A DNA stretch of 64,000 nucleotides from Eisenbergiella porci (GTDB taxonomy: Bacteria; Bacillota; Clostridia; Lachnospirales; Lachnospiraceae), in assembly GCF_009696275.1 (NCBI RefSeq), contig NZ_VUMI01000012.1, forward strand, positions 1 to 64,000. Direction: 5' to 3'. The notes under the pieces are model-generated. The model was not told where the DNA came from. It saw only the letters and a program-made list of their open reading frames with translations, and did not search any database. The position numbers were made by a program, and so were the translations under genes. This document shows, piece after piece, positions 1 to 64,000 of the stretch. Numbering within the stretch: position 1 is the first letter of the stretch; every line of letters starts with the position of its first letter.

Positions 1-1
1 G

Positions 2-118
2 TACCCAAAACCCTCTATTTTCGTACCAGATACAGAGAAATGTCCATCCTCTTGGCTCATTTATCTGAGATATGAAATTAAAAATTTCTTGAAAAATAAG
101 GAAAAAACACTTGACTAA
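2..118 (+). CDS. Possible 3' end of an upstream gene (partial)
   Basis: One frame is open from the window edge to a TAA at 116-118 and encodes about 38 residues ending in a basic, Leu/Tyr-rich stretch. It stops just before the truncated nuclease gene. I do not recognise the family. YhcG-type nucleases often sit in type I restriction loci, so a restriction subunit tail is possible, but nothing in these residues proves it. It may also be chance reading through AT-rich DNA. Confidence 0.22.
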   Translation, partial: YPKPSIFVPDTEKCPSSWLIYLRYEIKNFLKNKEKTLD

Positions 119-159
119 ATAGGGAGGAAGAGGGATGGGGTGCAAAAGTAATTGACCGT

Positions 160-990
160 ATGGCCAAGGACTTAAAGGATGCATTTCCTGAAATGTCCGG
201 TTTTTCTCCCAGAAATATTAAATATATGCGTAAGTTTGCCGAGTGCTGGCCTGATTTTCAAATTGTGCAACAGGTTGTGGCACAAATTCCGTGGAGAACA
301 AATCGAATGTTGTTAGATAAACTGGATACTGAGAAAAGCCGTATCTGGTATGCATACAAAACAATAGAAAATGGCTGGAGTAGTAATATGTTGGAATTGC
401 AAATACAGAGTGGCCTTATGGAGCGTTCGGGAAGAAGCACAAATAATTTTCCAGTGGCACTTCCACCAGCGGATTCCGATATGGTCAATCAAGTGTTTAA
501 AGATCCTTACTTGTTTGATTTTCTTGGCACTGATATGCCTCGACGTGAGGTAGAGATTGAACGGCAGTTAACAGAACATATTCAAAGTTTTCTTTTGGAA
601 TTGGGACAGGGGTTTGCATTTGTGGGTAGACAGGTGCATTTGGAAGTTGGCGGTGATGATTTTTATATTGACCTTTTGTTTTATCACTTGAAGCTGCGGT
701 GTTATGTAGTAATCGAACTGAAAGCTTGCGACTTTGAGCCGGGATTTATCAGTCAGCTTAATATGTATCAAAATGTGGTAAACGATATTCTGTGTCATCC
801 GGATGACAAGCCTACTATTGGTTTATTACTGGTAAAGGGCAAGAATGAAACCGTAGTAGAGTATTCTCTAGCGGGCTATCAGAATCCTATTGGCGTGGCA
901 GAATGGAAGAATCAGATTGCTAAGGCACTACCTGAAGAATTGCGTAGCAGTCTTCCGTCTATCGAAGAAATCGAAAAAGAGCTGGAGTAA
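160..990 (+). CDS. YhcG/DUF1016-type PDDEXK nuclease, 5'-truncated
   Basis: The 276 residues match the YhcG (DUF1016) family of PDDEXK nucleases. The N-terminal helical domain carries the FSPRNIKYMRKFAE signature at residues 16-29. A nuclease core follows at about 130-270, with the DFYIDLLFYH and YVVIELKACDFEPGF segments supplying the D and ExK catalytic residues. Full-length members are roughly 330-370 aa. The same frame continues upstream of this ATG as GWGAKVIDR, a normal family stretch, but meets a TGA at 113-115. The first 50-70 residues of the family are therefore missing and the ATG is only the first internal one. No ribosome site suits it. It is most likely a remnant or inactive gene. 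Such proteins are associated with restriction or defence loci, but no partner gene is visible here. Confidence 0.7.
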   Translation: MAKDLKDAFPEMSGFSPRNIKYMRKFAECWPDFQIVQQVVAQIPWRTNRMLLDKLDTEKSRIWYAYKTIENGWSSNMLELQIQSGLMERSGRSTNNFPVALPPADSDMVNQVFKDPYLFDFLGTDMPRREVEIERQLTEHIQSFLLELGQGFAFVGRQVHLEVGGDDFYIDLLFYHLKLRCYVVIELKACDFEPGFISQLNMYQNVVNDILCHPDDKPTIGLLLVKGKNETVVEYSLAGYQNPIGVAEWKNQIAKALPEELRSSLPSIEEIEKELE

Positions 991-1016
991 TTGTGCCACA
1001 GCTTGTGGCACAATTA
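988..1016. repeat. Perfect hairpin at the end of the nuclease gene
   Basis: A perfect 13-bp inverted repeat (TAATTGTGCCACA) with a 3-nt loop begins on the stop codon. There is no downstream T-run, so it is an mRNA 3'-end structure or a remnant of an insertion site rather than a classical intrinsic terminator. Confidence 0.6.
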
Positions 1017-1030
1017 AATCCGGTTTATGT

Positions 1031-1100
1031 AGAACATCACTGCCAACAATAAGACGCTTAAACTCTGAAAGTTCATGCGTCTTATTGTTGGTAATGTTCT
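1031..1100. repeat. 70-bp inverted repeat
   Basis: The arms AGAACAT and CCAACAATAAGACGC pair with GCGTCTTATTGTTGG and ATGTTCT, giving 22 paired bases interrupted by a small internal loop and closed by about 18 nt. No coding sequence spans it. The size and symmetry suit a small non-autonomous hairpin element or a long transcript-end hairpin. Confidence 0.55.
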
Positions 1101-1512
1101 ATAATCAACAAATCATTTTTGAGAGTTGCTGCAGATATTTCAAAAATTTAGTATTTATGATACACTCTAAAAAATATGATGCGAAATGATTTATGGGTAA
1201 AAAAGCCAATATTCTACTTGAACAAGAAAGATAATGCTTTCCCCAAGGAGAGATTATACTTGCGGGACATCATTATTACCCACTCAACACATTGCGAGGT
1301 TTGTGTGAAATTGTATCGAAAATAAACATATTTTGGCTGAATTAACTCGTTGTGTTACTTTCATAATCAAACAATAAGAGGGATTTCTTGTTAGTGAGGA
1401 ATTACCAGAAGGGTTTTGAGTATGTGGAATATTGCTATTAACAAAACCTGTCATATACTCATGGAGATTATGAAAACGGTAAAAACTTTATAGAAGCAAG
1501 GAGGAGTGTGAA
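1101..1512. other. Intergenic AT-rich stretch, no gene recognised
   Basis: About 410 bp with short interrupted reading frames only. One begins MGKKANILLEQER and stops within 14 codons. The stretch ends in a good ribosome site (AAGGAGG) for the gene at 1513. Probably eroded coding DNA; no family can be named. Confidence 0.4.
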
Positions 1513-2253
1513 ATGGCTTCACAGCCGATTTATCAATTTTATGTAGAATTGCAAGATTATACACCCAAAATATGGCGTCGCTTCCAGGTGCTTGGAAATG
1601 TTACTGCGGCAAGGCTTGCCTATATTATCATGACGATGTTTGAAATGCAGGCAAGCCATTTGTTCTGTATCGATGTAATGTACCGTCGAAATTTTTATCA
1701 GGCTATGGGTAAATCTTTTCCATCAGAAGAGATAGAAAAACTATTTCCACCAGATAAAATAAAAGAAACCTGCCGTTATGATGTGCAGAATCAAATGACT
1801 GTTGATTTTGACGATGAAGAAGCGGAGAATGCAGCGTATGTCAAAATATCACAGCTGGTGTCAAACAGCGGTGATGAAATGGTTCTTTTCTACGATTATG
1901 GTGATGGCTGGGAGGTTTCCATTACTCTTGAAAAAATATTTGAGGATAAGGAATTACCGGGAAGAGAGTTGCCGCGGGTTCTAGAGGGCGACGGTTATGG
2001 GATTATTGAGAACTGTGGCGGACCAGGCGGTCTTAAAGAATTGGAAAAGGCATTCAAGAAGAAAAGCGGAAAGAAATATCGGGAATTTTGTAATTGGCTT
2101 GGATTTGAGGAATTGGATCTGACATCCTTTGATGTTGACGATATGAATTTCAGACTGAAAAAAGTCCCAAGAATTTATGCCGATGCATATGAATTGGGTT
2201 TAGAGCCGACAAAACAATCATTAAACTTGCTCACGAGAAAATATAAAAAGTAA
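1513..2253 (+). CDS. Plasmid pRiA4b ORF-3-like protein
   Basis: A 246-aa protein of the pRiA4b ORF-3 (IS1096 TnpR-like) family. It opens with the typical YQFYVELQDYTPKIWRRFQV segment at residues 7-26. The conserved MVLFYDYGDGWEVSI block lies near 127-141 and the GGPGG-type turn near 174. The molecular role of the family is not established; it is common as a passenger in mobile or accessory DNA. The ATG follows AAGGAGG at 8 nt. The protein appears complete. Neighbours on both sides are gene fragments, so it is probably cargo of an old mobile segment. Confidence 0.8.
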   Translation: MASQPIYQFYVELQDYTPKIWRRFQVLGNVTAARLAYIIMTMFEMQASHLFCIDVMYRRNFYQAMGKSFPSEEIEKLFPPDKIKETCRYDVQNQMTVDFDDEEAENAAYVKISQLVSNSGDEMVLFYDYGDGWEVSITLEKIFEDKELPGRELPRVLEGDGYGIIENCGGPGGLKELEKAFKKKSGKKYREFCNWLGFEELDLTSFDVDDMNFRLKKVPRIYADAYELGLEPTKQSLNLLTRKYKK

Positions 2254-2433
2254 ATGTTTAATGTAAAGTATGCTTTAAAGAAAAGAACAGGGGATTATCG
2301 TGGACAAAAAGCATTGTATGAAACAATTGAAGATCTATCATTGGCGCTATTGTATTTGACGAGGTTTCAGAATAATTATAAATTTTGTCGGTATATGGAT
2401 TTTGATGTAGTATTCATGGAGGAGATCTTTTAA
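2254..2433 (+). CDS. Short DUF6429-like fragment
   Basis: The ATG directly abuts the TAA of the preceding gene and opens a 59-aa frame. Its second half (TIEDLSLALLYLTRF, then MDFDVVFMEEIF) resembles the start of DUF6429 proteins, in which a helix with LLYLT is followed by a YDFDVL-type stretch. The usual tryptophan-lysine pair is lost and the C-terminal part is absent. The first 20 basic residues do not belong to that family. I read it as a degraded fragment; expression is uncertain. Confidence 0.35.
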   Translation: MFNVKYALKKRTGDYRGQKALYETIEDLSLALLYLTRFQNNYKFCRYMDFDVVFMEEIF

Positions 2434-2459
2434 TAATAGTTATTTTTGGTGTATCCAAT

Positions 2460-2759
2460 GTGGAAAAAACTGTGATAGGAAAGAAGGTTGAGGCTGGTGA
2501 AACAAAACAGGAAGCCCTTATCAGAGAATGCGAGGAAGAATTGGCAATAGAGCTTTCTGTAGAGGAAGAATTTATGTCTGTAGTACATGAGTATCCAGAT
2601 ATAAAGGTTCGCCTGACATTGTTTAATGCTGCAATTAAAAATGGAGTGCCTCAAAAGCTGGAGCATAATGATATAAGATGGATTCGTAGAGATGAGATTC
2701 CCCAATTTGCATTTTGCCCCGCGGATATTGAGATACTGAAACGGATAATGGAAAGCTAA
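2460..2759 (+). pseudogene. NUDIX (MutT-type) hydrolase remnant
   Basis: The frame encodes most of a NUDIX box (GKKVEAGETKQEALIRECEEEL) followed by the conserved C-terminal half (ending IEILKRIMES). It therefore belonged to the MutT/8-oxo-dGTP diphosphatase-like family, which cleaves nucleoside diphosphate derivatives. Working members are about 130 aa and have an N-terminal strand pair plus a WEFPGGK lead-in. Here only about 100 aa remain: the lead-in reads TVIGKK, and an adjacent frame has TGG AAA AAA in place of the W-E-F codons. The 5' half is lost and the upstream DNA is unrelated. It is very likely non-functional. Confidence 0.6.
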
Positions 2760-2794
2760 GCTTGCATCTGAAGGCCCGCCTTAGGCCAATACAG

Positions 2795-2876
2795 TTAAAA
2801 CCATAAATACCCAATACCATAATCACCCAAAAACATAAACACCTATAACCCAAAAACCCAAAACCACACCCAACCT
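2795..2876. other. 82-nt stretch without any G
   Basis: No guanine occurs on the plus strand from 2795 to 2876, in a sequence of mixed A, C and T. The minus strand therefore carries at least five separate GGG runs with T/A-rich loops. It lies between the NUDIX remnant and the promoter of the glycan locus. It could act as a C-rich, unstructured Rho-loading RNA for transcripts entering from the left, or as a G-quadruplex former on the other strand. There is no coding content. Confidence 0.6.
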
Positions 2877-2929
2877 GCCGCATATCACTGCCCCTCTCTC
2901 CTCAGAAGGCCCCTCTGATATGCAGCAGG
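2874..2929. repeat. Imperfect hairpin before the locus promoter
   Basis: CCTGCCGCATATCA at 2874-2887 pairs with TGATATGCAGCAGG at 2916-2929 with one mismatch, enclosing a C-rich 28-nt loop. It ends exactly where the direct-repeat promoter element begins. Confidence 0.45.
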
Positions 2930-2992
2930 TCAATTTTTGCCGGAGCAGGTCAAGAATATCACATTGTTGATCTGTTCCGGCCGTTTTATACT
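2926..2992 (+). promoter_or_regulatory. Promoter with two CAGGTCAA half-sites
   Basis: A -35 TTGTTG (2964-2969), 17-bp spacer and -10 TATACT (2987-2992) precede the hydrolase gene at 3058. CAGGTCAA occurs at 2926 and again at 2946, a 20-bp period, with the second copy 10 bp upstream of the -35. The same arrangement with the same spacing occurs at 10670-10736. The layout is that of an AraC-type activator site, presumably for the YesN-like regulator encoded at 14467. Confidence 0.65.
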
Positions 2993-3057
2993 TTACTAAA
3001 GGCTTAAAATGGCCAAAAATCCAATCAGCCACAAAAAACAGAGGAGAAAAAATAAAA

Positions 3058-4593
3058 ATGTATCAATACGAAATGTTCGAATTAAGCCTCACCGGCGAAC
3101 CGCCCCAGGGCTCCCAGGCGCTGTTCACTTTCCAAACCGTATTCCATCTGGACGGCGAAGAAAAGACCGTAAAAGGCTTCTACGCAGGAAGCAATACTTA
3201 TAAAGTACGTTTCCTCCCCAAAAAAACCGGCCTGTATTCCTGGAAAACCGAAAGCAATATTCCCTTGGAAGGACCTGTGGCAGGGGAAGAAGAATGCCTG
3301 CCGGCAAGGACCGGACGACATGGTATGGTAAAGACAGAGGGCCTTCATTTTGTTTATGAAGACGGTACGAAATACCTGCCGTTCGGAACCACCATTTACG
3401 CCCTTGCCCACCAGAGCGAGGAGATAATTGAACAAACCATGCACACCCTGGAGCACGCCCCCTTTAATAAAGTGCGCCATTGCATTTTTCCGAAGCATTA
3501 CAGATACAATCACAATGAGCCGCAGTTTTTCCCTTTTGAAAAAAATGCGGAAGGGAAGTGGGATGTGCACCGCCCCTGCATGGACTACTGGGAGCATTTT
3601 GAAAAAATCCTGGTCCGACTGGGAGATATGGGAATAGAAACGGATTTGATTTTGTTCCATCCTTATGACCGTTGGGGCTTTTCCATAATGAGTATGGAAG
3701 AATGGAAAATTCACCTGGATTACCTGCTCCGGAGACTGTCCGCCTATCCCTTTATCTGGTGGAGCCTGGCAAATGAATATGATCTGATGTTCAACCGTAC
3801 GATGGAGGATTGGTATGAGATAGAGGAATTTGTCGCTGCCAATGACTGCTATGAGCATTTGCTGAGCAATCATAACTGTCTCCATTTTTACGATTTCACC
3901 CGCCCCAATGTGACGCATTGCTGCATTCAGACGGATGGTATGCATAAGGCGGCGGAATGGCAGGAGAGGTATCAAAAGCCGGTGGTTTTTGACGAGTGCT
4001 GTTATGAGGGCAACATCGATATGGCCTGGGGGAATATTTCCGCATTTGAGCTGGTGAACCGTTTCTGGCGCGGCTGCGTTCAGGGGGCCTTTGTGACCCA
4101 TGGGGAAACTTATGTTTCGGAGGACGAGGTGCTCTGGTGGGCGAGGGGCGGCCGTTTGAAGGGGCAGAGCGCGCAGCGGATTGCTTTCCTGAAGGATTTT
4201 CTGTACAGCCTGCCATCCTGCATAAGTCCCTGGAAGGAGCCTTTTGTGATGGGGCCGGATGATAGGAACATTACGGCCACAGTTTTTGAGAAACCGGAGG
4301 AAGCATATGAACGGTTCCGGGCTTTGGTAAATACAGAGGAACGGGAGCTGTCCCAGGCAAAGGACGCATGCTATTATGGCCATTGCGGGGATCAGGTCTA
4401 CATAAAATATTTTGCGAGGCAGTGTTGCGCTATGTGTTTCCTTACCCTGCCGGAGGATAAAAAATACGAGGTTGAGATCATCGATGCATGGGAAATGACA
4501 AGGACGACTGCGCTGGAGGAGGCCTGCGGAAGGGTCGAAGTCAGGCTGCCCGGCAAAGAAGGGATTGCCGTGATTGCAAAACAGCTGCAATAA
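3058..4593 (+). CDS. GH-A clan glycoside hydrolase, DUF5060/DUF4038/DUF5605 type
   Basis: A 511-aa protein without signal peptide, so probably cytoplasmic. Residues 1-70 form a DUF5060-like beta domain, about 90-400 a TIM-barrel, and the remainder a DUF5605-like beta domain. The barrel shows the two clan GH-A glutamates: the acid/base in LANEYD (E240) and the nucleophile in VVFDECCYEG (E313). Relatives with DUF4038 include apiosidase-type GH140 enzymes, so a plant side-chain sugar such as apiose is a reasonable guess, but the substrate cannot be read from the sequence. The ATG follows GAGGAG. It is first in the locus and has its own promoter with the repeat element shared with the transporter operon. 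Confidence 0.8.
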   Translation: MYQYEMFELSLTGEPPQGSQALFTFQTVFHLDGEEKTVKGFYAGSNTYKVRFLPKKTGLYSWKTESNIPLEGPVAGEEECLPARTGRHGMVKTEGLHFVYEDGTKYLPFGTTIYALAHQSEEIIEQTMHTLEHAPFNKVRHCIFPKHYRYNHNEPQFFPFEKNAEGKWDVHRPCMDYWEHFEKILVRLGDMGIETDLILFHPYDRWGFSIMSMEEWKIHLDYLLRRLSAYPFIWWSLANEYDLMFNRTMEDWYEIEEFVAANDCYEHLLSNHNCLHFYDFTRPNVTHCCIQTDGMHKAAEWQERYQKPVVFDECCYEGNIDMAWGNISAFELVNRFWRGCVQGAFVTHGETYVSEDEVLWWARGGRLKGQSAQRIAFLKDFLYSLPSCISPWKEPFVMGPDDRNITATVFEKPEEAYERFRALVNTEERELSQAKDACYYGHCGDQVYIKYFARQCCAMCFLTLPEDKKYEVEIIDAWEMTRTTALEEACGRVEVRLPGKEGIAVIAKQLQ

Positions 4594-4637
4594 TTAATTA
4601 AACAGCTGCAGTAATTAATTAAACAGCTGCAATAATT
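4579..4637. repeat. 21-bp tandem repeat over the stop codon
   Basis: The unit AAACAGCTGCAATAATTAATT recurs at 4579, 4600 and 4621 (2.8 copies, one base difference). The first copy contains the last codons and TAA of the hydrolase gene, so the 3' end of the gene has been locally duplicated. Confidence 0.85.
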
Positions 4638-4662
4638 GTGAACGTACCGGACGTTACGTATC

Positions 4663-4703
4663 TTGAACGCACAATCGGGTTCCTGTATACTGGACTATAC
4701 AGG
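4663..4703 (+). promoter_or_regulatory. Promoter and palindromic operator of the kinase gene
   Basis: -35 TTGAAC (4663-4668), 17-bp spacer, -10 TATACT (4686-4691). The -10 is embedded in a perfect dyad CCTGTATA-N6-TATACAGG (4682-4703), which would let a bound repressor block the start site. The CAGGTCAA element is absent here. Confidence 0.6.
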
Positions 4704-4723
4704 GTAAAAAACGGAAACAGGCA

Positions 4724-4840
4724 GGTCTGCGCATTTACTGCGCAGACCGTGGAAAAACGCTGCGCTTCAGGCATCCGGCCCACAGCGCAGCGTTTAATTG
4801 GCCGGATGCGGTAACGGTTCGGCCCCGTCTGAACCGTTAC
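4724..4840 (+). ncRNA. Structured 5' leader with pseudoknot topology
   Basis: The roughly 200-nt leader of the kinase gene contains four perfect stems. These are 10 bp at 4724-4733/4739-4748; 12 bp at 4755-4766/4784-4795; 10 bp at 4771-4780/4800-4809; and 10 bp at 4811-4820/4831-4840. The second and third stems interleave, so they form either an H-type pseudoknot or two mutually exclusive hairpins. No T-run follows any stem, so control would act on translation or RNA stability. I do not recognise a known riboswitch class. Confidence 0.5.
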
Positions 4841-4901
4841 AAAAAGACGCTCCGTCCGGCTTCCCGGAGGGGGAAAAAGCTTCTGATATGGGGGAAGGGG
4901 C

Positions 4902-6644
4902 ATGAAAAAGCAGGGTATGGTGAGTGTTTTTAAAAAGCTGTACATTCTTTTTGTAATCATCATAGTAATTATCTATGTGAGTACAATCATAATTTTCCTG
5001 AAATATGCGAAACAGCAGAGGAATGTGGAAATAGGCGGGATGCAGAGCGCCGTCGTCCATAATGTTTCGGCGCTGGAGCAGCAGCTGGAAATTATTTATA
5101 ATCTGGAACGCAATCTGGTCAGCGACGGAAGGATTTCGTCCCTGGTATATGACACTTCCCTGAACGGGTATGAAAGGTCCCAGCTGATGTTGGCGCTGCT
5201 GGTGAATATGCAGGGCTTTCAGTCGCTGAATAATATCATTGAGGATATCACCATTATTTTTCCCAAACAGGAGATGGAGCTGAGCGCGGTGGAGGGGCAT
5301 GGCAGTAAGGAATATGTGCCCATACCCAGGAACGGGGATAATACGGCCCGCAGCCTGGTATATTGCGACGGGAAGGCGCAGATGGAGCTGCTGTACCCTC
5401 TGACCTATTCCATAGAGGAGGATTACGTCCCTGATTTCGGCGTGAGCATTACGCTTTCGGAGGATTATCTGCAGGAGCTTCTGGAGCTGTTTGGCAGCGG
5501 AGAACAGGCGGGCGCGTTTTTTGTGCTGGATGGCGGGGAAGTGCTTGGCCAGCAGCCTGTGGAGGGGGAAGCGCAGGCGCAGCTGATGGACTGCTGGTAC
5601 CGGGCATGGGAGAAGCAGGGCGGAGGAGAGAGTTTTCTCGGTAAGGGAAGGTGCCTGGGGACAAGCAATCTGTTTATGTCAGAAAGCATTCCCGGCTACG
5701 GGATTACCGTGGTTGCCTACCGCAGCGGCAGAGGGATAGGCAGCTCGGCAATGGTGGCTTTGCTTATGATGGGAGTTGTGCTTTTGGTCATCAGCATACT
5801 GTTTTTTGAAATCCTCTATCAGACCAACACCGCCGTGAATAAGCCGCTGAAAAAGGTGGTGCAGGCGTTTGGGCAGGTGCAGGAGGGCAACCTGGAAATC
5901 CGGATTTTCCATAAGCCCCAGGATGAGTTTCAATACATATATTCGTCCTTCAACCGAATGGTGGAACGCATCCAGGAGCTGATTGAAAACGTAAAGGAGC
6001 AGGGCAGGCTTTTACAGAATGCGGAGCTGATGCAGCTGCAGTCCCAGATCAACCCACACTTTTTGTATAACAGCTTCTATCTGATCCGGATTATGGCTAA
6101 AAATGAGTCCTATGATCAGATTATACAGTTCGTCACCTCCCTGGCAAAGTACTACCGTTTCCTGAACAAGGAGGTGGAGCAGAATATCCTCCTAAGCCGC
6201 GAGGTGGAGCATATGGAGAATTATATCGACATCCAGCAGATGCGGTTCGGGGATAAAATCACGGTGCATAAAGGGCAGCTGCCGGAAAGCGCGGCCGGTT
6301 TCCTTGTGCCGAAGCTGATACTGCAGCCTGTCATTGAAAATGCCTATAATTATGGCATGTCGGATATTTTAAAGGACGGCCGGATCGCCATCTCTTATTC
6401 TCATAAGGAGCCTTACCTTTGTATTGTCATTGAGGATAATGGGAACGGCGGAAGCAGCGAAAATATTGAAAGAATGCGGGAATACATCCAGGATTATCAG
6501 GGTCGGGCAGCCGGACATGCGCTTTCCAATATAGAACGCAGGCTGAAGCTGGCTTACGGGGAAACAAGCGGCATCCTGCTGGAACAAAGTGAGCTGGGAG
6601 GCTTGAAGGTGATCCTGCGGATTGACATGAGGGTAACGCTGTAA
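4902..6644 (+). CDS. YesM-family sensor histidine kinase
   Basis: A 580-aa membrane kinase. A membrane segment near residues 13-35 and a second near 275-300 bracket an extracellular sensor of about 240 residues. A HAMP linker (about 305-360) and His_kinase domain follow. The phosphoacceptor is H386 in QSQINPHFLYN, and the ATPase domain shows ENAYNYG and EDNGNGG. This is the YesM class that pairs with YesN/AraC response regulators to sense extracellular sugars. The likely partner is encoded at 14467, about 8 kb downstream, beyond the transporter genes. The ATG follows GGGGAAGGGG. The long structured leader suggests its synthesis is itself controlled. Confidence 0.9.
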   Translation: MKKQGMVSVFKKLYILFVIIIVIIYVSTIIIFLKYAKQQRNVEIGGMQSAVVHNVSALEQQLEIIYNLERNLVSDGRISSLVYDTSLNGYERSQLMLALLVNMQGFQSLNNIIEDITIIFPKQEMELSAVEGHGSKEYVPIPRNGDNTARSLVYCDGKAQMELLYPLTYSIEEDYVPDFGVSITLSEDYLQELLELFGSGEQAGAFFVLDGGEVLGQQPVEGEAQAQLMDCWYRAWEKQGGGESFLGKGRCLGTSNLFMSESIPGYGITVVAYRSGRGIGSSAMVALLMMGVVLLVISILFFEILYQTNTAVNKPLKKVVQAFGQVQEGNLEIRIFHKPQDEFQYIYSSFNRMVERIQELIENVKEQGRLLQNAELMQLQSQINPHFLYNSFYLIRIMAKNESYDQIIQFVTSLAKYYRFLNKEVEQNILLSREVEHMENYIDIQQMRFGDKITVHKGQLPESAAGFLVPKLILQPVIENAYNYGMSDILKDGRIAISYSHKEPYLCIVIEDNGNGGSSENIERMREYIQDYQGRAAGHALSNIERRLKLAYGETSGILLEQSELGGLKVILRIDMRVTL

Positions 6645-6707
6645 GCCGTAGGCTGCTTTATACTTTTTTGAAAGGCTGGAATGGCCGCAGAAGGAGGAGG
6701 TAAAATT

Positions 6708-9062
6708 ATGTGGAACGAAGCATTATGGCTGGGAGTGCCAAGGGCTGAGATCGAGGAAAAGAAAATATACCAGGGGGATATGAACGGGCGGTTCGCTTAC
6801 TACCGCCTGGATTTCATGCTGGAGCAACGGGTGGAGCTGAAGGCGGATATTTCCGCCAATTCCCGCTACCGCTTGTGGGTAAACGGACAGCCGGTGCTGT
6901 CCGGTCCCTGCCGCGGCGATCAGTTCAGGCACTATTATGAAACGGTGGAGTTGGGGGATTATCTGCGGATGGGGAAAAACGTGCTTGCCGTGCAGGTGCT
7001 TTTGTGCGACAGCATGTATGTAAAAGAAGGACCAGGGGACAACCGGGCGCCGTTAAACAGCGTGGCGACCCTGCCGGCGGGGCACAGGCTCGCCGTGGAG
7101 GGCGTGCTTAAAGGTGAGGAAGGTAATCCGTTGGGGGAGGTGACAACGGGAAAAGCCCCCTGGAAGGTATGGCTGGACAATACGTTTTTCCTTACAAAGG
7201 AACCGGTGGTGAATGGGAATATGGGCGCGCTGACGGAAAGGATTGATTTCAATGCGACGCCGGGCGGCTGGAGACTGCCGGATTTTGACGACGGCGGCTG
7301 GCGGGCCGGCGATGTGCTGGAGCCGGTAAAATGCGGGTTTGAGATGATGTTCGGTATTCTCAAGACCTTTATGATGGAGGAGCGTCCCATCCCGCTGCTG
7401 TATGAGCGTCCGGCCGTCCTTGAAAAGGAGCTGGGAGAAAGCGTTATGAGGAAAGCAGCCTACGTGACGGTGCGGCCAGGGGAACGCAGGACGCTTCTGT
7501 TTGACGGGGATGGGCTTTTCAACGCCTTTTTCCGGTATCAAATCGAAGGCGGCGCAGGGGCGGAGATTTCTTTTACCTATTTTGAAAAGTTCACGAAGGG
7601 CATTGATCAGGTAAAAAGGGATGATTATATCAATGGGGAAATCGGGCAGAACGGACAGCGGGATACCATCGTGCTAGATGGCGGCAGCCTGCTTTATGAG
7701 CCTTTCTGGTACCGGACCATGCGCTTTTTAAAGATTGAAATTCAGGCGGCGGGGGAGGAAGTGCGTTTTTACAGGCCTGCGCTTTTAAAGACCGGTTATC
7801 CTTTAAATCCCGGCTCCTATATCAAATCGGACGCTCCCTGGGTGGAGAAGGTGTATGACATGTGCGTGCGCACCCTGCAGGGCTGCATGATGGAAACCTA
7901 TATGGACTGCCCTTTCTGGGAACAGATGCAGTACCCTATGGATACCAGGCTGCAGGCGCTGTTTACCTATGTGTGCAGCGCGGATACGAAGCTGGCGGAG
8001 AAGGCCCTCCGGGATTTCCATGATTCCATGCTTCCCATGGGCCTGATTCAGGGCAGGGCGCCCAGCAACCCGAAGCAGATTATATCCACCTTTTCTTTGT
8101 ACTATATTTTCATGCTGCTGGAGTATTACAGGCGTACGGGAGATACGGATATACTGAAGCGTTACCGGGCGGATGTGGACAGCATCCTGGAATATTATGA
8201 CAGGCATCTCGGGCCGCAGGGACTGGTGGAAAATCTGGGCTTCTGGGATTTTGTGGACTGGCAGGAAAGCTGGCATGATACCATGGGACGTCCCGCGGCG
8301 GTACGAAAAGGCCCTTCCACCATTATTAACCTGATGTATGGACTGGCCCTGCTTGACGGGGCCGAAATCAATGAGGCCACCGGCAGGGCCGGCCTTGCGC
8401 AGGAGTACAGGGAACGGCAGAAAAACATCGTGGTTAAGATCCAGAGCCTGTGCTGGGATGCAGGGCGGGGAATGTTCCGGGAAGGCCCCTCCTGTCAGGA
8501 ATTTTCCCAGCATGCCCAGAGCTGGGCGGTGTTAAACGGCATGCTTTCCGGGGAGGATGCGCGCAGGGTGATGCGCAGGACCTTTGAGGAAAAGGATGTG
8601 CTGCGCTGTTATTTTTCCACCTGCTATGAGCTGTTCCGCGCCTGTGAAAAGGCGGGCTGCTATGAGCTCACCGCCCGGCAGATGGACTGGTGGATTAAGC
8701 TGCTGGAGGAACATTGCACCACCTGCCCGGAAACACCCTCCAATTCCAGAAGCGAGTGCCATGCTTGGAGCGCGCTGCCCATGTATGAGCTGATCAGCGT
8801 CATGGGAGGCATCCGCAGGGAAGCGGGCAGTCCGGCGCGGGTGGAGGTCTGTCCCCATCTGGACTATGTTCCCAACCTGGAGGGCGGCATGCTCACCGAA
8901 TATGGGCTGGTTACCTTCCGCTATTATCCGAAGGATGGCGGCATGCAGTATGAGCTGACGCTGCCGGAGGGAATGGAAGGAAGCTTCCGGGGAGCAAACG
9001 GCGGCAGCACTGTGCTGAGGGCCGGTAAAAATGAGATCTGGGAGCCTGTGAAAAAGGCCTGA
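6708..9062 (+). CDS. Family 78 alpha-L-rhamnosidase-like glycoside hydrolase
   Basis: A 784-aa intracellular enzyme (no signal peptide). It has an N-terminal beta-sandwich (about 1-300) with the SRYRLWVNGQ ligand-domain motif, an (alpha/alpha)6 barrel, and a C-terminal beta domain. The barrel opens with DCPFWEQMQYPMDTR, the GH78 counterpart of DCPxRxE...GD. GH78 enzymes hydrolyse terminal alpha-L-rhamnose from plant glycosides and pectic side chains. ATG 6708 is chosen over the upstream in-frame ATG at 6681 because GGAGGAGG precedes it and the family N-terminus begins here. The gene is 60 nt after the kinase stop. A TATACT box at 6659 with flanks resembling those at 2987 may give it some independent expression, but no clear -35 is present. 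Confidence 0.85.
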   Translation: MWNEALWLGVPRAEIEEKKIYQGDMNGRFAYYRLDFMLEQRVELKADISANSRYRLWVNGQPVLSGPCRGDQFRHYYETVELGDYLRMGKNVLAVQVLLCDSMYVKEGPGDNRAPLNSVATLPAGHRLAVEGVLKGEEGNPLGEVTTGKAPWKVWLDNTFFLTKEPVVNGNMGALTERIDFNATPGGWRLPDFDDGGWRAGDVLEPVKCGFEMMFGILKTFMMEERPIPLLYERPAVLEKELGESVMRKAAYVTVRPGERRTLLFDGDGLFNAFFRYQIEGGAGAEISFTYFEKFTKGIDQVKRDDYINGEIGQNGQRDTIVLDGGSLLYEPFWYRTMRFLKIEIQAAGEEVRFYRPALLKTGYPLNPGSYIKSDAPWVEKVYDMCVRTLQGCMMETYMDCPFWEQMQYPMDTRLQALFTYVCSADTKLAEKALRDFHDSMLPMGLIQGRAPSNPKQIISTFSLYYIFMLLEYYRRTGDTDILKRYRADVDSILEYYDRHLGPQGLVENLGFWDFVDWQESWHDTMGRPAAVRKGPSTIINLMYGLALLDGAEINEATGRAGLAQEYRERQKNIVVKIQSLCWDAGRGMFREGPSCQEFSQHAQSWAVLNGMLSGEDARRVMRRTFEEKDVLRCYFSTCYELFRACEKAGCYELTARQMDWWIKLLEEHCTTCPETPSNSRSECHAWSALPMYELISVMGGIRREAGSPARVEVCPHLDYVPNLEGGMLTEYGLVTFRYYPKDGGMQYELTLPEGMEGSFRGANGGSTVLRAGKNEIWEPVKKA

Positions 9063-9139
9063 AAAACAAGGTGATGGATATAACAAATAGTAAAATATCA
9101 GCCGGGGCAAAGCTGTCCCCGGCGGCGTGGAGGTTATTT

Positions 9140-10585
9140 ATGGAACATACGGATGTGGTAATTATCGGTGCGGGAGGCGCGGGCATGATGGCCGCGCTGA
9201 CGCTGGCAAAGGCCGGCAGGAGCTGTGTTGTGCTGGAGAAGGGAAAGCATTTGTCCGTAAGCAATGCGGCCAGGGCGGGCGGCCCTTCCCTGGCAGATAC
9301 TCTTTTGCAGGAGGAGGAAAACTGCGCCGTTTCAGCAGAGATGTTGTTTAGGCATATGTATGGATTTTCCCGGGGCACCGTGGACGGCGGCCTGCTGTAC
9401 CGGTGTATCAGAAACGGAAGGAAGGTTGAGGCGCTGCTAAGGGAAAGCGGCATTCAACTGAGGCTGACGGAGGATTTATACAGTGTTGGCTTCAGGGCCA
9501 GGCATTTTTTTGAAACGCCTGCGCCGCAGCGGTGGGAGCTGCTTGCAAGGAAGCTTGCGGAATACGGCGGCAGAGTGATCCTGAATGCCTGCGCCGGGGA
9601 GCTTTTGACGGAAAATGGCAGGATATGCGGCGTCCTGGCCGTTGACGGACAAAGCGGGGAACAGACGGCGTATTACGGAAAGGCGGTCATCATCGCCAGC
9701 GGCGGCTATCTGGGAAATGAAGAGATGCTAAAGCAGCATTTCGGGGATATTACCGTAGGCCCGCTGGGCAGCCGGCTCAGCGATGGGGCGGGGATCGCCA
9801 TGGCGCTGAAGGCCGGAGGCATGGAGGATCGCAGCTGGGGAATCTGCGCCGGGGAGTTCGGCGGCTATCACAGCAGGATGAAGGGACGCTTTCCCGGGAA
9901 TATGCGCTGGGCCATGACCGGCGGTCTGCTGGTGGACCGGGAGGGCCGCCGTTTTATGGATGAACAGCTGCTGGCGGATCAGCCGCTTTCCGTGGGAGGG
10001 GAAGCGACCCTGCGCGCCGGAAGCTATTATGCGGTGCTGGACGAAGCTTTTTATCAGGGCATACGTTCTGCCAGGTCGGTATACGACTTTTATGGCCGTC
10101 CGGAGGAATGGAAGACTGGAAAGTCCGCCCTTGACAGGGGACCCTGGCCCTTCCCGGAGGATCTGGAAAGGGATATCAGTGAGGGATGGGCTTTTTGCTG
10201 CGGCAGCATTGAGGAAGCGGCGGCGCATTTTTCTCTTCCTTTTCTGGAAGAAACGGTTACGCGCTACAATGCCATGTGCGAAGCCGGGCAGGATACGGAA
10301 TTCGGGAAAAACAGCTGGCTGCTGAAGCCGGTGGCAAAGGCGCCCTTTTATGTATTTGCCTACGAACCCAGCGCCTGGTGCACCATAGGCGGCGTGAAGA
10401 CGGACGCCTTCTGCAGGGTACTTGACAAGAAGCAGAAGCCAATTTCAGGGCTTTATGCGGCTGGTGTGGATAATGGAAGCTGTTACTGCGCTCCGTACTA
10501 TGATACGGAGGGCGCATGTCTGGGGCTGGCCTTCACCAGCGGGATCACCGCGGCGGAGCATATTTTGGGTAACTGGTCCGCCTGA
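9140..10585 (+). CDS. FAD-dependent oxidoreductase, fumarate-reductase flavoprotein-like
   Basis: A 481-aa flavoprotein. Residues 5-33 form the FAD-binding Rossmann start (DVVIIGAGGAGMMAALTLAKAG), with an E at the end of the second strand. The C-terminal IGGVKTDAFCRVLD...GLYAAGVDNG segment is typical of the FAD_binding_2 family. There is no FMN-binding or cytochrome domain, no lipobox and no signal peptide. Family members reduce activated C=C bonds (fumarate, urocanate, hydroxycinnamates) or dehydrogenate ketosteroids. Beside a rhamnosidase and an esterase, reduction of a plant aglycone or enoate is plausible but unproven. ATG 9140 has GGAGG at 7 nt and starts one residue stretch before the Rossmann strand. 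An in-frame GTG/ATG at 9071/9074 lacks a usable ribosome site. Confidence 0.8.
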   Translation: MEHTDVVIIGAGGAGMMAALTLAKAGRSCVVLEKGKHLSVSNAARAGGPSLADTLLQEEENCAVSAEMLFRHMYGFSRGTVDGGLLYRCIRNGRKVEALLRESGIQLRLTEDLYSVGFRARHFFETPAPQRWELLARKLAEYGGRVILNACAGELLTENGRICGVLAVDGQSGEQTAYYGKAVIIASGGYLGNEEMLKQHFGDITVGPLGSRLSDGAGIAMALKAGGMEDRSWGICAGEFGGYHSRMKGRFPGNMRWAMTGGLLVDREGRRFMDEQLLADQPLSVGGEATLRAGSYYAVLDEAFYQGIRSARSVYDFYGRPEEWKTGKSALDRGPWPFPEDLERDISEGWAFCCGSIEEAAAHFSLPFLEETVTRYNAMCEAGQDTEFGKNSWLLKPVAKAPFYVFAYEPSAWCTIGGVKTDAFCRVLDKKQKPISGLYAAGVDNGSCYCAPYYDTEGACLGLAFTSGITAAEHILGNWSA

Positions 10586-10669
10586 TTGGTCCGCCATATT
10601 ATGAATGGCATGGCTGAACAGTAAACATTTTGCAGGCGGCAGTTCGGGTAATGGGACGCTGTTTGGGAA

Positions 10670-10736
10670 CAGGTCAATTTTTGAACCGGGATATCAAGAA
10701 AGTTGCATTGTTGGATTCCGTTTTCCTTTTTATACT
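10670..10736 (+). promoter_or_regulatory. Promoter of the sugar transporter operon with activator half-sites
   Basis: -35 TTGTTG (10708-10713), 17-bp spacer, -10 TATACT (10731-10736). CAGGTCAATTTTTG starts at 10670, exactly 61 bp upstream of the -10, as at 2926/2987. A second half-site ending TCAAGAA lies 20 bp further on (10690). It drives the binding-protein gene at 10810. Confidence 0.65.
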
Positions 10737-10809
10737 GGCCTTAGATGAAAAACACAGCCGGGAAGGCAACGGACGGCTGGAGGAAAACAAAACTCAAGGA
10801 GGAAAACAC

Positions 10810-12495
10810 ATGAAGAAGAAAATTGCGTTATTGCTGGCGGCGGCAATGACCGTAAGCCTGATGGCAGGCTGCGGAGGGGATTCCGGCAGTGCACAGACAG
10901 CGGGAAACAGCGAAGCGGCCGGCGCTGTCGCCGAGGAAGAGGTGGATCCCAGATTCAAATATGAGGAACCGGTTACCCTGACCTCTTATTTTGAAATCTC
11001 ACCGGCTTTGGGTGAGTTCAATAAGGAAGACATGCTTAACAGCGTTTATTACACCAGGATGACCGAAGAAACCAACATTTCCATCGACTGGCTTTGGTAT
11101 GCGGCAAACACGCCGGATGATTCCCAGCAGAAGAAGAGCGTGGCAATTGCCTCCGGTGAAATCCCGGATTTCATGATTGTCAACAGCTCCCAGCTTTCCC
11201 TGCTTGCCAAGAGCGACCTGATTAACCGGAACATCGGTGAGGTGTTTAAAAAATATGCATCCGATGAGCTGATGGCATGGACGACCGGGGAAGGAGATGC
11301 CGCGCTGGAGGCCGCAACCGATAAGGGAGAAATCATTGCGATTCCGCTGGTGGATTCCTCCATTGATAAAGCCCCCATGCTGTGGATCAGAAGAGACTGG
11401 ATTAAGAAGCTGGGCCTGGAGATGCCCAAAACCCTGGATGAACTGTACAATGTCATGGTTGCCTTCCGGGATCAGGATCCGGACGGAAACGGGAAAGACG
11501 ATACCATCGGCATGGTATTCCACAATAACTTCCTCAGCGCCGGACTGGGCGACGGCGTGGGCGTTTTCAACGGCTTCGGCGCTTATCCCACCGCCTGGAT
11601 TGAAGACGGGAACGGCGGTCTGGTATATGGATCCGTGAAGGAGGAAAATAAGGATGCGTTAAATTTCCTTGCAAAAATGTATCAGGAAGGGCTGATTGAA
11701 CAGGATTTCTCCTCCAATGACGAGGTAAAGGCGTCCGAAGCGGCGGCTTCCGGACGGGCGGGCATCCAGTACGGCCTGATGTGGAACGCCAACTGGCCCC
11801 TGAATTCCACAGTCCAGAACGACATAGAAGCCGACTGGGTAGCCCTTCCCATTCCCACGGCTGTGGACGGGGATGCAAAGCCCCAGATTTCCCTCGCCAT
11901 TACAGGCTATGTTGTGGTAAATAAGAAATGTGAGCATCCGGAGGCAGTGGTGAGAATGCTGAACTTCTGGGTTGACAAATACGGATATTCCGGAGAAGAA
12001 TATAATGATTATCTGGTGAAGGATGCCAACGACGTCCTGAACTTCCCTCTCCACTGGGTTATGCTGAAGACCTGGTTCCCCTTAAAGAATCTGACAATCC
12101 ACAACAATATTGTGGCGGCGCTTGAGAGCGGTGACAGCTCCTCCCTGAATGCCGAGGAGCTGGTAAGCTATAATGACATCCAGAATTACCTCTCGGGCGA
12201 TATCGTGACCAGCTACGGCGGAATGAAGACCTTCGGCAATGACATGTCGGCTTACGATACCATGAACGAATATTATGAGAAGGATATGTTCATGTGGGAT
12301 AAGTTCACCACCGGCCCCACACCGACCATGGGTCAGAAGATGTCTACTGTGACGGATAAGGTGATGGAGTATTATACCAAGGTTATCATGGGCATTGAGA
12401 CTACCGACAATTTCGATGATTTTGTCAAGGAGCTGAATTCTCTGGGACTTGATAAAATAACGGAAGAAGTAAACGAGTGGTACGCAGGTAAGTAA
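10810..12495 (+). CDS. Extracellular sugar-binding lipoprotein (LplA-type)
   Basis: A 561-aa ABC transporter solute-binding protein. Residues 1-20 are a lipoprotein signal peptide with lipobox LMAGC. A Ser/Ala/Glu-rich linker and a family 1 solute-binding fold follow. It contains the calcium-site-like DPDGNGKDDTIGM loop and the LAITGYVVVNKKCEHPEAVVRMLN segment seen in large LplA/YtcQ-type oligosaccharide receptors. ATG 10810 follows AAGGAGG; the frame is open further upstream, but that stretch lacks a signal peptide. Two permease genes follow. No ATPase gene is present; such importers normally borrow a shared MsmX-like ATPase. The substrate is inferred to be a rhamnose-containing oligosaccharide or glycoside because of the neighbouring GH78. 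Confidence 0.9.
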   Translation: MKKKIALLLAAAMTVSLMAGCGGDSGSAQTAGNSEAAGAVAEEEVDPRFKYEEPVTLTSYFEISPALGEFNKEDMLNSVYYTRMTEETNISIDWLWYAANTPDDSQQKKSVAIASGEIPDFMIVNSSQLSLLAKSDLINRNIGEVFKKYASDELMAWTTGEGDAALEAATDKGEIIAIPLVDSSIDKAPMLWIRRDWIKKLGLEMPKTLDELYNVMVAFRDQDPDGNGKDDTIGMVFHNNFLSAGLGDGVGVFNGFGAYPTAWIEDGNGGLVYGSVKEENKDALNFLAKMYQEGLIEQDFSSNDEVKASEAAASGRAGIQYGLMWNANWPLNSTVQNDIEADWVALPIPTAVDGDAKPQISLAITGYVVVNKKCEHPEAVVRMLNFWVDKYGYSGEEYNDYLVKDANDVLNFPLHWVMLKTWFPLKNLTIHNNIVAALESGDSSSLNAEELVSYNDIQNYLSGDIVTSYGGMKTFGNDMSAYDTMNEYYEKDMFMWDKFTTGPTPTMGQKMSTVTDKVMEYYTKVIMGIETTDNFDDFVKELNSLGLDKITEEVNEWYAGK

Positions 12496-12500
12496 TCATG

Positions 12501-12574
12501 AAAGGGAGCTGGGCATAAAAGGCGTGAGAGTTCACACAACGTAAACTATTGCGAAAGGGCCTCGCTCCCTTTTT
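12501..12574 (+). terminator. Intercistronic stem after the binding-protein gene
   Basis: AAAGGGAGC at 12501 pairs with GCTCCCTTT at 12564, followed by T5. The loop is long (about 54 nt). Stems here are common between the binding-protein and permease genes and lower permease expression relative to the receptor. Confidence 0.5.
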
Positions 12575-12603
12575 GTGAAGTAAGCAGAGAGAAGGGGACT
12601 GGG

Positions 12604-13527
12604 ATGAAACAGAAAAAAAGCCTGGGCACAATTATGAAGAGGGAATGGCCGCTGCACGTAATGTTGCTGCCCGCAATCATTTTATTAATCATTTTTGCCT
12701 ATCTTCCTATGGTAGGTATTGTAATCGCCTTTCAGGACTTTGTCCCGTCGGGCGGGATGAAAGGGTTTTTCACCTCCGAATGGGTGGGACTTGATAATTT
12801 CAAATACATTTTCGGCATGAAGGATTTCCGGCAGGTGCTGGTGAATACGCTGGTCATCGCGCTTTTGAAAATCATTGCGGGCATTATCGTGCCACTGATT
12901 CTGGCGCTTTTGCTAAATGAAGTAAATAACAAGGTTTTCAAGAAAGCGACGCAGACGATCATCTATGTTCCGTATTTCCTTTCCTGGGTGGTCCTGGGCG
13001 GTATCCTGGTGGATATTCTTTCACCTACCAGCGGGATTGTAAATACCGCGATTACTGCGCTTGGCCATGAACCCGTCTTTTTCCTGGGAAGTCTGGAAAC
13101 CATCCGTGGAACCCTGGTGGCCTCCGATGTATGGAAAGGCTGCGGCTATAATATGGTCATCTTCCTGGCGGCGCTGACGGCCATTGACCAGAGCCAGTAT
13201 GAGGCGGCTAAGGTAGACGGCGCAGGCTATTTTAAACAGATGCTTTATATTACGCTGCCCGGCATCCTGCCGCAGATCATCCTGGTGACGGTCCTGGGCA
13301 TGGGCAATATCTTAAACGCAGGCTTTGACCAGGTATTTAACCTGTACAGCCCCATCGTTTATCAGAAGGCCGATATCCTGGACACCTATGTGTACCGCCT
13401 GGGTATGCTGAATCTGCAGTACAGCGTTTCCACCGCAGTGGGGCTGTTTAAATCAGTGATTTCCTTTATCCTGATCGCCTCATCCTTCACCCTTGCAAAG
13501 AAAATTGCAAACTACAGAATTTTTTAG
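12604..13527 (+). CDS. Sugar ABC transporter permease (LplB-type)
   Basis: A 307-aa inner-membrane protein with six predicted membrane segments. The permease coupling loop reads EAAKVDGAGYFKQMLYITLPG (about residues 200-220), the EAA motif that docks to the ATPase. It matches the LplB/YtcP-like first permease of oligosaccharide importers. The short basic N-terminus (MKQKKSLGTIMKREWPLH) is usual. The gene sits between the binding-protein gene and the second permease, 9 nt before the latter, so the two are co-translated as the membrane channel. Confidence 0.92.
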   Translation: MKQKKSLGTIMKREWPLHVMLLPAIILLIIFAYLPMVGIVIAFQDFVPSGGMKGFFTSEWVGLDNFKYIFGMKDFRQVLVNTLVIALLKIIAGIIVPLILALLLNEVNNKVFKKATQTIIYVPYFLSWVVLGGILVDILSPTSGIVNTAITALGHEPVFFLGSLETIRGTLVASDVWKGCGYNMVIFLAALTAIDQSQYEAAKVDGAGYFKQMLYITLPGILPQIILVTVLGMGNILNAGFDQVFNLYSPIVYQKADILDTYVYRLGMLNLQYSVSTAVGLFKSVISFILIASSFTLAKKIANYRIF

Positions 13528-13536
13528 GAGGCCGTT

Positions 13537-14421
13537 ATGAAAATAAAATCATCTCCTGCAAGAAAGGCATTTCTGGTAGTCAACTATTTTTTCCTGACGC
13601 TGGTCATGTGTATCTCCCTGTTTCCGCTGGTGCATGTGTTCGCCCTTTCCTTAAGCTCCAACTCCGCGGCGCAGGCGGGCTGGGTAACCATCCTCCCGGT
13701 GGATTTCACCCTGGATTCCTATCAATATATCCTGGCAAAACCGGAATTTTTCCAATCTTTCGGCGTGTCGGTGGTCAGAGTGGTTCTGGGGACCCTGCTC
13801 AGCATAGGGCTCACAATCCTGTGCGCTTATGCCATGGCTCAGCCGGATGAAAGATTCCATGCGAGAAAATATTATGTCTGGGCGTTCCTGGTGACCATGG
13901 TATTCTCCGGCGGGCTGATCCCTCTGTTTATCGTAGTGAAATCCGTGGGAATCTACAACAGTATCTGGGCGCTGATACTGCCCGGCGCGGTGCAGACCTT
14001 CAATATCATACTGATGCTGAACTTTTTCAGGGGCCTTCCCTATGCGCTGACGGAATCCGCGCTGATTGACGGGGCAAACCACTTCCAGATCATGACGAAA
14101 ATTATCGTGCCGGTATCCAAGCCCTCTCTGGCGACCGTGGGTCTGTTCACCATGGTAAATCACTGGAATTCCTGGTTTGACGGCATGATTTACATCAGCG
14201 ATACCGCCAAGTATCCGCTGCAGACCTACCTGCGCAACGTCATCCAGTCGGTGGATATCGCCAGCATCGACCTGACCAGCGTGGGCGCCATGACAAATGT
14301 GTCACAGAAAACCGTGACGGCGGCGCAGATTTTCGTGGCGATTATCCCCATCCTTCTTGTTTATCCGCTGCTCCAGAAGTACTTCATTACCGGTATGACG
14401 CTGGGAAGCGTGAAGGAGTAG
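13537..14421 (+). CDS. Sugar ABC transporter permease (LplC-type)
   Basis: A 294-aa permease with six membrane segments. Its coupling loop reads ESALIDGANHFQIMTKIIVP (about residues 171-190). The C-terminus LQKYFITGMTLGSVKE is characteristic of the second, LplC/YtcP-type subunit of these importers. GGAGG lies just upstream of the ATG. It pairs with the preceding permease; an external shared ATPase must energise the transporter because none is encoded nearby. Confidence 0.93.
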   Translation: MKIKSSPARKAFLVVNYFFLTLVMCISLFPLVHVFALSLSSNSAAQAGWVTILPVDFTLDSYQYILAKPEFFQSFGVSVVRVVLGTLLSIGLTILCAYAMAQPDERFHARKYYVWAFLVTMVFSGGLIPLFIVVKSVGIYNSIWALILPGAVQTFNIILMLNFFRGLPYALTESALIDGANHFQIMTKIIVPVSKPSLATVGLFTMVNHWNSWFDGMIYISDTAKYPLQTYLRNVIQSVDIASIDLTSVGAMTNVSQKTVTAAQIFVAIIPILLVYPLLQKYFITGMTLGSVKE

Positions 14422-14466
14422 CAGCGGGCGGTACTGGCCCAAATGTGGCGGGAGTGAGAAGAGACT

Positions 14467-16101
14467 ATGTACAGTGTTTTGATTGTTGATGATGAAAAAA
14501 TGATCCGGGATGACGTATACGGCCTGCTTTCCATGGAGGAATCCCTGGAGCTTGATCTGACGACGGCGGCCAGCGGGGTAGAGGCGCAGGCCATCCTGGA
14601 AAAAAGGAAGATAGATATCGTGATTATGGATATCAACATGCCGCAGATGTCAGGTCTGGAGCTGTACGATATCGTCAGGGAAAGATGGCCTTTCTGTAAG
14701 GTCATCTTTCTCACGGGCTATTCTGATTTTGACTATGTGTATAAGGTCCATAAGCATGCAAAGTATGTGCTGAAGGCGGAGGAGGATGAAAAGATACTGG
14801 AGGCTCTGCGGGAGTCTGTGGAAGAAATCGAGAACAGCCTCCTGCTGGAACGCCTGACCGATCTGCAGCGGGAACAGCAGAAGAAACCCCTGCTCCATGA
14901 AAGAAGCATGTTTTTACGGGAGCTTTTTGAAGGATACAGGGGCCTGTCCCAGTTTACCGGGGAGCTGTCGGTACAGCTTGGGATCGATCTGGATCCGGAA
15001 AAAGAAGTGTATTACCTCCTCCTCAGACATGAAGCCTGGTACTGTGAGAATTACCAGGAGCAGCAGAATGCCACCCAGGACTGTTATCAGCTGCTGGAAC
15101 GGTATTTCCTGGATTTCATGCGGGGCGCCTTTTTTGAATACAACAAGAATTACATCGTACTTCTTCTCCAGCCTGAAAAGCTGCTGCACGAGGAAACTAT
15201 TGTAAAAATGCTGGCCGGCGCGGGGGAGCTGTTCCAGAAAGCGCTGAAAAAGAACCTGGGCAGGACGGTATCCATCCTGGTGGGGGAACGGCCGGTCACT
15301 CTGTCACAGCTATTGCAGGAATTTATCGGCATATGCGACCGTATGATCTGGCTGTCCGGGGAAGAGCTGGTGCAGGAGGGGCTGCAGAAGGAGGCACTCG
15401 CCAAAGAAACCCTGCCGGAGCACAAAAAGCAGGAGCTGATGCAGATGCTGTGGCGGCTGGAATATTATCTGGAAGGGATGGAGGAAGAAAATTCCCTGAA
15501 TGTGCTGCGTCAGCTGCAGACAGAGCTGCAGAGCGTCAAGAGCATGCACGATCTGTTCGCGCTGGAGGCATACTGCACCATCAGCTCCCGGCTGATCGGC
15601 TGGATCAAGCGCCTGGAGCTGCACGAGGAGCTGGCCTTTCGGGTAGGCATCCTGAATTTGTACAATGTGTCAATGCATGCCAACTGGCAGGATGCCTTCG
15701 GCTACCTGCGGCATGTGGCGGAGAGCATTTTTTCCCTGAAAAACCAGAGTGTGGAAAAGCAGACCGAGGATGTGGTGAACCAGGTGAAAAAGTACATTGT
15801 GGAGCATCTGGACGGCGACACCTCCCTGTACAACCTGGCGGAGCAGGTACATTTCAGCCAGGAATATCTGCTGCGGATTTTTAAGAAAAAAGAAGGAATT
15901 ACCATCCTTCAGTATATCAATGACTTAAAGCTGGCTGCGGCCAAGCAGCTGCTCACGGATTCGGAGCTGCAGGTAAGAGAGATTGCGGACCGGCTGGGCT
16001 TTGCCAGCCAGGGCTATTTCGGACGTTTTTTCCGGAATAAGACGGGCCTGACGCCCAATGCCTACCGGGAAGCGGAAAAGAGGAAAATTGAAAATGGATA
16101 A
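14467..16101 (+). CDS. YesN-type response regulator, receiver plus AraC HTH
   Basis: A 544-aa cytoplasmic regulator. The receiver domain (1-120) has DDE at 8-10, phosphoacceptor D55 in VIMDINMP and a conserved lysine near 103. A 300-residue middle region of the YesN class follows, then a C-terminal AraC HTH pair (about 445-540) containing DSELQVREIADRLGFASQGYFGRFFR. It should receive phosphate from the YesM-like kinase encoded at 4902. The direct-repeat elements at 2926 and 10670 are its best candidate targets. Its stop codon overlaps the start of the esterase gene by 8 nt, implying translational coupling. Confidence 0.92.
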   Translation: MYSVLIVDDEKMIRDDVYGLLSMEESLELDLTTAASGVEAQAILEKRKIDIVIMDINMPQMSGLELYDIVRERWPFCKVIFLTGYSDFDYVYKVHKHAKYVLKAEEDEKILEALRESVEEIENSLLLERLTDLQREQQKKPLLHERSMFLRELFEGYRGLSQFTGELSVQLGIDLDPEKEVYYLLLRHEAWYCENYQEQQNATQDCYQLLERYFLDFMRGAFFEYNKNYIVLLLQPEKLLHEETIVKMLAGAGELFQKALKKNLGRTVSILVGERPVTLSQLLQEFIGICDRMIWLSGEELVQEGLQKEALAKETLPEHKKQELMQMLWRLEYYLEGMEEENSLNVLRQLQTELQSVKSMHDLFALEAYCTISSRLIGWIKRLELHEELAFRVGILNLYNVSMHANWQDAFGYLRHVAESIFSLKNQSVEKQTEDVVNQVKKYIVEHLDGDTSLYNLAEQVHFSQEYLLRIFKKKEGITILQYINDLKLAAAKQLLTDSELQVREIADRLGFASQGYFGRFFRNKTGLTPNAYREAEKRKIENG

Positions 16102-17584
16102 TTATGTGGTTAAGACAGCCTCCGGAAAGGTCAGGGGCTTTGCAGAGGATGGCCAAATCGCTTTTCTCGGCGTCCCCTATGCCATGCCTCCTGTGGGAGA
16201 GCTGCGGTTGAAACGGGCGGTTCCGGTAAAGCCCTGGGAGGGCGTGCTGGACGCTGTAGCATACGGCCCCAAAGCGGTGCAGTATAATGACGGCGTATGC
16301 GAAGGCTCAGAGGACTGCCTGACCTTAAACATCAGAAGACCCATGGAGGGAGAGAAACTTCCCGTACTGGTTTATATCCACGGCGGCGGCTACAACTCCG
16401 GCTGTGCCTCCGACGAGCTGTACCACGGCAAATCCTTCGTCAGCCACGGGATTGTATATGTCAGCTTCCAATACCGTCTGAACGTCTTCGGTTTTTATGA
16501 TTTTACCGGCTATCCCGGCTGTGAAGAGTTTGACAGCAACTGCGGCCTGTCGGACCATATTGTTGCCATGCAGTGGATTCATGAGAATATCCGGGCCTTC
16601 GGCGGCGATCCTGAAAGGGTGACGATAGCCGGAGAATCCGCCGGGGGAACGTCCATGATAGCGCTGATGGCCGCGCCGGGCGCAAAGGGCACCTTCGGGC
16701 AGGTAATCGCTTCCAGCGCCCTGCCGAACTGCTTTTTTACCAAGGAGACGGCAAAGAAGAACATTGACCTTTTTCTGGAAGGAATGGGCTGGACAGAAAA
16801 GAATCTGCCGAGACTGAAGGAAATCGAAGCCTATGAGGTACTAAAGGGAAACGAATATGTGGCAAAAGAGCATCAGTACCGCAATCCCGGCATTTTCCTG
16901 CCTACCGTTTCCATTGACGACCTTTTGCCTGAAAGGCCCCTGGAAGCGATAGCGCGGGGGAGCGCAGAAGGAATCCGGCTGATGATTGGATCCAACCTTC
17001 ATGAAGGAACCATGTTTGTCCGCCCGGAGCAGACGAATTTTCCCAATTCCTGGGATATGGTAAAGGAAATGTTTGTGAAGAACCACAATGAGGCGGGCTT
17101 TGCACGGATAAAGGATTATTATGAAAAAAGAAATGACGGCAGCGTCAATGGGGTGGAGATGGCTTTCATCAATTTTGCCACGGATTATGCGTTCCAGATG
17201 CCCGCGGTGAGGACGGCGCAGGCCCAGAAGGGCCATGGCCCGGTATGGATGTACCGTTATGAATTTATGTCGCAGATGGCGCGCAAGACAGGAATGCTTT
17301 GTTCCCACGCCATGGATCTGCCCTGCGATTTCAACTGCCTGGAATTCGGCTTCAGTGCGTTTGTATTTCAGGATGAACCGAAGGAAACGGTGGAGAAGAT
17401 CGTCAATGATGTGCATCTGCGCTGGGTGAACTTTATCAAGACAGGCGATCCCGGGCAGGACTGGCCGCAATATGCAGGCTATGACTCCCCGGTCATGATT
17501 TATGACCGGATGGGCGGGGCGCAGCAGCTTGACAGGACTGAGATGATGGACGTGTGGGGAGATATGAGGTTTTATGAGGATTAG
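16094..17584 (+). CDS. Type-B carboxylesterase
   Basis: A 496-aa alpha/beta hydrolase of the carboxylesterase/lipase type-B family. It shows the N-terminal GKVRGF...FLGVPYAMPPVGELR block, the oxyanion-hole HGGGYNSG, the nucleophile elbow GESAGG (S182) and a C-terminal SHAMDLPCDF histidine region. There is no signal peptide, so substrates must be imported. The start ATGGATAA overlaps the end of the regulator gene; an in-frame ATG at 16058 lies deep in the regulator and lacks the family N-terminus. In this locus the enzyme could remove acetyl or hydroxycinnamoyl groups from imported glycosides. That role is inferred from context alone. Confidence 0.88.
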   Translation: MDNYVVKTASGKVRGFAEDGQIAFLGVPYAMPPVGELRLKRAVPVKPWEGVLDAVAYGPKAVQYNDGVCEGSEDCLTLNIRRPMEGEKLPVLVYIHGGGYNSGCASDELYHGKSFVSHGIVYVSFQYRLNVFGFYDFTGYPGCEEFDSNCGLSDHIVAMQWIHENIRAFGGDPERVTIAGESAGGTSMIALMAAPGAKGTFGQVIASSALPNCFFTKETAKKNIDLFLEGMGWTEKNLPRLKEIEAYEVLKGNEYVAKEHQYRNPGIFLPTVSIDDLLPERPLEAIARGSAEGIRLMIGSNLHEGTMFVRPEQTNFPNSWDMVKEMFVKNHNEAGFARIKDYYEKRNDGSVNGVEMAFINFATDYAFQMPAVRTAQAQKGHGPVWMYRYEFMSQMARKTGMLCSHAMDLPCDFNCLEFGFSAFVFQDEPKETVEKIVNDVHLRWVNFIKTGDPGQDWPQYAGYDSPVMIYDRMGGAQQLDRTEMMDVWGDMRFYED

Positions 17585-17642
17585 GAAAGCTGTGCGCCCG
17601 GAATCCTGAAAGGGCGGCGGCTTAGGAAAAAAATGAAAATAC

Positions 17643-17693
17643 GGATCCGTCATGGCGGTCATTAGCTGACTGCTGGCGGATCTGTTTTTTGTT
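17643..17693 (+). terminator. Intrinsic terminator of the glycan locus
   Basis: GGATCCG and TGGCGGTCA pair with TGACTGCTGG and CGGATC, giving an imperfect stem with a short loop, followed by TGTTTTTTGTTT. It lies 60 nt after the esterase stop. Confidence 0.6.
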
Positions 17694-17875
17694 TAAAGTC
17701 AGGAAGGGCAGTGCATTTACTGTGGCGGTTAATAAGGCAGACAGGGGAGCTTATGGAACAAGGCAGCTATTTTCACCGGAAACAGATACAAATTTCGAAT
17801 TGTACCAAACTTTTCTTCCTTTTCATTATACTATAAGGATATATTTATCTTCTTACAGGAAAGGAGTCTATAAAA

Positions 17876-18420
17876 ATGGCATGTCGATTAAAAATAATTT
17901 CCGGTGTTACTATTTTTTGTATCCTTACCGGATGCGGAAGAAGTTATGCAGATGGTTTTTCAGTTTCCGGCTCTTCGAAAGATTTTAATGAGAGCGGGAC
18001 ATTTTATGGGCAAGACAAAAAAATACAACCATAAATTTAGAGGGAACCCTTGAAAACGAAACGGGCAGTATAAGTATCAGATATCTTGCGCCGGATGGTT
18101 CGGAAAATCTTATATTTAGTGATGTGGGTACAATTAACCAAAATGTAGAGATAGAAAAAGGAACAGGTGAAATCTTTTTTGTTGGGGAAGAAGCGGAAAA
18201 CAGTATTGATTTTGATTTAAAGATTTGCTTTCCTGAGGAGGTGCATCTGACTCTTGAGCAAAACAGCTTAAGTGATTTGGTTGAACCAATTCTAAATGAT
18301 ATTATTTCGGATGAAATAATACCGGACGAAATAATTCCGGAGGATAATGATCAAAAACAATATTGCAGAACGGCTGCTGATTGGGATATGGATAACTGGC
18401 CGGAGAGTTTCGGCGAATAA
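17876..18420 (+). pseudogene. Small lipoprotein gene frameshifted at an A7 run
   Basis: An ATG with AAGGAG at 17876 starts a lipoprotein signal (FCILTGC lipobox near residue 20). It reads to FYGQDKK and then meets TAA at 18032 after 52 codons. Adding one A to the run of seven at 18017-18023 lets the frame continue without stop to 18420. That frame begins NTTINLEGTLENETGSISIR and ends in a Tyr/Trp-containing tail, giving about 181 aa. The restored protein has a beta-rich middle and an acidic repeat SDEIIPDEIIPEDN encoded by a 15-bp DNA repeat. I do not recognise the family. Slippage at the A-run, a recent mutation or a sequencing error are all possible; without slippage only a 52-residue peptide forms. 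Confidence 0.6.
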
Positions 18421-18430
18421 AAAGTTAAAG

Positions 18431-18459
18431 TTGTATTCTGGTTTTTAATCATATAGAAT
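18431..18459 (+). promoter_or_regulatory. Promoter of the LytTR-type regulator gene
   Basis: TTGTAT, 17-bp spacer, TAGAAT, located 45 bp upstream of the ATG at 18504, whose ribosome site is AGAAGGAG. Confidence 0.4.
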
Positions 18460-18503
18460 ATAGACATCAATTATCTTATTCCCGTTTACAGAAGGAGAAT
18501 ATT

Positions 18504-19052
18504 ATGTATAAAATTGGAATCTGTGATGACAGCAAGCTTACATGCACAGAACTTGAAAATATGTTGAGAGACATTATGCAGAGCCTGAGAATAGAAGCAG
18601 AAATTGAACCATGGTATTCCGGAGAATCGTTATGCAAATATCTGGAAGCCGGGAACCGGTTTGAACTGATTTTTCTGGATATAGAACTGTTAAAGTTAAG
18701 TGGGATTGATGTTGGAAACTACATCAGGAATTATCTGGATGATTTAAAAACCAGCATAATTTATATCTCTTACAACAGAAGTTATGCAATGCGGCTGTTC
18801 AAAATGCAGCCGCTTGATTTTCTGGTAAAGCCGCTGCAATACAATTCGGTCAGAGAATCAGTTGAAATGTTCCTGAAACGTGCCGGAAGAAAGAAGACAT
18901 TTCTTGAATACCGGACAGGGAATAATTACTGCCGGGAAATGTGTGAGGATATCATATATTTAACCAGTGATAATAAGAAAATCCATTTGATTACAATTGC
19001 AAATAAGGAGATAGAATTTTATGGAAAACTCAAAGCGCTGAAACCACAGTAA
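18504..19052 (+). CDS. LytR/AgrA-type response regulator, truncated
   Basis: A 182-aa protein. The receiver domain (1-120) has CDDS at 8-11, the aspartate of LIFLDIELLKLSG at about 54 and the VKPL lysine near 112. A LytTR DNA-binding domain begins at about 135 but ends abruptly after EFYGKLKALKPQ. Complete relatives are about 235-245 aa and continue with the FxRxHxSxLVN recognition part, which is missing here. No convincing continuation is visible in the other frames downstream. No histidine kinase gene is adjacent. It probably no longer binds DNA normally. Confidence 0.7.
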   Translation: MYKIGICDDSKLTCTELENMLRDIMQSLRIEAEIEPWYSGESLCKYLEAGNRFELIFLDIELLKLSGIDVGNYIRNYLDDLKTSIIYISYNRSYAMRLFKMQPLDFLVKPLQYNSVRESVEMFLKRAGRKKTFLEYRTGNNYCREMCEDIIYLTSDNKKIHLITIANKEIEFYGKLKALKPQ

Positions 19053-19123
19053 AAAGTTTTATGCTCACATGCTATTCCTGTTCAAGCTTGGTTTACAAGC
19101 ATGGTTTACCGGAAGAAAAAATC

Positions 19124-19152
19124 TTGACTTTTAAATCTTACATATGTAATAT
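19124..19152 (+). promoter_or_regulatory. Promoter with BlaI-type operator
   Basis: -35 TTGACT (19124-19129), 17-bp spacer, -10 TAATAT (19147-19152). The spacer holds the perfect palindrome TTACATATGTAA (19138-19149), matching the TACA-N2-TGTA consensus bound by BlaI/MecI repressors. It drives the lipoprotein gene at 19221. A weaker copy, TACATGCGTA, lies near 19195. Confidence 0.65.
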
Positions 19153-19220
19153 ATAGAACATAACAGCAATATGGCGCACAAAAAAATATTTCTTACATGC
19201 GTAGGAAAAGGAGAAAATAA

Positions 19221-20504
19221 TTGAAAGAGAAAGGATTTGCTTCTATTTTAATTATTATGATAACAGCGGCTTTGGCAATAACCGGCTGCGTTAAAAACGC
19301 GGCGGTCACGCCTTCAGATAAAGAGGAACCTGTGAGAATAGAAAATACCGGCATTCCCGCAGCCATAAAAGAAGAACGGACGTCGGAAGAAACAGCGGAG
19401 CTTTACCGTGACATTTACGAAAACGCCGCCTCCAATCCGTCTGCCACTTCTGCCGGCAGCGCAGCCTCATACTATGACAGGCTTCCGGTCATCCGCCAAA
19501 TCGTAGAAAGGCTTGGTTCTTACGGATACGCGGCCATTGACTCAGAAAACAAAAACCAGCTTAACATGGTCAATCCCGGGCTGATAGAAGACTTTTGCAG
19601 GAAAGTGGAGGAAAAAAAGGAGGCCTGTGCCACACTTTTTTCAGTTATGGAAAATCTTGGTTTTATCCGTTTTGATTTCGTTACTTCAGAAGAAATGGAA
19701 GGAAAAGTCCATGTTACAAGAAGCGTCCTCTGCTGGATTGGCGATATGCCCAGGGTTACTGATAAATACAGCTATAACGCGGCCATATGGGAATACACAA
19801 AAGAAGGCTATCTGTTTTTCGAAGAAAATACGCCTGTGGCATACGACGGCCCGCCCGGCTATACGGCAGTGAGGGTGAAACCCTTGGAGGAGGAATGCAG
19901 GGAACTGAACCGGCATTATATCCTACCCATAGGCTATGGCGCCAACAATATGTTCCTGACGGACTGGAATGAAGAAAATTTCGGGGAGCTTGATTTTTAT
20001 GATCTGTTCCAGCTGCTGTACCCCTTTGTATACTATAGGAATTCTCCCTACGGGCTGACCGTTGACGGAGCAAAATATCGGGTGCCGGAGGAAGAATTCA
20101 ACCGCGTGATCATGACATATTTTAATATAGATGAAGAGACCCTTCACAGCTGTACGAAATATCTGCCGGAGGGAAAATACTATGAGTACCGCACAAGAAG
20201 CTTTCTTGATTATGGAAATTCCCCCAATACCCCCTGGCCGGAGGTGACTTCCCGGAAAGAAAATGCGGACGGTACGATCACGCTGACGGTAAGTGCGGTG
20301 TGGCCGCAGCGCCATTTGGGAAGGGCGATGTCTTCGGAAGTAGTAATCAGGCCTTTGGAAGACGGCGGTTTTCAGTATGTTTCCAACCGCATCATCGATT
20401 CGCCGGAAAATGTGGAACCCGACTGGTATGAAATCCCCAGCCGGGATAAAATGTCTTCTGTGATTTCCGCGGCCCTGCTGCCTGCCGCGCCGTCGCTTCC
20501 CTGA
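19221..20504 (+). CDS. DUF6070-like lipoprotein
   Basis: A 427-aa secreted lipoprotein starting with TTG (AAAAGGAG upstream). The signal peptide ends in the lipobox AITGC near residue 23. A Glu/Thr/Ala-rich linker to about 80 and a globular domain rich in aromatic residues follow. The layout and motifs such as YILPIGYGANNMF and VEPDWYEIPS fit the DUF6070 family known from Lachnospiraceae, whose function is unknown. The promoter carries a BlaI-type operator, suggesting release from repression under beta-lactam stress. The last 17 residues run into the opposite-strand blaR1 gene; the two coding regions overlap by 133 bp tail to tail. Confidence 0.65.
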   Translation: MKEKGFASILIIMITAALAITGCVKNAAVTPSDKEEPVRIENTGIPAAIKEERTSEETAELYRDIYENAASNPSATSAGSAASYYDRLPVIRQIVERLGSYGYAAIDSENKNQLNMVNPGLIEDFCRKVEEKKEACATLFSVMENLGFIRFDFVTSEEMEGKVHVTRSVLCWIGDMPRVTDKYSYNAAIWEYTKEGYLFFEENTPVAYDGPPGYTAVRVKPLEEECRELNRHYILPIGYGANNMFLTDWNEENFGELDFYDLFQLLYPFVYYRNSPYGLTVDGAKYRVPEEEFNRVIMTYFNIDEETLHSCTKYLPEGKYYEYRTRSFLDYGNSPNTPWPEVTSRKENADGTITLTVSAVWPQRHLGRAMSSEVVIRPLEDGGFQYVSNRIIDSPENVEPDWYEIPSRDKMSSVISAALLPAAPSLP

Positions 20505-22213
20505 ATATTTGCGGCAAAGCAGTATACCTGTCCTCTGGTTTCCACATACCCTATGAACCAGCCGTTCACGTCTTTGCCATCCACCCGTCCGGTTCCTGTT
20601 TTGCCGTAAAGGCTGCCGTCCGGAGTTTGGGACAGAAGCATTGCATCCTTTACCGCCCGGATATTGGCAGGCGCAAAGCCGAAGTCATTGCGGTACAGCT
20701 TTATGAGAAGCGCGGTCTGCTCCATGGGAGAAATTTTCAGGGAAGCTTCCAGCCAGTAGGAGGACAGCCCTGCGCTGCTGTCCTGGTTTCCATAACTTAT
20801 TTTGTGCAGATAATCCTGAACCCTCCCGGCGCCCAGCCGGGAATCTATGGACTGAAAATACCAGTTCACAGAATTTTCCATAGCGGATGCCAAATCCTGA
20901 TCGGAGTTCCAGGCCGCAAAGGGATAGGCCGTCCCGTCCCAGGGCAGAACGGAGGCGTTGTGTGCGATGACCCCTTCCTCCAGGCCGAATAAGGCGTCGT
21001 AAACCTTGTAAGTGGAGTCCGGGGAAATACGTCTTTCTGCCTGGGCGCGGTTGTAAACGTACCAGGTATCCTCCTGCATGTCATATAGGACAAAGCTTCC
21101 GTCAAGGTCCCCGAAATATTCCCCATAATCAACGGAAACCACATTCTTAAGAGCTTCCATTGTAAGCGCGTCCTCATCCTGCGCAGCGCGGATAGACAGA
21201 TATGGAGCAAAGCTAAACAGCAGCAGTGAAATAAATGCAAACACAGCGACGCTCAACGCTTTTTGGCGGAAGGAGGGAGCCTTATAGGAGGCTATGCTGC
21301 GGATGCGCCGTTTCAGCTGCTTCATGCTGCCGCTCATACCGGCGGTGAAAGGAAACGGCCGGAGAGAGATTTTTTCGGCAAGGCTGATCAGCGTGTTCCC
21401 ATAGGCGACGTATTCTTTTTCCCCAAGCAGTTCCAGCACGGAGGTATCGCAGGCCGCCTCCCTGTCGTTCTGCATTTCCTTCAGGGCGGACCATACAAAA
21501 GGATTGAACCAGTAAAGGATGCCGGCCAGATTCATCAGATGATTGCCAAACGCGTCCTTATGCTTATAATGCTGCAGCTCATGAAGCAGCATATAACGCA
21601 TATCCACGGAATTAAAGTCGGATATCAGGTGGATCGGCACGTAGATCCGAGGAAAAAAGAGTCCGGTAATCACAGGGGATTTCAGAAACGCCGTGCTGTA
21701 AACCGGAACCGGTTTTTTCAGCTTCATCTCCCGCAGACATTCCCCGTATAAGGCGCGCACCTCCAGGTTCTGCAGGGGAAGCGCCGACTGCCTGATCCGG
21801 TATAATTCAGCCTGCGTTTTTATGACCCTGAAAAGCATAACCATGATTCCTAGCAGCCACAGAAGAAAAAGGGCGCGTCCGGCGCCGGAGGACGTCCTTC
21901 TGCTGACAGATACTGCAAAGTCAGGAAACTGTCCCTCAGGCGCTAAAGCCCGTGCACCTGCGCCTTCCTGCAGGGAGGGCAGCAAGGCTAAAGAGGAATG
22001 GAAAAGATCTGCTCCTCCCGGCAGCTTCAGAAAATCGGCCGGTATCAAAGACAGAAAAGGCGCCGCAAGAAGCATAAGAAAACAATACCACAGACTGTAC
22101 TGCATCCTGTAAGTGAGCACCCGTCCCAAAAGCTGTTTTATGCCAAGGAAAGAAACTGTCAGCAGGATTAGAAACAGATTGTTCATTAAAAAGCGAATCA
22201 TAAAATCAGACAT
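20372..22213 (-). CDS. blaR1: BlaR1/MecR1-type beta-lactam sensor-transducer
   Basis: A 613-aa membrane protein. The N-terminal half has membrane helices and the M56 metalloprotease motif HELQHYKHKD (211-220), with DREAACD at 250-256 as third zinc ligand region. The extracellular half is a class D-like penicillin-binding sensor with STYK (400-403), SVN (448-450) and KTGTG (538-542). Acylation by a beta-lactam triggers the protease, which leads to BlaI cleavage. The start at 22213 has AAAGGAAA upstream and lies 1 nt after the blaI stop. About 20 extra residues at the C-terminus overlap the convergent lipoprotein gene. No beta-lactamase gene is nearby, so the regulated target must be something else. 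Confidence 0.9.
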   Translation of the reverse strand: MSDFMIRFLMNNLFLILLTVSFLGIKQLLGRVLTYRMQYSLWYCFLMLLAAPFLSLIPADFLKLPGGADLFHSSLALLPSLQEGAGARALAPEGQFPDFAVSVSRRTSSGAGRALFLLWLLGIMVMLFRVIKTQAELYRIRQSALPLQNLEVRALYGECLREMKLKKPVPVYSTAFLKSPVITGLFFPRIYVPIHLISDFNSVDMRYMLLHELQHYKHKDAFGNHLMNLAGILYWFNPFVWSALKEMQNDREAACDTSVLELLGEKEYVAYGNTLISLAEKISLRPFPFTAGMSGSMKQLKRRIRSIASYKAPSFRQKALSVAVFAFISLLLFSFAPYLSIRAAQDEDALTMEALKNVVSVDYGEYFGDLDGSFVLYDMQEDTWYVYNRAQAERRISPDSTYKVYDALFGLEEGVIAHNASVLPWDGTAYPFAAWNSDQDLASAMENSVNWYFQSIDSRLGAGRVQDYLHKISYGNQDSSAGLSSYWLEASLKISPMEQTALLIKLYRNDFGFAPANIRAVKDAMLLSQTPDGSLYGKTGTGRVDGKDVNGWFIGYVETRGQVYCFAANIQGSDGAAGSRAAEITEDILSRLGISYQSGSTFSGESMMRLETY

Positions 22214-22214
22214 A

Positions 22215-22601
22215 TCAGTTTCCTTTGTCATTGTCCGCATCGTCCAGAATCGAACGCAGCGTGCCGATTTCTTCGGCGGAGAGTCTGTCGTTTTTGATAT
22301 AGGCTGACAGCATGGCAGTGATATCGCCGTCATAGAAGCGCCGTAAAAAGGAATTGCTCTGCTGGCTGATATATTCATTCTCCTTTACCAACGGCGTATA
22401 GACGTATACCCGCCCTTCTTTTTCATAGGTAAGGGCGCCCTTATTTGTCAGGCGCTTGATCAGGGTCTGGATGGTTTTGGCACCCCAGCTGGTGGTTTTC
22501 ATTAAACGGTCGGTTATTTCATTGGTGCTGACAGGCGCATACTGCCATACGATTTTCATAATCTCGAATTCGGCCTCGGATATCTGTGGTAAACGGTTCA
22601 T
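22215..22601 (-). CDS. blaI: BlaI/MecI-family repressor
   Basis: A 128-aa winged-helix repressor. It begins PQISEAEFEIMKIVWQ and contains the recognition region TSWGAKTIQTLIKRLTNKGALTYEKEGR (about 37-64). The C-terminal dimerisation helices follow. BlaI dimers block TACA-N2-TGTA-type operators and are inactivated after BlaR1 senses beta-lactam. It forms an operon with blaR1 (1-nt gap). The operator TTACAAACGTAA lies between its consensus promoter and the GGAGG site, so the operon is autoregulated. Confidence 0.92.
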   Translation of the reverse strand: MNRLPQISEAEFEIMKIVWQYAPVSTNEITDRLMKTTSWGAKTIQTLIKRLTNKGALTYEKEGRVYVYTPLVKENEYISQQSNSFLRRFYDGDITAMLSAYIKNDRLSAEEIGTLRSILDDADNDKGN

Positions 22602-22619
22602 AAAGCTTCCTCCAAAATC

Positions 22620-22667
22620 TTACGTTTGTAATAAAAATATTATATAATCACTTCCCCGACGTGTCAA
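22620..22667 (-). promoter_or_regulatory. Consensus promoter and operator of blaI-blaR1
   Basis: On the minus strand, TTGACA (22662-22667), a 17-bp spacer and TATAAT (22639-22644) match the consensus. Just downstream, 22620-22631 reads TTACAAACGTAA, the same TTAC-N4-GTAA dyad as at 19138. A bound repressor would cover the transcription start. Confidence 0.7.
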
Positions 22668-22690
22668 ACATCCTGCCTTCTTTTCCAAAA

Positions 22691-22787
22691 TCAAAGACTC
22701 CGCTGCAAGCAGCGGGGTCTTTGAGCCTCGCGGCAGTCGCCAAATATCCATGCAAGCATGGTTACTTGGCTCGTTGCTCGCGGGAAT
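22691..22787 (-). repeat. 97-bp intergenic hairpin repeat, copy 1
   Basis: The first 33 bp form a hairpin (CAAAGACTCCGCTGC...GCAGCGGGGTCTTTG), followed by a conserved tail ending CGGGAAT. It is the inverted counterpart of 24303-24399 (same length, no gaps, about 80 of 97 identical). A shorter third copy is at 42685. This is a dispersed non-coding element. Confidence 0.75.
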
Positions 22788-22815
22788 AAATGTACAGACC
22801 GCTAATAAAAACGTC

Positions 22816-22845
22816 GTCACTGTGCCTGAAGTCACTGTGCCTGAA
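22816..22845. repeat. 15-bp perfect tandem duplication
   Basis: GTCACTGTGCCTGAA occurs twice back to back in the non-coding DNA between blaI and the isomerase gene. No function is apparent. Confidence 0.8.
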
Positions 22846-23017
22846 ATATGACGGAAGCAGACGAAGGAGCATTTCACAGGCCGTAAAATCCGGGGTGTAA
22901 ATTCTCCCATATTTATGTTGAATAAGCCGGAAATAAATGATAGGATGGATCGGGGGACAGCCCTGGGGACTGTGAACGAAACCTGCGATGATGATTAAAA
23001 AGGAAAGGAAAAAGAAG

Positions 23018-24268
23018 ATGGAGGAAAGTAATAAAAAATATCAGATTGACACAGAAGAAAACAGAAAATTTTTAGAGGAGATCCGGGATGGGCTGCTTAG
23101 CTTCGGACATAAATTTCCCTCACCGGGAGGAAGCTCCTATTACCTGGGGGATGACGGCACGCCGTGGACGGACCGGAACCGTGAAACCTGGATAACGAGC
23201 CGTATGGTCCATGTATACAGCCTGGGCTGCTTCCTGGGCCATCCCGGAAGCGAAGCGCTGGCGGATGCCGGGTTAAAGGGGCTTAAGGGCGAGCTTCATG
23301 ATGAGAAAAACGGCGGATGGTATGCGGGGCTTACTTCCGACGGGGAGATACTTCCCAACAAGCAGTGCTATGCCCATGCATTTGTGATTCTGGCGGCGTC
23401 TTCCGCCGTCCTTGCCGGAAGGCCGGGGGCGCAGGAGCTGCTTGAGGATGCGCTGAAGCTGTATGACCTGCGTTTCTGGAATGAAGAGGAAGGGCTTTCC
23501 TGCGATACCTGGAATACCGAATTTACCGTTCTGGATGACTACCGCGGGCTGAATGCAAATATGCATACGGTGGAGGCATTTCTGGCGGCGTCGGATGTGA
23601 CCGGCGATGAAAAATACCGTGTGAGGGCGGGCCGCATCATTGATCATGTGGTAGGCTGGGCTTCCCGGAATGAATGGAGGATCCCGGAGCATTTTACAAA
23701 GGAATGGGTGGCGGATCTGGAATGCAATAAGGAGAAGCCGGATGATCAGTTCAAGCCTTACGGGGCAACTCCCGGACACGGCATTGAATGGGCAAGGCTG
23801 ATTGCACAGTGGGCGCTTTCTACATATCTGGAGGAAAAGGAAGCGGCTTCCAAATATATTGAGGTGTCCGAGAATCTTTTCCGCCGTGCTGTCAGTGATG
23901 CCTGGAATGCGGACGGTGCGCCCGGTATCGTGTATACCACGGACTGGAGCGGAAGACCGGTGGTGCATGACAGGATGCACTGGACGCTTGCGGAAGCCAT
24001 CAATACCTCCGCAGTGCTTTACCATGTGACGGGAAAACAGGAATATGCGGATGATTATGCGCAGTTTATGAAGTATCTGGACGAAAGGGTGCTGGATCAT
24101 GTGAACGGCTCCTGGTTCCATCAGCTGGATCGGAATAATCAGCTGATCGGTAGCGTATGGCCTGGGAAATCTGATATTTACCACGCGCTGCAGGCGACGC
24201 TGATTCCCTGCTACGACGCGGGTCTTTCCATTGCCCCCGCGGTAAAAGGCGGAAAAAAACTATCCTGA
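23018..24268 (+). CDS. AGE-family sugar isomerase/epimerase, YihS-like
   Basis: A 416-aa (alpha/alpha)6-barrel protein of the N-acylglucosamine 2-epimerase superfamily. Blocks WITSRMVHVYSLG, GLNANMHTVEAFLAA, GATPGHGIEWARL, VYTTDWSGRPVV and KSDIYHALQ align in order with YihS, the aldose-ketose isomerase acting on sulfoquinovose, mannose and related sugars. The conserved histidines of these blocks (MH, GHGIEW, DIYHAL) are the catalytic or binding residues in the family. The substrate cannot be decided here; D-mannose or sulfoquinovose are candidates. ATG 23018 has AAAGGAAAGG upstream; an in-frame ATG at 22988 lacks a ribosome site. It is a lone gene bracketed by inverted intergenic repeats. Confidence 0.82.
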   Translation: MEESNKKYQIDTEENRKFLEEIRDGLLSFGHKFPSPGGSSYYLGDDGTPWTDRNRETWITSRMVHVYSLGCFLGHPGSEALADAGLKGLKGELHDEKNGGWYAGLTSDGEILPNKQCYAHAFVILAASSAVLAGRPGAQELLEDALKLYDLRFWNEEEGLSCDTWNTEFTVLDDYRGLNANMHTVEAFLAASDVTGDEKYRVRAGRIIDHVVGWASRNEWRIPEHFTKEWVADLECNKEKPDDQFKPYGATPGHGIEWARLIAQWALSTYLEEKEAASKYIEVSENLFRRAVSDAWNADGAPGIVYTTDWSGRPVVHDRMHWTLAEAINTSAVLYHVTGKQEYADDYAQFMKYLDERVLDHVNGSWFHQLDRNNQLIGSVWPGKSDIYHALQATLIPCYDAGLSIAPAVKGGKKLS

Positions 24269-24302
24269 AAATAAGCTTCCGGCAGTGCCTTCAGGGCTGC
24301 TG

Positions 24303-24399
24303 ATTCCCGAGGGCAGCGGGCCAGGCAGCCATGCCCGCAAGGATATTTGGCGGCTGCCGTGAGGGCCAAAGACCCCACTGTTTGCAGCGGGGTCTTTGA
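24303..24399 (+). repeat. 97-bp intergenic hairpin repeat, copy 2
   Basis: It begins ATTCCCGAGG and ends with the hairpin CAAAGACCCCACTG...CAGCGGGGTCTTTG. In reverse complement it aligns without gaps to 22691-22787, so the isomerase gene lies between inverted copies. The terminal hairpin may also stop transcription of that gene. Confidence 0.75.
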
Positions 24400-24450
24400 A
24401 TTACAGGATGTTAAAAGACGCTCTGAAAGACAGTCAGGAGGAGGCGCGCT

Positions 24451-25309
24451 ATGATTTATCTGTCACAGTTTTCTTTCCCGGACATAGAGGAGGAATATGA
24501 TTTCCTGATGGCACAGGCCAGAACCTGTTATGATTCCTATTATCCTTTCCAGATTATTTCAAAGCACCGGCTGCGGATGCTGGATTTTGAGCCGGTTACT
24601 TTTCTTTATGGAGGCAACGGATCGGGGAAGACGACGGTTCTCAACTGTATCGCGGAAAAGCTGCGGCTTAACAGGGATACCCGTTTTAACCGGACTGTTT
24701 TTTTTTGAAGACTATACGCGGATGTGCTCTTTTACGGCAGATTATGGGATACCGGTGGAAAGCAGGATTATCACCAGCGATGACGTCTTTGACTTCATCC
24801 TGAATATGAGGGCGATAAACGACGGGATTGATGAAAAGCGGGAAGAGCTGTTCGAAGAGTATCTGGATGCCAAGTACTCTGATTTCAGGATGAAATCCCT
24901 GGAGGATTATGATCGGCTGAAGAAGGTCAACATGGCGCGCCGGAAAACGCAGTCGCGTTATGTGAGAAATAACCTGATGGACAATGCGAGGGAGCATTCC
25001 AACGGGGAAAGCGCCTTCCTTTATTTCTCTGAAAAAATAAAGGAGGATGGGCTGTATCTGCTGGATGAGCCGGAAAACAGCCTGTCCCCGGAGCGGCAGC
25101 AGGAGCTGGTGCGTTTCATTGAGGATTCCGCCCGGTTTTTCGGCTGCCAGTTCGTGATTGCCACGCATTCGCCGTTTCTGCTGGCGGTAAGGAATGCCAG
25201 GATTTACGATATGGATGAAGAGCCGGTGGATGTGAAGCGGTGGACACAGCTGCCCAACGTCCGGGCATATTATGATTTTTTTAAGAAGCATAAGGAAGAA
25301 TTTGAATGA
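24451..25309 (+). pseudogene. AAA/ABC-type ATPase frameshifted at a T9 run
   Basis: The ATG at 24451 (AGGAGGAG upstream) starts a RecF/SMC-like ATPase with Walker A GGNGSGKTT near residue 55. The frame stops at 24706-24708, just after a run of nine T at 24698-24706. With eight T the frame continues at once (RTVFFEDYTRM) to 25309. That restores signature-like SNGESA, Walker B LYLLDEPENSLS and the switch histidine in IATHSPFLL, giving a normal single-domain ATPase of about 285 aa. Such small ATPases are found alone in many Firmicutes and their role is unknown. As written the gene is broken. The break lies exactly in the homopolymer, so polymerase slippage, phase variation or a base-calling error should be considered. 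Confidence 0.75.
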
Positions 25310-25384
25310 AAAGGAGGCCGGTCAGCAAATGACCTGCCTCCTTTTTCGGCTGCCTTTCAGGGCGCGCCCGGCGGCGCAGGTTTC

Positions 25385-26059
25385 TCAGCTCTGGTTTTTG
25401 AAATTCCTGATATGCATGTATACCGTGTTTTTTGAAATATTCAGCTGTTCAGCCACCTTGATTACAGCATCCTTCAGGTTGAAAATGCCGCGCTGGTAAA
25501 GCTGAAGGACGATTTCTTTATTTTTATTGGCGGAGGAAATGTTCGGGTCGCTGTAAACGGCCTCCCTCGTTTCGGAAAGTGAGGAGAGGATCAAATCATC
25601 AATGCTGTCGGAGAAGGTTTCCGCAGGCGCGGCTGCGGCGGTAACCGTGCTCTGGGGCGGCGCAAGGGTCTGCAGGATATTGGAAAGAGGGATTTCCATG
25701 TGGAAATTCATGCAGAGCAGGCCGATGATGCGCCCGTGCTCCCCTGTAATGGGGATGGTGCAGGAGCGAAGGACGGAACCGGATTTGTTCTTATTATAAT
25801 AGGGAGAAACCGTCCGGCCTGGATCCTTTTCCAGTTCCCCCAGCATTTTCAGGGCCAAATCCGTAATGGGAGAGCCTTCCTTCCTTCCGGTGTAATGCCC
25901 GTTGATTATTTTTATGACGGAATGATCCAGGCTTTCCAGGCTGTGGAGCACCAGCTCGTAGCCTTCGCCCAGATAAGCGCCCAGCCCATCCAGCATGAGG
26001 GCGTAGGAATTCAGAATCTGTCTGTCGGTTGGGGTAAGTTCAATAAAAGGAGTATCCAT
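25385..26059 (-). CDS. YheO-like PAS transcriptional regulator with HTH
   Basis: A 224-aa regulator. A YheO-like PAS domain (about 15-125) contains GYELVLHSLESLDHSVIKIINGHYTGR. A linker follows, then a C-terminal HTH_22 domain (about 165-220) with LKDAVIKVAEQLNISKNTVYMHIRNFK. The family includes DauR-type regulators of amino-acid catabolism. It is divergent from the ridA-nhaC-patB genes and shares a 270-bp control region rich in GTGAAAT repeats. ATG 26059 is preceded by AGGTG; GTG 26068 is an alternative start adding three residues. Confidence 0.82.
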   Translation of the reverse strand: MDTPFIELTPTDRQILNSYALMLDGLGAYLGEGYELVLHSLESLDHSVIKIINGHYTGRKEGSPITDLALKMLGELEKDPGRTVSPYYNKNKSGSVLRSCTIPITGEHGRIIGLLCMNFHMEIPLSNILQTLAPPQSTVTAAAAPAETFSDSIDDLILSSLSETREAVYSDPNISSANKNKEIVLQLYQRGIFNLKDAVIKVAEQLNISKNTVYMHIRNFKNQS

Positions 26060-26110
26060 AGTTGTCACCTGTGCCTTTCGGGGGGATAGTTTTTCTTTGT
26101 AACCTTGAAA

Positions 26111-26240
26111 AGTGAAATAATTACGATAATATGTAATTTCACACGGGCCTAATTAGTGAAAATTATTTCAGTGCAGCTTTCTGATTCTATTATAATGGAG
26201 GGGAGGGGAATGTGCAAGAAATTAGTGAAATAATTTTTAG
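26111..26240. promoter_or_regulatory. Repeated GTGAAAT operator-like sites
   Basis: GTGAAATAATTAC (26112) faces GTAATTTCAC (26133-26142) as an imperfect dyad. TTAGTGAAAATTATTTCA (26153-26170) is a second dyad, and TTAGTGAAATAATTTT (26222) a third related copy. They lie between the YheO-like regulator and the ridA promoter and are the likely binding sites of that regulator. Confidence 0.5.
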
Positions 26241-26271
26241 TAAATATACAGAATAAATAAACAAAAGTGTA

Positions 26272-26300
26272 TTGACTAAAATATATTTTATTGATATAAT
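26272..26300 (+). promoter_or_regulatory. Promoter of the ridA operon
   Basis: TTGACT (26272-26277), 17-bp spacer, TATAAT (26295-26300), a near-consensus sigma-A promoter about 40 bp before the start codon of ridA. Confidence 0.7.
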
Positions 26301-26338
26301 GCAGTTATCAAGTAAAAACGAAGAAAGAGGTGGAGAAA

Positions 26339-26719
26339 TTGCTGAAAAAAATTTACACAAAAAATGCTCCGGAAGCTATTGGCCCTTATTCGCAGGCGAT
26401 TCTGTTCAATGAACTTTTGTTCAGTTCAGGACAAATCCCGGTGGACCCTGCTACCGGAGAGGTTGTGCAGGGAGACATTACGGCTCAGGCGGAGCAGGTA
26501 ATGAAGAACGTGGGAGCAGTGCTTGCGGAAGCGGGGACGGACTTTGAGGCTGTTATCAAGACGACCTGTTTCCTGAGCGACATGGGAGACTTTGCCGCAT
26601 TTAACGAGGTGTACGGAAGGTATTTTACCGAAAAGCCGGCGCGTTCCTGTGTGGCGGTGAAGGCGCTTCCCAAGAATGTGCTGTGCGAGGTTGAGGTTAT
26701 CGCAGCGGTTGGAAAGTAA
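26339..26719 (+). CDS. ridA: RidA family enamine/imine deaminase
   Basis: A 126-127-aa protein with the RidA signature: APEAIGPYSQAI at the start, RSCVAVKALPKNVLCEVEVIAAV at the end, and the substrate-binding arginine in PARSCV. RidA hydrolyses reactive 2-aminoacrylate and related imines released by PLP enzymes. TTG 26339 fits AGAGGTGGAG at 5-7 nt and gives the usual N-terminus; an in-frame GTG at 26330 is possible. The downstream C-S lyase is the kind of enzyme that generates 2-aminoacrylate, so this gene probably serves it. Confidence 0.9.
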   Translation: MLKKIYTKNAPEAIGPYSQAILFNELLFSSGQIPVDPATGEVVQGDITAQAEQVMKNVGAVLAEAGTDFEAVIKTTCFLSDMGDFAAFNEVYGRYFTEKPARSCVAVKALPKNVLCEVEVIAAVGK

Positions 26720-26846
26720 AGCAAAAGTTTATGGTCTGGACTGCTGTAAGCAGAAATGCAGAGTTCAAATTAAAGAGCTGATATGTAACAAAACGTGAAA
26801 TAGCACAATGCGGGAGTGTATTGTGCATAAGGAGGGGAATTTTTCC

Positions 26847-28331
26847 ATGAGTGAAAAAAAAGTAAGAGAAAAAAAGAAACCGAGTTTTTTCCTGGCAGTG
26901 CTTCCGATTCTGGCAATGATACTGCTGCTGGGCGTAGGCTATGCGGTAATGGGCTTAAGCCCTGAGGTTCTGATGCTGGTATCCGCAGCAGTGGCAGCGG
27001 TGATTGCCGTTTCGCTGGGGTATACCTGGGACGACATCATGAATTCCATCGTAGGAAAGCTTTCCAAAACGATGCCGGCTATTTTTATTCTGATTATCGT
27101 AGGCTTCCTGATTGGCTCCTGGATGATCGGCGGCACCATCCCGATGATGGTTTATTACGGACTGAAAATTATCAGCCCCCGTTATATCGCAGTTACTTCT
27201 TTTCTGGTAACGGCAGTGGTTTCCCTGTGTACCGGAACCTCCTGGGGTTCTGCGGGAACCATCGGCGTGGCCCTGATGGGTGTTGCAGCAGGTATGGGCG
27301 CTCCGCTTCCGTTGGTAGCAGGCGCTGTTGTATCCGGTGCGTATTTCGGCGACAAGATGTCCCCGCTTTCCGATACCACCAACCTGGCTCCTATTGCAGC
27401 AGGCTCCAAGCTGTATGACCATATCGGACATATGTTCTACACTACGATTCCCGGATGTATTATCTGTCTGATCGTTTATACCATAGCCGGATTTTCGCTG
27501 GCAGGCGGCGGTGCGGTGGCAACTCCTGAAAAGGTGGATACCATCCTGACAACGCTGGAAGGGATGTTCCGCTTCAACCCGCTGGTGATTCTGCCTCCGA
27601 TTATCGTACTGTACGGTTCTGTCCGCAAGAAGCCTACCATCCCGGTAATGCTGATTTCCAGCGTGGTTGCTTTCTTTAACGCCACGGTTTTCCAGGGCTT
27701 CTCCCTGCAGCAGTGCTTTACCGCAGCTATCAGCGGCTTCAGCCTTGATATGGTTACCAAAGCCGGTTTTGATGCGGCGGCCCTGATTCCTGATATCCCG
27801 AGGCTGCTGGAACGCGGCGGCATGCTTTCCATGCTGAATACGGTTCTGATTGCATTCTGTGCTTATGGCTTTGCCGGAACCTTGGCTGTTACAGGTTCCC
27901 TTGATATCGTGCTGAATAAGCTGATGAAGTCCGTAAAGAGCACGGGCGGCCTGATTGTATCCACAATCGTTTCCTGTATTACTGCAGTTTTCGTAACAAG
28001 CAACGGACAGCTCTCCATCCTGATTCCCGGAGAAATGTTCTCCAAGACCTATATCAAAAAGGGCCTGCAGCCCAAGAACCTTTCCAGGACACTGGAAGAC
28101 TCCGCAACCGTTGTGGAACCCATCGTTCCCTGGACGGCAGCAGGCGTTTACATGGCAACAACACTGGGCGTGCCCACGCTTTCCTATCTGCCCTGGGCGA
28201 TCCTGTGCTACACCGGCGTGATTTTTGCAATCATCTGGGGCTTCACCGGCTTCGGTATTGCCAAGATTAAGCCCGGCGACGATTATTATGAGGAATATCT
28301 GGCTCTTCAGAAAGAAGACAAAGCAGCATAA
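26847..28331 (+). CDS. NhaC-family Na+/H+ antiporter-type transporter
   Basis: A 494-aa membrane protein with about 11-12 helices and the NhaC core features (GTSWGSAGTIG near 140, GDKMSPLSDTTNLAP near 175, EPIVPWTAAG near 430). Some NhaC proteins exchange Na+ or H+, others swap organic acids (MleN) or amino acids. The start at 26847 has AAGGAGGGG upstream; the earlier ATG at 26808 lies before that site. Placed between ridA and a C-S lyase gene, it is better explained as a sodium-coupled amino-acid carrier than as a pH-homeostasis antiporter, but this is inference. Confidence 0.85.
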   Translation: MSEKKVREKKKPSFFLAVLPILAMILLLGVGYAVMGLSPEVLMLVSAAVAAVIAVSLGYTWDDIMNSIVGKLSKTMPAIFILIIVGFLIGSWMIGGTIPMMVYYGLKIISPRYIAVTSFLVTAVVSLCTGTSWGSAGTIGVALMGVAAGMGAPLPLVAGAVVSGAYFGDKMSPLSDTTNLAPIAAGSKLYDHIGHMFYTTIPGCIICLIVYTIAGFSLAGGGAVATPEKVDTILTTLEGMFRFNPLVILPPIIVLYGSVRKKPTIPVMLISSVVAFFNATVFQGFSLQQCFTAAISGFSLDMVTKAGFDAAALIPDIPRLLERGGMLSMLNTVLIAFCAYGFAGTLAVTGSLDIVLNKLMKSVKSTGGLIVSTIVSCITAVFVTSNGQLSILIPGEMFSKTYIKKGLQPKNLSRTLEDSATVVEPIVPWTAAGVYMATTLGVPTLSYLPWAILCYTGVIFAIIWGFTGFGIAKIKPGDDYYEEYLALQKEDKAA

Positions 28332-28357
28332 GCGCTGTCCCGGGAGGAGGTTTTACA

Positions 28358-29533
28358 ATGGGAATGCATTTTGATTTTGACACTATGACGGACCGCAGGA
28401 ATACAAACTGCGGGAAATGGGACACCATGGATAAAAAATACGGCCGGAAGGACATGATTCATCTGGGCGTTGCGGATATGGATTTCAAGGCGCCGGCGCC
28501 TGTCCTTGACGGGCTGCGCGAGGTGCTTGACATGGGCGTCCTGGGCTACACGGACTTAAGCGATAAGTTTTTTGAAAGCATTCAGCGCTGGTATAAGAAG
28601 CAGTACGGCCTGGAGGTGCCCAGGGAGTGGATCGTATTCTGTCCCAGAATCAATATTGCCTCCAGTATCTGTGTGGAAACCTATACGGAAGCGGGCGACG
28701 GCGTCATCATGAATACGCCTGCCTATGGCCCGCTGCAGAGCGCGATCCTCAAAAACGGCAGAAGGATGCTTTCCAGCCCGCTGAAAAGGAACGGGGATCG
28801 GTATGAACTGGATTTTGACCATATGGAAAGCCTGGTGGACGAGCGGACGAAAATGCTGATCATGTGCAATCCCCACAACCCGACCGGGCGTTCCTGGACA
28901 AGAGAAGAACTGGCGCAGGCAGCCGATTTCTGTAAAAAGCACAACCTCGTTCTTTTTTCAGATGAAATCCACGGGGATCTGACAGCAGAAGGGGTGAAGC
29001 ACCAGTCCACCCTTTCCGTTACAGAGGATGTGAACGACAGGCTGATTCTGGCAACCTCGCCTGCAAAGACCTTCAACATCCCGGGAGTTATCGTTTCCTA
29101 TATGATAATTCCCAATGAGGAGCTTCGCAGCCGGATCGCTGCCGACATTGACAGGATCGGCATGCATAACCCCACTATTTTTGCAGTTACCGCCGTGGAA
29201 AAGGCGTATACGGAATGTGACGACTGGTATGAGGCGGTAAAGAAGTATATTGATGAAAATGAAAAATATACCCGCAGTTATTTTGCGGAGCATTTCCCCA
29301 AGCTTCATATCATGCCCAGAGAGGGTACCTATCTGTTATGGATTGATTACCGGGAAACCGGCATGAGTGAAGAAGAGCTGGAGCAGTGGTTCCTGCAGGA
29401 GGCCAACGTATCCGTATATATGGGAAGCGTGTTCGGGGAAGCCGGCCGCGGCTATATCCGGCTGAATCTGGCGTCACCCAGAAGCCTGCTGGAAGAAGCG
29501 TATGAAAGAATGCGCGGGGCGTGGAAACGCTGA
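28358..29533 (+). CDS. patB: PatB/MalY-type C-S lyase, PLP-dependent
   Basis: A 391-aa fold-type I PLP enzyme. Characteristic blocks are GVADMDFKAPAPV, MCNPHNPTGR, LFSDEIHGDL and SPAKTFNIPG, whose K237 forms the Schiff base. The family performs beta-elimination on cystathionine, cysteine or cysteine S-conjugates, yielding pyruvate, ammonia and a thiol. It lies 26 nt after the transporter gene and ends the operon. Its 2-aminoacrylate product explains the presence of ridA. Sulfur gas or thiol release from dietary S-conjugates would be the physiological output. Confidence 0.88.
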   Translation: MGMHFDFDTMTDRRNTNCGKWDTMDKKYGRKDMIHLGVADMDFKAPAPVLDGLREVLDMGVLGYTDLSDKFFESIQRWYKKQYGLEVPREWIVFCPRINIASSICVETYTEAGDGVIMNTPAYGPLQSAILKNGRRMLSSPLKRNGDRYELDFDHMESLVDERTKMLIMCNPHNPTGRSWTREELAQAADFCKKHNLVLFSDEIHGDLTAEGVKHQSTLSVTEDVNDRLILATSPAKTFNIPGVIVSYMIIPNEELRSRIAADIDRIGMHNPTIFAVTAVEKAYTECDDWYEAVKKYIDENEKYTRSYFAEHFPKLHIMPREGTYLLWIDYRETGMSEEELEQWFLQEANVSVYMGSVFGEAGRGYIRLNLASPRSLLEEAYERMRGAWKR

Positions 29534-29569
29534 TGCGTGGAAGCGTTTTGTTAAAATACCATGCAGAAA

Positions 29570-29620
29570 ATGTTATGCGGTAAAATGTTGTGCGGTAAGA
29601 TGCTATGCGGTCGTATGCGG
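29570..29620. repeat. 15-bp minisatellite (3.4 copies)
   Basis: ATGTTATGCGGTAAA, ATGTTGTGCGGTAAG and ATGCTATGCGGTCGT follow in tandem, then ATGCGG. One frame reads MLCGK MLCGK MLCGR. It lies between patB and its terminator. I see no ribosome site, so I treat it as non-coding. Confidence 0.8.
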
Positions 29621-29696
29621 AGAACGATACGTGCTGCAAAAGCGCAGTGCAAATTATTTTCAGCAGTTAAGAAAGACGTTCAAAAAAATGGAGCAG

Positions 29697-29740
29697 AAAA
29701 GCCGTCTGCCGGGAAAAGCCCGGTCAGGCGGCTTTTCTTG
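29697..29740 (+). terminator. Intrinsic terminator of the ridA-nhaC-patB operon
   Basis: AAAAGCCGTCTGCCGGG pairs with CCCGGTCAGGCGGCTTTT around a small loop, followed by CTTG. It is a strong hairpin with a T-rich 3' arm. Confidence 0.75.
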
Positions 29741-29908
29741 TCAGGCGGAACTCCATTCAATGGATGAGCAGTTTCAAACCACGGCGAAAATGAGTGCTTT
29801 GGTGTGAAAAAATGTCTGCATACCTGCCTGTAAAACAAGTATCCGCCTGAGAAAAAGATGCCAGGCATCTGGCTTCTAAACAGCGTCAGGCATCTGCCTG
29901 AGAAACAG

Positions 29909-29937
29909 TTGACAAACCCAAACGCCCTGTATATAAT
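29909..29937 (+). promoter_or_regulatory. Consensus promoter of the metG T-box transcript
   Basis: TTGACA (29909-29914), 17-bp spacer, TATAAT (29932-29937), a perfect sigma-A promoter about 20 bp before the T-box leader. A 15-bp palindrome (AGATGCC-A-GGCATCT) lies upstream at 29856-29870. Confidence 0.85.
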
Positions 29938-29949
29938 AAAACACAATTT

Positions 29950-30250
29950 CATATATAAAAGGCGAAGAAGAGAAGAGTAGGCGGCAGGCGCTTTTACAGA
30001 GAGTCCAGGTTGGTGAGAATGGATGAAGTAAATGCAGCTGAACATGGTCTTGGAGCTGCGCACCGAAAACCTGTGGGTTCAGGCTGCGACGGAAGCACCC
30101 GTTAGCGTGATATACTATCGATGAATCATTTCTCATCCGTAGTTGATAAGGTCTGCGCCGTGAGGCTCAGGCGAATTTGGGGTGGTAACACGAAGCGAAG
30201 CTCTCGTCCCCGAAAAAGAAATTTTTTCGGAGAGGAGGGATTTTTTTTGC
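29950..30250 (+). promoter_or_regulatory. T-box riboswitch, methionine type
   Basis: The leader has the stem I features AGAGAGTCC and GGTTGGTGAGAA. A likely specifier AUG lies at 30044-30046 within GAACATGGTCTTGGAG. The T-box element GGGGTGGTAACACG is at 30179-30192; its UGGU would pair with the ACCA end of uncharged tRNA-Met. A terminator with CCGAAAAA/TTTTTCGG and T8 follows (about 30205-30248). Uncharged tRNA-Met binding would favour the antiterminator and expression of metG. The T-box is slightly divergent (AACACG instead of ACCGCG). Confidence 0.85.
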
Positions 30251-30329
30251 CCTCAGTCCGGGAAGGCCGGACTGCAGCGGAGCGGGCATCCGCGTTATCA
30301 TAACAAATTCAGGAAATGAGGGATATTAA

Positions 30330-32039
30330 ATGAAAAATATTTTAATCGGAGGAGCCTGGCCCTACGCCAACGGCTCACTTCATATCTGGCATCTAGCAGC
30401 GCTGCTGCCGGCGGATGTGCTGGCGCGTTATCACAGAGCTGCCGGCGATAAGGTGTGTTTTGTATCAGGAAGCGACTGCCACGGGACACCGGTGGCCATC
30501 CGGGCAAAAAAGGAAGGGAAAACGCCTGAGGAAATCAGTGACTTATATCATGAAGAATTTTCCCAATGCTTCAAAAAGCTGGGATTTAGCTATGATTTGT
30601 ATACGAAAACCTCGTCCCCGGCGCATAAGGATTTTGTCAGTAAGTTCCATAAAAAACTGTATGAAAGCCCATATGTTTATGAAAAGGAGGTGCCGCAGGC
30701 CTACTGTGAATGCTGTCAAGCCTTTTTGGCGGATCGTTTCGTGGAAGGGCTCTGCCCGGTCTGCAGGAAAAGCGCCAGGGGGGATCAATGTGATGAATGC
30801 GGCGCGGTGCTGGAGGCGGAAAACCTGAAGCAGCCGGTATGCGCGGTCTGCGGTTCCGCGGTTTCCTTCCGCAGCAGCAGGCATCTGTTTATTGCGATTA
30901 CCAGGCTGAAGGAAAGACTGCAGGAGCTGGTGGACACCCATGAAAACTGGAGAAAAAACGCGGCGGCATTTTCCAGGCGGTATCTTGGCGAAGGTCTGCG
31001 CGACCGGGCGCTGACGCGGGATCTGGAATGGGGCATCGATGTGCCGAAGGCGGGCTATGAAGGAAAGAAAATATATATCTGGGCGGAAAATGTGCTGGGC
31101 TATTTATCTACAAGCCACGAGGCGCTGAAAGGCTGCCCGGGGGAATTTGAAAGGCTCTGGGGGCTGGACGGAGGCTGCGGAAGCGAAGCAGGGGCGGAGA
31201 CGGAAGCCCCGGAAACCGGCGCCGAGGGAGAAAACGCGGAGATCAGGCATTATTACGTGCATGGGAAGGATAATATTCCCTTTCATACGATTATTCTCCC
31301 TTCGCTGCTGATTGCCAATGGCAGTGGCTGGCATCTTCCTGATGAAATCATTTCCAGTGAATATCTGACGCTGGAAGGGCGCAAGATTTCCACCAGCCGG
31401 AATTATGCCATCTGGATAAAGGATATGATAGATAAGTACGATGCGGATTCCCTGCGTTATTATCTGCTGGCAAACGGACCGGAGAAAAAGGACGCCGATT
31501 TTTCCTGGAGAGAATTTGTCAACAGCCACAACGGGGAGCTTCTTGGGGCCTACGGCAATTTTGTGAACCGGACGCTGGTATTTATCCGGAAGTATCTGGA
31601 CGGAACTGTCCCCTGCGGCACGCCCGATACGGCGCTGGAGGAGGAACTAGAGAAGCTTTTCGCCGATACGGGCGCGAGGATTGAAAAAGGACGCTTTAAG
31701 GATGCGGTGGACGGGATTTTTGAACTTGTAAGGAAGGCGAATAAATACTTTGATTCCACCCAGCCCTGGATTACAAGGAACACGGATGCCGGGAAATGTG
31801 CGGATACTCTGTATAACTGCGTACAGCTGATAGCCGGACTGGCGGTTCTTTTATATCCTTTCCTGCCATTTTCTTCTGAGAAAATCTGCGGCTGGCTGCA
31901 GCTGTCCGCAGAATGGAAGCCTCAGCAGGTGAAGGCAGGATATCCTGTTCCGGAAGTGCAGGTGCTCTTTGAACGGCTGGATAAGAAGGTGGCTGAGGAA
32001 GAAACGGAAAAGCTGGAGAGGCTTTTGCCGGAGAATTAG
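30330..32039 (+). CDS. metG: Methionyl-tRNA synthetase
   Basis: A 569-aa class I synthetase charging tRNA-Met. The HIGH motif is HIWH (near residue 17). The zinc insert has two CxxC pairs plus a further pair (CECC, CPVC, CDEC, CAVC at about 128-172). The signature loop reads KISTS (352-356) in place of KMSKS. An acidic, Gly/Glu-rich insertion near 285-305 is unusual. The C-terminal Trbp111-like tRNA-binding domain of longer clostridial enzymes is absent, so this may be a second isoform. A methionine T-box directly controls it. The start ATG lies shortly after the T-box terminator. Confidence 0.9.
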   Translation: MKNILIGGAWPYANGSLHIWHLAALLPADVLARYHRAAGDKVCFVSGSDCHGTPVAIRAKKEGKTPEEISDLYHEEFSQCFKKLGFSYDLYTKTSSPAHKDFVSKFHKKLYESPYVYEKEVPQAYCECCQAFLADRFVEGLCPVCRKSARGDQCDECGAVLEAENLKQPVCAVCGSAVSFRSSRHLFIAITRLKERLQELVDTHENWRKNAAAFSRRYLGEGLRDRALTRDLEWGIDVPKAGYEGKKIYIWAENVLGYLSTSHEALKGCPGEFERLWGLDGGCGSEAGAETEAPETGAEGENAEIRHYYVHGKDNIPFHTIILPSLLIANGSGWHLPDEIISSEYLTLEGRKISTSRNYAIWIKDMIDKYDADSLRYYLLANGPEKKDADFSWREFVNSHNGELLGAYGNFVNRTLVFIRKYLDGTVPCGTPDTALEEELEKLFADTGARIEKGRFKDAVDGIFELVRKANKYFDSTQPWITRNTDAGKCADTLYNCVQLIAGLAVLLYPFLPFSSEKICGWLQLSAEWKPQQVKAGYPVPEVQVLFERLDKKVAEEETEKLERLLPEN

Positions 32040-32060
32040 GTAAATAATCGAAAGCATTAA

Positions 32061-32094
32061 GAGGGTTCGGGATGAGATTCCCGGGCCCCTTTTT
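32061..32094 (+). terminator. Intrinsic terminator after metG
   Basis: GGGTTCGGGA pairs with TCCCGGGCCC (two G-U pairs), loop TGAGAT, followed by CTTTTT. Confidence 0.75.
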
Positions 32095-32099
32095 AAATG

Positions 32100-32467
32100 A
32101 AAGCATGTATAGCCGGAATGTTTTTTCAGCTGTTAGATAATCTACCATAAGCTTTACTGCATCAGTCGCAATCCTTCTGTGCCAATATGATTCATTTATC
32201 GAAATCCCTCCCGCCAAGGCATCTAATGGCAGCTGGCAAGTTTCCCCTGCTTTTTCTGTACAGGTATGGAGGTATATATTGATAGACGTTAGGATTAACC
32301 GTAATTTCTATAAGGTTGCTCACATCAACTTCAACCATTTTCCTGATTATAATATATTCATTTCTAAGGTATGGAAATGTATCAAATAGCTCTGTCAAGT
32401 CATTATGCATATCCTCACAGGGCAATCGCTTACGAAAAAAGAATAAATAGGAAAAGGCTTCCTCCAT
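32100..32467 (-). pseudogene. GNAT acetyltransferase remnant with internal deletion
   Basis: On the minus strand the first part (32467 to 32192) reads IIRKMVEVDVSNLIEITVNPNVYQY, the N-terminus of a GNAT acetyltransferase, and stops after GGRDFDK. Directly overlapping in another frame, 32205 to about 32100 encodes INESYWHRRIATDAVKLMVDYL, the acetyl-CoA-binding helix of the same family. About 25-30 residues that should join them are missing and the C-terminus after EKTFR is lost. It is therefore a deleted, frameshifted gene. Confidence 0.6.
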
Positions 32468-32551
32468 AAATTAAAAAGTGGTATCCTCTAAAGAAAGGAT
32501 ACTGATAAGATATGGGACGAGGATTGGCAGAAATATTGAAGGAAGTATATC

Positions 32552-32581
32552 GCATTGTACTTTTTAGCATTGTACTTTTTC
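32552..32581. repeat. Short direct repeat GCATTGTACTTTTT
   Basis: Two copies, 16 bp apart start to start, in non-coding DNA. The context suggests local slippage. Confidence 0.6.
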
Positions 32582-32953
32582 AAAGGGAAGGGAAAATGTG
32601 AATATGCGAAGACATCAGAAAAAGGACATGGATGCTATGAGACGCGGGAATGCTATGCGGCAATGGACAGCAGCTGGCTGCCGCAAAAAAACGACTGGGA
32701 AGACATATGCGGGACAGGAATGCTGGTCAGAAGAAAACAAACTACATTGAGTACTGGACGTAGAATTTGATGAGGATCATATGCGGATGCGGAAACAAGG
32801 GGGATATGATTTATCCTGCCCCCCGAAACCGGGCATCCAACGTTCCGCACAGCCCATCTTGGCATGAGAAGTATGCCATCTCATACCAGGGATATTTTCA
32901 TGTGTGGCAGGAATTCCAATCCCACAAAAAACCATCGTGGCAAGCAAGAAGTA
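32582..32953. other. Intergenic stretch, no gene recognised
   Basis: Short reading frames of up to about 70 codons exist on both strands, but none has a ribosome site or recognisable residues. Together with the adjoining GNAT remnant this looks like eroded coding DNA. Confidence 0.4.
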
Positions 32954-32974
32954 CGTCTTATTACCAATAAGACG
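32954..32974. repeat. Perfect 9-bp hairpin
   Basis: CGTCTTATT, loop ACC, AATAAGACG, located just after the stop of the convergent VOC gene. It shares the AATAAGACG word with the inverted repeat at 1031-1100. On the minus strand it could act as an mRNA 3'-end hairpin for the VOC gene. Confidence 0.4.
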
Positions 32975-33018
32975 CATTCAACTAACCTCATAAACTTTTA
33001 TTTATCGGGCTTCAATAC

Positions 33019-33432
33019 TTACATCCAGGGCATAATCGGAGGCAGTATACAGAACGGATGTCCCGCAGGGTCAATCATCACCCGCCAACGGTCGTCATAT
33101 TGGTACTCCGATAAGCTTGCACCGCACGACAAGGCATATCTCACTCCTTCTTCCACATCCTGAACGTGAAAGTCCAAGTGCGCCATTTGCTGCTGCGCAT
33201 CCAGTGTAGCAGGCCACACGGGCGGCACATAATCATCCACCTGTTGAATGGTAATCCAGGTTGGAGTTCCTGTTTGTTCCAAATTTACTAAGACTGTATA
33301 TTCTTCACCCTTGAACCGCGTCCAGCCAAGCAATTTTTCATAAAATGCAGACAACTCGTCCGCGTGATTGGAATCCAAAACGACATTCCATCCCACAAGA
33401 TTAAGTGCCATTATACAATTACAAAATTTCAT
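33019..33432 (-). CDS. VOC (glyoxalase/bleomycin-resistance fold) protein
   Basis: A 137-aa single-module vicinal-oxygen-chelate protein. It has LVGWNVVLDSNHADELSAFYEKLLGW at the N-terminus, MAHLDFHVQDVEEGVRYALSCGA in the middle and VMIDPAGHPFCIL at the end. Metal-ligand positions of the fold are partly recognisable (the H of AHLDFHV and the terminal region), but the substrate is unknown. Relatives may be lyases, isomerases or drug-binding proteins. The start is ambiguous: 33432 has GGGCGGCAG upstream, while 33411 (MALNLVGW) matches the usual family N-terminus but lacks a ribosome site. It stands alone and is divergent from the hydrolase gene at 33610. Confidence 0.75.
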   Translation of the reverse strand: MKFCNCIMALNLVGWNVVLDSNHADELSAFYEKLLGWTRFKGEEYTVLVNLEQTGTPTWITIQQVDDYVPPVWPATLDAQQQMAHLDFHVQDVEEGVRYALSCGASLSEYQYDDRWRVMIDPAGHPFCILPPIMPWM

Positions 33433-33609
33433 TCTGCCGCCCATAACCCTGTTTGTTTGCCTGGGCACCATTTTACCCTTGCAGAAGTATATTGTACACA
33501 GCGGAAATGCTGATTCTATGGGTCTTTCAGGCTGGAAAAAAGATTTTATTACCGCCGAATATTTACTGTTTTTTATAATGGGCAACAGCGCAAAAAGGAG
33601 AAAAAGCCG

Positions 33610-34278
33610 ATGAATATAAAAAATATGGACATTGTGCGCGAATACGGCCGGCCGCCGTTCCGGGCAATAGTCCTGCACGGAGGCCCCGGGGCTCCCGGAT
33701 GTGCCGCAGGCCTGTGCAGAGGGGCTGCCGAACGGGGAATTCCCGTACTTGAACACCTTCAGGCAGCAGATACCTTTGTTGGTCTGATGGAAGAAATCCT
33801 TAGCATTATGAAACGATATTCTATGGAACAGACAATCCTGATTGGTCATTCCTTCGGTTCGTGGCTGGCATGGTGCTTTGCAGAAAAATATCCTTATATG
33901 GTACAGAAAATTATTTTGGCAGGAGGCGGGCCCCTGGAAGCAAAATACCTGCAGGATATTATCAGAACACGTAATGAACGGAAAAGCCAGGGAATAGAGG
34001 ACACCGATAATTACTGCGCGCTGCCCGGGACAAGCGAAGACATGCTTTTTTTTAACAAGGAACAATATGAAGCGCTGATGGCGGAGGCGTTTGCCCTACG
34101 TGAAAGCGGAGATCTTCTCAAAAGGGCGCTGCGTGTCCAGTGTCCTGTTACCCTGATTCAGGGAGATTACGATCCACATCCGACGGAAGGAGTGTACGCC
34201 CCTCTTGCAGGCAGGCTTCCTCAGTTTTCTTATTATGTCCTTGAAAAATGCGGCCATGATCCATGGAAAGAAAAATAA
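33610..34278 (+). CDS. Alpha/beta hydrolase with premature stop
   Basis: A 222-aa alpha/beta hydrolase. Seen are the oxyanion region LHGGPGAPG, nucleophile elbow GHSFGS (S81), acid GDYDPHP (D188) and histidine KCGHDPW (H216), so the whole triad is encoded. The TAA at 34276 is followed in the same frame by 28 sense codons starting ARKRFLDLLEAEV up to TAA at 34363. These look like the normal C-terminal helix of this family, so a single substitution appears to have removed the last helix. Activity may survive. The ATG has AAAAAGGAG upstream. The substrate is unknown. Confidence 0.78.
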   Translation: MNIKNMDIVREYGRPPFRAIVLHGGPGAPGCAAGLCRGAAERGIPVLEHLQAADTFVGLMEEILSIMKRYSMEQTILIGHSFGSWLAWCFAEKYPYMVQKIILAGGGPLEAKYLQDIIRTRNERKSQGIEDTDNYCALPGTSEDMLFFNKEQYEALMAEAFALRESGDLLKRALRVQCPVTLIQGDYDPHPTEGVYAPLAGRLPQFSYYVLEKCGHDPWKEK

Positions 34279-34406
34279 GCAAGGAAGCGGTTCCTGGATT
34301 TGCTGGAAGCAGAAGTAAATTTCTTGATAAAACCTGCGGAACTCCGGACGCCCAGGCTATTATAAAAAGATTCCGGGCCGAGGAACCGGAAAGAAAGAGG
34401 TATGAA

Positions 34407-34919
34407 ATGGAAATAGAAACAGAACGGCTGAGAATTACCGCTCTTACTCCCGAACAGCTTGATTGGTGGTTAAACGATTTGCCTCGGCTGGAAGAAAAAC
34501 TGAACTGCTCCTACCAGGCCGAACCGCTGGAAGGAATATTCAAAGAAATTGTTTCCGGACAGTTGGAAATTACCAGACAGGACAGCGAAAACTACCTGTG
34601 GCACAGCTTTTGGCTTCTCATCAGAAAAGCCGATAATGTCGTTGTAGGCTCCGCTGATTTTAAGAATGTACCCGATGAAAAAGGCCAGGTTGAAATAGGC
34701 TATGGCCTGGGAAAAGCCTTTGAACATGAAGGATATATGACGGAAGCCGTCCGCGCCATGTGCAGCTGGGCAAAGGAACAGGAAGGGGTGTCCTATATTA
34801 CTGCGGAAACGGAAGCAGACGGCTTTGCTTCCCAGCGTATCCTAAAGCGCTGCGGTTTTACGGAATATGCAGGGAATGATACCATCTGGTGGAGAATGCA
34901 GCCGGAATCAGACAGTTAA
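34407..34919 (+). CDS. GNAT-family N-acetyltransferase
   Basis: A 170-aa acetyltransferase. The N-terminus ETERLRITALTPEQL and the acetyl-CoA-binding block QVEIGYGLGKAFEHEGYMTEAVRAM (about 97-121) are typical of the RimJ/RimL-like GNAT branch; SQRILKRCGF closes the fold. It transfers an acetyl group from acetyl-CoA to an unknown amine. ATG 34407 has AAAGAGG at 6 nt. The frame is open upstream through the tail of the hydrolase gene, but that part is not GNAT sequence. Confidence 0.82.
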   Translation: MEIETERLRITALTPEQLDWWLNDLPRLEEKLNCSYQAEPLEGIFKEIVSGQLEITRQDSENYLWHSFWLLIRKADNVVVGSADFKNVPDEKGQVEIGYGLGKAFEHEGYMTEAVRAMCSWAKEQEGVSYITAETEADGFASQRILKRCGFTEYAGNDTIWWRMQPESDS

Positions 34920-35118
34920 TATCAGAAAATTATCCTCCATATACAAGCAGGCCCCCCCATGAAATCCCGATAAAAATAAACCCAGAAACCATATTACAAA
35001 ACTGTAACCTTCAGGAAAGCCAATATGATACCTTCCCATAAGAAAATCCGGTATCCTGTGAATCAGAAAGACAACACCATCAATTAACCGGAATGAAATA
35101 TGGAAAGGATGAATGGAT

Positions 35119-36639
35119 ATGAAAAAAAGGATCGTTATCATGCTTCTGCTGGCGGCAGTGATGCTGAACGGCTGTAAGGCAGACAGCAAAGCGGAGCGTC
35201 CGGCGGCGGATTCTGTGACAGCATTGGACAGCGTAGCGCAAACAGGAGACAACAAGGCAGAAGACAAAAAGGCAGAGGAAAGTGCAGTAAAAGAAAGCGC
35301 AACAAAGAAAAATACAGCAGAGGAAACAGCAGCAGGCGAATCAGCGGGAGAGTCCTCCGGGCAGCCGCCGGAAACAGAAGAAGGAATTACTGTAATCGGT
35401 GAGTTTGCCAGACTTTCCGCAGAGGAAGGAAACTGGAAAGGGCTGACAACAGAAGAAAAGCTGGAAGATTTCGATTTCCTGTATCAAACCCTGAAAGAAA
35501 ATTACCCCTACTGGAATCTGGCCGAGCGGACGCAGAATATAGATTTGGAAGAGCAGTACCGGATCTGCAGGGAAAAAATAAAAAACTCCGAAACGGACAT
35601 GCAGCTTTTCACAAATATACAGGGGTTCGTAGGACCATGCGGCGGAATCGGCCACTTGCAGCTTGTTGTTGAAAATTGGGCGGATGATTACAGCAACCTG
35701 GACGGCATTTCCGAAGATTTGCTCCCTCTCATGCGAAAAATCAGTGATGCCTATGCGAATGATACTTCAGTTGCAGCATATGAGAAGATTGAAAAATCAT
35801 TTCAAAAAGCATGGGAAAAAGTCCAGGCGTACTATGAAGAACAGGGGATGTCTGACTTGCTTCAGTCAGACCCGGGCTCCATGGCTCAGGAGGATGAAAC
35901 AGGAGATACCATACTTCTGGACAGCGGCGAAACCGATAATCTTTTATACGGGAGCATTGAAGAAGGAAAGACTGCCTACATTAAAATAAGATTTTTTGAT
36001 ATGGATTATTATGAAGAAGACCGTAAAATCCTGACCGGCTTATATGAAAAATACAGCGATTATGAAAATGTCATTTTTGATTTAACCGATAACGGAGGCG
36101 GCGGAATGCCCTACTTTGACGATCTCATTATGGCTCCTAACATTGACCATACCTGTACCGCCGACACATACCAATTTGTAAAAAACGGCAGCTATAACCG
36201 CAAATTCATGGATTTTTCTGAATATAAGCCTGTCAGTGAGGTCCCCGAACTGCCCAGATTGAATCAGGAAGACCTTTCCGGACTTGATTTATTTGTGGCC
36301 GATACCTATAAGGTTGAGCCTTCCGGAGAAAAGAAAGCCCTGAAAGGAAAACTGTGGATGCTGGTGAACGAAAATGTGTATTCCTCCTCCGAATATGCGG
36401 CCATGTTCACGAAAGCCACCGGATTTGCAACTCTTGTGGAGCGGACGACAGGCGGCGATGGAATCGGTTCCGAACCTCTGCCCATCGTCCTTAAGAACAG
36501 CGGCCTTATCGTGCGGTACAGCCCTGTTTACGGAACTACCCCTGACGGCGCGGGCAGCGAGGAATTCGGAACGGAACCTGATATCCTTTCCCCGGAAGGC
36601 GAAAGCCCGCTGGAAACCTGCCTGAAAGCTATTGGCTAA
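35119..36639 (+). CDS. S41 family peptidase-like lipoprotein
   Basis: A 506-aa exported lipoprotein. The signal peptide ends in lipobox VMLNGC (near residue 18-20). A low-complexity Lys/Glu/Ala linker (about 25-85) and an S41 (tail-specific protease) domain follow. The domain has VIFDLTDNGGGGMPYF and VYSSSEYAAMFTKA, the latter carrying the catalytic serine (S422-S424 cluster), then ERTTGGDGIGS. No PDZ domain is evident, as in other lipoprotein members of this branch. Targets are unknown. ATG 35119 is preferred because AAAGGA lies 9 nt upstream; ATG 35113 would place it too close. Confidence 0.82.
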   Translation: MKKRIVIMLLLAAVMLNGCKADSKAERPAADSVTALDSVAQTGDNKAEDKKAEESAVKESATKKNTAEETAAGESAGESSGQPPETEEGITVIGEFARLSAEEGNWKGLTTEEKLEDFDFLYQTLKENYPYWNLAERTQNIDLEEQYRICREKIKNSETDMQLFTNIQGFVGPCGGIGHLQLVVENWADDYSNLDGISEDLLPLMRKISDAYANDTSVAAYEKIEKSFQKAWEKVQAYYEEQGMSDLLQSDPGSMAQEDETGDTILLDSGETDNLLYGSIEEGKTAYIKIRFFDMDYYEEDRKILTGLYEKYSDYENVIFDLTDNGGGGMPYFDDLIMAPNIDHTCTADTYQFVKNGSYNRKFMDFSEYKPVSEVPELPRLNQEDLSGLDLFVADTYKVEPSGEKKALKGKLWMLVNENVYSSSEYAAMFTKATGFATLVERTTGGDGIGSEPLPIVLKNSGLIVRYSPVYGTTPDGAGSEEFGTEPDILSPEGESPLETCLKAIG

Positions 36640-36699
36640 AAACCCGGGGCAATGTTTTTATATTAATGAAATAACATTAAGCAGGCGGCATTGAAAATA

Positions 36700-36733
36700 T
36701 GTCATTGACAAATATTTAATAGAGGAGTAAGCT
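36700..36733 (+). promoter_or_regulatory. tetR promoter with operator over the -35
   Basis: TGTCATTGACA (36700-36710) is a perfect dyad whose right half is the -35 TTGACA (36705-36710). A 17-bp spacer and a weak -10 TAAGCT (36728-36733) follow. A near-identical inverted copy at 37373 lies before the methyltransferase gene. Confidence 0.5.
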
Positions 36734-36758
36734 GAAAACAGAAAGAGAGAGGATCCAT

Positions 36759-37322
36759 ATGAGAGTTTCCAAAGAACCTGAAGTCAGAAAACAGGAAATG
36801 CTGGATACCGCCATGCGGGTATTTGCCGAGAAAGGCTTTGAAGCCACTACCATGAAGGATATTGCCGCTGAAATGAATGTGGTTTCCGGGCTTTGCTACC
36901 ATTATTTCCAGAATAAACAGCAGCTGTATGAAGAAGCTTTGACGCACTATGCAGAAGAGTGCAGCGAGCCTTTTATCCAGATTTTCAGGAATACAAAGCA
37001 GCCGCTGGAAGAGTGCATGAAGGCTGTTATTGCATTCCTGTATCAGGAGGAAGGAAAATATAAATACGCCTCTTTTTTTGATAAAAAAGGAAATGAATTT
37101 TTTCATCGCCAGCTGAGTATGCATATGGAGGAGAAAATTGCCCCATACCTTACGGAATATCTCAGGTGCCGCTCTGAAATGGGAGAAATCCACGTGGATT
37201 ATCCGGAGCAGACAGCTCTTTTTATTTTAAGCGGCCAGTCTCCCATCGTCATTGATGAAAGGATTCCATTAAAGGAAAAGACAGAACTGCTGCACAAATT
37301 GATTTATAAAATATTACAGTAG
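36759..37322 (+). CDS. TetR/AcrR-family regulator
   Basis: A 187-aa repressor-type protein. The HTH domain (10-55) reads MLDTAMRVFAEKGFEATTMKDIAAEMNVVSGLCYHYFQNKQQLYEEAL, the canonical TetR pattern. The C-terminal ligand and dimer domain is unclassified. Its ligand is unknown. A dyad over its own -35 box suggests autoregulation; the related site before the methyltransferase gene suggests that gene is its target. A terminator follows directly. Confidence 0.85.
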   Translation: MRVSKEPEVRKQEMLDTAMRVFAEKGFEATTMKDIAAEMNVVSGLCYHYFQNKQQLYEEALTHYAEECSEPFIQIFRNTKQPLEECMKAVIAFLYQEEGKYKYASFFDKKGNEFFHRQLSMHMEEKIAPYLTEYLRCRSEMGEIHVDYPEQTALFILSGQSPIVIDERIPLKEKTELLHKLIYKILQ

Positions 37323-37325
37323 GCC

Positions 37326-37352
37326 GGCCCCGCTGTTTAGCGGGGCTTTTCT
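37326..37352 (+). terminator. Intrinsic terminator after tetR
   Basis: GCCCCGCT, loop GTTT, AGCGGGGC, then TTTTC. Confidence 0.8.
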
Positions 37353-37372
37353 GCAAAACACTATTGAATATA

Positions 37373-37383
37373 AGTCAATGACA
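37373..37383. promoter_or_regulatory. Second TetR operator-like site
   Basis: AGTCAATGACA is the inverted form of the 11-bp dyad TGTCATTGACA upstream of tetR (10 of 11 identical). It lies 150 bp before the methyltransferase gene. Confidence 0.4.
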
Positions 37384-37531
37384 TGGGTTTAATCATTTTT
37401 ACAGCAATTATTGCCCTGAAGAATTATCCTCAAATGGCATATTAAACGGACAGTTCTGCCCCTGAAGGCCTGAAGGTGAAAACGCACCAGTTTACGGCAA
37501 AAAACAATATTTGAAAGGACGGCGCCAGAGA

Positions 37532-38146
37532 ATGGAAGATACGAGCAAAAAAATAACAACAGATTATTTCAACAAAACAGCGGAGGATTACGACACAAGC
37601 CATGACGGAAAATTTGTCCAATGTATGTACCGGGAAATTCTTGCCCGCGTACCGGATACCAGAGGACAGCGGCTTCTTGATTTGGGCTGCGGCAACGGCA
37701 ATATACTAAAAACCCTGAATGAACGCATCCACGCAGAATATTACGGCCTGGATATTTCGGAAAAAATGATTGAAGAGGCGGGAAAGAAACTGGGGAAGGC
37801 GGCGCGGCTTCAGGTGGGAGATGCGGAACAGCTGCCCTATAAGGACAATTTTTTTGATGTGATGGTTTGCAATGCTTCCTTCCACCATTACCCGAACCCG
37901 GAAAAGGCCGCCGCAGAAATGGGCAGAATCATAAAACCCGGCGGCCTTCTAATCCTCGGTGACCCCACAATGCCCTCTATAATGATTGAGGTGTTCAACT
38001 GGGCGTTAAAGTGGAGCAGTTCCGGCGACGTTAAGCTGTGGAAGAAACGGGAAATCAGGGAGCTTTTTGGAAGATGCGGCTTTGTAATGGAGGATTGGAA
38101 GCGGATTAAATACAGATGCTTTGTCAGCAGTTTGAGGAAAAGGTAA
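37532..38146 (+). CDS. Class I SAM-dependent methyltransferase
   Basis: A 204-aa methyltransferase of the Methyltransf_11 type. Motif I is RLLDLGCGNGN (about 46-56), with the acidic residue of motif II in YYGLDIS (near 74-80). Motif III region LPYKDNFFDVMVCNASFHHYPNPEKAAAEM and the KPGGLL turn follow. The substrate is unknown; the DTSHDGKFVQCMYREIL N-terminus is frequent in small-molecule methyltransferases. ATG 37532 is chosen because AAAGGA precedes it. It is probably controlled by the adjacent TetR protein. Confidence 0.82.
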   Translation: MEDTSKKITTDYFNKTAEDYDTSHDGKFVQCMYREILARVPDTRGQRLLDLGCGNGNILKTLNERIHAEYYGLDISEKMIEEAGKKLGKAARLQVGDAEQLPYKDNFFDVMVCNASFHHYPNPEKAAAEMGRIIKPGGLLILGDPTMPSIMIEVFNWALKWSSSGDVKLWKKREIRELFGRCGFVMEDWKRIKYRCFVSSLRKR

Positions 38147-38191
38147 GGGGGGCGGCTGCAACTGCCGCTATAACAGAAAAATATGTCGGGA

Positions 38192-38240
38192 AGAAAAAAT
38201 ACTGCCGCCCTGTAGTACAAAAGGGCCGGCAGTATTTTTT
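38192..38240. terminator. Bidirectional terminator
   Basis: AAAATACTGCCG pairs with CGGCAGTATTTT, with CCCT/AGGG extending the stem and A/T runs on both sides. It serves the methyltransferase gene (plus) and pyrI (minus). Confidence 0.75.
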
Positions 38241-38251
38241 CTTCTTCCTGC

Positions 38252-38689
38252 TTATAATAAAGAACGTCTGTCGAATTTCTCTTCGCAGTATTTGCAGCGG
38301 TATATTTCTTTTTTCTCATCGGAGAGAACGAAAATATGAGGAAGTCCCTGCTCAATGGAAGTGATGCAGCGGGGATTTTTGCAGTGAATAACGTTTTTGA
38401 TTTCTTTGGGGAGTATCAGTTCCTTCTTCTTAACGATTTCGCCATTTTTTATAATATTTACGGTAATATTATGATCTATGAAGGCCAGGACATCAAGGTT
38501 CATCATGTCCACATCGCATTCCACCTTCAGAATATCTTTTTTCCCCATTTTATTGCTGCGTGCATTTTTGATGATAGCCACCGTGCAGTCCAGCTTGTCC
38601 AGCTGCAGGTGACGGTAAATGGACAGGCTGGTGCCGGCCTTGATGTGGTCAAGCACGAAGCCTTCTTCAATTTTTCCTACATTTAACAT
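38252..38689 (-). CDS. pyrI: Aspartate carbamoyltransferase regulatory subunit
   Basis: A 145-aa PyrI. The N-terminal allosteric domain carries GFVLDHIKAG near residues 10-19. The C-terminal zinc domain has CKNPRC and CKYCEEKF, the four cysteines that hold the contact with PyrB. It modulates aspartate transcarbamylase in pyrimidine synthesis by nucleotide binding. It follows pyrB in the same operon (66-nt gap) with AAAGG before its ATG and ends at a bidirectional terminator. Complete. Confidence 0.95.
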   Translation of the reverse strand: MLNVGKIEEGFVLDHIKAGTSLSIYRHLQLDKLDCTVAIIKNARSNKMGKKDILKVECDVDMMNLDVLAFIDHNITVNIIKNGEIVKKKELILPKEIKNVIHCKNPRCITSIEQGLPHIFVLSDEKKEIYRCKYCEEKFDRRSLL

Positions 38690-38755
38690 AAGGTTGCCTT
38701 TCTGCCCGCTAATGGGCGTTTATACTAATGCCACAAAGGGCGTTTCCCTGGTAAA

Positions 38756-39676
38756 TTAATCGTTTACGCTGATACCCAGCAGGGTGAGGATAAGCGCCAT
38801 GCGGACATACACGCCATACTGCGCCTGCTTGAAGTAAACAGCCCTCGGATCGTCATCCACATCCACGGAGATTTCATTGACCCTGGGCAGGGGATGAAGG
38901 ACGAGCATGTCACTGGGAGCCAGGGAAAGCTTGGCTTTGTCGAGCACATAGAAGTCCTTTAAGCGGACGTAATCCTCTTCGTTGAAGAAACGCTCCTTCT
39001 GAACGCGGGTCATGTAAAGGATATCCAGGCCGGGCATAATTTCCTCCAGCTGTGTGACTTCCTCGTAGGGAATATTTTTTTCCTTCAGCATTTCCGTAAT
39101 GTAGTCGGGGACGCGCAGTTCATCAGGGGAGATGAAAATAAAGCGTACATTGTCATAGCGAACGAGGGCATTAATCAGGGAATGTACGGTCCGGCCGAAT
39201 TTCAGGTCGCCGCACAGTCCGATGGTAAGCTGGTTCAGGCGGCCCTTCAGCGTGCTGATGGTCATCAGGTCCGTCAGCGTCTGGGTCGGATGCTGATGTC
39301 CGCCGTCGCCGGCGTTGATTACCGGGATCCCTGAAACAGAGGCGGCTACCATAGGAGCGCCCTCTTTGGGATGGCGCATGGCGCAGATATCTGCATAGCA
39401 GGAGATGATGCGGATGGTGTCGGCCACGCTTTCGCCCTTGGAAGCGGAGGAGCTTGCGGCGTCGGAGAAGCCCAGCACGCTGCCGCCCAGATTGAGCATG
39501 GCGGCTTCAAAGCTTAAGCGGGTCCGGGTGCTCGGTTCATAGAAACAGGTAGCTAACTTTTTCCCCTCGCAGGCATGCGCATATTTCGGCATGTTCGATT
39601 CGATATCCCTTGCCAGGGCAAAGAGCTTGTCCAGTTCCTCCACGGAAAAGTCAAGCGGGTTCATTAAATGTTTCAT
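38756..39676 (-). CDS. pyrB: Aspartate carbamoyltransferase catalytic subunit
   Basis: A 306-aa PyrB joining carbamoyl phosphate and aspartate. The carbamoyl-phosphate site is [16 protein letters not shown] (about 46-61); the SASKGES loop, HPTQTLTDL and HPLPR follow. It is the usual length and complete. It is the first gene of a pyrB-pyrI operon transcribed leftwards from a good promoter at 39939-39967. A 250-nt leader with several hairpins suggests attenuation-type control, but I find no recognisable PyrR-binding loop. Confidence 0.96.
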
Positions 39677-39709
39677 TTATCAGTCTCCTTTCTGTTAAAT
39701 GCGGAAATA

Positions 39710-39830
39710 TTGGGATCCGGACATCAATTTTGCTGAACGTGTCCGGCCGCCCCCGGCCCATAAATAACGCCTGCGGTCGGCAGGCGTTGATTTTAGAAAA
39801 TCGAAGAGAAAATAATTTTCCCTTCGATTT
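39710..39830 (-). promoter_or_regulatory. Structured leader of pyrBI
   Basis: On the minus strand the leader forms three hairpins. AATCGAAG-GAAAAT pairs with ATTTTC-CTTCGATT (39796-39830). AACGCCTGC pairs with GCAGGCGTT (39767-39789). CCGGACA pairs with TGTCCGG nearer the gene (about 39716-39746). A terminator U-run is not obvious, so the mechanism is open. Confidence 0.45.
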
Positions 39831-39938
39831 ATATTCAGATATCCGGTATGAAATTCTGCTTATTGCCAGGCTTGCAGCGGTTTGCAAATCGTCCCATAAA
39901 ATTCTCCACATTTCTTACAGCCACTTACTATTTGTGAC

Positions 39939-39967
39939 ATTATAGCACATCGAAAAAGGGGGTTCAA
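39939..39967 (-). promoter_or_regulatory. pyrBI promoter
   Basis: Minus strand TTGAAC (39962-39967), 17-bp spacer, TATAAT (39939-39944). Confidence 0.7.
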
Positions 39968-40024
39968 TCTATTTTTATGTAAAATTTATTTTTTATAAAA
40001 TTAGAAGGTCCGGATGAAAAACCT

Positions 40025-40053
40025 TTGCAAATCAGGTGCATATCTATTATAAT
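40025..40053 (+). promoter_or_regulatory. Promoter of the PH-domain gene
   Basis: TTGCAA (40025-40030), 17-bp spacer, TATAAT (40048-40053); divergent from the pyrBI promoter and 58 bp away. Confidence 0.6.
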
Positions 40054-40179
40054 TTACGCGAAGGATATGAAGTAAGGCAGCAGTTTGGAAGTCTTAACTG
40101 TTGCGAAGAGAGAACTGAATGGCACAGATACACGCGCACATAAGAACGCGCATAAGCAGCATAAGAAAAGAGGTAGCCT

Positions 40180-40590
40180 ATGGACGGTGAAAACAGGAAC
40201 GGGGAAGTGCAGTTTACGGAACGAAAAAGATGGCTGTTTTTCGGCCTGCCCTTTACCTTTACCGTATATACGGTGAAGGATGATATCATTACCGTTTCGG
40301 AAGGTTTTCTGAATAAAAAGGAAAACGACTGTTATATGTATAAGGTGCAGGACGTGGAACTGGTGGAGTCTCTGGCGGAACGCATTGTTGGAATAGGTAC
40401 GGTGAAATGCTATACCGGCGATACCACCAATCCGGTGCTGATGCTGACTCATATAAAAAATGCCAGAACCATTAAAAATTACATATTGGAGGCCTCGGAG
40501 AAGGCAAGAATCCGGCGCCGTACCATGAATATGCTGAATATCGGCGCAGAAGGCGCGGATGACGGCGATTGGGACGACGGCAGGGAATAG
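40180..40590 (+). CDS. Small bacterial PH-domain protein
   Basis: A 136-aa soluble protein. The segment [51 protein letters not shown] followed by [25 protein letters not shown] has the pattern of bacterial pleckstrin-homology (bPH2/YdbS-like) domains: a sharp strand-turn-strand opening, an IxxxxG turn and a final NA-type helix. There are no membrane helices. The C-terminus is acidic ([12 protein letters not shown]). The function is unknown. It is a single gene with its own promoter and AAGAGG site. Confidence 0.65.
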
Positions 40591-40732
40591 GCGGGGACGT
40601 TTGGAATATTTTCATTCTCGAAAAGAAAGATGCGGAAAACCAGTTTTTTTCTGCATTTTTTTGTGTAAGGGAGTGAGTCCGGCCGCGAATGGGTTCACCG
40701 AAGGACCGGGGCAGGCAGGAGGAGTGTTGGAG

Positions 40733-42103
40733 ATGGAACTTGATATGACGAAGGGGAGTCCCTTTAAGCTGATTGTGAGGTTTATTATTCCGATTATTAT
40801 CGGGAATATTTTTCAGCAGCTGTATAGTCTGGTGGATACCGTGATTGTGGGGCGGTTTGTGGGTGTGAAGGCACTGGCGGCTGTGGGGGCCACGGGGACG
40901 ATTACGTTTTTGATTCTGGGATTTCTGCAGGGGCTGACTACAGGCTTTACGATTCTGACGGCGCAGCGTTTCGGCGCCGGGGATGAGGAGGGGATGAAGA
41001 AGAGCGTGGGAAATGCCGCGGTCCTTTCTGTTATCGTTACGGTGGTTATGACCTTTACGAGTGTGCTGATTATGGACTGGCTGCTGCGTATTATGAGGAC
41101 GCCTGCGGATATTATGGATATGTCCAGGGAATATATTCTGATTATCTGCTGGGGAATGGGCTTCAGCGTACTTTATAATCTGCTGTCCAGTATTCTGCGG
41201 GCTGTGGGGAACAGTAAGGTGCCGCTTTATTTTCTGGTGCTGTCGGCTGCGATTAATATTATAGGGGATTTGGTTCTGATCATTTGTTTTGATATGGGTG
41301 TGGCCGGGGCTGCGGTGGCGACGATTGCATCGCAGGGAATTTCCGGGCTTTTGTGTCTTGTTTATATGGTAAAGAAGGTCCCGCTTCTTGCTTTGCATAA
41401 AGAGCATCTGAGGCTGGATCCGTGGTGTGTGCGGAATCAGGTATCCATCGGGATTCCCATGGCGTTGCAGTTTTCCATTACTGCGGTGGGGACGATTATG
41501 GTACAGGTTGCGCTGAATATGCTGGGTTCTACCGTGGTTGCCGCTTATACGGCGGCCTGCAAGGTGGAGCAGCTGGTGACGCAGGTGTTTGCTTCCATGG
41601 GTATGACGATGGCCACCTTCTGCGGGCAGAACCGGGGGATTAATGATCTGGGGCGTATTAAGAAGGGAAGCAGGATCGCTTTCTGGATGTCTGCGGTTTA
41701 CGGGGGGATTATTTATGCAGTGGTTGTTGTGGCGCTGCCGGTGATTATCCGGTTGTTTGTAACCGGGGACAGCACGGAGGTGCTGGGGTATGCGCGGACC
41801 TATATTTTGATTAACGGGGCTTTCTTTATTCCGCTGGGGATGATTTTTATCTACAGAAATGTGATGCAGAGCTGTGGTTATGCGTTGATGCCGATGATGG
41901 GCGGCGTGGTGGAGCTTTTGAGCAGGGCCGTGCTGGCCGTGGTGGCGGCGAAGCTGCTGAGCTATGTGGGCGTGTGCGCCGCAAATGCCAGCGCATGGTG
42001 TCTGGGCGGAATTTTCCTGTACATTGCTTATCGGTTTACCATGAAGAAGATGGAGAGGGAGAAGCTGTTTGCCGAGGGGCAGCGGCAGGAGGCTTCCTCA
42101 TAA
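40733..42103 (+). CDS. MATE-family efflux transporter
   Basis: A 456-aa membrane protein with 12 predicted helices in two homologous halves. The first half starts PFKLIVRFIIPIIIGNIFQQLYSLVDTVIVGRFVG, the MatE signature, and the second shows IGIPMALQFSITAVGTIMVQ and CGQNRG. Such proteins export drugs or metabolites using Na+ or H+ gradients. ATG 40733 has GGAGG/TTGGAG upstream; the frame is open to 40559 but that part is not transporter sequence. Codon choice favours ATT and GGG more than flanking genes do, a weak hint of different origin. Confidence 0.9.
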   Translation: MELDMTKGSPFKLIVRFIIPIIIGNIFQQLYSLVDTVIVGRFVGVKALAAVGATGTITFLILGFLQGLTTGFTILTAQRFGAGDEEGMKKSVGNAAVLSVIVTVVMTFTSVLIMDWLLRIMRTPADIMDMSREYILIICWGMGFSVLYNLLSSILRAVGNSKVPLYFLVLSAAINIIGDLVLIICFDMGVAGAAVATIASQGISGLLCLVYMVKKVPLLALHKEHLRLDPWCVRNQVSIGIPMALQFSITAVGTIMVQVALNMLGSTVVAAYTAACKVEQLVTQVFASMGMTMATFCGQNRGINDLGRIKKGSRIAFWMSAVYGGIIYAVVVVALPVIIRLFVTGDSTEVLGYARTYILINGAFFIPLGMIFIYRNVMQSCGYALMPMMGGVVELLSRAVLAVVAAKLLSYVGVCAANASAWCLGGIFLYIAYRFTMKKMEREKLFAEGQRQEASS

Positions 42104-42204
42104 TTGCTTCCTTTAATTAGGAAGAAAGCGGAAATAGCGGGCAGGGATATCCTGTCCGCTATTTCCGCGGGTAATGGGGAAGGCTGTGCTGGTATTTTCC
42201 GGAT

Positions 42205-42615
42205 TTAATGTTTCTTTTTCCCGGCAGGGGACTGGATTGCCTGTTCCATGAGCAGTCCGGTGGCAAACCAGCAGGGGGCGTAGTCCAGGCGGATGACCTT
42301 GCCGATGTTCCAGCGGGCCTTGCCGTAGCTCCAGGGGCAGAGGCCTTTTTTCAGAAGAAAACGGCCTGAGAGGTATTCTGCCACGAAAATGAAAAGGGCA
42401 TAGACGCAGCCTCTGACGAACCAGTGGCATTTTTTTACCAGGGCGCAGATGGGGCGCAGCAGGCAGCCAGCCCCGTAGATGGGAAACATCCACAGGGAGG
42501 TGGTGCCCTGAAGCGTGAATTTGCGCTGCTGGAGGGAGTGGAGGGCGGTAAATGTAATTTCAAGGCACCAGCCGAGGATGCCGCATTTTAAAAAGTCTTT
42601 ACATAATTTTTGCAT
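42205..42615 (-). CDS. Small membrane protein, putative ABC transporter permease (CmpB-like)
   Basis: A 136-aa integral membrane protein with four likely helices. Motifs LKCGILGWCLEITFTAL, LWMFPIYGAG and CPWSYGKARWNIGKVIRLDYAPCWFATGLLME match the Firmicutes family annotated as putative ABC transporter permease (PF06541). Despite the name, no ABC partner is known for the family. The start at 42615 is tentative; an in-frame ATG at 42651 would add 12 residues, and neither has a strong ribosome site. It is divergent from folC. Confidence 0.65.
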   Translation of the reverse strand: MQKLCKDFLKCGILGWCLEITFTALHSLQQRKFTLQGTTSLWMFPIYGAGCLLRPICALVKKCHWFVRGCVYALFIFVAEYLSGRFLLKKGLCPWSYGKARWNIGKVIRLDYAPCWFATGLLMEQAIQSPAGKKKH

Positions 42616-42684
42616 GCTAATATTTTGGCCGGTTATTCTTTTTTTATGCAAAATGTGCTAGGATAAAGAAGTTGAAAAAATGTT

Positions 42685-42760
42685 ATTCCCGTGAGCAGCA
42701 GCCAGGCACCCGTGCTTGTATGGATATCTGGCGGCTTGCCCTGCATCGTTGCAGGTTTGA
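42685..42760 (+). repeat. Intergenic hairpin repeat, shortened copy 3
   Basis: It begins ATTCCCGTGAGCAGC and contains GCTTGTATGGATATCTGGCGG, aligning with the first 56 bp of the copy at 24303. The end hairpin differs (CTGCA-TCGT-TGCAG). It lies upstream of folC; the reading frame through it is not part of the FolC protein. Confidence 0.6.
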
Positions 42761-42821
42761 TGCTTCGTTGTCTGCGGCGGGGGATTTGATTGCGCGCAGC
42801 GGCGCGCGGATAGGAGAAGAG

Positions 42822-44111
42822 ATGAATTATCAGGAGGCGCTTGCCTATATGCAGGAATGCAATACCTTCGGCGTGGTGCCGGGCCTTGAGAATATAAAGG
42901 AGCTGTTGGCGCGGCTGGGTAATCCGCAGGAGAAATTAAGCTTTATACATATCGCGGGGACGAACGGCAAAGGCTCCGTAATGAATTTTATTTCCACGGC
43001 GCTTACGGAAGGCGGTTATAAGACGGGGCGGTATATTTCCCCTGCCATTTTTGAGTACAGGGAGCTGTTTCAGATCAATGGGAAGCCAATCAGCAAGGTA
43101 GCGCTTGGCAAAACCATGAAACCTGTGCGGGAGGCGGCGGAGGCTATGGCGGCGGAAACCGGAAGGCATCCCACTGTTTTTGAGGTGGAGACAGCGCTTG
43201 CTTTCTTATGGTTTTGTCAGAAAAAATGTGATATTGTGGTGCTGGAAACCGGGATGGGCGGGCTGCTGGATGCCACAAATGTAATTCCGGCGCCGCTGCT
43301 TTGCGTTTTTGCGTCCATCAGTATGGATCATATGGCTTTTCTGGGCGATACGCTGGAGGAGATTGCGGCGCAGAAGGCGGGGATTATCAAGCCGGGAAGC
43401 CGTGTGGTTTCCTGCAGGCAGCTTCCTGAGGCTATGGGAGTGATTGAGGAAACCTGTAAAGAAAAGGGCTGTGAACTGTTTGTATCCGATATGGAGTCGG
43501 CCAAAAATGTGAAGTACGGGCTGGAGAAGCAGCGATTTTCTTATAAGGGGCATAAAAATCTGGAAATCACCATGGCCGGAATCCATCAAATCGACAACTG
43601 CGCCCTTGCCGTGGAAGCTCTTGACAGGCTTGCGGATTTGGGCTTTCCCGTAAAGGAGGAGAAGCTGAAGGCCGGGCTTCTGCGCGCAAAGTGGCCGGGG
43701 CGCTTTGAAATTATCGGCAGGAAACCGCTGTTTATCGCAGACGGGGCGCATAACGAGGACGGCGCGGTAAAACTGGCCCAGTCCATACGTTTCTATTTTA
43801 CAAATAGAAGAATCATATATATAATGGGAATATTGAAGGACAAGGAAGTGGATAAAATCATCCTGAATACCTGTGATTATGCAGATGCCATTATCACGGT
43901 GGCAGCGCCCTGCAACCCCAGGGCGATGTCTTCCTGTGAGCTGGCGGAGGTGGTGCGCAGGGTGCATGAAAATGTGACCGCGGCGGACAGTCCGGAGGAG
44001 GCCGTGGAAATGGCACGCCTTCTGGCAGGGAAAGAGGATGTTATCATCGCTTTTGGCTCCCTGTCCTTTCTGGGGGATGTCATCAGAATCGCGGAAAAGA
44101 GGCAGCAGTGA
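42822..44111 (+). CDS. folC: Folylpolyglutamate synthase / dihydrofolate synthase
   Basis: A 429-aa Mur-ligase-type enzyme adding glutamate to dihydropteroate and folates. The P-loop reads [19 protein letters not shown] (about 43-61). [16 protein letters not shown] and [13 protein letters not shown] follow, and the C-terminal domain has [26 protein letters not shown] 42822 has TAGGAG upstream and gives the family N-terminus; the frame extends upstream only through the intergenic repeat. It is the first gene of a folate operon, 34 nt before folE. Confidence 0.93.
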
Positions 44112-44145
44112 GAAATCAGGCAGCGGCCGGTCAGGAGAGACACGC

Positions 44146-44703
44146 ATGGTAGATAAAGCAAAAATTGAGGAAGCGGTGAAGCTGCTTCTGGAAGGAATCG
44201 GAGAAGATGTAAACCGGGAAGGGCTGGTGGAGACGCCCCAGCGGATAGCAAGGATGTATGAGGAGATTTTCGGCGGGATGGATGAGGATCCGGCGGTGCC
44301 GCTGTCCAAGCAGTTTCAGGCGGAGGGCGCAGGGATTGTGCTGGAAAAGGACATTACCTTTTATTCCACCTGTGAGCATCATCTGATGCCGTTTTTCGGA
44401 AAAGCCCATGTGGCTTATCTTCCGGACGGCAAGGTGGTGGGTTTAAGCAAACTGGCGAGGACGGTGGAGATTTTCGCCAGAAGGCCGCAGCTTCAGGAAA
44501 AGCTTACGGCGCAGGTGGCGGATGCCCTGATGGATTATCTGAAGCCCAGGGGAGTGATGATCCTGATTGAGGCGGAGCATATGTGCATGACAATGCGCGG
44601 TGTGAAGAAGCCGGGGAGCAAGACGGTAACTGTGGCGACAAGAGGTGCTTTTGAAGAGAATGCCGCGCTGCAGGAAACCTTTTATCATATGCTGGAGCGT
44701 TAG
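44146..44703 (+). CDS. folE: GTP cyclohydrolase I
   Basis: A 185-aa FolE converting GTP to 7,8-dihydroneopterin triphosphate. Zinc ligands are in CEHHLMPF (about 73-80) and CMTMRGV (about 145-151). The substrate loop [23 protein letters not shown] and the C-terminal TRGAF are present. ATG 44146 follows CAGGAGAG. It is normal in length and the second gene of the folate operon. Confidence 0.95.
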
Positions 44704-44752
44704 GGCGTATTTGAAATTTGCTCCACAACCTGTCGGGGAAAGGAAGAGCGGT

Positions 44753-45289
44753 ATGGACAGAGTCAACAGGATACTGCACAATCCGAAGTACAGGGAATGT
44801 GTGGAAAAAAACCGGAAATATGAAGAAGAACGGATCTTCTGCAGGCACGATATGTCTCATTTCCTGGATGTGGCCCGGCTTTCCTGGATTGAAAATCTGG
44901 AAAGGGGGCTGGGAATTGAGAAGGAGCTTATTTACGCGGCGGCACTGCTGCATGACTGCGGCAGGTTCCGGCAGTATGAGGACGGCACGCCCCATGAGCT
45001 TGCCGGAGCACAGCTGGCGGAGGAGATTCTTCTTGACTGCGGCTTTGAGGAACCGGAGCGGGAGGAAATCCTCCGGGCGATTTCAGGGCACAGGGAAAAA
45101 AAGCTGGCACAGGAGGAGAGCCTGCGCGGGGTGCTTTACAGGGCGGATAAGAAAAGCCGGCCCTGCTTTGCATGCCCGGCGGAAGGAGCCTGCAGCTGGC
45201 CGCCCTCCAAAAAGAACCTTTTGCTGAAGTGGCGAGGGGAGGCAGGCTGTGAAGAGGGGAGAAGGGCAGATAGAGAGAAAATGGGGTAG
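44753..45289 (+). CDS. HD-domain phosphohydrolase in the folate operon
   Basis: A 178-aa HD-superfamily protein. The metal site is formed by FCRHDMSHFLDVARL (H...HD near 24-31) and AALLHDCGRFRQYEDGTPHELAGAQLAEE (HD near 62-63). An unusual C-terminal cysteine cluster CFACPAEGAC (about 141-150) could bind a metal. It lies 49 nt after folE and 53 nt before folP. No NUDIX FolQ gene is present in the operon, so this hydrolase is a candidate for the missing removal of phosphates from dihydroneopterin triphosphate. That is inference; archaeal MptB, an HD protein acting on a pterin phosphate, is a precedent. Confidence 0.8.
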   Translation: MDRVNRILHNPKYRECVEKNRKYEEERIFCRHDMSHFLDVARLSWIENLERGLGIEKELIYAAALLHDCGRFRQYEDGTPHELAGAQLAEEILLDCGFEEPEREEILRAISGHREKKLAQEESLRGVLYRADKKSRPCFACPAEGACSWPPSKKNLLLKWRGEAGCEEGRRADREKMG

Positions 45290-45342
45290 TGGTGAATTTA
45301 GGGCGGGTGTGGAAAAAATATTTTTTTAAGGAGGCAGGCAGG

Positions 45343-46176
45343 ATGGTTATAGGCGACAGGGAGTTTGTTGACAGTGGGAAGACATATGTGATGGGGATTT
45401 TGAATGTGACTCCGGATTCTTTTTCGGATGGGGGGCGTTTTAATGAGATGGACAGGGCGCTTTGGCATGTGGAGGAGATGATTGGGGATGGGATGGATAT
45501 CCTGGATATCGGCGGGGAGTCCACCAGGCCGGGGTATACGCTGCTTTCGGAGGAGGAGGAGACTTCGCGGGTGGCGCCGGTGATTGAGGCGGTGAAGAAA
45601 CGGTTTGACGTGCCGGTTTCCCTGGATACATATAAGTATAAGGTGGCGCAGGCGGGAATCGCGGCAGGGGCGGATTTGATTAATGATATTTGGGGACTGA
45701 AATATGACGGCGGCCAGATGGCGGAGACGATTGCGGGAAGCGGGCTGCCCTGTTGCCTGATGCATAACAGACAGAATGCGGATTACGGGAATTTCCTGGA
45801 GGATCTGGCGGCGGATCTGGCGGATACGCTGCGGATTGCGGAATCGGCCGGAATCAGGGATGATAAGATTATCCTGGACCCGGGCGTGGGCTTTGGGAAA
45901 ACCTATGAAAATAATCTGGAGGTGATCAATCATCTGGATAGCCTGCGGATTTTTAACTGTCCGCTGCTGCTGGGGACTTCCAGGAAGTCGGTGATAGGGC
46001 TGACGCTTGATCTGCCTGCGGACGAAAGGCTGGAGGGTACGCTGGTGACCACGGTATTTGCGGTGCTGAGCGGGTGTTCCTTTGTGCGTGTGCATGATGT
46101 GAAGGCGAATAAGAGGGCCATTCGTATGGCAGAGGCGATTCTGCGGGAGGGCAGGCAGTTACTGGTCACGGAGTGA
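45343..46176 (+). CDS. folP: Dihydropteroate synthase
   Basis: A 277-aa TIM-barrel enzyme condensing p-aminobenzoate with dihydropterin pyrophosphate; target of sulfonamides. Motifs: MGILNVTPDSFSDGGRF (about 17-33), DIGGESTRPG (about 58-67), DPGVGFGKT near 183 and LLGTSRKSVIG near 208, all intact. ATG 45343 follows AAGGAGG; an in-frame GTG at 45289 has none. Fourth gene of the folate operon. Confidence 0.95.
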   Translation: MVIGDREFVDSGKTYVMGILNVTPDSFSDGGRFNEMDRALWHVEEMIGDGMDILDIGGESTRPGYTLLSEEEETSRVAPVIEAVKKRFDVPVSLDTYKYKVAQAGIAAGADLINDIWGLKYDGGQMAETIAGSGLPCCLMHNRQNADYGNFLEDLAADLADTLRIAESAGIRDDKIILDPGVGFGKTYENNLEVINHLDSLRIFNCPLLLGTSRKSVIGLTLDLPADERLEGTLVTTVFAVLSGCSFVRVHDVKANKRAIRMAEAILREGRQLLVTE

Positions 46177-46203
46177 ACAGTAATATAAAAAGGAGGTGCC
46201 GTT

Positions 46204-47064
46204 GTGGATCAGATACGGATTAGGGGACTGGAAATTTTTGGGCATCATGGAGTTTATCCGGAGGAAAAGGAAAAGGGACAGCATTTTTTCCTGGATGCGG
46301 TGTTATATACGGATACGAGAAGAGCGGGGCTGACGGACAGGCTGGAGCTCTCCACCGATTATGGAGAGGTGTGCAGGCTGATGAACGAGGTTATGTGCGC
46401 CCAGATCTATGATTTGATAGAACGGGCGGCGGAACAGACTGCGCAGGAGGTTTTGCTGGCATTTCCGCTGATCCGGCGGCTGGAGCTGGAGCTGCATAAG
46501 CCGGAGGCGCCGATTCCGCTTCCCTTCGGGGATGTGTCGGTGCGGATTGAGCGGGGCTGGCACAGGGCGTTCGTTGCGTTTGGCTCCAATATGGGGGATA
46601 AAGAGTATTATCTGGAAAAAGGGCTGAAGGAGCTGAAGGAACATTCGCTCTGCCGTCCGGTGAAGGTTTCGAAGGTTTACAGGACCACGCCCTACGGCGG
46701 CGTTGAGCAGGAGGATTTCCTCAACGGCGTCATGGAGCTGGAAACGCTGCTTACTCCCTTTGAGCTGCTGGAGAAGCTGCAGCAGGTGGAAAGGCAGGCC
46801 GGACGGGAGCGTAAGGTACACTGGGGGCCGCGGACGCTGGATCTGGATCTGCTGCTTTACGATGATTGTGTGATCGATACCGAGACGCTTACGGTGCCTC
46901 ATCCCGACATGCAGAACAGGGATTTTGTGCTGGCGCCGCTGTGTGAAATAGCGCCGTTCGTAAGGCATCCTTTCACTGGAAAGACGGCAAAACAGATGCT
47001 GGAGGAGCTTAAGCACAATGGTGAAAAGCATGTGGTTGACACAGCGCAAAATAAATTGGATTGA
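46204..47064 (+). CDS. folK: Dihydroneopterin aldolase / HPPK fusion
   Basis: A 286-aa bifunctional FolB-FolK. Residues 1-118 are the aldolase (IRGLEIFGHHGVYPEEKEKGQ). Residues from about 122 are the pyrophosphokinase (FVAFGSNMGDKEYYLEKGLKEL, then GPRTLDLDLLLYDD and PHPDMQNRDFVLAPL). The two consecutive steps before FolP are thus fused, as is common in Clostridia. GTG start with AAAGGAGGTG upstream. It ends the folate operon. Confidence 0.94.
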   Translation: MDQIRIRGLEIFGHHGVYPEEKEKGQHFFLDAVLYTDTRRAGLTDRLELSTDYGEVCRLMNEVMCAQIYDLIERAAEQTAQEVLLAFPLIRRLELELHKPEAPIPLPFGDVSVRIERGWHRAFVAFGSNMGDKEYYLEKGLKELKEHSLCRPVKVSKVYRTTPYGGVEQEDFLNGVMELETLLTPFELLEKLQQVERQAGRERKVHWGPRTLDLDLLLYDDCVIDTETLTVPHPDMQNRDFVLAPLCEIAPFVRHPFTGKTAKQMLEELKHNGEKHVVDTAQNKLD

Positions 47065-47138
47065 AGAAAAATAAGTTTGCACAGGACCGGTTCAGCCTCA
47101 TCTGATCTGGTATGTGAAGGACGAAGGAGCGAAGAAGC

Positions 47139-48263
47139 ATGGATTTAGGGGATTTGAGGAAACAGATAGATTCGGTGGATGAGCAGATTGTCAGCCTCTA
47201 TGAGGAACGGATGGACATCTGTAAGCATGTGGCCGAGGTGAAGATAGAAACAGGGAAAAAGGTCTTTGACAGGGAACGGGAAAAAGAAAAGATCGCCAGA
47301 GTAAAATCCCTGACACATAATGATTTTAACCGCACAGGGATCGGAGAGCTGTTTGAACAGATTATGTCCATGAGCCGCAAGCTCCAGTATCAGCTGCTGG
47401 CAGAAAAAGGAAGCATGGGGCGCCTTCCCTTCATCGGGGTGGATTCTCTGGAGGATGACCGGGGGAGAGTGGTTTTTCAGGGAGCGGAAGGGGCTTATTC
47501 CCAGGCAGCCATGCATCAGTACTTCGGAGAGGAGGTAAACAGCTTCCATGTGGATACCTTCCGGGATGCCTGCTGCGCCATAGAGGAAGGCAGCGCGGAT
47601 TTCGCCGTGCTTCCCATTGAAAATTCTACCGCCGGGATCGTGAATGAAATTTATGATCTGCTTGTGGAATTTGAAAATTATATTGTGGGAGAGCAGATAA
47701 TCAGGATAGAGCACTGCCTGCTGGGCGTCCCGGGAACAAGGATGGAGGATATCAGGACGGTATTTTCCCACCCCCAGTCACTGATGCAGAGCGCAAGGTT
47801 TCTGGCGGAGCATGACTGGAAGCAGATCAGCCTGCCCAATAACGCCTTTGCCGCCAGAAAGGTAGCGCAGGAGGGCGACTGTACGCAGGCGGCTATTGCC
47901 AGCGAATATGCGGGCAAGGTATACGGGCTGGAGGTGCTTAAAAAGCCTGTGAACCAGTCTGAAACGAATTCCACCCGCTTCATTATAATCACCAACCAGA
48001 AGATTTTCCGCAAGGATGCAAAAAAGGTGAGCATCTGCTTTGAAATCGCCCATGAAAGCGGTTCCCTTTATCATATGCTGTCCCATTTTATCTACAACAA
48101 TCTGAATATGACCAAAATAGAAAGCCGCCCCATTGAAGGACGCAACTGGGAATACCGGTTTTTCGTTGACTTTGACGGCAACCTGGCTGACAGCGCGGTG
48201 AAGAATGCGCTGCGCGGGCTGCGGGATGAAGCGCAGAACATGCGGATTTTGGGAAATTACTGA
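47139..48263 (+). CDS. pheA: Chorismate mutase / prephenate dehydratase
   Basis: A 374-aa bifunctional enzyme of phenylalanine synthesis. The chorismate mutase helix bundle (1-90) starts LGDLRKQIDSVDEQIVSLYEERM. The dehydratase (about 108-285) starts RVVFQGAEGAYSQAAMHQYFG and contains NSETNSTRFIII (here NQSETNSTRF). The ACT domain (about 295-374) has the IESRPIEGRNWEYRFFVD feedback motif that binds phenylalanine. GAAGGAG precedes the ATG. It lies 74 nt after folBK; the pathways share chorismate, which may explain the clustering. Confidence 0.94.
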   Translation: MDLGDLRKQIDSVDEQIVSLYEERMDICKHVAEVKIETGKKVFDREREKEKIARVKSLTHNDFNRTGIGELFEQIMSMSRKLQYQLLAEKGSMGRLPFIGVDSLEDDRGRVVFQGAEGAYSQAAMHQYFGEEVNSFHVDTFRDACCAIEEGSADFAVLPIENSTAGIVNEIYDLLVEFENYIVGEQIIRIEHCLLGVPGTRMEDIRTVFSHPQSLMQSARFLAEHDWKQISLPNNAFAARKVAQEGDCTQAAIASEYAGKVYGLEVLKKPVNQSETNSTRFIIITNQKIFRKDAKKVSICFEIAHESGSLYHMLSHFIYNNLNMTKIESRPIEGRNWEYRFFVDFDGNLADSAVKNALRGLRDEAQNMRILGNY

Positions 48264-48319
48264 CGGCAGAGCCGGGAAAGTGATTTATCATTATAAAGAG
48301 GATGGGAAGGACAGGCACA

Positions 48320-49612
48320 ATGAGAGAAAAAGAGCTGATTGTATATAAGGATTTTGGTGAGGACGGCGCGCTGCTTGCGGACATGGTCTGGCTGATGGAG
48401 CATTACGGCACCGGTGAGGAGGGCATCCAGAAGGAAAGCTCCCTGCTGTACGAGTGTATGCACGGGCTGCTGGAAATGGCCGGAAGCCATGGCTTTTCAG
48501 GCAATCTGTGGCACTGCTATCTGACGAACCTGCTTGTGAATAATGAAAACAGCTATAGCCGCGCCTGCGAAATCAGGGGGGCTGTGGAGGGCACCATCAA
48601 TGAGGCGGTGCTGCATGACATTGCTATTTTTAAAGAATTTTTTGATTATGACTTTACGGATATGATGGATAAGCTGGAAGCGCCTGCTTTTTCCATGGCT
48701 CTTTCCTATGAAGGGAATATGCAGGAGAGCAAGGTGTACAACACCCGTATCCGCGACCGCATCTGCACGCTGGCCGTGCGTTTCAGGGAGGATGGGACGC
48801 CGGAGGAGATGAAGGCGACCCTGACGGAATTTTATAAGGAATACGGCGTCGGCAAATTCGGCCTGCACAAGGCCTTCCGCATCGCCCATAAGGAAGGGGA
48901 AACGGTAATCGAACCGATCCTGAACATCGCCCACGTGAAGCTTTCCGATCTGGTGGGCTATGAAACCGCCAAGAAAAAGCTCATCGACAATACAGAAGCC
49001 TTTGTATTAGGAAAGAAGGCAAACAACTGCCTGCTGTACGGCGATGCGGGAACCGGAAAATCCTCCAGCATCAAAGCCATTGCCAATGCATATTATTCAC
49101 AGGGGCTGCGCATCATTGAGGTATATAAACACCAGTTCCAGGATTTGAATGATGTGATCGGCCAGATTAAAAACAGGAATTATAAGTTTATCATCTATAT
49201 GGATGACCTGAGCTTTGAGGATTTTGAAATCGAATATAAGTACCTGAAGGCGGTTATCGAAGGCGGGCTGGAGAAGAAGCCGGCCAACGTCCTGATTTAT
49301 GCCACCTCCAACAGAAGGCATCTGGTCAGGGAAAAATTCAGTGACAAGAGGGAGCTGGATGACGATCTGCACAACAACGACACCGTACAGGAAAAGCTGT
49401 CTCTGGTATCCCGGTTCGGCGTGACCATTTATTTCGGCGCGCCGGATAAAGCCCAGTTCCAGAATATCGTAAAAACGCTGGCGCTCCGTTACGGGGTAAC
49501 CATGCCGGAGGAGGAACTGCTGGCAGAAGCCAATAAGTGGGAGCTGTACCACGGCGGGCTTTCCGGCAGGACGGCGCAGCAGTTTATCGATTATCTGCTG
49601 GGCCGGATGTAG
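48320..49612 (+). CDS. DUF815-type AAA ATPase
   Basis: A 430-aa cytoplasmic ATPase. The C-terminal half carries the Walker A LLYGDAGTGKSSSIKAIANAY (about 240-258) and Walker B KFIIYMDDLSFEDFE. It also has a sensor-1 NVLIYATSNRRHLVREKF, typical of DUF815. The N-terminal 190 residues are helical and uncharacterised. The family function is unknown. ATG 48320 has GGAAGGAC upstream; an in-frame ATG at 48302 is the alternative. It is in the same direction as pheA and followed by the ppx-ppk1 pair after 36 nt. Confidence 0.85.
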   Translation: MREKELIVYKDFGEDGALLADMVWLMEHYGTGEEGIQKESSLLYECMHGLLEMAGSHGFSGNLWHCYLTNLLVNNENSYSRACEIRGAVEGTINEAVLHDIAIFKEFFDYDFTDMMDKLEAPAFSMALSYEGNMQESKVYNTRIRDRICTLAVRFREDGTPEEMKATLTEFYKEYGVGKFGLHKAFRIAHKEGETVIEPILNIAHVKLSDLVGYETAKKKLIDNTEAFVLGKKANNCLLYGDAGTGKSSSIKAIANAYYSQGLRIIEVYKHQFQDLNDVIGQIKNRNYKFIIYMDDLSFEDFEIEYKYLKAVIEGGLEKKPANVLIYATSNRRHLVREKFSDKRELDDDLHNNDTVQEKLSLVSRFGVTIYFGAPDKAQFQNIVKTLALRYGVTMPEEELLAEANKWELYHGGLSGRTAQQFIDYLLGRM

Positions 49613-49648
49613 GAGCGAAAAACAGGGGAAGAAAGGAAGGGATGCAGG

Positions 49649-51184
49649 GTGAAGACTTTTGCCGCCATAGACGTGGGATCTTATGAGCTTTCCATGAAGA
49701 TATTTGAATTTTCGGCGAAAACAAGCATGAAGGAAATCGACCATATCCGCCATCGGATCGATCTGGGAAACGATACCTTCGCCACCGGAAAAATCAGCTA
49801 TGAAAAGGTAGATGAACTATGCCGTGTCCTCCGTGAATTCGAAGAAATCATGCGCAGCTACAAGGTGGAGGACTACAGGGCCTACGGCACCAGCGCCATA
49901 CGGGAAACGGAAAATACCATGATCGTGCTGGATCAGATCCAGCAGCGCACGGGAATCCATATTGATGTGCTCAGCAATTCCGAGCAGCGTTTCCTGGATT
50001 ACAAATCCATTGCGCTGAAGGGCCAGGATTTTAACAAAATTATTGAAAAAGGAACGGCGATCGTGGATATCGGCGGCGGCAGCATCCAGGTTTCCCTGTT
50101 TGACAAGGATACGCTGGTAGCCACCCAGAACCTGCGCCTGGGCGTGCTGCGCCTCCAAGAGCTGTTAAACAAGCTGAACGCCAGGCCTGCCAAATACGAA
50201 GGGCTGCTGGAGGAAATGATCGACAGCCAGCTCTCCGTTTTCAAAAAGCTGTATCTGAAGGACAGAATCGTTGAAAATATTATCATTGTGGATGATTATG
50301 TGTCAACGCTGATTCAGAAAAGGCTCACCGGCTCCCAGACGCCGGGATATGTGGACAGCGCCAGCTACGGCGTTTTCATGGAAGCCCTGCGCAGCCATGC
50401 AAGGGAAGAAGTGGCGGCCCACTTCGGCGTTTCCGTGGAAAGCCTGCCGCTGATATTTATTTCCGCCGTACTGATTTACAACGTGGCGAAGCTCATGGAA
50501 GCCAAGCTGCTGTGGGCGCCCGGCGTGACGCTCTGCGACGGCATTGCCTATGAATATGCGGAAAAAAATAAAATCATTGGGCCGAAGCATGATTTTGAAC
50601 AGGATATCGTAGCCTGTGCCAGGAATATCAGCAAGCGCTTCATGGGAAGCAGACGCCGCGGCGAAACCCTGGAGCATATCTGCGTCACGATTTTTGACAG
50701 CATGAAAAAGGTGCATGGCCTGGGAAAGAGGGAGAGGCTATTGCTGCGCATTGCCGCCCTGCTCCATGACTGCGGGAAATATATCAGCATGGTGAACCTG
50801 GGGGAATGCTCCTACAGCATTGTTATGGCAACGGAGATCATCGGCCTTTCCCACAGGGAACGTGAAATTGTCGCCAACGTGGTTAAATATAACCATCAGG
50901 ATTTTGACTATTATGAAGAATTGGGGACCACCACAACGCTGGACACCCAGTCCTATCTGACCATTGCCAAGCTGACGGCCATCCTGCGGGTAGCAAACGG
51001 CCTGGATCGCAGCCATAAGCAGAAGTTCCGGGATTTCAGGACGACCCTGAAGGAGGATCAGCTGATCATCACGGTAAACACCACTGAGGATATCACCCTG
51101 GAAAGAGGGCTGTTTGAGGCCAAAGCGTCATTTTTCGAAGAGGTTTTCAGTTTACATCCTGTCATTAAGCAGAAAAAATTGTAA
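49649..51184 (+). CDS. ppx: Ppx/GppA exopolyphosphatase with HD domain
   Basis: A 511-aa protein. The N-terminal ASKHA-type phosphatase (1-305) has FAAIDVGSYELSMKIFEF, the YGTSAIRETEN block and the phosphate-binding VDIGGGSIQVSLF (about 139-151). The C-terminal HD-like domain (about 330-500) contains AALLHDCGKYISMVN and YNHQDFDYYEE. It splits inorganic polyphosphate or pppGpp. GTG start with GAAGGGATG upstream. It lies 51 nt before ppk1, so synthesis and breakdown of polyphosphate are encoded together. Confidence 0.92.
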   Translation: MKTFAAIDVGSYELSMKIFEFSAKTSMKEIDHIRHRIDLGNDTFATGKISYEKVDELCRVLREFEEIMRSYKVEDYRAYGTSAIRETENTMIVLDQIQQRTGIHIDVLSNSEQRFLDYKSIALKGQDFNKIIEKGTAIVDIGGGSIQVSLFDKDTLVATQNLRLGVLRLQELLNKLNARPAKYEGLLEEMIDSQLSVFKKLYLKDRIVENIIIVDDYVSTLIQKRLTGSQTPGYVDSASYGVFMEALRSHAREEVAAHFGVSVESLPLIFISAVLIYNVAKLMEAKLLWAPGVTLCDGIAYEYAEKNKIIGPKHDFEQDIVACARNISKRFMGSRRRGETLEHICVTIFDSMKKVHGLGKRERLLLRIAALLHDCGKYISMVNLGECSYSIVMATEIIGLSHREREIVANVVKYNHQDFDYYEELGTTTTLDTQSYLTIAKLTAILRVANGLDRSHKQKFRDFRTTLKEDQLIITVNTTEDITLERGLFEAKASFFEEVFSLHPVIKQKKL

Positions 51185-51235
51185 CCGTGAAGGGAAGAAG
51201 CAGTTACAAAGAATTCATATAAATGGAGAAAAATT

Positions 51236-53377
51236 ATGGCGGAGAAAAAAGATTATCTGGACCCTGAGCTTTATACCAACCGGGAACTGAGCTGGATTCT
51301 GTTTAATAAAAGAGTGCTGTCGGAAGCGAGAGACAAACAGATCCCACTGTTTGAAAGACTGAAATTCTTAAGCATTACCGCATCCAACCTGGATGAGTTT
51401 TTCATGGTGCGCGTGGCATCGCTGAAGGACATGGTAAATGCGAAATATACCAAAAAGGATATTGCGGGGCTTACCGCCGCCCAGCAGCTGGATAAGCTGA
51501 ACGTGGTGACCCACGAGCTGGTGGCCCAGCAGTATTCTACATACAACCGTTCCCTGCTGCCGCTGCTTAAGGCAAACGGGCTTACGGTTGTAGAAAAGCA
51601 TGAGCAGCTGAGCAAGGATCAGGCCGAATATGTGGACGCCTATTTTGATGAAAATGTATATCCCGTGCTGACCCCCATGGCGGTGGACTCCTCCAGGCCC
51701 TTCCCGCTCATCAGGAATAAATCCTTAAATATCGGGGCGCTGCTTTCCAAACGGAAAGAAAAGGGGGAGCTGGAATTTGCCACGGTCCAGGTGCCCAGCG
51801 TGCTGGCACGTATTGTGCCCATTCCGGCCGGGGACAACGGCGGCAAGGCGGTCATCCTGCTGGAAGAGGTGATTGAGCGGAATATTTCCAGGCTTTTTCT
51901 CAATTATGACGTGGTGTGCTCCCATCCTTTCCGTATCATGAGAAATGCGGATCTGACCATTGATGAGGACGAGGCGGAGGATCTGCTGAAGGAAATCGAA
52001 AAACAGCTGAAAAAGAGGCAGTGGGGGCAGGCAATCCGTCTGGAGGTGGAAGCCGGCATGGATAAACGCCTGCTGCGCATCATCAAGGATGAGCTTTCCA
52101 TTGAGGAAGAGGATATTTACCATATCGACGGCCCCCTGGATCTTACCTTCCTTATGAAAATGTACGGCCTGGAGGGCTTTGAACATCTGAAGGAAGAAAA
52201 GTATGTGCCCCAGCCGGTGCCGGAATTTATGGAAGAGGGTTCTGTTTTTGATAAAATCAGGCAGGGAGACATTCTGCTGCACCATCCCTTCCAGACCTTT
52301 GCCCCTGTGGTGCAGTTCATCCGGGAAGCCGCCAGGGATCCGGAAGTGCTGGCCATCAAGCAGACACTGTACCGCGTCAGCGGTAATTCGCCCATCATTG
52401 CGGCGCTGGCCCAGGCGGCGGAAAACGGAAAGCAGGTTTCCGTGCTTGTGGAGCTGAAGGCGCGTTTTGACGAGGAAAACAATATCGTATGGGCGAGAAA
52501 GCTGGAAAAGGCGGGCTGTCACGTAATTTACGGCCTGGTGGGCCTGAAAACCCACAGCAAAATCACGCTTGTGGTGCGCCGTGAGGAAGACGGCATCCGC
52601 CGTTATGTCCATCTGGGAACCGGAAACTATAACGATGCCACGGCAAAGCTATATACGGACATCGGCATGATGACCTGTTCCGAAGCCATCGGCGAGGATG
52701 CCACGGCGGTATTCAATATGCTTTCCGGTTATTCCGAGCCTCTTTCCTGGAATAAGCTTTCCCTTGCACCGCTGTGGCTGAAGGATAAGTTCCTTTACCT
52801 TATCGGACGGGAAGTGAAAAATGTGCGGGCCGGGGAAACGGGCCATATTATTGCCAAAATGAACTCCCTCTGCGATCAGGATATCATAGCCGCTCTGTAT
52901 GAAGCCTCCGCAGCGGGCGTAAAAATAGAGCTTATCGTGCGAGGCATCTGTTCACTGAAGGTGGGCATACCCGGCGTCAGCGAGAATATATCCGTCCGTT
53001 CCATCGTGGGCACCTTCCTGGAGCACAGCCGTATTTTCTATTTTGAAAATGCGGGCAAGAGTGAGGTTTACTGCGGCAGTGCGGACTGGATGCCCAGGAA
53101 CCTGGAACGCCGTGTGGAAATCCTGTTCCCTGTGGAGGATCCGAAGCTGAAGGAAAAGGTGCTGCATATTCTTGACGTGCAGCTGCGGGATACGGTGAAG
53201 GCCCATCTGCTGCAGCCGGACGGCAGCTATGAAAAGGTGGACAGAAGAGGAAAGGAAACCTTTAATTCCCAGGTTGCCTTCTGCGTTGAAGCGATGGAAG
53301 CGGCAAAAGCCCAGGAGACGCCTCACGATGACCGGGTGTTCATCCCGGAAAAGCATGTAAGTGAGGAAGAGGAATAA
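51236..53377 (+). CDS. ppk1: Polyphosphate kinase 1
   Basis: A 713-aa enzyme making polyphosphate from ATP at the membrane. All four Ppk1 domains are visible. The N-terminal helical part has NRELSWILFNKRVL and SNLDEFFMVRVASLKD. The head domain reads TPMAVDSSRPFPLI. The two phospholipase-D-like catalytic domains contain KARFDEENNIVWARKLEKAG and the autophosphorylated histidine H459 in VHLGTGNYND. The C-terminus is acidic. It pairs with the ppx gene directly upstream. Confidence 0.96.
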   Translation: MAEKKDYLDPELYTNRELSWILFNKRVLSEARDKQIPLFERLKFLSITASNLDEFFMVRVASLKDMVNAKYTKKDIAGLTAAQQLDKLNVVTHELVAQQYSTYNRSLLPLLKANGLTVVEKHEQLSKDQAEYVDAYFDENVYPVLTPMAVDSSRPFPLIRNKSLNIGALLSKRKEKGELEFATVQVPSVLARIVPIPAGDNGGKAVILLEEVIERNISRLFLNYDVVCSHPFRIMRNADLTIDEDEAEDLLKEIEKQLKKRQWGQAIRLEVEAGMDKRLLRIIKDELSIEEEDIYHIDGPLDLTFLMKMYGLEGFEHLKEEKYVPQPVPEFMEEGSVFDKIRQGDILLHHPFQTFAPVVQFIREAARDPEVLAIKQTLYRVSGNSPIIAALAQAAENGKQVSVLVELKARFDEENNIVWARKLEKAGCHVIYGLVGLKTHSKITLVVRREEDGIRRYVHLGTGNYNDATAKLYTDIGMMTCSEAIGEDATAVFNMLSGYSEPLSWNKLSLAPLWLKDKFLYLIGREVKNVRAGETGHIIAKMNSLCDQDIIAALYEASAAGVKIELIVRGICSLKVGIPGVSENISVRSIVGTFLEHSRIFYFENAGKSEVYCGSADWMPRNLERRVEILFPVEDPKLKEKVLHILDVQLRDTVKAHLLQPDGSYEKVDRRGKETFNSQVAFCVEAMEAAKAQETPHDDRVFIPEKHVSEEEE

Positions 53378-53410
53378 CCGGGAAGCGCCGGACAGCGAAG
53401 GAAAGGCAGC

Positions 53411-53468
53411 GAAAAAAACAGAAGTAAAAACAGAAGTAAAAACAGAGGTTAAAAAACAGGAGTAAAAA
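53411..53468. repeat. Degenerate 12-bp tandem repeat AAAAACAGAAGT
   Basis: About four to five copies run up to the maf start codon. The last copy (AAACAGGAGTAAA) supplies the ribosome-binding site AGGAG, so the repeat has expanded around a functional site. Confidence 0.75.
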
Positions 53469-53470
53469 AG

Positions 53471-54058
53471 ATGAAAAGCAGGATAATACTGGCTTCCGCA
53501 TCCCCCAGGCGGCAGGAGTTGCTGACGCAGATAGGTCTGCCGTTTGAGGTCTGTCCCAGCGAATGGGAAGAGGTTACGGACAAAGAGCTTCCGGAGGAGG
53601 TCGTTCAGGAGCTTTCTTATCATAAGGCAATGGAAGTCTATGAAAGAAACGTCACAGAGGAAGGCACCGTCGTAATAGGCGCGGATACCATTGTGGCCTG
53701 CGGGGGGCAGATTCTGGGAAAGCCCGGCACCAGGGAACGGGCAGAAGAGATGCTGGGTAAGCTGCAGGGCGGCACGCACCAGGTCTATACCGGAGTTGCC
53801 TTTGTGTGGAAAGAAAAGGGGAGGACGGAATCCGCCGGCTTTTATGAGTGCACAGACGTGCGGATTTTTCCTATGACAGAAGAGGAAATCCGGTGTTACG
53901 TGGAGACGGGAGAGCCTATGGACAAGGCCGGCGCTTACGGGATACAGGGCGGTTTCGCCGCTTTTATACAGGGGATATGCGGGGATTACAATAACGTGGT
54001 GGGCCTGCCGGTGGGCAGGGTCTACCAGGAACTGAAAAAAAGACAGCTGATCGGCTGA
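53471..54058 (+). CDS. maf: Maf-family nucleotide pyrophosphatase
   Basis: A 195-aa Maf protein. The N-terminus IILASASPRRQELLTQIGLPFEVCPS and the blocks VIGADTIV, LGKPGTRERAEEML and GAYGIQGGFAAFI are complete. The family hydrolyses non-canonical or dTTP/UTP-type nucleoside triphosphates and was first named as a septum-formation inhibitor. It is the usual length. The ribosome site lies inside the upstream minisatellite. Confidence 0.93.
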   Translation: MKSRIILASASPRRQELLTQIGLPFEVCPSEWEEVTDKELPEEVVQELSYHKAMEVYERNVTEEGTVVIGADTIVACGGQILGKPGTRERAEEMLGKLQGGTHQVYTGVAFVWKEKGRTESAGFYECTDVRIFPMTEEEIRCYVETGEPMDKAGAYGIQGGFAAFIQGICGDYNNVVGLPVGRVYQELKKRQLIG

Positions 54059-54143
54059 CATTTTTACGAAGCGGCAAAACCAGCCGTTTACGTAACCTGC
54101 CGTCGCTTCTGCCAGTCTGTTTTGCAAGAAAAGGAGAACCTGC

Positions 54144-54794
54144 ATGAAAAAAGCTGTGATATTTGATTTGGACGGCACGCTTGCCAATACCATAGAATCC
54201 CTGACCTACTGCGGGAACCGGGCGCTTCAAAAGTTCGGTCTGCCCTCCTTTACACAGGAGGATTATAAATATTTTGTAGGAGACGGCTCCGCCGTGCTGG
54301 TGCGCAGGGCGCTGACAAAGGCGGGAGACGCTGAGCTGACCCATTATGATGAGGTTTATGAGGAATACTGCAGACTGTTTGCCAAAGACTGCATGTATCA
54401 GGTCCGGCCCTATGATGGAATCATCCCTCTGCTGGAGGAACTGAAGAAAAAAGGAATCCGTATCGCGGTTCTATCCAACAAGCCCCATGAAAACAGCGTC
54501 AGCGTGGTGGAAACCCTGTTCGGCAAGGATTATTTCGACTGCATCCAGGGACAGAAGGCGGGAATCCCCAAAAAGCCGGATCCCGCCGGAGTCTTTAAAA
54601 TAGAAGAATACCTGGGACTTGCCCCGGAGGACTTCCTTTATGTGGGGGATACCAGTGTGGATATGCGCACCGGAAAAAGCGCAGGGCTTTTTACGGTTGG
54701 CGTTCTGTGGGGCTTCCGTGACCGGAAGGAACTGGAGGAAAACCACGCGGACGTGATTATTGAAAAACCCGCCGAACTGCTGGAATTTTTATAG
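54144..54794 (+). CDS. HAD phosphatase, phosphoglycolate phosphatase-like
   Basis: A 216-aa HAD-superfamily enzyme with the helical C1 cap. Motif I is VIFDLDGTLANTIE (D8/D10), motif II LSNKP, and motif III/IV GIPKKPDP and YVGDTSVDMRTGKSAG. It resembles Gph/PgpB-like phosphatases; the substrate is not fixed. AAAAGGAG precedes the ATG. It is followed 64 nt later by another HAD gene. Confidence 0.88.
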   Translation: MKKAVIFDLDGTLANTIESLTYCGNRALQKFGLPSFTQEDYKYFVGDGSAVLVRRALTKAGDAELTHYDEVYEEYCRLFAKDCMYQVRPYDGIIPLLEELKKKGIRIAVLSNKPHENSVSVVETLFGKDYFDCIQGQKAGIPKKPDPAGVFKIEEYLGLAPEDFLYVGDTSVDMRTGKSAGLFTVGVLWGFRDRKELEENHADVIIEKPAELLEFL

Positions 54795-54858
54795 ACAGAC
54801 AACAGGGCATACGCCGCGGAAAATACCGTATGCGCCGATGCGCGCGGATAGGAGTGTT

Positions 54859-55692
54859 ATGATAAAATTGATCGCATCTGACATAGACGGTACGCTGATA
54901 CCGGATTCCACACCGAATCTGTATCCGGAAATTGTGGAGGAAATCAAAAGCCTGGCGGAACGGGGCGTCATTTTTTGCGGCGCCAGCGGCAGGCAGCTGT
55001 GCAGCATTCAGAATGTTTTCAGGGAGGTAGCTGATAAAATATGCTATATTGCGGAGAATGGGGCGCATATCCATTATAAGGGGGAGGACATATCCCTGAC
55101 GAGCATGGACAGGGAATATGCAGAGCAGATTATCCATCAGCTGCGCGGCCTGGGGAATGAATATGAATTTGTGGTATCAACGCCCCACGGCAGTCTTCTG
55201 GAAACGAAGAACCGCACATTTCTCGATATGATGAAATACGGCTACCACAATACCTTCCGGCAGGTAGAGGATGTGCTGGCCCAGGAGGCGGTTATCCTGA
55301 AGGTTGCGGTATATCACAGAGGAAGCATACGGCAGCTGGGAGAAGAAGTACTGATCCCTCAATGGGGTGAAAAGGTGCAGACCTGCGTTGCCGGCGAGGA
55401 ATGGGTGGATTTCATGGACGCCTCTGTGGATAAAGGAAATGCGCTGAGGATACTGCAGGACTATTTCGGCGTGTCCAGGGAGGAAACCATGGCCTTTGGG
55501 GACAATACCAATGACATTGGCCTGATGAAAGCCGCGGGCTTCAGCTATGCGGTGGAAAATGCCAGGCCTGAGGTAAAGGAAGCCGCCCGTTTTATCTGTC
55601 CCTCTTATCTGGAGAAGGGCGTGTGGAAGGTTATTTCAGAAAAATGCGGCCCTTCCGGCTCAGAAGATGAAAAGAGAAGCGCCGGGATTTGA
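54859..55692 (+). CDS. Cof-type HAD phosphatase
   Basis: A 277-aa HAD IIB (Cof/YbjI-like) enzyme. Motif I KLIASDIDGTLIPD (residues 3-16), motif II GASGRQ, and motif IV FGDNTNDIGLMKAAGFSYAVENARPEVKEAA. The C2 cap lies between. Probably a sugar- or cofactor-phosphate phosphatase. ATG 54859 follows TAGGAG; the frame is open upstream into the intergenic region without family sequence. Confidence 0.9.
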   Translation: MIKLIASDIDGTLIPDSTPNLYPEIVEEIKSLAERGVIFCGASGRQLCSIQNVFREVADKICYIAENGAHIHYKGEDISLTSMDREYAEQIIHQLRGLGNEYEFVVSTPHGSLLETKNRTFLDMMKYGYHNTFRQVEDVLAQEAVILKVAVYHRGSIRQLGEEVLIPQWGEKVQTCVAGEEWVDFMDASVDKGNALRILQDYFGVSREETMAFGDNTNDIGLMKAAGFSYAVENARPEVKEAARFICPSYLEKGVWKVISEKCGPSGSEDEKRSAGI

Positions 55693-55800
55693 AAAAAGTC
55701 TTGCACAAAGGCCGCATAGACTGTATATTTTATGTAGAAGAGTAACTGTGAAGGAACTGAACGGTTACGCAGAAGAAACAAAGAGGAAGGAGGGAAGAAG

Positions 55801-56067
55801 ATGCACGAGTTTGATGACGCGGTTTTAATGTGTTTTCTGAAGAAGCAGAGCCAGCTCTTTCCTGAAGAAGATGTTGCTTCCAATCTGGAAGAAGCAGAAG
55901 CTTTTCTGGAAGAGTGTATGGCGGTTGTAGTCGAATCTGCAGAAGAAGTAAAGGAATATTTTGAAGAAGAAGGCATTGACATGGACGGTGCTGATTTGGA
56001 CGAAATTCTGGAAGCGGATGAAGTATTTGAAGTGGGTGACGGAAGATATTTGATCGTTGAAGGCTGA
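55801..56067 (+). CDS. Small acidic conserved protein, function unknown
   Basis: An 88-aa, strongly acidic protein. It begins MHEFDDAVLMCFLKKQSQLFPE, has an EEAEAFLEECMAVVVESAEEVKEYFEEEG helix pair, and ends DEVFEVGDGRYLIVEG. There is no signal peptide or metal motif. Similar short proteins occur in Lachnospiraceae, sometimes mislabelled as glyoxalase; I do not recognise a defined fold. It has a strong AAGGAGGG site and is followed by a terminator. Confidence 0.75.
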   Translation: MHEFDDAVLMCFLKKQSQLFPEEDVASNLEEAEAFLEECMAVVVESAEEVKEYFEEEGIDMDGADLDEILEADEVFEVGDGRYLIVEG

Positions 56068-56170
56068 CCCCCGGTCCTGGAAAAGACAGTATTATAAAAT
56101 TTATCAGACGGAATGAAACAGCATACAGCAGCGGGATTCGTTAAACTGCCGGAAGCGAAGGCCCGTGGAA

Positions 56171-56222
56171 AACAGGTGTGTAAGAGCATGCAGGCGCATG
56201 GTTTTACGCACCTGTTTTTGTG
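56171..56222 (+). terminator. Intrinsic terminator after the small acidic protein gene
   Basis: AACAGGTG-GTAA pairs with TTAC-CACCTGTT, with an inner GCATG-rich loop, followed by TTTTTGTGTT. Confidence 0.7.
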
Positions 56223-56307
56223 TTGACAATTACAGCCATAATGCGTTGTGAACGGTAAACGTCGGCTGGTTATACGGAAAAGTCAAAAATAATTTTTAAT
56301 AAAAGGA

Positions 56308-56337
56308 TTGACCGTAAGGAAAGGAGGATGGTATACT
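56308..56337 (+). promoter_or_regulatory. Promoter of the acyltransferase gene
   Basis: TTGACC (56308-56313), 18-bp spacer, TATACT (56332-56337), giving a leader of about 165 nt. Confidence 0.55.
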
Positions 56338-56511
56338 GGATACAATTAGGAGATCGTGAAATAAAGAGAAGAACATGCTGGCAGCTGTGCTGGTTTTTGC
56401 GGCATTGCTTAAGCTTTTAAACGGCTTCCCGGTCTGGAAAAGAGACCCTGAGGCCCGTGTGAAAAGAAATCGCAGGCATTGTTTTTGAAAAAAAGGAGAG
56501 ATTTTATTTTA

Positions 56512-57600
56512 ATGGGTTTGGGAAAAAAACAGCAGATTGGATGGATCAACTGTGCCAAGTTCTTTGCAATTCTGGCGGTGGTAATTGATCACGTAAAGGG
56601 GATTCTGTATGAGGATGAGGCGGTACAGTATATTTTCTTTTACTCTGTAACCGTATTTCTTTTCCTTGCGGGGATGACCGCCTATTATTCCCTGCAGAAC
56701 AGGAAACCGGAGGAATCGTTCGGCAGATGGGTGGTAAGGCGGATTGGAGGAATCCTCGTTCCCTATCTGGCGGCAGTGGCTGTTTATCAGTATGTGCGCA
56801 CCGGGTTCCAGCTGAATCTAGGAGCCTTTGTGCTGTGGGCGGTGAACTTCAACCTGGAAGGGCAGTTTTATTATGTGCTTATTTATATACAGCTGATTGC
56901 GGCGGCGCCGGTGCTTTATTTGCTGGTGATGAACTGCAGGAGAGGTAAGGCGGCCTTTTTGTTTCGGGGGATTTTCCTGGTACTGGCATGGTTTGCATCC
57001 ATGTTCTGCATGAAGCATACTTTTGCCCTGGAGACCTATGGCGGAGGCAAATATCTGCTGGGAGGGACGTATCTGTTCGTCTTTGCGGCGGGGATGGTTG
57101 CGGCCGATATGCATATTTCGCTGTCCAACAAAAAGAAGGCGGGAATTGCCTCAGCAGCGTCCGTCGTGCTTCTTGCTGGAGCGATGGCATTTCTCCTGCA
57201 TGACCGGCTGGCCTGGGATGAATCCATGTTTGGCTGGCTGCTGCGCGTGAATCCTCCGGGAATTACTCTGATATTATATTCACTGGCGGTAATCTTCTTC
57301 CTGTTTTCCGTATGCACCTTCCTGGCAATGCTCCAAAACCGGGTGGTGGATAAGATACTGCAGGCGCTGCAGTACCTGGGGAAATATACCCTTTATATTT
57401 TCCTCTATCATACGCTGATTCTGGACACACTGCTCCCAAAGCTGACATTTCTGGATAATGGGCCTGCATTCCTTAAAATCCTGGTGTATATGGCAGGAAT
57501 GCTGCTGCTTCCCCTGGCCGGAAAGAACCTGTATGACTGGCTGAAGCGGGCGATGGTACGAAAGACGCGGAAAGAGGAAATGATGCTGAAGGAAAAATAG
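56512..57600 (+). CDS. Membrane acyltransferase, family 3-like
   Basis: A 362-aa integral membrane protein with about 10 helices. The N-terminal IGWINCAKFFAILAVVIDHVKG carries the conserved aspartate-histidine pair of acyltransferase family 3 (OafA/YrhL-like). VFLFLAGMTAYY, RRIGGILVPYL and the C-terminal LGKYTLYIFLYHTLIL follow. Such enzymes O-acylate cell-surface polysaccharide, peptidoglycan or exopolysaccharide. ATG 56512 has AAAGGAGAG 13 nt upstream; a TTG at 56479 is possible but lacks a site. A strong terminator follows. Confidence 0.85.
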   Translation: MGLGKKQQIGWINCAKFFAILAVVIDHVKGILYEDEAVQYIFFYSVTVFLFLAGMTAYYSLQNRKPEESFGRWVVRRIGGILVPYLAAVAVYQYVRTGFQLNLGAFVLWAVNFNLEGQFYYVLIYIQLIAAAPVLYLLVMNCRRGKAAFLFRGIFLVLAWFASMFCMKHTFALETYGGGKYLLGGTYLFVFAAGMVAADMHISLSNKKKAGIASAASVVLLAGAMAFLLHDRLAWDESMFGWLLRVNPPGITLILYSLAVIFFLFSVCTFLAMLQNRVVDKILQALQYLGKYTLYIFLYHTLILDTLLPKLTFLDNGPAFLKILVYMAGMLLLPLAGKNLYDWLKRAMVRKTRKEEMMLKEK

Positions 57601-57643
57601 AGAACAGGAACGCTAAATTATGGCAGTATCCTGTTAACAGGCT

Positions 57644-57686
57644 GCGGCTGCACAGATAAGAAACCATCTGTGCAGCCGCTTTTTTC
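57644..57686 (+). terminator. Strong intrinsic terminator
   Basis: A perfect 14-bp stem (GCGGCTGCACAGAT with ATCTGTGCAGCCGC), loop AAGAAACC, then TTTTTTC. Confidence 0.9.
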
Positions 57687-57704
57687 TGAATATGCAGTCA
57701 GGCG

Positions 57705-57776
57705 GGGATTAGCAGCCAGTCATGGATCAGCAGTCGGGTGGATTAGCAACCGTCTGGGATATCAGCAGCCAGGCAT
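57705..57776. repeat. Degenerate 17-20 bp repeats (GGATTAGCAGCCAG type)
   Basis: GGATTAGCAGCCAGTCAT, GGATCAGCAGTCGGGT, GGATTAGCAACCGTCT and GGATATCAGCAGCCAGGCAT follow each other up to the stop codon of the HAD gene on the minus strand. Confidence 0.6.
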
Positions 57777-58595
57777 GAATTTTTCAATCGCTTCCGTCAG
57801 GCCGTTATGCTCATTGTCCAGTGAAGTGACAAAATCGGCAGCCTCTTTTACGCCTGGCCCGGCATTTGCCATGGCTACGCCAATTCCTGCGGCCTGCAGC
57901 ATGGAAATGTCATTGGGTGCGTCGCCTGCGGCGATGCTGTTTCCCACAGGAATATTGAAATGACGGCATACGGCCAGGATGGCGTTTCCCTTACCGGCTT
58001 CATGATTGTAGAATTCCAGATATTGATCATTGGAGAACTGTGCGGTAATTTCCGTCCCGTATTTTTCCTCCACTCGTCCCTTCAGCTTAAGCAGCAGTGT
58101 TTTGTCCGTCAGATGAATGGTATGGAGTTTATAGGGCGGCCGTTCCAGTACGGATAAAATATCAGGCGCTGTAATGAGGGGAAGATGAATGCGCTTACGG
58201 TAATAAATTACCTCTTCGTCTTCTTTTTTACATACGATTTCATGATCGGTGTAGGTCTGTATATGGATTCCCAGTTCCTCCGCTTCCCGTATGATGCCGG
58301 AGGCAATGGGGAAGGGGATCGTTTTTTCCATGAGAGGAGCCCCTGCGGTGCAGTCGTAAATCAGGCTTCCGTTGTTGGAAATCACCAGGGTCCCCGGGTA
58401 AAACAAATCGGAGGCCTGCATGACTTCCAAAATACTGTCCAGGGGACGGCCTGAGGTAAGGACCAGTTTGTGGCCGTTGCGGATGAGCCGGTCCAGCGCT
58501 GCTTTCATTTCATCGGAAACGGTGCTGTTTTTAAGCAGCAGGGTACCATCCATGTCTGTAAAGAGAATTTTTATGGAATCATTGGGGTTATGCAT
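57762..58595 (-). CDS. Cof-type HAD phosphatase
   Basis: A 277-aa HAD IIB enzyme. Motif I ILFTDMDGTLLLKN (near 9-22), motif II LTSGRP, and motif IV AAGDAPNDISMLQAAGIGVAMANAGPGVKEAAD. The C2 cap has the YHEAGKGNA-like nucleophile-supporting lysine (here HEAGKGNAI). The substrate is unknown, likely a sugar phosphate or flavin/PLP phosphate. Its start overlaps the end of the PHP gene by 8 nt, so the two are translationally coupled. Confidence 0.9.
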   Translation of the reverse strand: MHNPNDSIKILFTDMDGTLLLKNSTVSDEMKAALDRLIRNGHKLVLTSGRPLDSILEVMQASDLFYPGTLVISNNGSLIYDCTAGAPLMEKTIPFPIASGIIREAEELGIHIQTYTDHEIVCKKEDEEVIYYRKRIHLPLITAPDILSVLERPPYKLHTIHLTDKTLLLKLKGRVEEKYGTEITAQFSNDQYLEFYNHEAGKGNAILAVCRHFNIPVGNSIAAGDAPNDISMLQAAGIGVAMANAGPGVKEAADFVTSLDNEHNGLTEAIEKFMPGC

Positions 58596-59445
58596 GAAAA
58601 AGTTCCTTTCTTTTCTGACGGAGTTTTTCCAGGATATCAGCCGGTATCAGGAGCTTTCCGTAACCGGTGGCCATTTCAAGTCCGGGCTTGTTTTTGCCGT
58701 GAAAGTCGGAGCCGCCTGAAATCAAAAGGCCGTTGTGCTCCGCCAGCTGGCGCATTTCCCGTTCTTCTCCCGCATTATAGGTGGAGTAGACTGCTTCGAT
58801 GCCGATAAGGCCTGCCTCCTTCAGACGGGCAACCAGCTTCTGCAGCGCGTCCTTTCCCATATGGTAGAGAGTGGGATGCGCCAGCACGGGCAGACCCTTC
58901 GCATCAAGGATAAGCCGGACCGCCTGCTCAGGCGTTACTTTTTCACGGGGGACAAAATATTTGCACCGGTCGCCCACGTAGCGGTCGAAGGCTTCGGGCA
59001 TGCTTTTGACATAGCCGTGTTCCAGAAGATATCTGGCATAATGGCCTCTTGTTATCACGGAATCAGGAAAGGCTGCGGTGAGTTTTTCATAGGAAATATC
59101 AATGCCCGCCTCCTGCAGGTTGGCGCACATTTTCTGGTTCCTCAGGATCCGGGAATCCACGAAGGCCTGGATTTTCCGGCTGAATTCCGGATTATCATAA
59201 TCGATAAAAAGCCCCAGGATATGAACGTCCTTTCCCATATATTCCGTGGAAAATTCAATGCCGGGAATGACTTCAATATTTTTCCCGGCAGCGTAGGAAA
59301 TAGCTTCCGACAGTCCTGCGGTGGTATCGTGATCCGTGAGGGCGAAGGCGCTGAGCCCCTTTTCCAGGGCCAGGTCAACCAGTTCGGGGGGACTCATGCT
59401 CCCGTCGGATTTATCGGAGTGGACATGTAAGTCAACTGTTTTCAT
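58588..59445 (-). CDS. PHP-domain phosphoesterase, TrpH/RNase AM-like
   Basis: A 285-aa PHP-family metal hydrolase. Metal ligands appear in VDLHVHSDKSDGSMSP (residues 4-19), FALTDHDTTAG, EVIPGIEFSTEY, VLAHPTLY and GGSDFHGKNKPG. The arrangement matches YciV/TrpH-type enzymes that degrade 3',5'-nucleoside bisphosphates or short RNA 5' ends. It is complete and upstream-coupled to the HAD phosphatase gene, suggesting both act on phosphorylated small molecules. Confidence 0.9.
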   Translation of the reverse strand: MKTVDLHVHSDKSDGSMSPPELVDLALEKGLSAFALTDHDTTAGLSEAISYAAGKNIEVIPGIEFSTEYMGKDVHILGLFIDYDNPEFSRKIQAFVDSRILRNQKMCANLQEAGIDISYEKLTAAFPDSVITRGHYARYLLEHGYVKSMPEAFDRYVGDRCKYFVPREKVTPEQAVRLILDAKGLPVLAHPTLYHMGKDALQKLVARLKEAGLIGIEAVYSTYNAGEEREMRQLAEHNGLLISGGSDFHGKNKPGLEMATGYGKLLIPADILEKLRQKRKELFHA

Positions 59446-59578
59446 CTGTTACCTCAATTTCTGCGACAACAGGCCGCATTCATTTTTACTCCGGAGCATA
59501 GGGTGAAAGCCGCCGGAAGGAAACAAAAGAGGGAAGCACCTTTTCCATGATTCACGGCAGCCTTCCCCCTTTATATGC

Positions 59579-59606
59579 CGGGCTGCCGGATTTAACAGGC
59601 AGCCCG
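59579..59606. terminator. Perfect 9-bp hairpin between ABC-F and PHP genes
   Basis: CGGGCTGCC, 10-nt loop, GGCAGCCCG, located 35 nt after the ABC-F stop. There is no clear T-run on the minus strand, so termination would be weak or aided. Confidence 0.4.
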
Positions 59607-59640
59607 TTTCCAGGGGCATCCGCATGGAATACCATCCTGG

Positions 59641-61278
59641 TTAATTTTCATCGTCTTCCTTATTGGCAGTATAAACAGTACGTTTTCTTGCCATGGCATC
59701 GCTTGCAAGGTATTCGTCGTAGGTTGTGATCTTATCGATCATGCTGCCGTCAGGAAGGATTTCCATAATTCTGTTGGCCGTGGTCTGAACGAACTGGTGA
59801 TCGCGGCAGGCAAAAAGTGCAACGCCGGGATACTTGATAAGTCCGTTGTTCAGTGCGGTTATGGATTCCATGTCCAGATGGTTGGTAGGCTCATCCAATA
59901 TCAGGCAGTTGGCGCCGGAAATCATCATCTTGGAAAGCAGGCAGCGGACCTTTTCACCGCCGGACAGGATTTTGACCTTTTTCACTCCGTCTTCCCCGGC
60001 AAAAAGCATACGTCCCAGGAAGCCGCGGACATAGGTGATATCGTCCACTGGGGAATAGCCCATCAGCCAGTCGGCAATGGTGTAGTCATTATCGAACTCT
60101 TTGGAGCTGTCCTTGGGGAAGTAAGCCTGGGAGGTGGTAACACCCCATTTGAAGGTTCCTTCATCCGGCTCAATTTCACCCATGAGAATCTGGAAAAGCG
60201 TGGTTTTTGCCAGCTCGTTGCTTCCCACAAATGCAATTTTATCATTGTGCCCCACAATGAAGGAAATGTTGTTGAGCACCTTTTCCCCGTTAATCGTTTT
60301 GGAAAGCCCCTCTACAGTCAGCACTTCATTGCCGATTTCACGATCGGGACGGAAATCAATATAAGGATATTTTCTGCTGGAGGGTCTGATTTCATCCAGC
60401 TCTATTTTTTCCAGGGCACGTTTCCTGGAGGTGGCCTGTTTGGACTTGGAAGCATTGGCGGAGAAACGGGAGATGAAGTCCTGCAGCTCCTTGATTTTCT
60501 CTTCCTTTTTCTTGTTGGCTTCCTTCATCTGCTTGATGAGCAGCTGGCTGGATTCATACCAGAAATCGTAGTTGCCGGCATACAGCTGAATTTTGCCATA
60601 GTCAATGTCCGCGATATGGGTGCAGACCTTATTCAGGAAATAACGGTCATGGGATACCACGATAACCGTGTTGTCAAAATTGATGAGGAATTCTTCCAGC
60701 CAGGCGATAGCATCCAGATCCAGATGGTTGGTAGGCTCATCCAGGAGCAGTATGTCGGGATTGCCGAACAGCGCTTTGGCAAGAAGGACCTTTACCTTCT
60801 GGCTTCCGTTCAGATCCTTCATCAGGGAATAATGGTAATCGGTTTCAATTCCCAGGCCGTTTAAAAGGCTGGCGGCGTTGGATTCGGCTTCCCAGCCGTC
60901 CATTTCGGCGAATTCGCCTTCCAGCTCGCTGGCGCGGATGCCATCCTCATCGGTGAAATCTTCCTTGGCATAAATGGCATCCTTCTCCTTCATTATTTCA
61001 TAAAGGCGGGAATTGCCCATAATTACGGTATCAAGAACCGTATAATCATCGTATTTGAAGTGATCCTGTTCCAGGACGGAAAGCCGCTGGCCGGGAGTGA
61101 TTACCACATCGCCGTTGGTAGGCTCCAGCTGCCCGGAAAGAATTTTCAGAAAGGTGGATTTACCGGCGCCGTTGGCACCGATCAGGCCGTAACAGTTGCC
61201 TTCCGTAAACTTGATGTTAACTTCCTCAAAAAGCGCCTTTTTCCCGAGACGCAGGGTAACGTTGTTTGCACTAATCAT
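59641..61278 (-). CDS. ABC-F family ATPase (YbiT-like)
   Basis: A 545-aa soluble twin-ATPase acting on ribosomes. NBD1 has Walker A GLIGANGAGKSTFLK, signature LNGSQKVKVL and IVVSHDRYF. The arm/linker has KKEEKIKELQDFISRFSANASKSKQATSRKR. NBD2 has Walker A VGSNELAKTTL, LSGGEKVRCL and CLILDEPTNHLD. LNGSQ and the divergent second P-loop are normal for the YbiT branch. The second switch region reads FACRDHQF: position 492 is Arg (CGC) where His is usual, so NBD2 hydrolysis may be weakened. ATG 61278 has GGAGG at 7 nt. The leader contains a 65-codon frame ending on the start codon. Confidence 0.9.
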   Translation of the reverse strand: MISANNVTLRLGKKALFEEVNIKFTEGNCYGLIGANGAGKSTFLKILSGQLEPTNGDVVITPGQRLSVLEQDHFKYDDYTVLDTVIMGNSRLYEIMKEKDAIYAKEDFTDEDGIRASELEGEFAEMDGWEAESNAASLLNGLGIETDYHYSLMKDLNGSQKVKVLLAKALFGNPDILLLDEPTNHLDLDAIAWLEEFLINFDNTVIVVSHDRYFLNKVCTHIADIDYGKIQLYAGNYDFWYESSQLLIKQMKEANKKKEEKIKELQDFISRFSANASKSKQATSRKRALEKIELDEIRPSSRKYPYIDFRPDREIGNEVLTVEGLSKTINGEKVLNNISFIVGHNDKIAFVGSNELAKTTLFQILMGEIEPDEGTFKWGVTTSQAYFPKDSSKEFDNDYTIADWLMGYSPVDDITYVRGFLGRMLFAGEDGVKKVKILSGGEKVRCLLSKMMISGANCLILDEPTNHLDMESITALNNGLIKYPGVALFACRDHQFVQTTANRIMEILPDGSMIDKITTYDEYLASDAMARKRTVYTANKEDDEN

Positions 61279-61472
61279 TTTAATCCTCCATGTTTTGCGG
61301 AGCAAAATGCAATTTCTTTAGAAATTTGCCCTTTGGCGGGCAGGGGATTTTCCTCCGAATGCCGAAAAGCGGCGGTAATGACTGAAAAAGCCGGCAGAAT
61401 AAGGAATCGGATTTCCTTTACGGCGACCTGCCATGGCGGCTTTCTTCTTATTTTAATTATGTCCTGTTTCAT
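61275..61472 (-). other. Possible leader reading frame upstream of the ABC-F gene
   Basis: A 65-codon frame starts just downstream of the predicted -10 (AAAGGCG before ATG). It fills the leader and ends with ATGA overlapping the ABC-F start. Several small hairpins lie in it (for example TTTTGC-TCC-GCAAAA next to the ribosome site). Translation-dependent control is known for antibiotic-inducible ABC-F genes; here it is only a possibility. Confidence 0.3.
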
Positions 61473-61485
61473 GTCGCCTTTACCT

Positions 61486-61513
61486 ATTTTACAGAAAAAA
61501 CGGGAATTTGCAA
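61486..61513 (-). promoter_or_regulatory. Weak promoter of the ABC-F gene
   Basis: Minus strand TTGCAA (61508-61513), 16-bp spacer, TAAAAT (61486-61491). Confidence 0.4.
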
Positions 61514-61575
61514 GCTATTCTTTAAAAATAGTGAGAAAATCATAACAGGGCTGCAACAGAAATTGCTGCAATATG

Positions 61576-61627
61576 TTGACAGACGACATATGTCGTGCTA
61601 CGATATAAAAAAGTTAATATATCGTAA
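61576..61627 (+). promoter_or_regulatory. padR promoter with palindromic operator
   Basis: -35 TTGACA (61576-61581), 17-bp spacer, -10 TACGAT (61599-61604). The spacer contains the perfect palindrome ACGACATATGTCGT (61583-61596). Further TATCGT/ACGATA arms follow downstream. PadR proteins typically repress their own promoter through ACAT/ATGT-containing dyads. Confidence 0.65.
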
Positions 61628-61693
61628 GACGACATAACGGAACACGATATAGTTCTGTGAGATGCACAGGCAGGACTGTGAAAGGAGAAAGGG

Positions 61694-62068
61694 ATGGAGC
61701 CTAAGAAGGAACCGCTTACAGAGAGTTATTTTTATATACTGCTTTGCCTGTACCGGCATGCGAATCACGGATATGGGATTATGCAGGAGGCCGGGGAGCT
61801 GTCGGGCGGCCGGGTCAGGATTGGTTCGGGCACCATGTACGGAGCGGTCAGCAATATGATGAAAAAAGGCTGGATTGCGGAATGTGACGCAGAACCGGAG
61901 TATGGAACGGCAGGGGGAAGCAGGAATACAGGAGTGAGGAAAAAACTGTATGTTCTGACGGATACCGGCAGACAAGCTCTGGAGGCAGAGCTTGTCCGGC
62001 TGATTGAGATGCTCAAAAGCGCGGAAAAGATTATAGGCCGGCCGTCTGAACTTTTACTGAAAAAGTAG
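61694..62068 (+). CDS. PadR-family transcriptional regulator
   Basis: A 124-aa winged-helix repressor. ESYFYILLCLYRHANHGYGIMQEAG (about 9-33) and RIGSGTMYGAVSNMMKKGWIAE (about 41-62) form the PadR HTH and wing; a short C-terminal dimer helix ends the protein. GAAAGGAG precedes the ATG. The gene directly upstream of a DUF2812 membrane protein is the standard PadR-DUF2812 pair. The operator in its own promoter suggests autoregulation. Confidence 0.9.
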   Translation: MEPKKEPLTESYFYILLCLYRHANHGYGIMQEAGELSGGRVRIGSGTMYGAVSNMMKKGWIAECDAEPEYGTAGGSRNTGVRKKLYVLTDTGRQALEAELVRLIEMLKSAEKIIGRPSELLLKK

Positions 62069-62159
62069 ATTAGGAAAAATTTTCATTGAAAAAGTGGATT
62101 GGGAAAATTTTGGCCCGCAGAAATACATATCCGGCAGGCTGATGCGGAAAGGAGAATTT

Positions 62160-62705
62160 ATGGATACCAAAGTATCATTCAGAGGTTATATGGCATGGAA
62201 TTATGACAGGGAGGAGCAGGACCTTGACAGAATGTCGGAACAGGGCTGGCAGCTGATAAAAGGAGGCTGTTTTTTCAGTATTTACACCAGGCAGCCGGGA
62301 ATCCTTTATCGTCACAGGATTGATTACAACCCGGACGTAATGAACGACCCGGAAGAGAAAAGACGTTATCTGGAGCTGTTTGAGGAACAGGGCTGGGAGT
62401 TCGTTGGGAAAACCTTCAATGGGTGGATTTACCTGAAAAAACAGTACATTCCGGGAACGCCGGAGGAAGAATATGAAATTTATACGGATTCAGAATCTCT
62501 GGCGGAACTTGTAAAAAGATGGAAAAAGCTGGCCTATCTGCTGAGCGCCCTGGCAATTTCACAGCTTGGGCTGTATGTGGCGCTGGGAATAAACGCTGGT
62601 TATTTAAGCCCCGTTCTCATCATAATCTTTGTAGGGATGTTCTGTTGGATTCAGTGGGGAATACACCAGCTGAAGAGGAAGCTCCTGGGAGATGGGATAA
62701 ATTAA
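62160..62705 (+). CDS. DUF2812 membrane protein
   Basis: A 181-aa protein. The N-terminal DUF2812 domain (1-115) begins KVSFRGYMAWNYDREEQDLDRMSEQGWQL and contains DYNPDVMNDPEEKRRYLELFEEQGWE. Two C-terminal membrane helices (about 122-165) and a basic tail follow. The function is unknown; the family is nearly always under a PadR regulator, as here. ATG 62160 follows AAAGGAG; an in-frame ATG at 62094 lies before this site. Confidence 0.85.
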   Translation: MDTKVSFRGYMAWNYDREEQDLDRMSEQGWQLIKGGCFFSIYTRQPGILYRHRIDYNPDVMNDPEEKRRYLELFEEQGWEFVGKTFNGWIYLKKQYIPGTPEEEYEIYTDSESLAELVKRWKKLAYLLSALAISQLGLYVALGINAGYLSPVLIIIFVGMFCWIQWGIHQLKRKLLGDGIN

Positions 62706-62725
62706 CTGAGACGGGAGGCGGATGG

Positions 62726-62977
62726 ATGAACGCAGGCATTATTGAAATCGATCTTCATGGGAAAAATGTGCTTCAGGCAAAAGCTGAGGTAGATGCCGTG
62801 CTGAAAAGGACGGACAGCAGTGTATACAGGCTGCGGATAATTCACGGGTTTCACGGAGGCACGGGCATACGGAATATGCTTCAGGAGGAATATGGCTACG
62901 GCAGAGAACCGAAAATTATCCGGGTGCAGGGAGGAAATAATCCGGGCATCACGGAGCTGGTTCTGAGGGACTACTAA
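62726..62977 (+). CDS. Stand-alone Smr (MutS2 C-terminal-like) domain protein
   Basis: An 83-aa Smr domain. The opening IIEIDLHGKNVLQAKAEVDAVL has the DLHG motif, and LRIIHGFHGGTGIRNML is the HGxG-type catalytic loop. NPGITELVL closes the fold. Smr domains nick or cut DNA or RNA; small stand-alone versions in Firmicutes have no defined role. It is 20 nt after the DUF2812 gene with GGGAGG upstream, so probably in the same operon. Confidence 0.85.
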   Translation: MNAGIIEIDLHGKNVLQAKAEVDAVLKRTDSSVYRLRIIHGFHGGTGIRNMLQEEYGYGREPKIIRVQGGNNPGITELVLRDY

Positions 62978-63173
62978 ATTTTCCCGTCCTGCAAATACTG
63001 CAGTAAATCATAAAAACCTGTAAAAATACTGCCTGGAAAACGAATGGGACAGAGCCAAAGTCCCGATTATCGGACTCACTATATGCTATTCTTAGACTAT
63101 GGAAGGGCTCACAGAGACCTGACATTGGAAACAGAGAAACGTTTTAGTTGAGATAGCAGAAAGGAGCCGCGGT

Positions 63174-63281
63174 ATGAAAGGTTTTTATGTTGGTGAAGGT
63201 TACATGGGATGTGTGAACGGACAGTATATGCTTTTTGCAGACGAGGCTGACTATATGGATTATGTAGAGGAGCAGGCATGA
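63174..63281 (+). CDS. 35-aa protein, function unknown
   Basis: The ATG follows AAAGGAG at 8 nt and encodes a 35-residue peptide beginning MKGFYVGEGYMGCVNGQY and ending DYMDYVEEQA. It is rich in Gly, Tyr and Asp, without signal or membrane segment. A strong terminator overlaps its last codons, giving a compact one-gene transcript, which argues that it is real. The pattern (short sequence with a YMG turn and acidic tail) resembles small proteins seen in other Lachnospiraceae, but I cannot name a family. Confidence 0.6.
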   Translation: MKGFYVGEGYMGCVNGQYMLFADEADYMDYVEEQA

Positions 63282-63301
63282 TAAATGCCTGCTCCGTTTT
63301 T
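63269..63301 (+). terminator. Terminator overlapping the end of the 35-aa gene
   Basis: A perfect 11-bp stem GGAGCAGGCAT / ATGCCTGCTCC with a 5-nt loop that contains part of the TGA stop, followed by GTTTTTAT. Confidence 0.9.
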
Positions 63302-63406
63302 ATAATGTAACAGTTCGGGACGGCGGGAATATTGGGCATTATAATATCAAAAGCCATTTTATGCGTCTTAAAAATTTACAAAGGAGCGGCTGTAACGATA
63401 ATCAAA

Positions 63407-64000
63407 CTATAACAACACTTCAGCCATAAGCCGGTTGAAACGGTCATTCTCGCTCCATTGCGGAAAATGACAGGACTTTTCAAACCAGAAAAACTGCTTT
63501 TCGGTTTCTATGGTTTCAAAATATTCCCTGGCTAATTCAGAGGATACATGGCTGTCATACCTGCCTTCTATAAATATGACAGGTGTGCCGAAACGGGTCA
63601 TGCCTTCAAAATCCGTCTCCATCAGTTCCGGCCACAGATGCCGGATTGCCTGCAGGCTGCCTTTCTGCCGGCGGAGTAGATCGGGAAGGGAGTAGCACCC
63701 GGAAAAAAGGAAGGGAGTGATCAGCTTGTTGTAATTGGTTTTTCCATAAAGAGAACCTTTGTGCTTTACCACCTGCTTCGTAACAAAAAGCAGATCGGAA
63801 AGCCAGTTGTCACCGGTGTAGGCGCAGTCTGTTGTCCGAAGCCGTTCCAGGGCCTTACTGTCGGCATGTGCCAGAGCGTATTCATAGGCTGTGCGGCAGG
63901 ATTTCTTCATGTTGACTACCTGGCCGCAGCCGATGTAGGTTTTCACCAGCTCAGGATGCCGCGCGGTGAAGGTAAGACCCAGAACGCTGCCCCATGAATG
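63407..64000 (-). CDS. Alpha/beta hydrolase, 3' part (runs off the window)
   Basis: The minus-strand frame is open to the window edge, where it reads HSWGSVLGLTFTARHPELVKTYIGCGQVV. The S of HSWGS is the nucleophile elbow of an alpha/beta hydrolase (proline iminopeptidase/YqjL-like branch). Downstream parts show a helical cap, the acid region GTPVIFIEGRYDSHVSS and the catalytic histidine in KSCHFPQWSE. At least 197 residues are in the window and roughly 120-130 N-terminal residues lie beyond 64000. The GTG at 63944-63946 is an internal valine, not the start. Confidence 0.8.
   Translation of the reverse strand, partial: HSWGSVLGLTFTARHPELVKTYIGCGQVVNMKKSCRTAYEYALAHADSKALERLRTTDCAYTGDNWLSDLLFVTKQVVKHKGSLYGKTNYNKLITPFLFSGCYSLPDLLRRQKGSLQAIRHLWPELMETDFEGMTRFGTPVIFIEGRYDSHVSSELAREYFETIETEKQFFWFEKSCHFPQWSENDRFNRLMAEVLL

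What the first reader, a model, noticed from the sequence alone, without database searches (positions are those of the whole stretch)
2926..17584. Plant-glycoside locus combining rhamnosidase, GH-A hydrolase, esterase and an enoate-type reductase
Seen: GH78, a DUF4038/DUF5605 hydrolase, a type-B carboxylesterase and an FAD_binding_2 reductase, all without signal peptides, together with a dedicated ABC importer and YesM/YesN. Known: GH78 removes rhamnose, related DUF4038 enzymes remove apiose, type-B esterases cleave acyl esters, and FAD_binding_2 reductases can reduce cinnamate-like double bonds. Inference: the cell imports a small acylated, rhamnosylated plant phenolic glycoside (phenylpropanoid or flavonoid) intact and dismantles it inside, using the aglycone double bond as an electron sink. 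An ordinary pectin fragment system would not need the reductase.
Basis: partly seen in the sequence, partly recalled or inferred. Interest (0 to 1): 0.72.

Follow-up and report, generated by a model that had tools for sequence, protein, structure and literature searches.

The report
Rhamnoside uptake operon with flavin reductase
A bacterium of the Lachnospiraceae type carries an operon that probably imports a small rhamnose-bearing plant compound and takes it apart inside the cell with a rhamnosidase, an esterase and a flavin enzyme; related genomes keep much of this set, but the actual substrate is untested.

Summary
In detail: 3058-17584 encodes an apiosidase-like hydrolase, a YesM-type kinase, a GH78 protein, an FAD_binding_2 flavoprotein, a sugar-type ABC importer, a YesN-type regulator and a type-B carboxylesterase; I see no signal peptide on the four enzymes. 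One relative (L001/L099) repeats kinase-GH78-flavoprotein-importer-regulator-esterase at 62-88% identity and adds a GH3 glycosidase and a second, unrelated ene-reductase-type enzyme (Oxidored_FMN). The esterase lies near a GH78 gene in 5 of 5 relatives found; two of these besides L001 also hold the Oxidored_FMN gene (one only its C-terminal half). This favours a small acylated rhamnoside with a reducible part over a pectin fragment. An enone, vinyl-phenol or ketone substrate is therefore likelier than a carboxylate enoate; a rhamnosylated steroid saponin remains a rival. Redox direction, electron donor and substrate are unknown. New variant of a known kind; interest moderate.

The parts
3058..4593 (+). 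apiosidase-like GH-A hydrolase (DUF5060 + Apiosidase + DUF5605), no signal peptide; not in the sister locus, but a 45% homologue lies with GH78 relatives in G190
   Evidence: Pfam; only PDB relative at E 1e-3 is 4n0r, both presumed catalytic Glu kept; G190 copy
4902..6644 (+). sensor histidine kinase (HAMP, His_kinase), YesM type
   Evidence: 62% to L001, 58% to L002
6681..9062 (+). GH78-type alpha-L-rhamnosidase, divergent; likely start ATG 6708
   Evidence: Bac_rhamnosid6H 83.7 bits, cut-off 24.5; 2okx RhaB E 4.7e-32 with D409, E414, D421, E684 aligned to its acidic residues
9071..10585 (+). FAD_binding_2 flavoprotein without signal peptide; likely start ATG 9140
   Evidence: best NCBIfam model VprA 205.5 bits, cut-off 600; residue tests
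10810..12495 (+). lipoprotein solute-binding protein of the importer
   Evidence: lipobox read; 77% to L001
12604..13527 (+). ABC permease A
   Evidence: BPD_transp_1; 87% to L001
13537..14421 (+). ABC permease B
   Evidence: BPD_transp_1; 88% to L001
14467..16101 (+). response regulator with AraC-type DNA-binding domain, YesN type
   Evidence: 72% to L001
16058..17584 (+). type-B carboxylesterase; likely start ATG 16094
   Evidence: COesterase 5.1e-94; para-nitrobenzyl esterase 1qe3 E 1.6e-78, catalytic Ser, Glu and His aligned

Best explanation
A catabolic operon for a small acylated, rhamnosylated plant glycoside. A YesM/YesN pair senses it, a lipoprotein-ABC importer brings it in, the GH78 enzyme removes rhamnose, the type-B esterase removes an acyl group, and the cytosolic flavoprotein carries out a redox step on the released aglycone or acyl part, most likely reduction of a C=C bond conjugated to a carbonyl or a para-phenol (enone or vinyl-phenol chemistry) rather than of a carboxylate enoate. 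Shown: gene content, synteny, aligned catalytic residues of the hydrolases, replacement of fumarate-reductase substrate-site residues. Inferred: substrate class (a flavonoid or phenylpropanoid glycoside is my first guess), order of steps, direction of the redox step, electron donor.
For: Sister locus L001/L099: kinase-GH78-flavoprotein-binding protein-two permeases-regulator-GH3-esterase-Oxidored_FMN enzyme. Esterase within 10 kb of a GH78 gene in 5 of 5 relatives found. The Oxidored_FMN enzyme (80-85% identical) is in three of these loci (L099, L070 and, as a C-terminal half only, L065) and also in GH78-GH1-ROK clusters L115 and L117; Fcr, the flavanone-cleaving reductase, is described as FAD-dependent oxidoreductase plus alpha/beta barrel (PMC11868195, passages), the same architecture class. 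RhaA, RhaB and RhaD homologues follow it in L070. The flavoprotein best matches VprA among NCBIfam models and has a Tyr-x3-Gly that aligns with that of a 3-oxosteroid 1-dehydrogenase (role in KstD1: PMC5348764, passages).
Against: Flavoprotein homologues at 55-57% in G471 and G483 have no GH78 or type-B esterase homologue nearby. L002 keeps GH78, kinase and flavoprotein, but neither esterase nor importer homologue is in the 14.7 kb fetched (its far upstream contig was not seen), and G409's best esterase matches are 33% (nearly full length) and 40% (partial) on other contigs. The VprA cut-off is not reached. The window genome lacks the Oxidored_FMN enzyme (best 29%), and its GH3 matches (34-54% over partial stretches for the best ones) are on other contigs. 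The R381 position of Fcc3 may be kept (R256 in some alignments). No biochemical or expression data.
Confidence: 0.5

Rival explanations
1. Rhamnosylated steroid or triterpenoid saponin (or cardenolide): GH78 and GH3 strip sugars, and the flavoprotein works on the 3-keto steroid nucleus like KstD, with the Oxidored_FMN enzyme as a BaiCD-like partner in the sister locus.
For: A KstD-type Tyr/Gly pair aligns; the L099 Oxidored_FMN enzyme has BaiCD and bilirubin reductase among its best NCBIfam matches. Rhamnose in saponins is recalled.
Against: BaiCD score 383.1 against cut-off 825; ketosteroid-dehydrogenase NCBIfam models score at most 109.8 bits, below VprA; the same Oxidored_FMN enzyme sits in GH1-ROK-GH78 clusters, which suit phenolic glucosides equally.
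Confidence: 0.15
2. Pectin (RG-I/RG-II) or other wall oligosaccharide system; the flavoprotein is incidental or acts on something unrelated.
For: Apiosidase-like hydrolase next door; in G190 two GH78 relatives (47-49%) lie with an apiosidase-like gene (45%) in a cluster holding a third, classical-type GH78 homologue.
Against: None of the ORFs I scanned or read in the esterase-bearing loci looked like a pectinase or unsaturated uronidase (not a full annotation); esterase and the Oxidored_FMN gene recur with GH78; apiosidase-like gene absent from L001/L099.
Confidence: 0.2
3. The flavoprotein is a detoxifying or general redox enzyme that was captured next to the rhamnoside operon by chance.
For: It has no GH78 or type-B esterase neighbour in G471 and G483, and 34-50% homologues in G309, G382 and G310 lie in fetched stretches without homologues of the other window genes.
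Against: It sits between GH78 and the importer in two genomes, at 71% identity, as conserved as GH78 (74%) and the regulator (72%); a third genome keeps it with GH78 and kinase.
Confidence: 0.15

Closest known systems
VprA vinyl phenol reductase (Lactiplantibacillus plantarum)
   Same: Best NCBIfam match over nearly the full length (26-498), FAD_binding_2
   Different: 205.5 bits against cut-off 600; vprA is controlled by a LysR-type regulator (PMC10295242, passages), here a YesMN operon with a rhamnosidase; the VprA sequence itself was not available to me
Urocanate reductase / Fcc3 fumarate reductase flavin domain
   Same: Best solved-structure matches by sequence
   Different: Residues at H365, R402 and H504 replaced; no room for a heme or FMN-binding domain in the 480-aa protein
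3-Ketosteroid dehydrogenase (KstD)
   Same: Y454/G458 align with the Tyr/Gly of 7p18 that matches Tyr487/Gly491 of KstD1 by spacing
   Different: Only the C-terminal part aligned there; Tyr119 and Tyr318 not examined; lower NCBIfam scores than VprA
Flavonoid catabolism of gut bacteria (rhamnosidase, glucosidase, FLR, Fcr, Phy)
   Same: Rhamnosidase plus flavin-reductase logic; Fcr-like architecture class in the sister locus
   Different: In the passages seen (PMC11868195, PMC11170127), FLR-Fcr-Phy genes are grouped in C. butyricum, which has no rhamnosidase, and rhamnosidase genes are spread over the C. decagia genome; no operon with importer, esterase and an FAD_binding_2 enzyme is described there
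RhaB alpha-L-rhamnosidase, PDB 2okx
   Same: GH78 catalytic core and acidic residues
   Different: Pfam detects only the six-hairpin domain in the window protein at E 1e-3 (besides a sub-cut-off MGH1-like match)

Membership tests
GH78 alpha-L-rhamnosidase | Bac_rhamnosid6H catalytic domain above cut-off | tested here: met
   83.7 bits, cut-off 24.5; partial, profile 4-248 of 339
GH78 alpha-L-rhamnosidase | acidic active-site residues of RhaB | tested here: met
   D409, E414, D421, E684 aligned; that these are the RhaB active-site residues is recalled
GH78 alpha-L-rhamnosidase | accessory N, concanavalin-like and C domains of classical GH78 | tested here: inconclusive
   No other GH78 domain at E 1e-3, unlike L115 and L117, but phmmer aligns its N-terminal part weakly with RhaB; filed as GH78 on the catalytic domain
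VprA vinyl phenol reductase | NCBIfam equivalog cut-off of 600 bits | tested here: not met
   205.5 bits; homologues L097 222.4 and L002 193.2
Fumarate-type (Fcc3) enoate reductase | substrate-site residues H365, R402, H504, R544 (roles: PMC6242907, passages) | tested here: not met
   G238, A279 and W413 at H365, R402 and H504; R544 lies beyond the alignments. In the 14 aligned sequences, window included, none has His or Arg at these columns (the H365 column is a gap in six)
Fumarate-type (Fcc3) enoate reductase | proton-relay residues E378 and R381 | tested here: inconclusive
   E378 aligns with M255 or G253; R381 with A258 in some alignments and with the conserved R256 in others
3-Ketosteroid dehydrogenase | Tyr487 and Gly491 of KstD1 | tested here: met
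   Y454, G458 align with Y536, G540 of 7p18, equated with Tyr487/Gly491 by motif spacing; Tyr in 8 of 14 sequences, Phe in 6; Gly in 14 of 14
3-Ketosteroid dehydrogenase | Tyr119 and Tyr318 | not tested
   No alignment of these parts with a KstD was printed
GH140 apiosidase | close match to a characterised apiosidase | tested here: inconclusive
   Pfam Apiosidase 50.3 bits over cut-off 26.5, but the only solved relative at E 1e-3 is 4n0r, a putative hydrolase
Type-B carboxylesterase | COesterase domain and Ser-Glu-His triad | tested here: met
   triad positions recalled for 1qe3
YesMN-regulated sugar ABC operon | kinase, AraC-type response regulator, lipoprotein, two permeases | tested here: met
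   the YesM/YesN names are recalled

The most novel reading that the evidence does not exclude
A so far undescribed dedicated catabolic module of Lachnospiraceae that takes up acylated rhamnosides of plant phenolics (or saponins) whole and couples rhamnose release, deacylation and reduction of the aglycone inside one operon, with two unrelated ene-reductase-type flavoenzymes (FAD_binding_2 and Oxidored_FMN) used together or exchanged between genomes.
Probability: 0.35. Interest if true: 0.62.

Novelty: new variant of a known kind. Interest (0 to 1): 0.45.

Why it matters
If true, it ties deglycosylation, deacylation and reductive aglycone metabolism into one regulated unit and would give a genetic marker for bacteria that transform acylated plant rhamnosides; it also gives a defined set of genes with which to test whether reduction of a plant aglycone pays as an electron sink.

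Tried and rejected
Promoter and terminator scan gave no clear excess over shuffles (23 found against a mean of 17.8, sd 4.0; 20 against 18.3, sd 4.5), so operon limits rest on spacing and synteny. Rfam found only a T-box outside the region. VprA itself could not be fetched: its model is over the cut-off in 0 of 14 control genomes, and a plasmid search gave only distant hits, at most 29% in the 15 rows listed of 309 records. Literature: of ten searches, one on rhamnosidase, gene cluster, ene-reductase, esterase and gut returned one review, seen only as a listing; two searches returned no paper, and 37, 60 and 90 none that I used. These searches do not show that the module is unpublished. Five papers were read, all as passages only. 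I dropped the idea that the apiosidase-like gene belongs to the core set. I made no chance estimate for the esterase-GH78 link. Searches scored only the best two or three candidates per genome, so their counts are lower bounds.
Full report
Observation. The window lies in a 6.1 Mb assembly; that it is of the Lachnospiraceae type is inferred from its named relatives. The binding protein has no Pfam hit but a lipoprotein start. The four enzymes begin without a recognisable signal peptide (by eye).

Synteny. In L001 (uncultured Lachnospiraceae MAG, genome G408) the order is kinase (62%), GH78 (74%), flavoprotein (71%), binding protein (77%), permeases (87, 88%), regulator (72%), then a GH3 enzyme, then the esterase (63%), then a 648-aa Oxidored_FMN/Pyr_redox_2-type enzyme about 23 bases further (L099). 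No apiosidase-like homologue was found in L001 or L099. L002 (Roseburia MAG, genome G409) has GH78 (72%), kinase (58%) and flavoprotein (58%), but no importer or esterase homologue in the 14.7 kb fetched, which reach the contig end downstream; about 23 kb of the contig upstream were not seen. The genome's best esterase matches are 33% (nearly full length) and 40% (partial), on other contigs.

How far the flavoprotein travels with GH78. At 55% identity or more it was found in 5 genomes: the window's, G408, G409, G471 and G483. Searches were 13 genomes of the window's genus, own included (only the own has it; 10 others show short weak matches and 2 none), 397 genomes of the family (next best 50%), 77 of the genus of G408 (3 hits at E 1e-60, G408 itself included) and 62 of the genus of G409 (1 hit, G409 itself). 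GH78 is beside it in 3 of 5. In G471 (L098) and G483 (L097) none of my glycosidase or type-B esterase queries matched nearby; in G483 a PF00756 esterase gene lies next to it. More distant flavoprotein loci in G309, G382 and G310 show no homologue of the other window genes in the stretches fetched; four of those proteins begin with a Tat-like twin-arginine signal, read, unlike the window's.

The esterase is the better tracer. With E up to 1e-100 it is in 5 of 397 family genomes including the own, plus G408. In all 5 relatives a GH78 gene is near: adjacent in G147 (L065), about 4.2 kb in G195 (L068), 1.3 kb in G358 (L070), 9.9 kb in G408 (L001), and about 4.8 kb in G226 (L076), where the GH78 is of the classical multi-domain type and the esterase copy has an internal stop. 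The GH78 neighbours in L065, L068 and L070 are only about 30% like the window's. Looked at from GH78, I fetched 14 of the 17 best-scoring homologue loci (L062-L075; L062 and L063 overlap in one genome, and several contigs are short): 3 have the esterase, 2 the Oxidored_FMN enzyme, 2 (one genome, the same gene) the apiosidase-like gene and 0 the flavoprotein. So the full set is rare; pairs of its members recur.

A second reductase. The Oxidored_FMN enzyme of L099 is 83% identical in L070, where it precedes RhaD, RhaA and RhaB homologues (named by me from sequence; only the aldolase was Pfam-checked). In L065 only a C-terminal half (80%) was found, next to GH3. Best NCBIfam matches are mycofactocin OYE 2, bilirubin reductase and BaiCD, all under their cut-offs; best structures by sequence are NCR and 2,4-dienoyl-CoA reductase. 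It is widespread: of 29 places with 63% identity or more I looked at 22 (20 newly fetched, plus G358 and G147; the seven in G292, G025, G349, G132, G103, G320 and G089 were not fetched). In one of the 20, L128, my ORF script did not recover the gene. Among the other 19, GH78 is near in 2 (L115, L117) and a protein of 895-916 aa, with a sub-threshold GH106 match where scanned (L121), in 2 (L121, L123); all four have GH1 and ROK genes. Of the remaining 15, one (L119) has a 32% GH1 match and 14 match none of my GH78, GH106-like, GH1 or GH3 queries. So it is a general enzyme that appears to have been joined to rhamnoside loci more than once. The window genome lacks it (best 29%).

Chemistry of the flavoprotein. 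Its best curated model is VprA, far under the cut-off (205.5 of 600 bits). PMC6242907 (passages) lists H365, R402, H504 and R544 of Fcc3 for substrate binding and reduction, and E378, R381 and R402 for proton transfer. The window protein, numbered from ATG 9140, aligns G238 at H365, A279 at R402 and W413 at H504 (numbering checked). E378 falls on M255 or G253. R381 falls on A258 in some alignments and on R256, which is kept in the two nearest homologues, in others, so it is open. R544 lies beyond the alignments. In the 14-sequence alignment, window included, none has His or Arg at the H365, R402 and H504 columns, the first being a gap in six. Against 3-oxosteroid 1-dehydrogenase 7p18 its Y454 and G458 align with Y536 and G540 of the AYPGAG motif; by spacing this is the Tyr487/Gly491 pair that promotes keto-enol tautomerisation in KstD1 (PMC5348764, passages). 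Tyr454 is kept in the 8 nearer sequences and is Phe in the 6 farther ones; Gly458 is in all 14. I infer a substrate held by a keto or phenol oxygen rather than a carboxylate. This is sequence alignment at low identity, without a structure model.

Hydrolases. GH78 acidic residues and the esterase triad are in place, and so are the two presumed glutamates of the apiosidase-like protein against 4n0r; nothing suggests that they are inactive.

Reading. The simplest account is a YesMN-controlled importer for a small acylated rhamnoside whose released part undergoes a flavin-dependent redox step. Repeated pairing of GH78 and esterase, and in three loci of both with a second ene-reductase-type gene, makes a pectin-only role less likely but does not exclude it. 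Substrate class, redox direction and electron donor are inferred or open. C. decagia, a Lachnospiraceae species with 16 GH78 genes and flavonoid reductases (PMC11170127, passages), shows that the biology is realistic in this family.

Noticed in passing
L115, L117, L121, L123: Clusters of the 80-85% conserved Oxidored_FMN enzyme with GH1, ROK and either classical GH78 or an 895-916 aa protein with only a sub-threshold GH106 match (scanned in L121): possible glucoside/rhamnoside plus ene-reductase cassettes.
   Followed up: partly
L062, L063 (G190 contig 2): Two GH78 relatives (47-49%) and an apiosidase-like gene in one cluster with a third, classical-type GH78 homologue.
   Followed up: partly
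L047, L048, L049 (G382): Several FAD_binding_2 proteins with Tat-like signals in one genome, which had 64 first-look candidates.
   Followed up: no
L076 about 9297-10343 (G226): Esterase homologue with an internal stop, near a classical GH78 gene.
   Followed up: no
window 160-2253: DUF1016/YhcG nuclease-like gene and a pRiA4b ORF-3-like gene upstream of the locus, in lower-GC DNA.
   Followed up: no
window 20372-22378: A BlaR1-type M56 peptidase domain and a penicillin-binding transpeptidase domain in one protein.
   Followed up: no
window 29956-32039: T-box leader followed by a methionyl-tRNA-synthetase-like gene.
   Followed up: no
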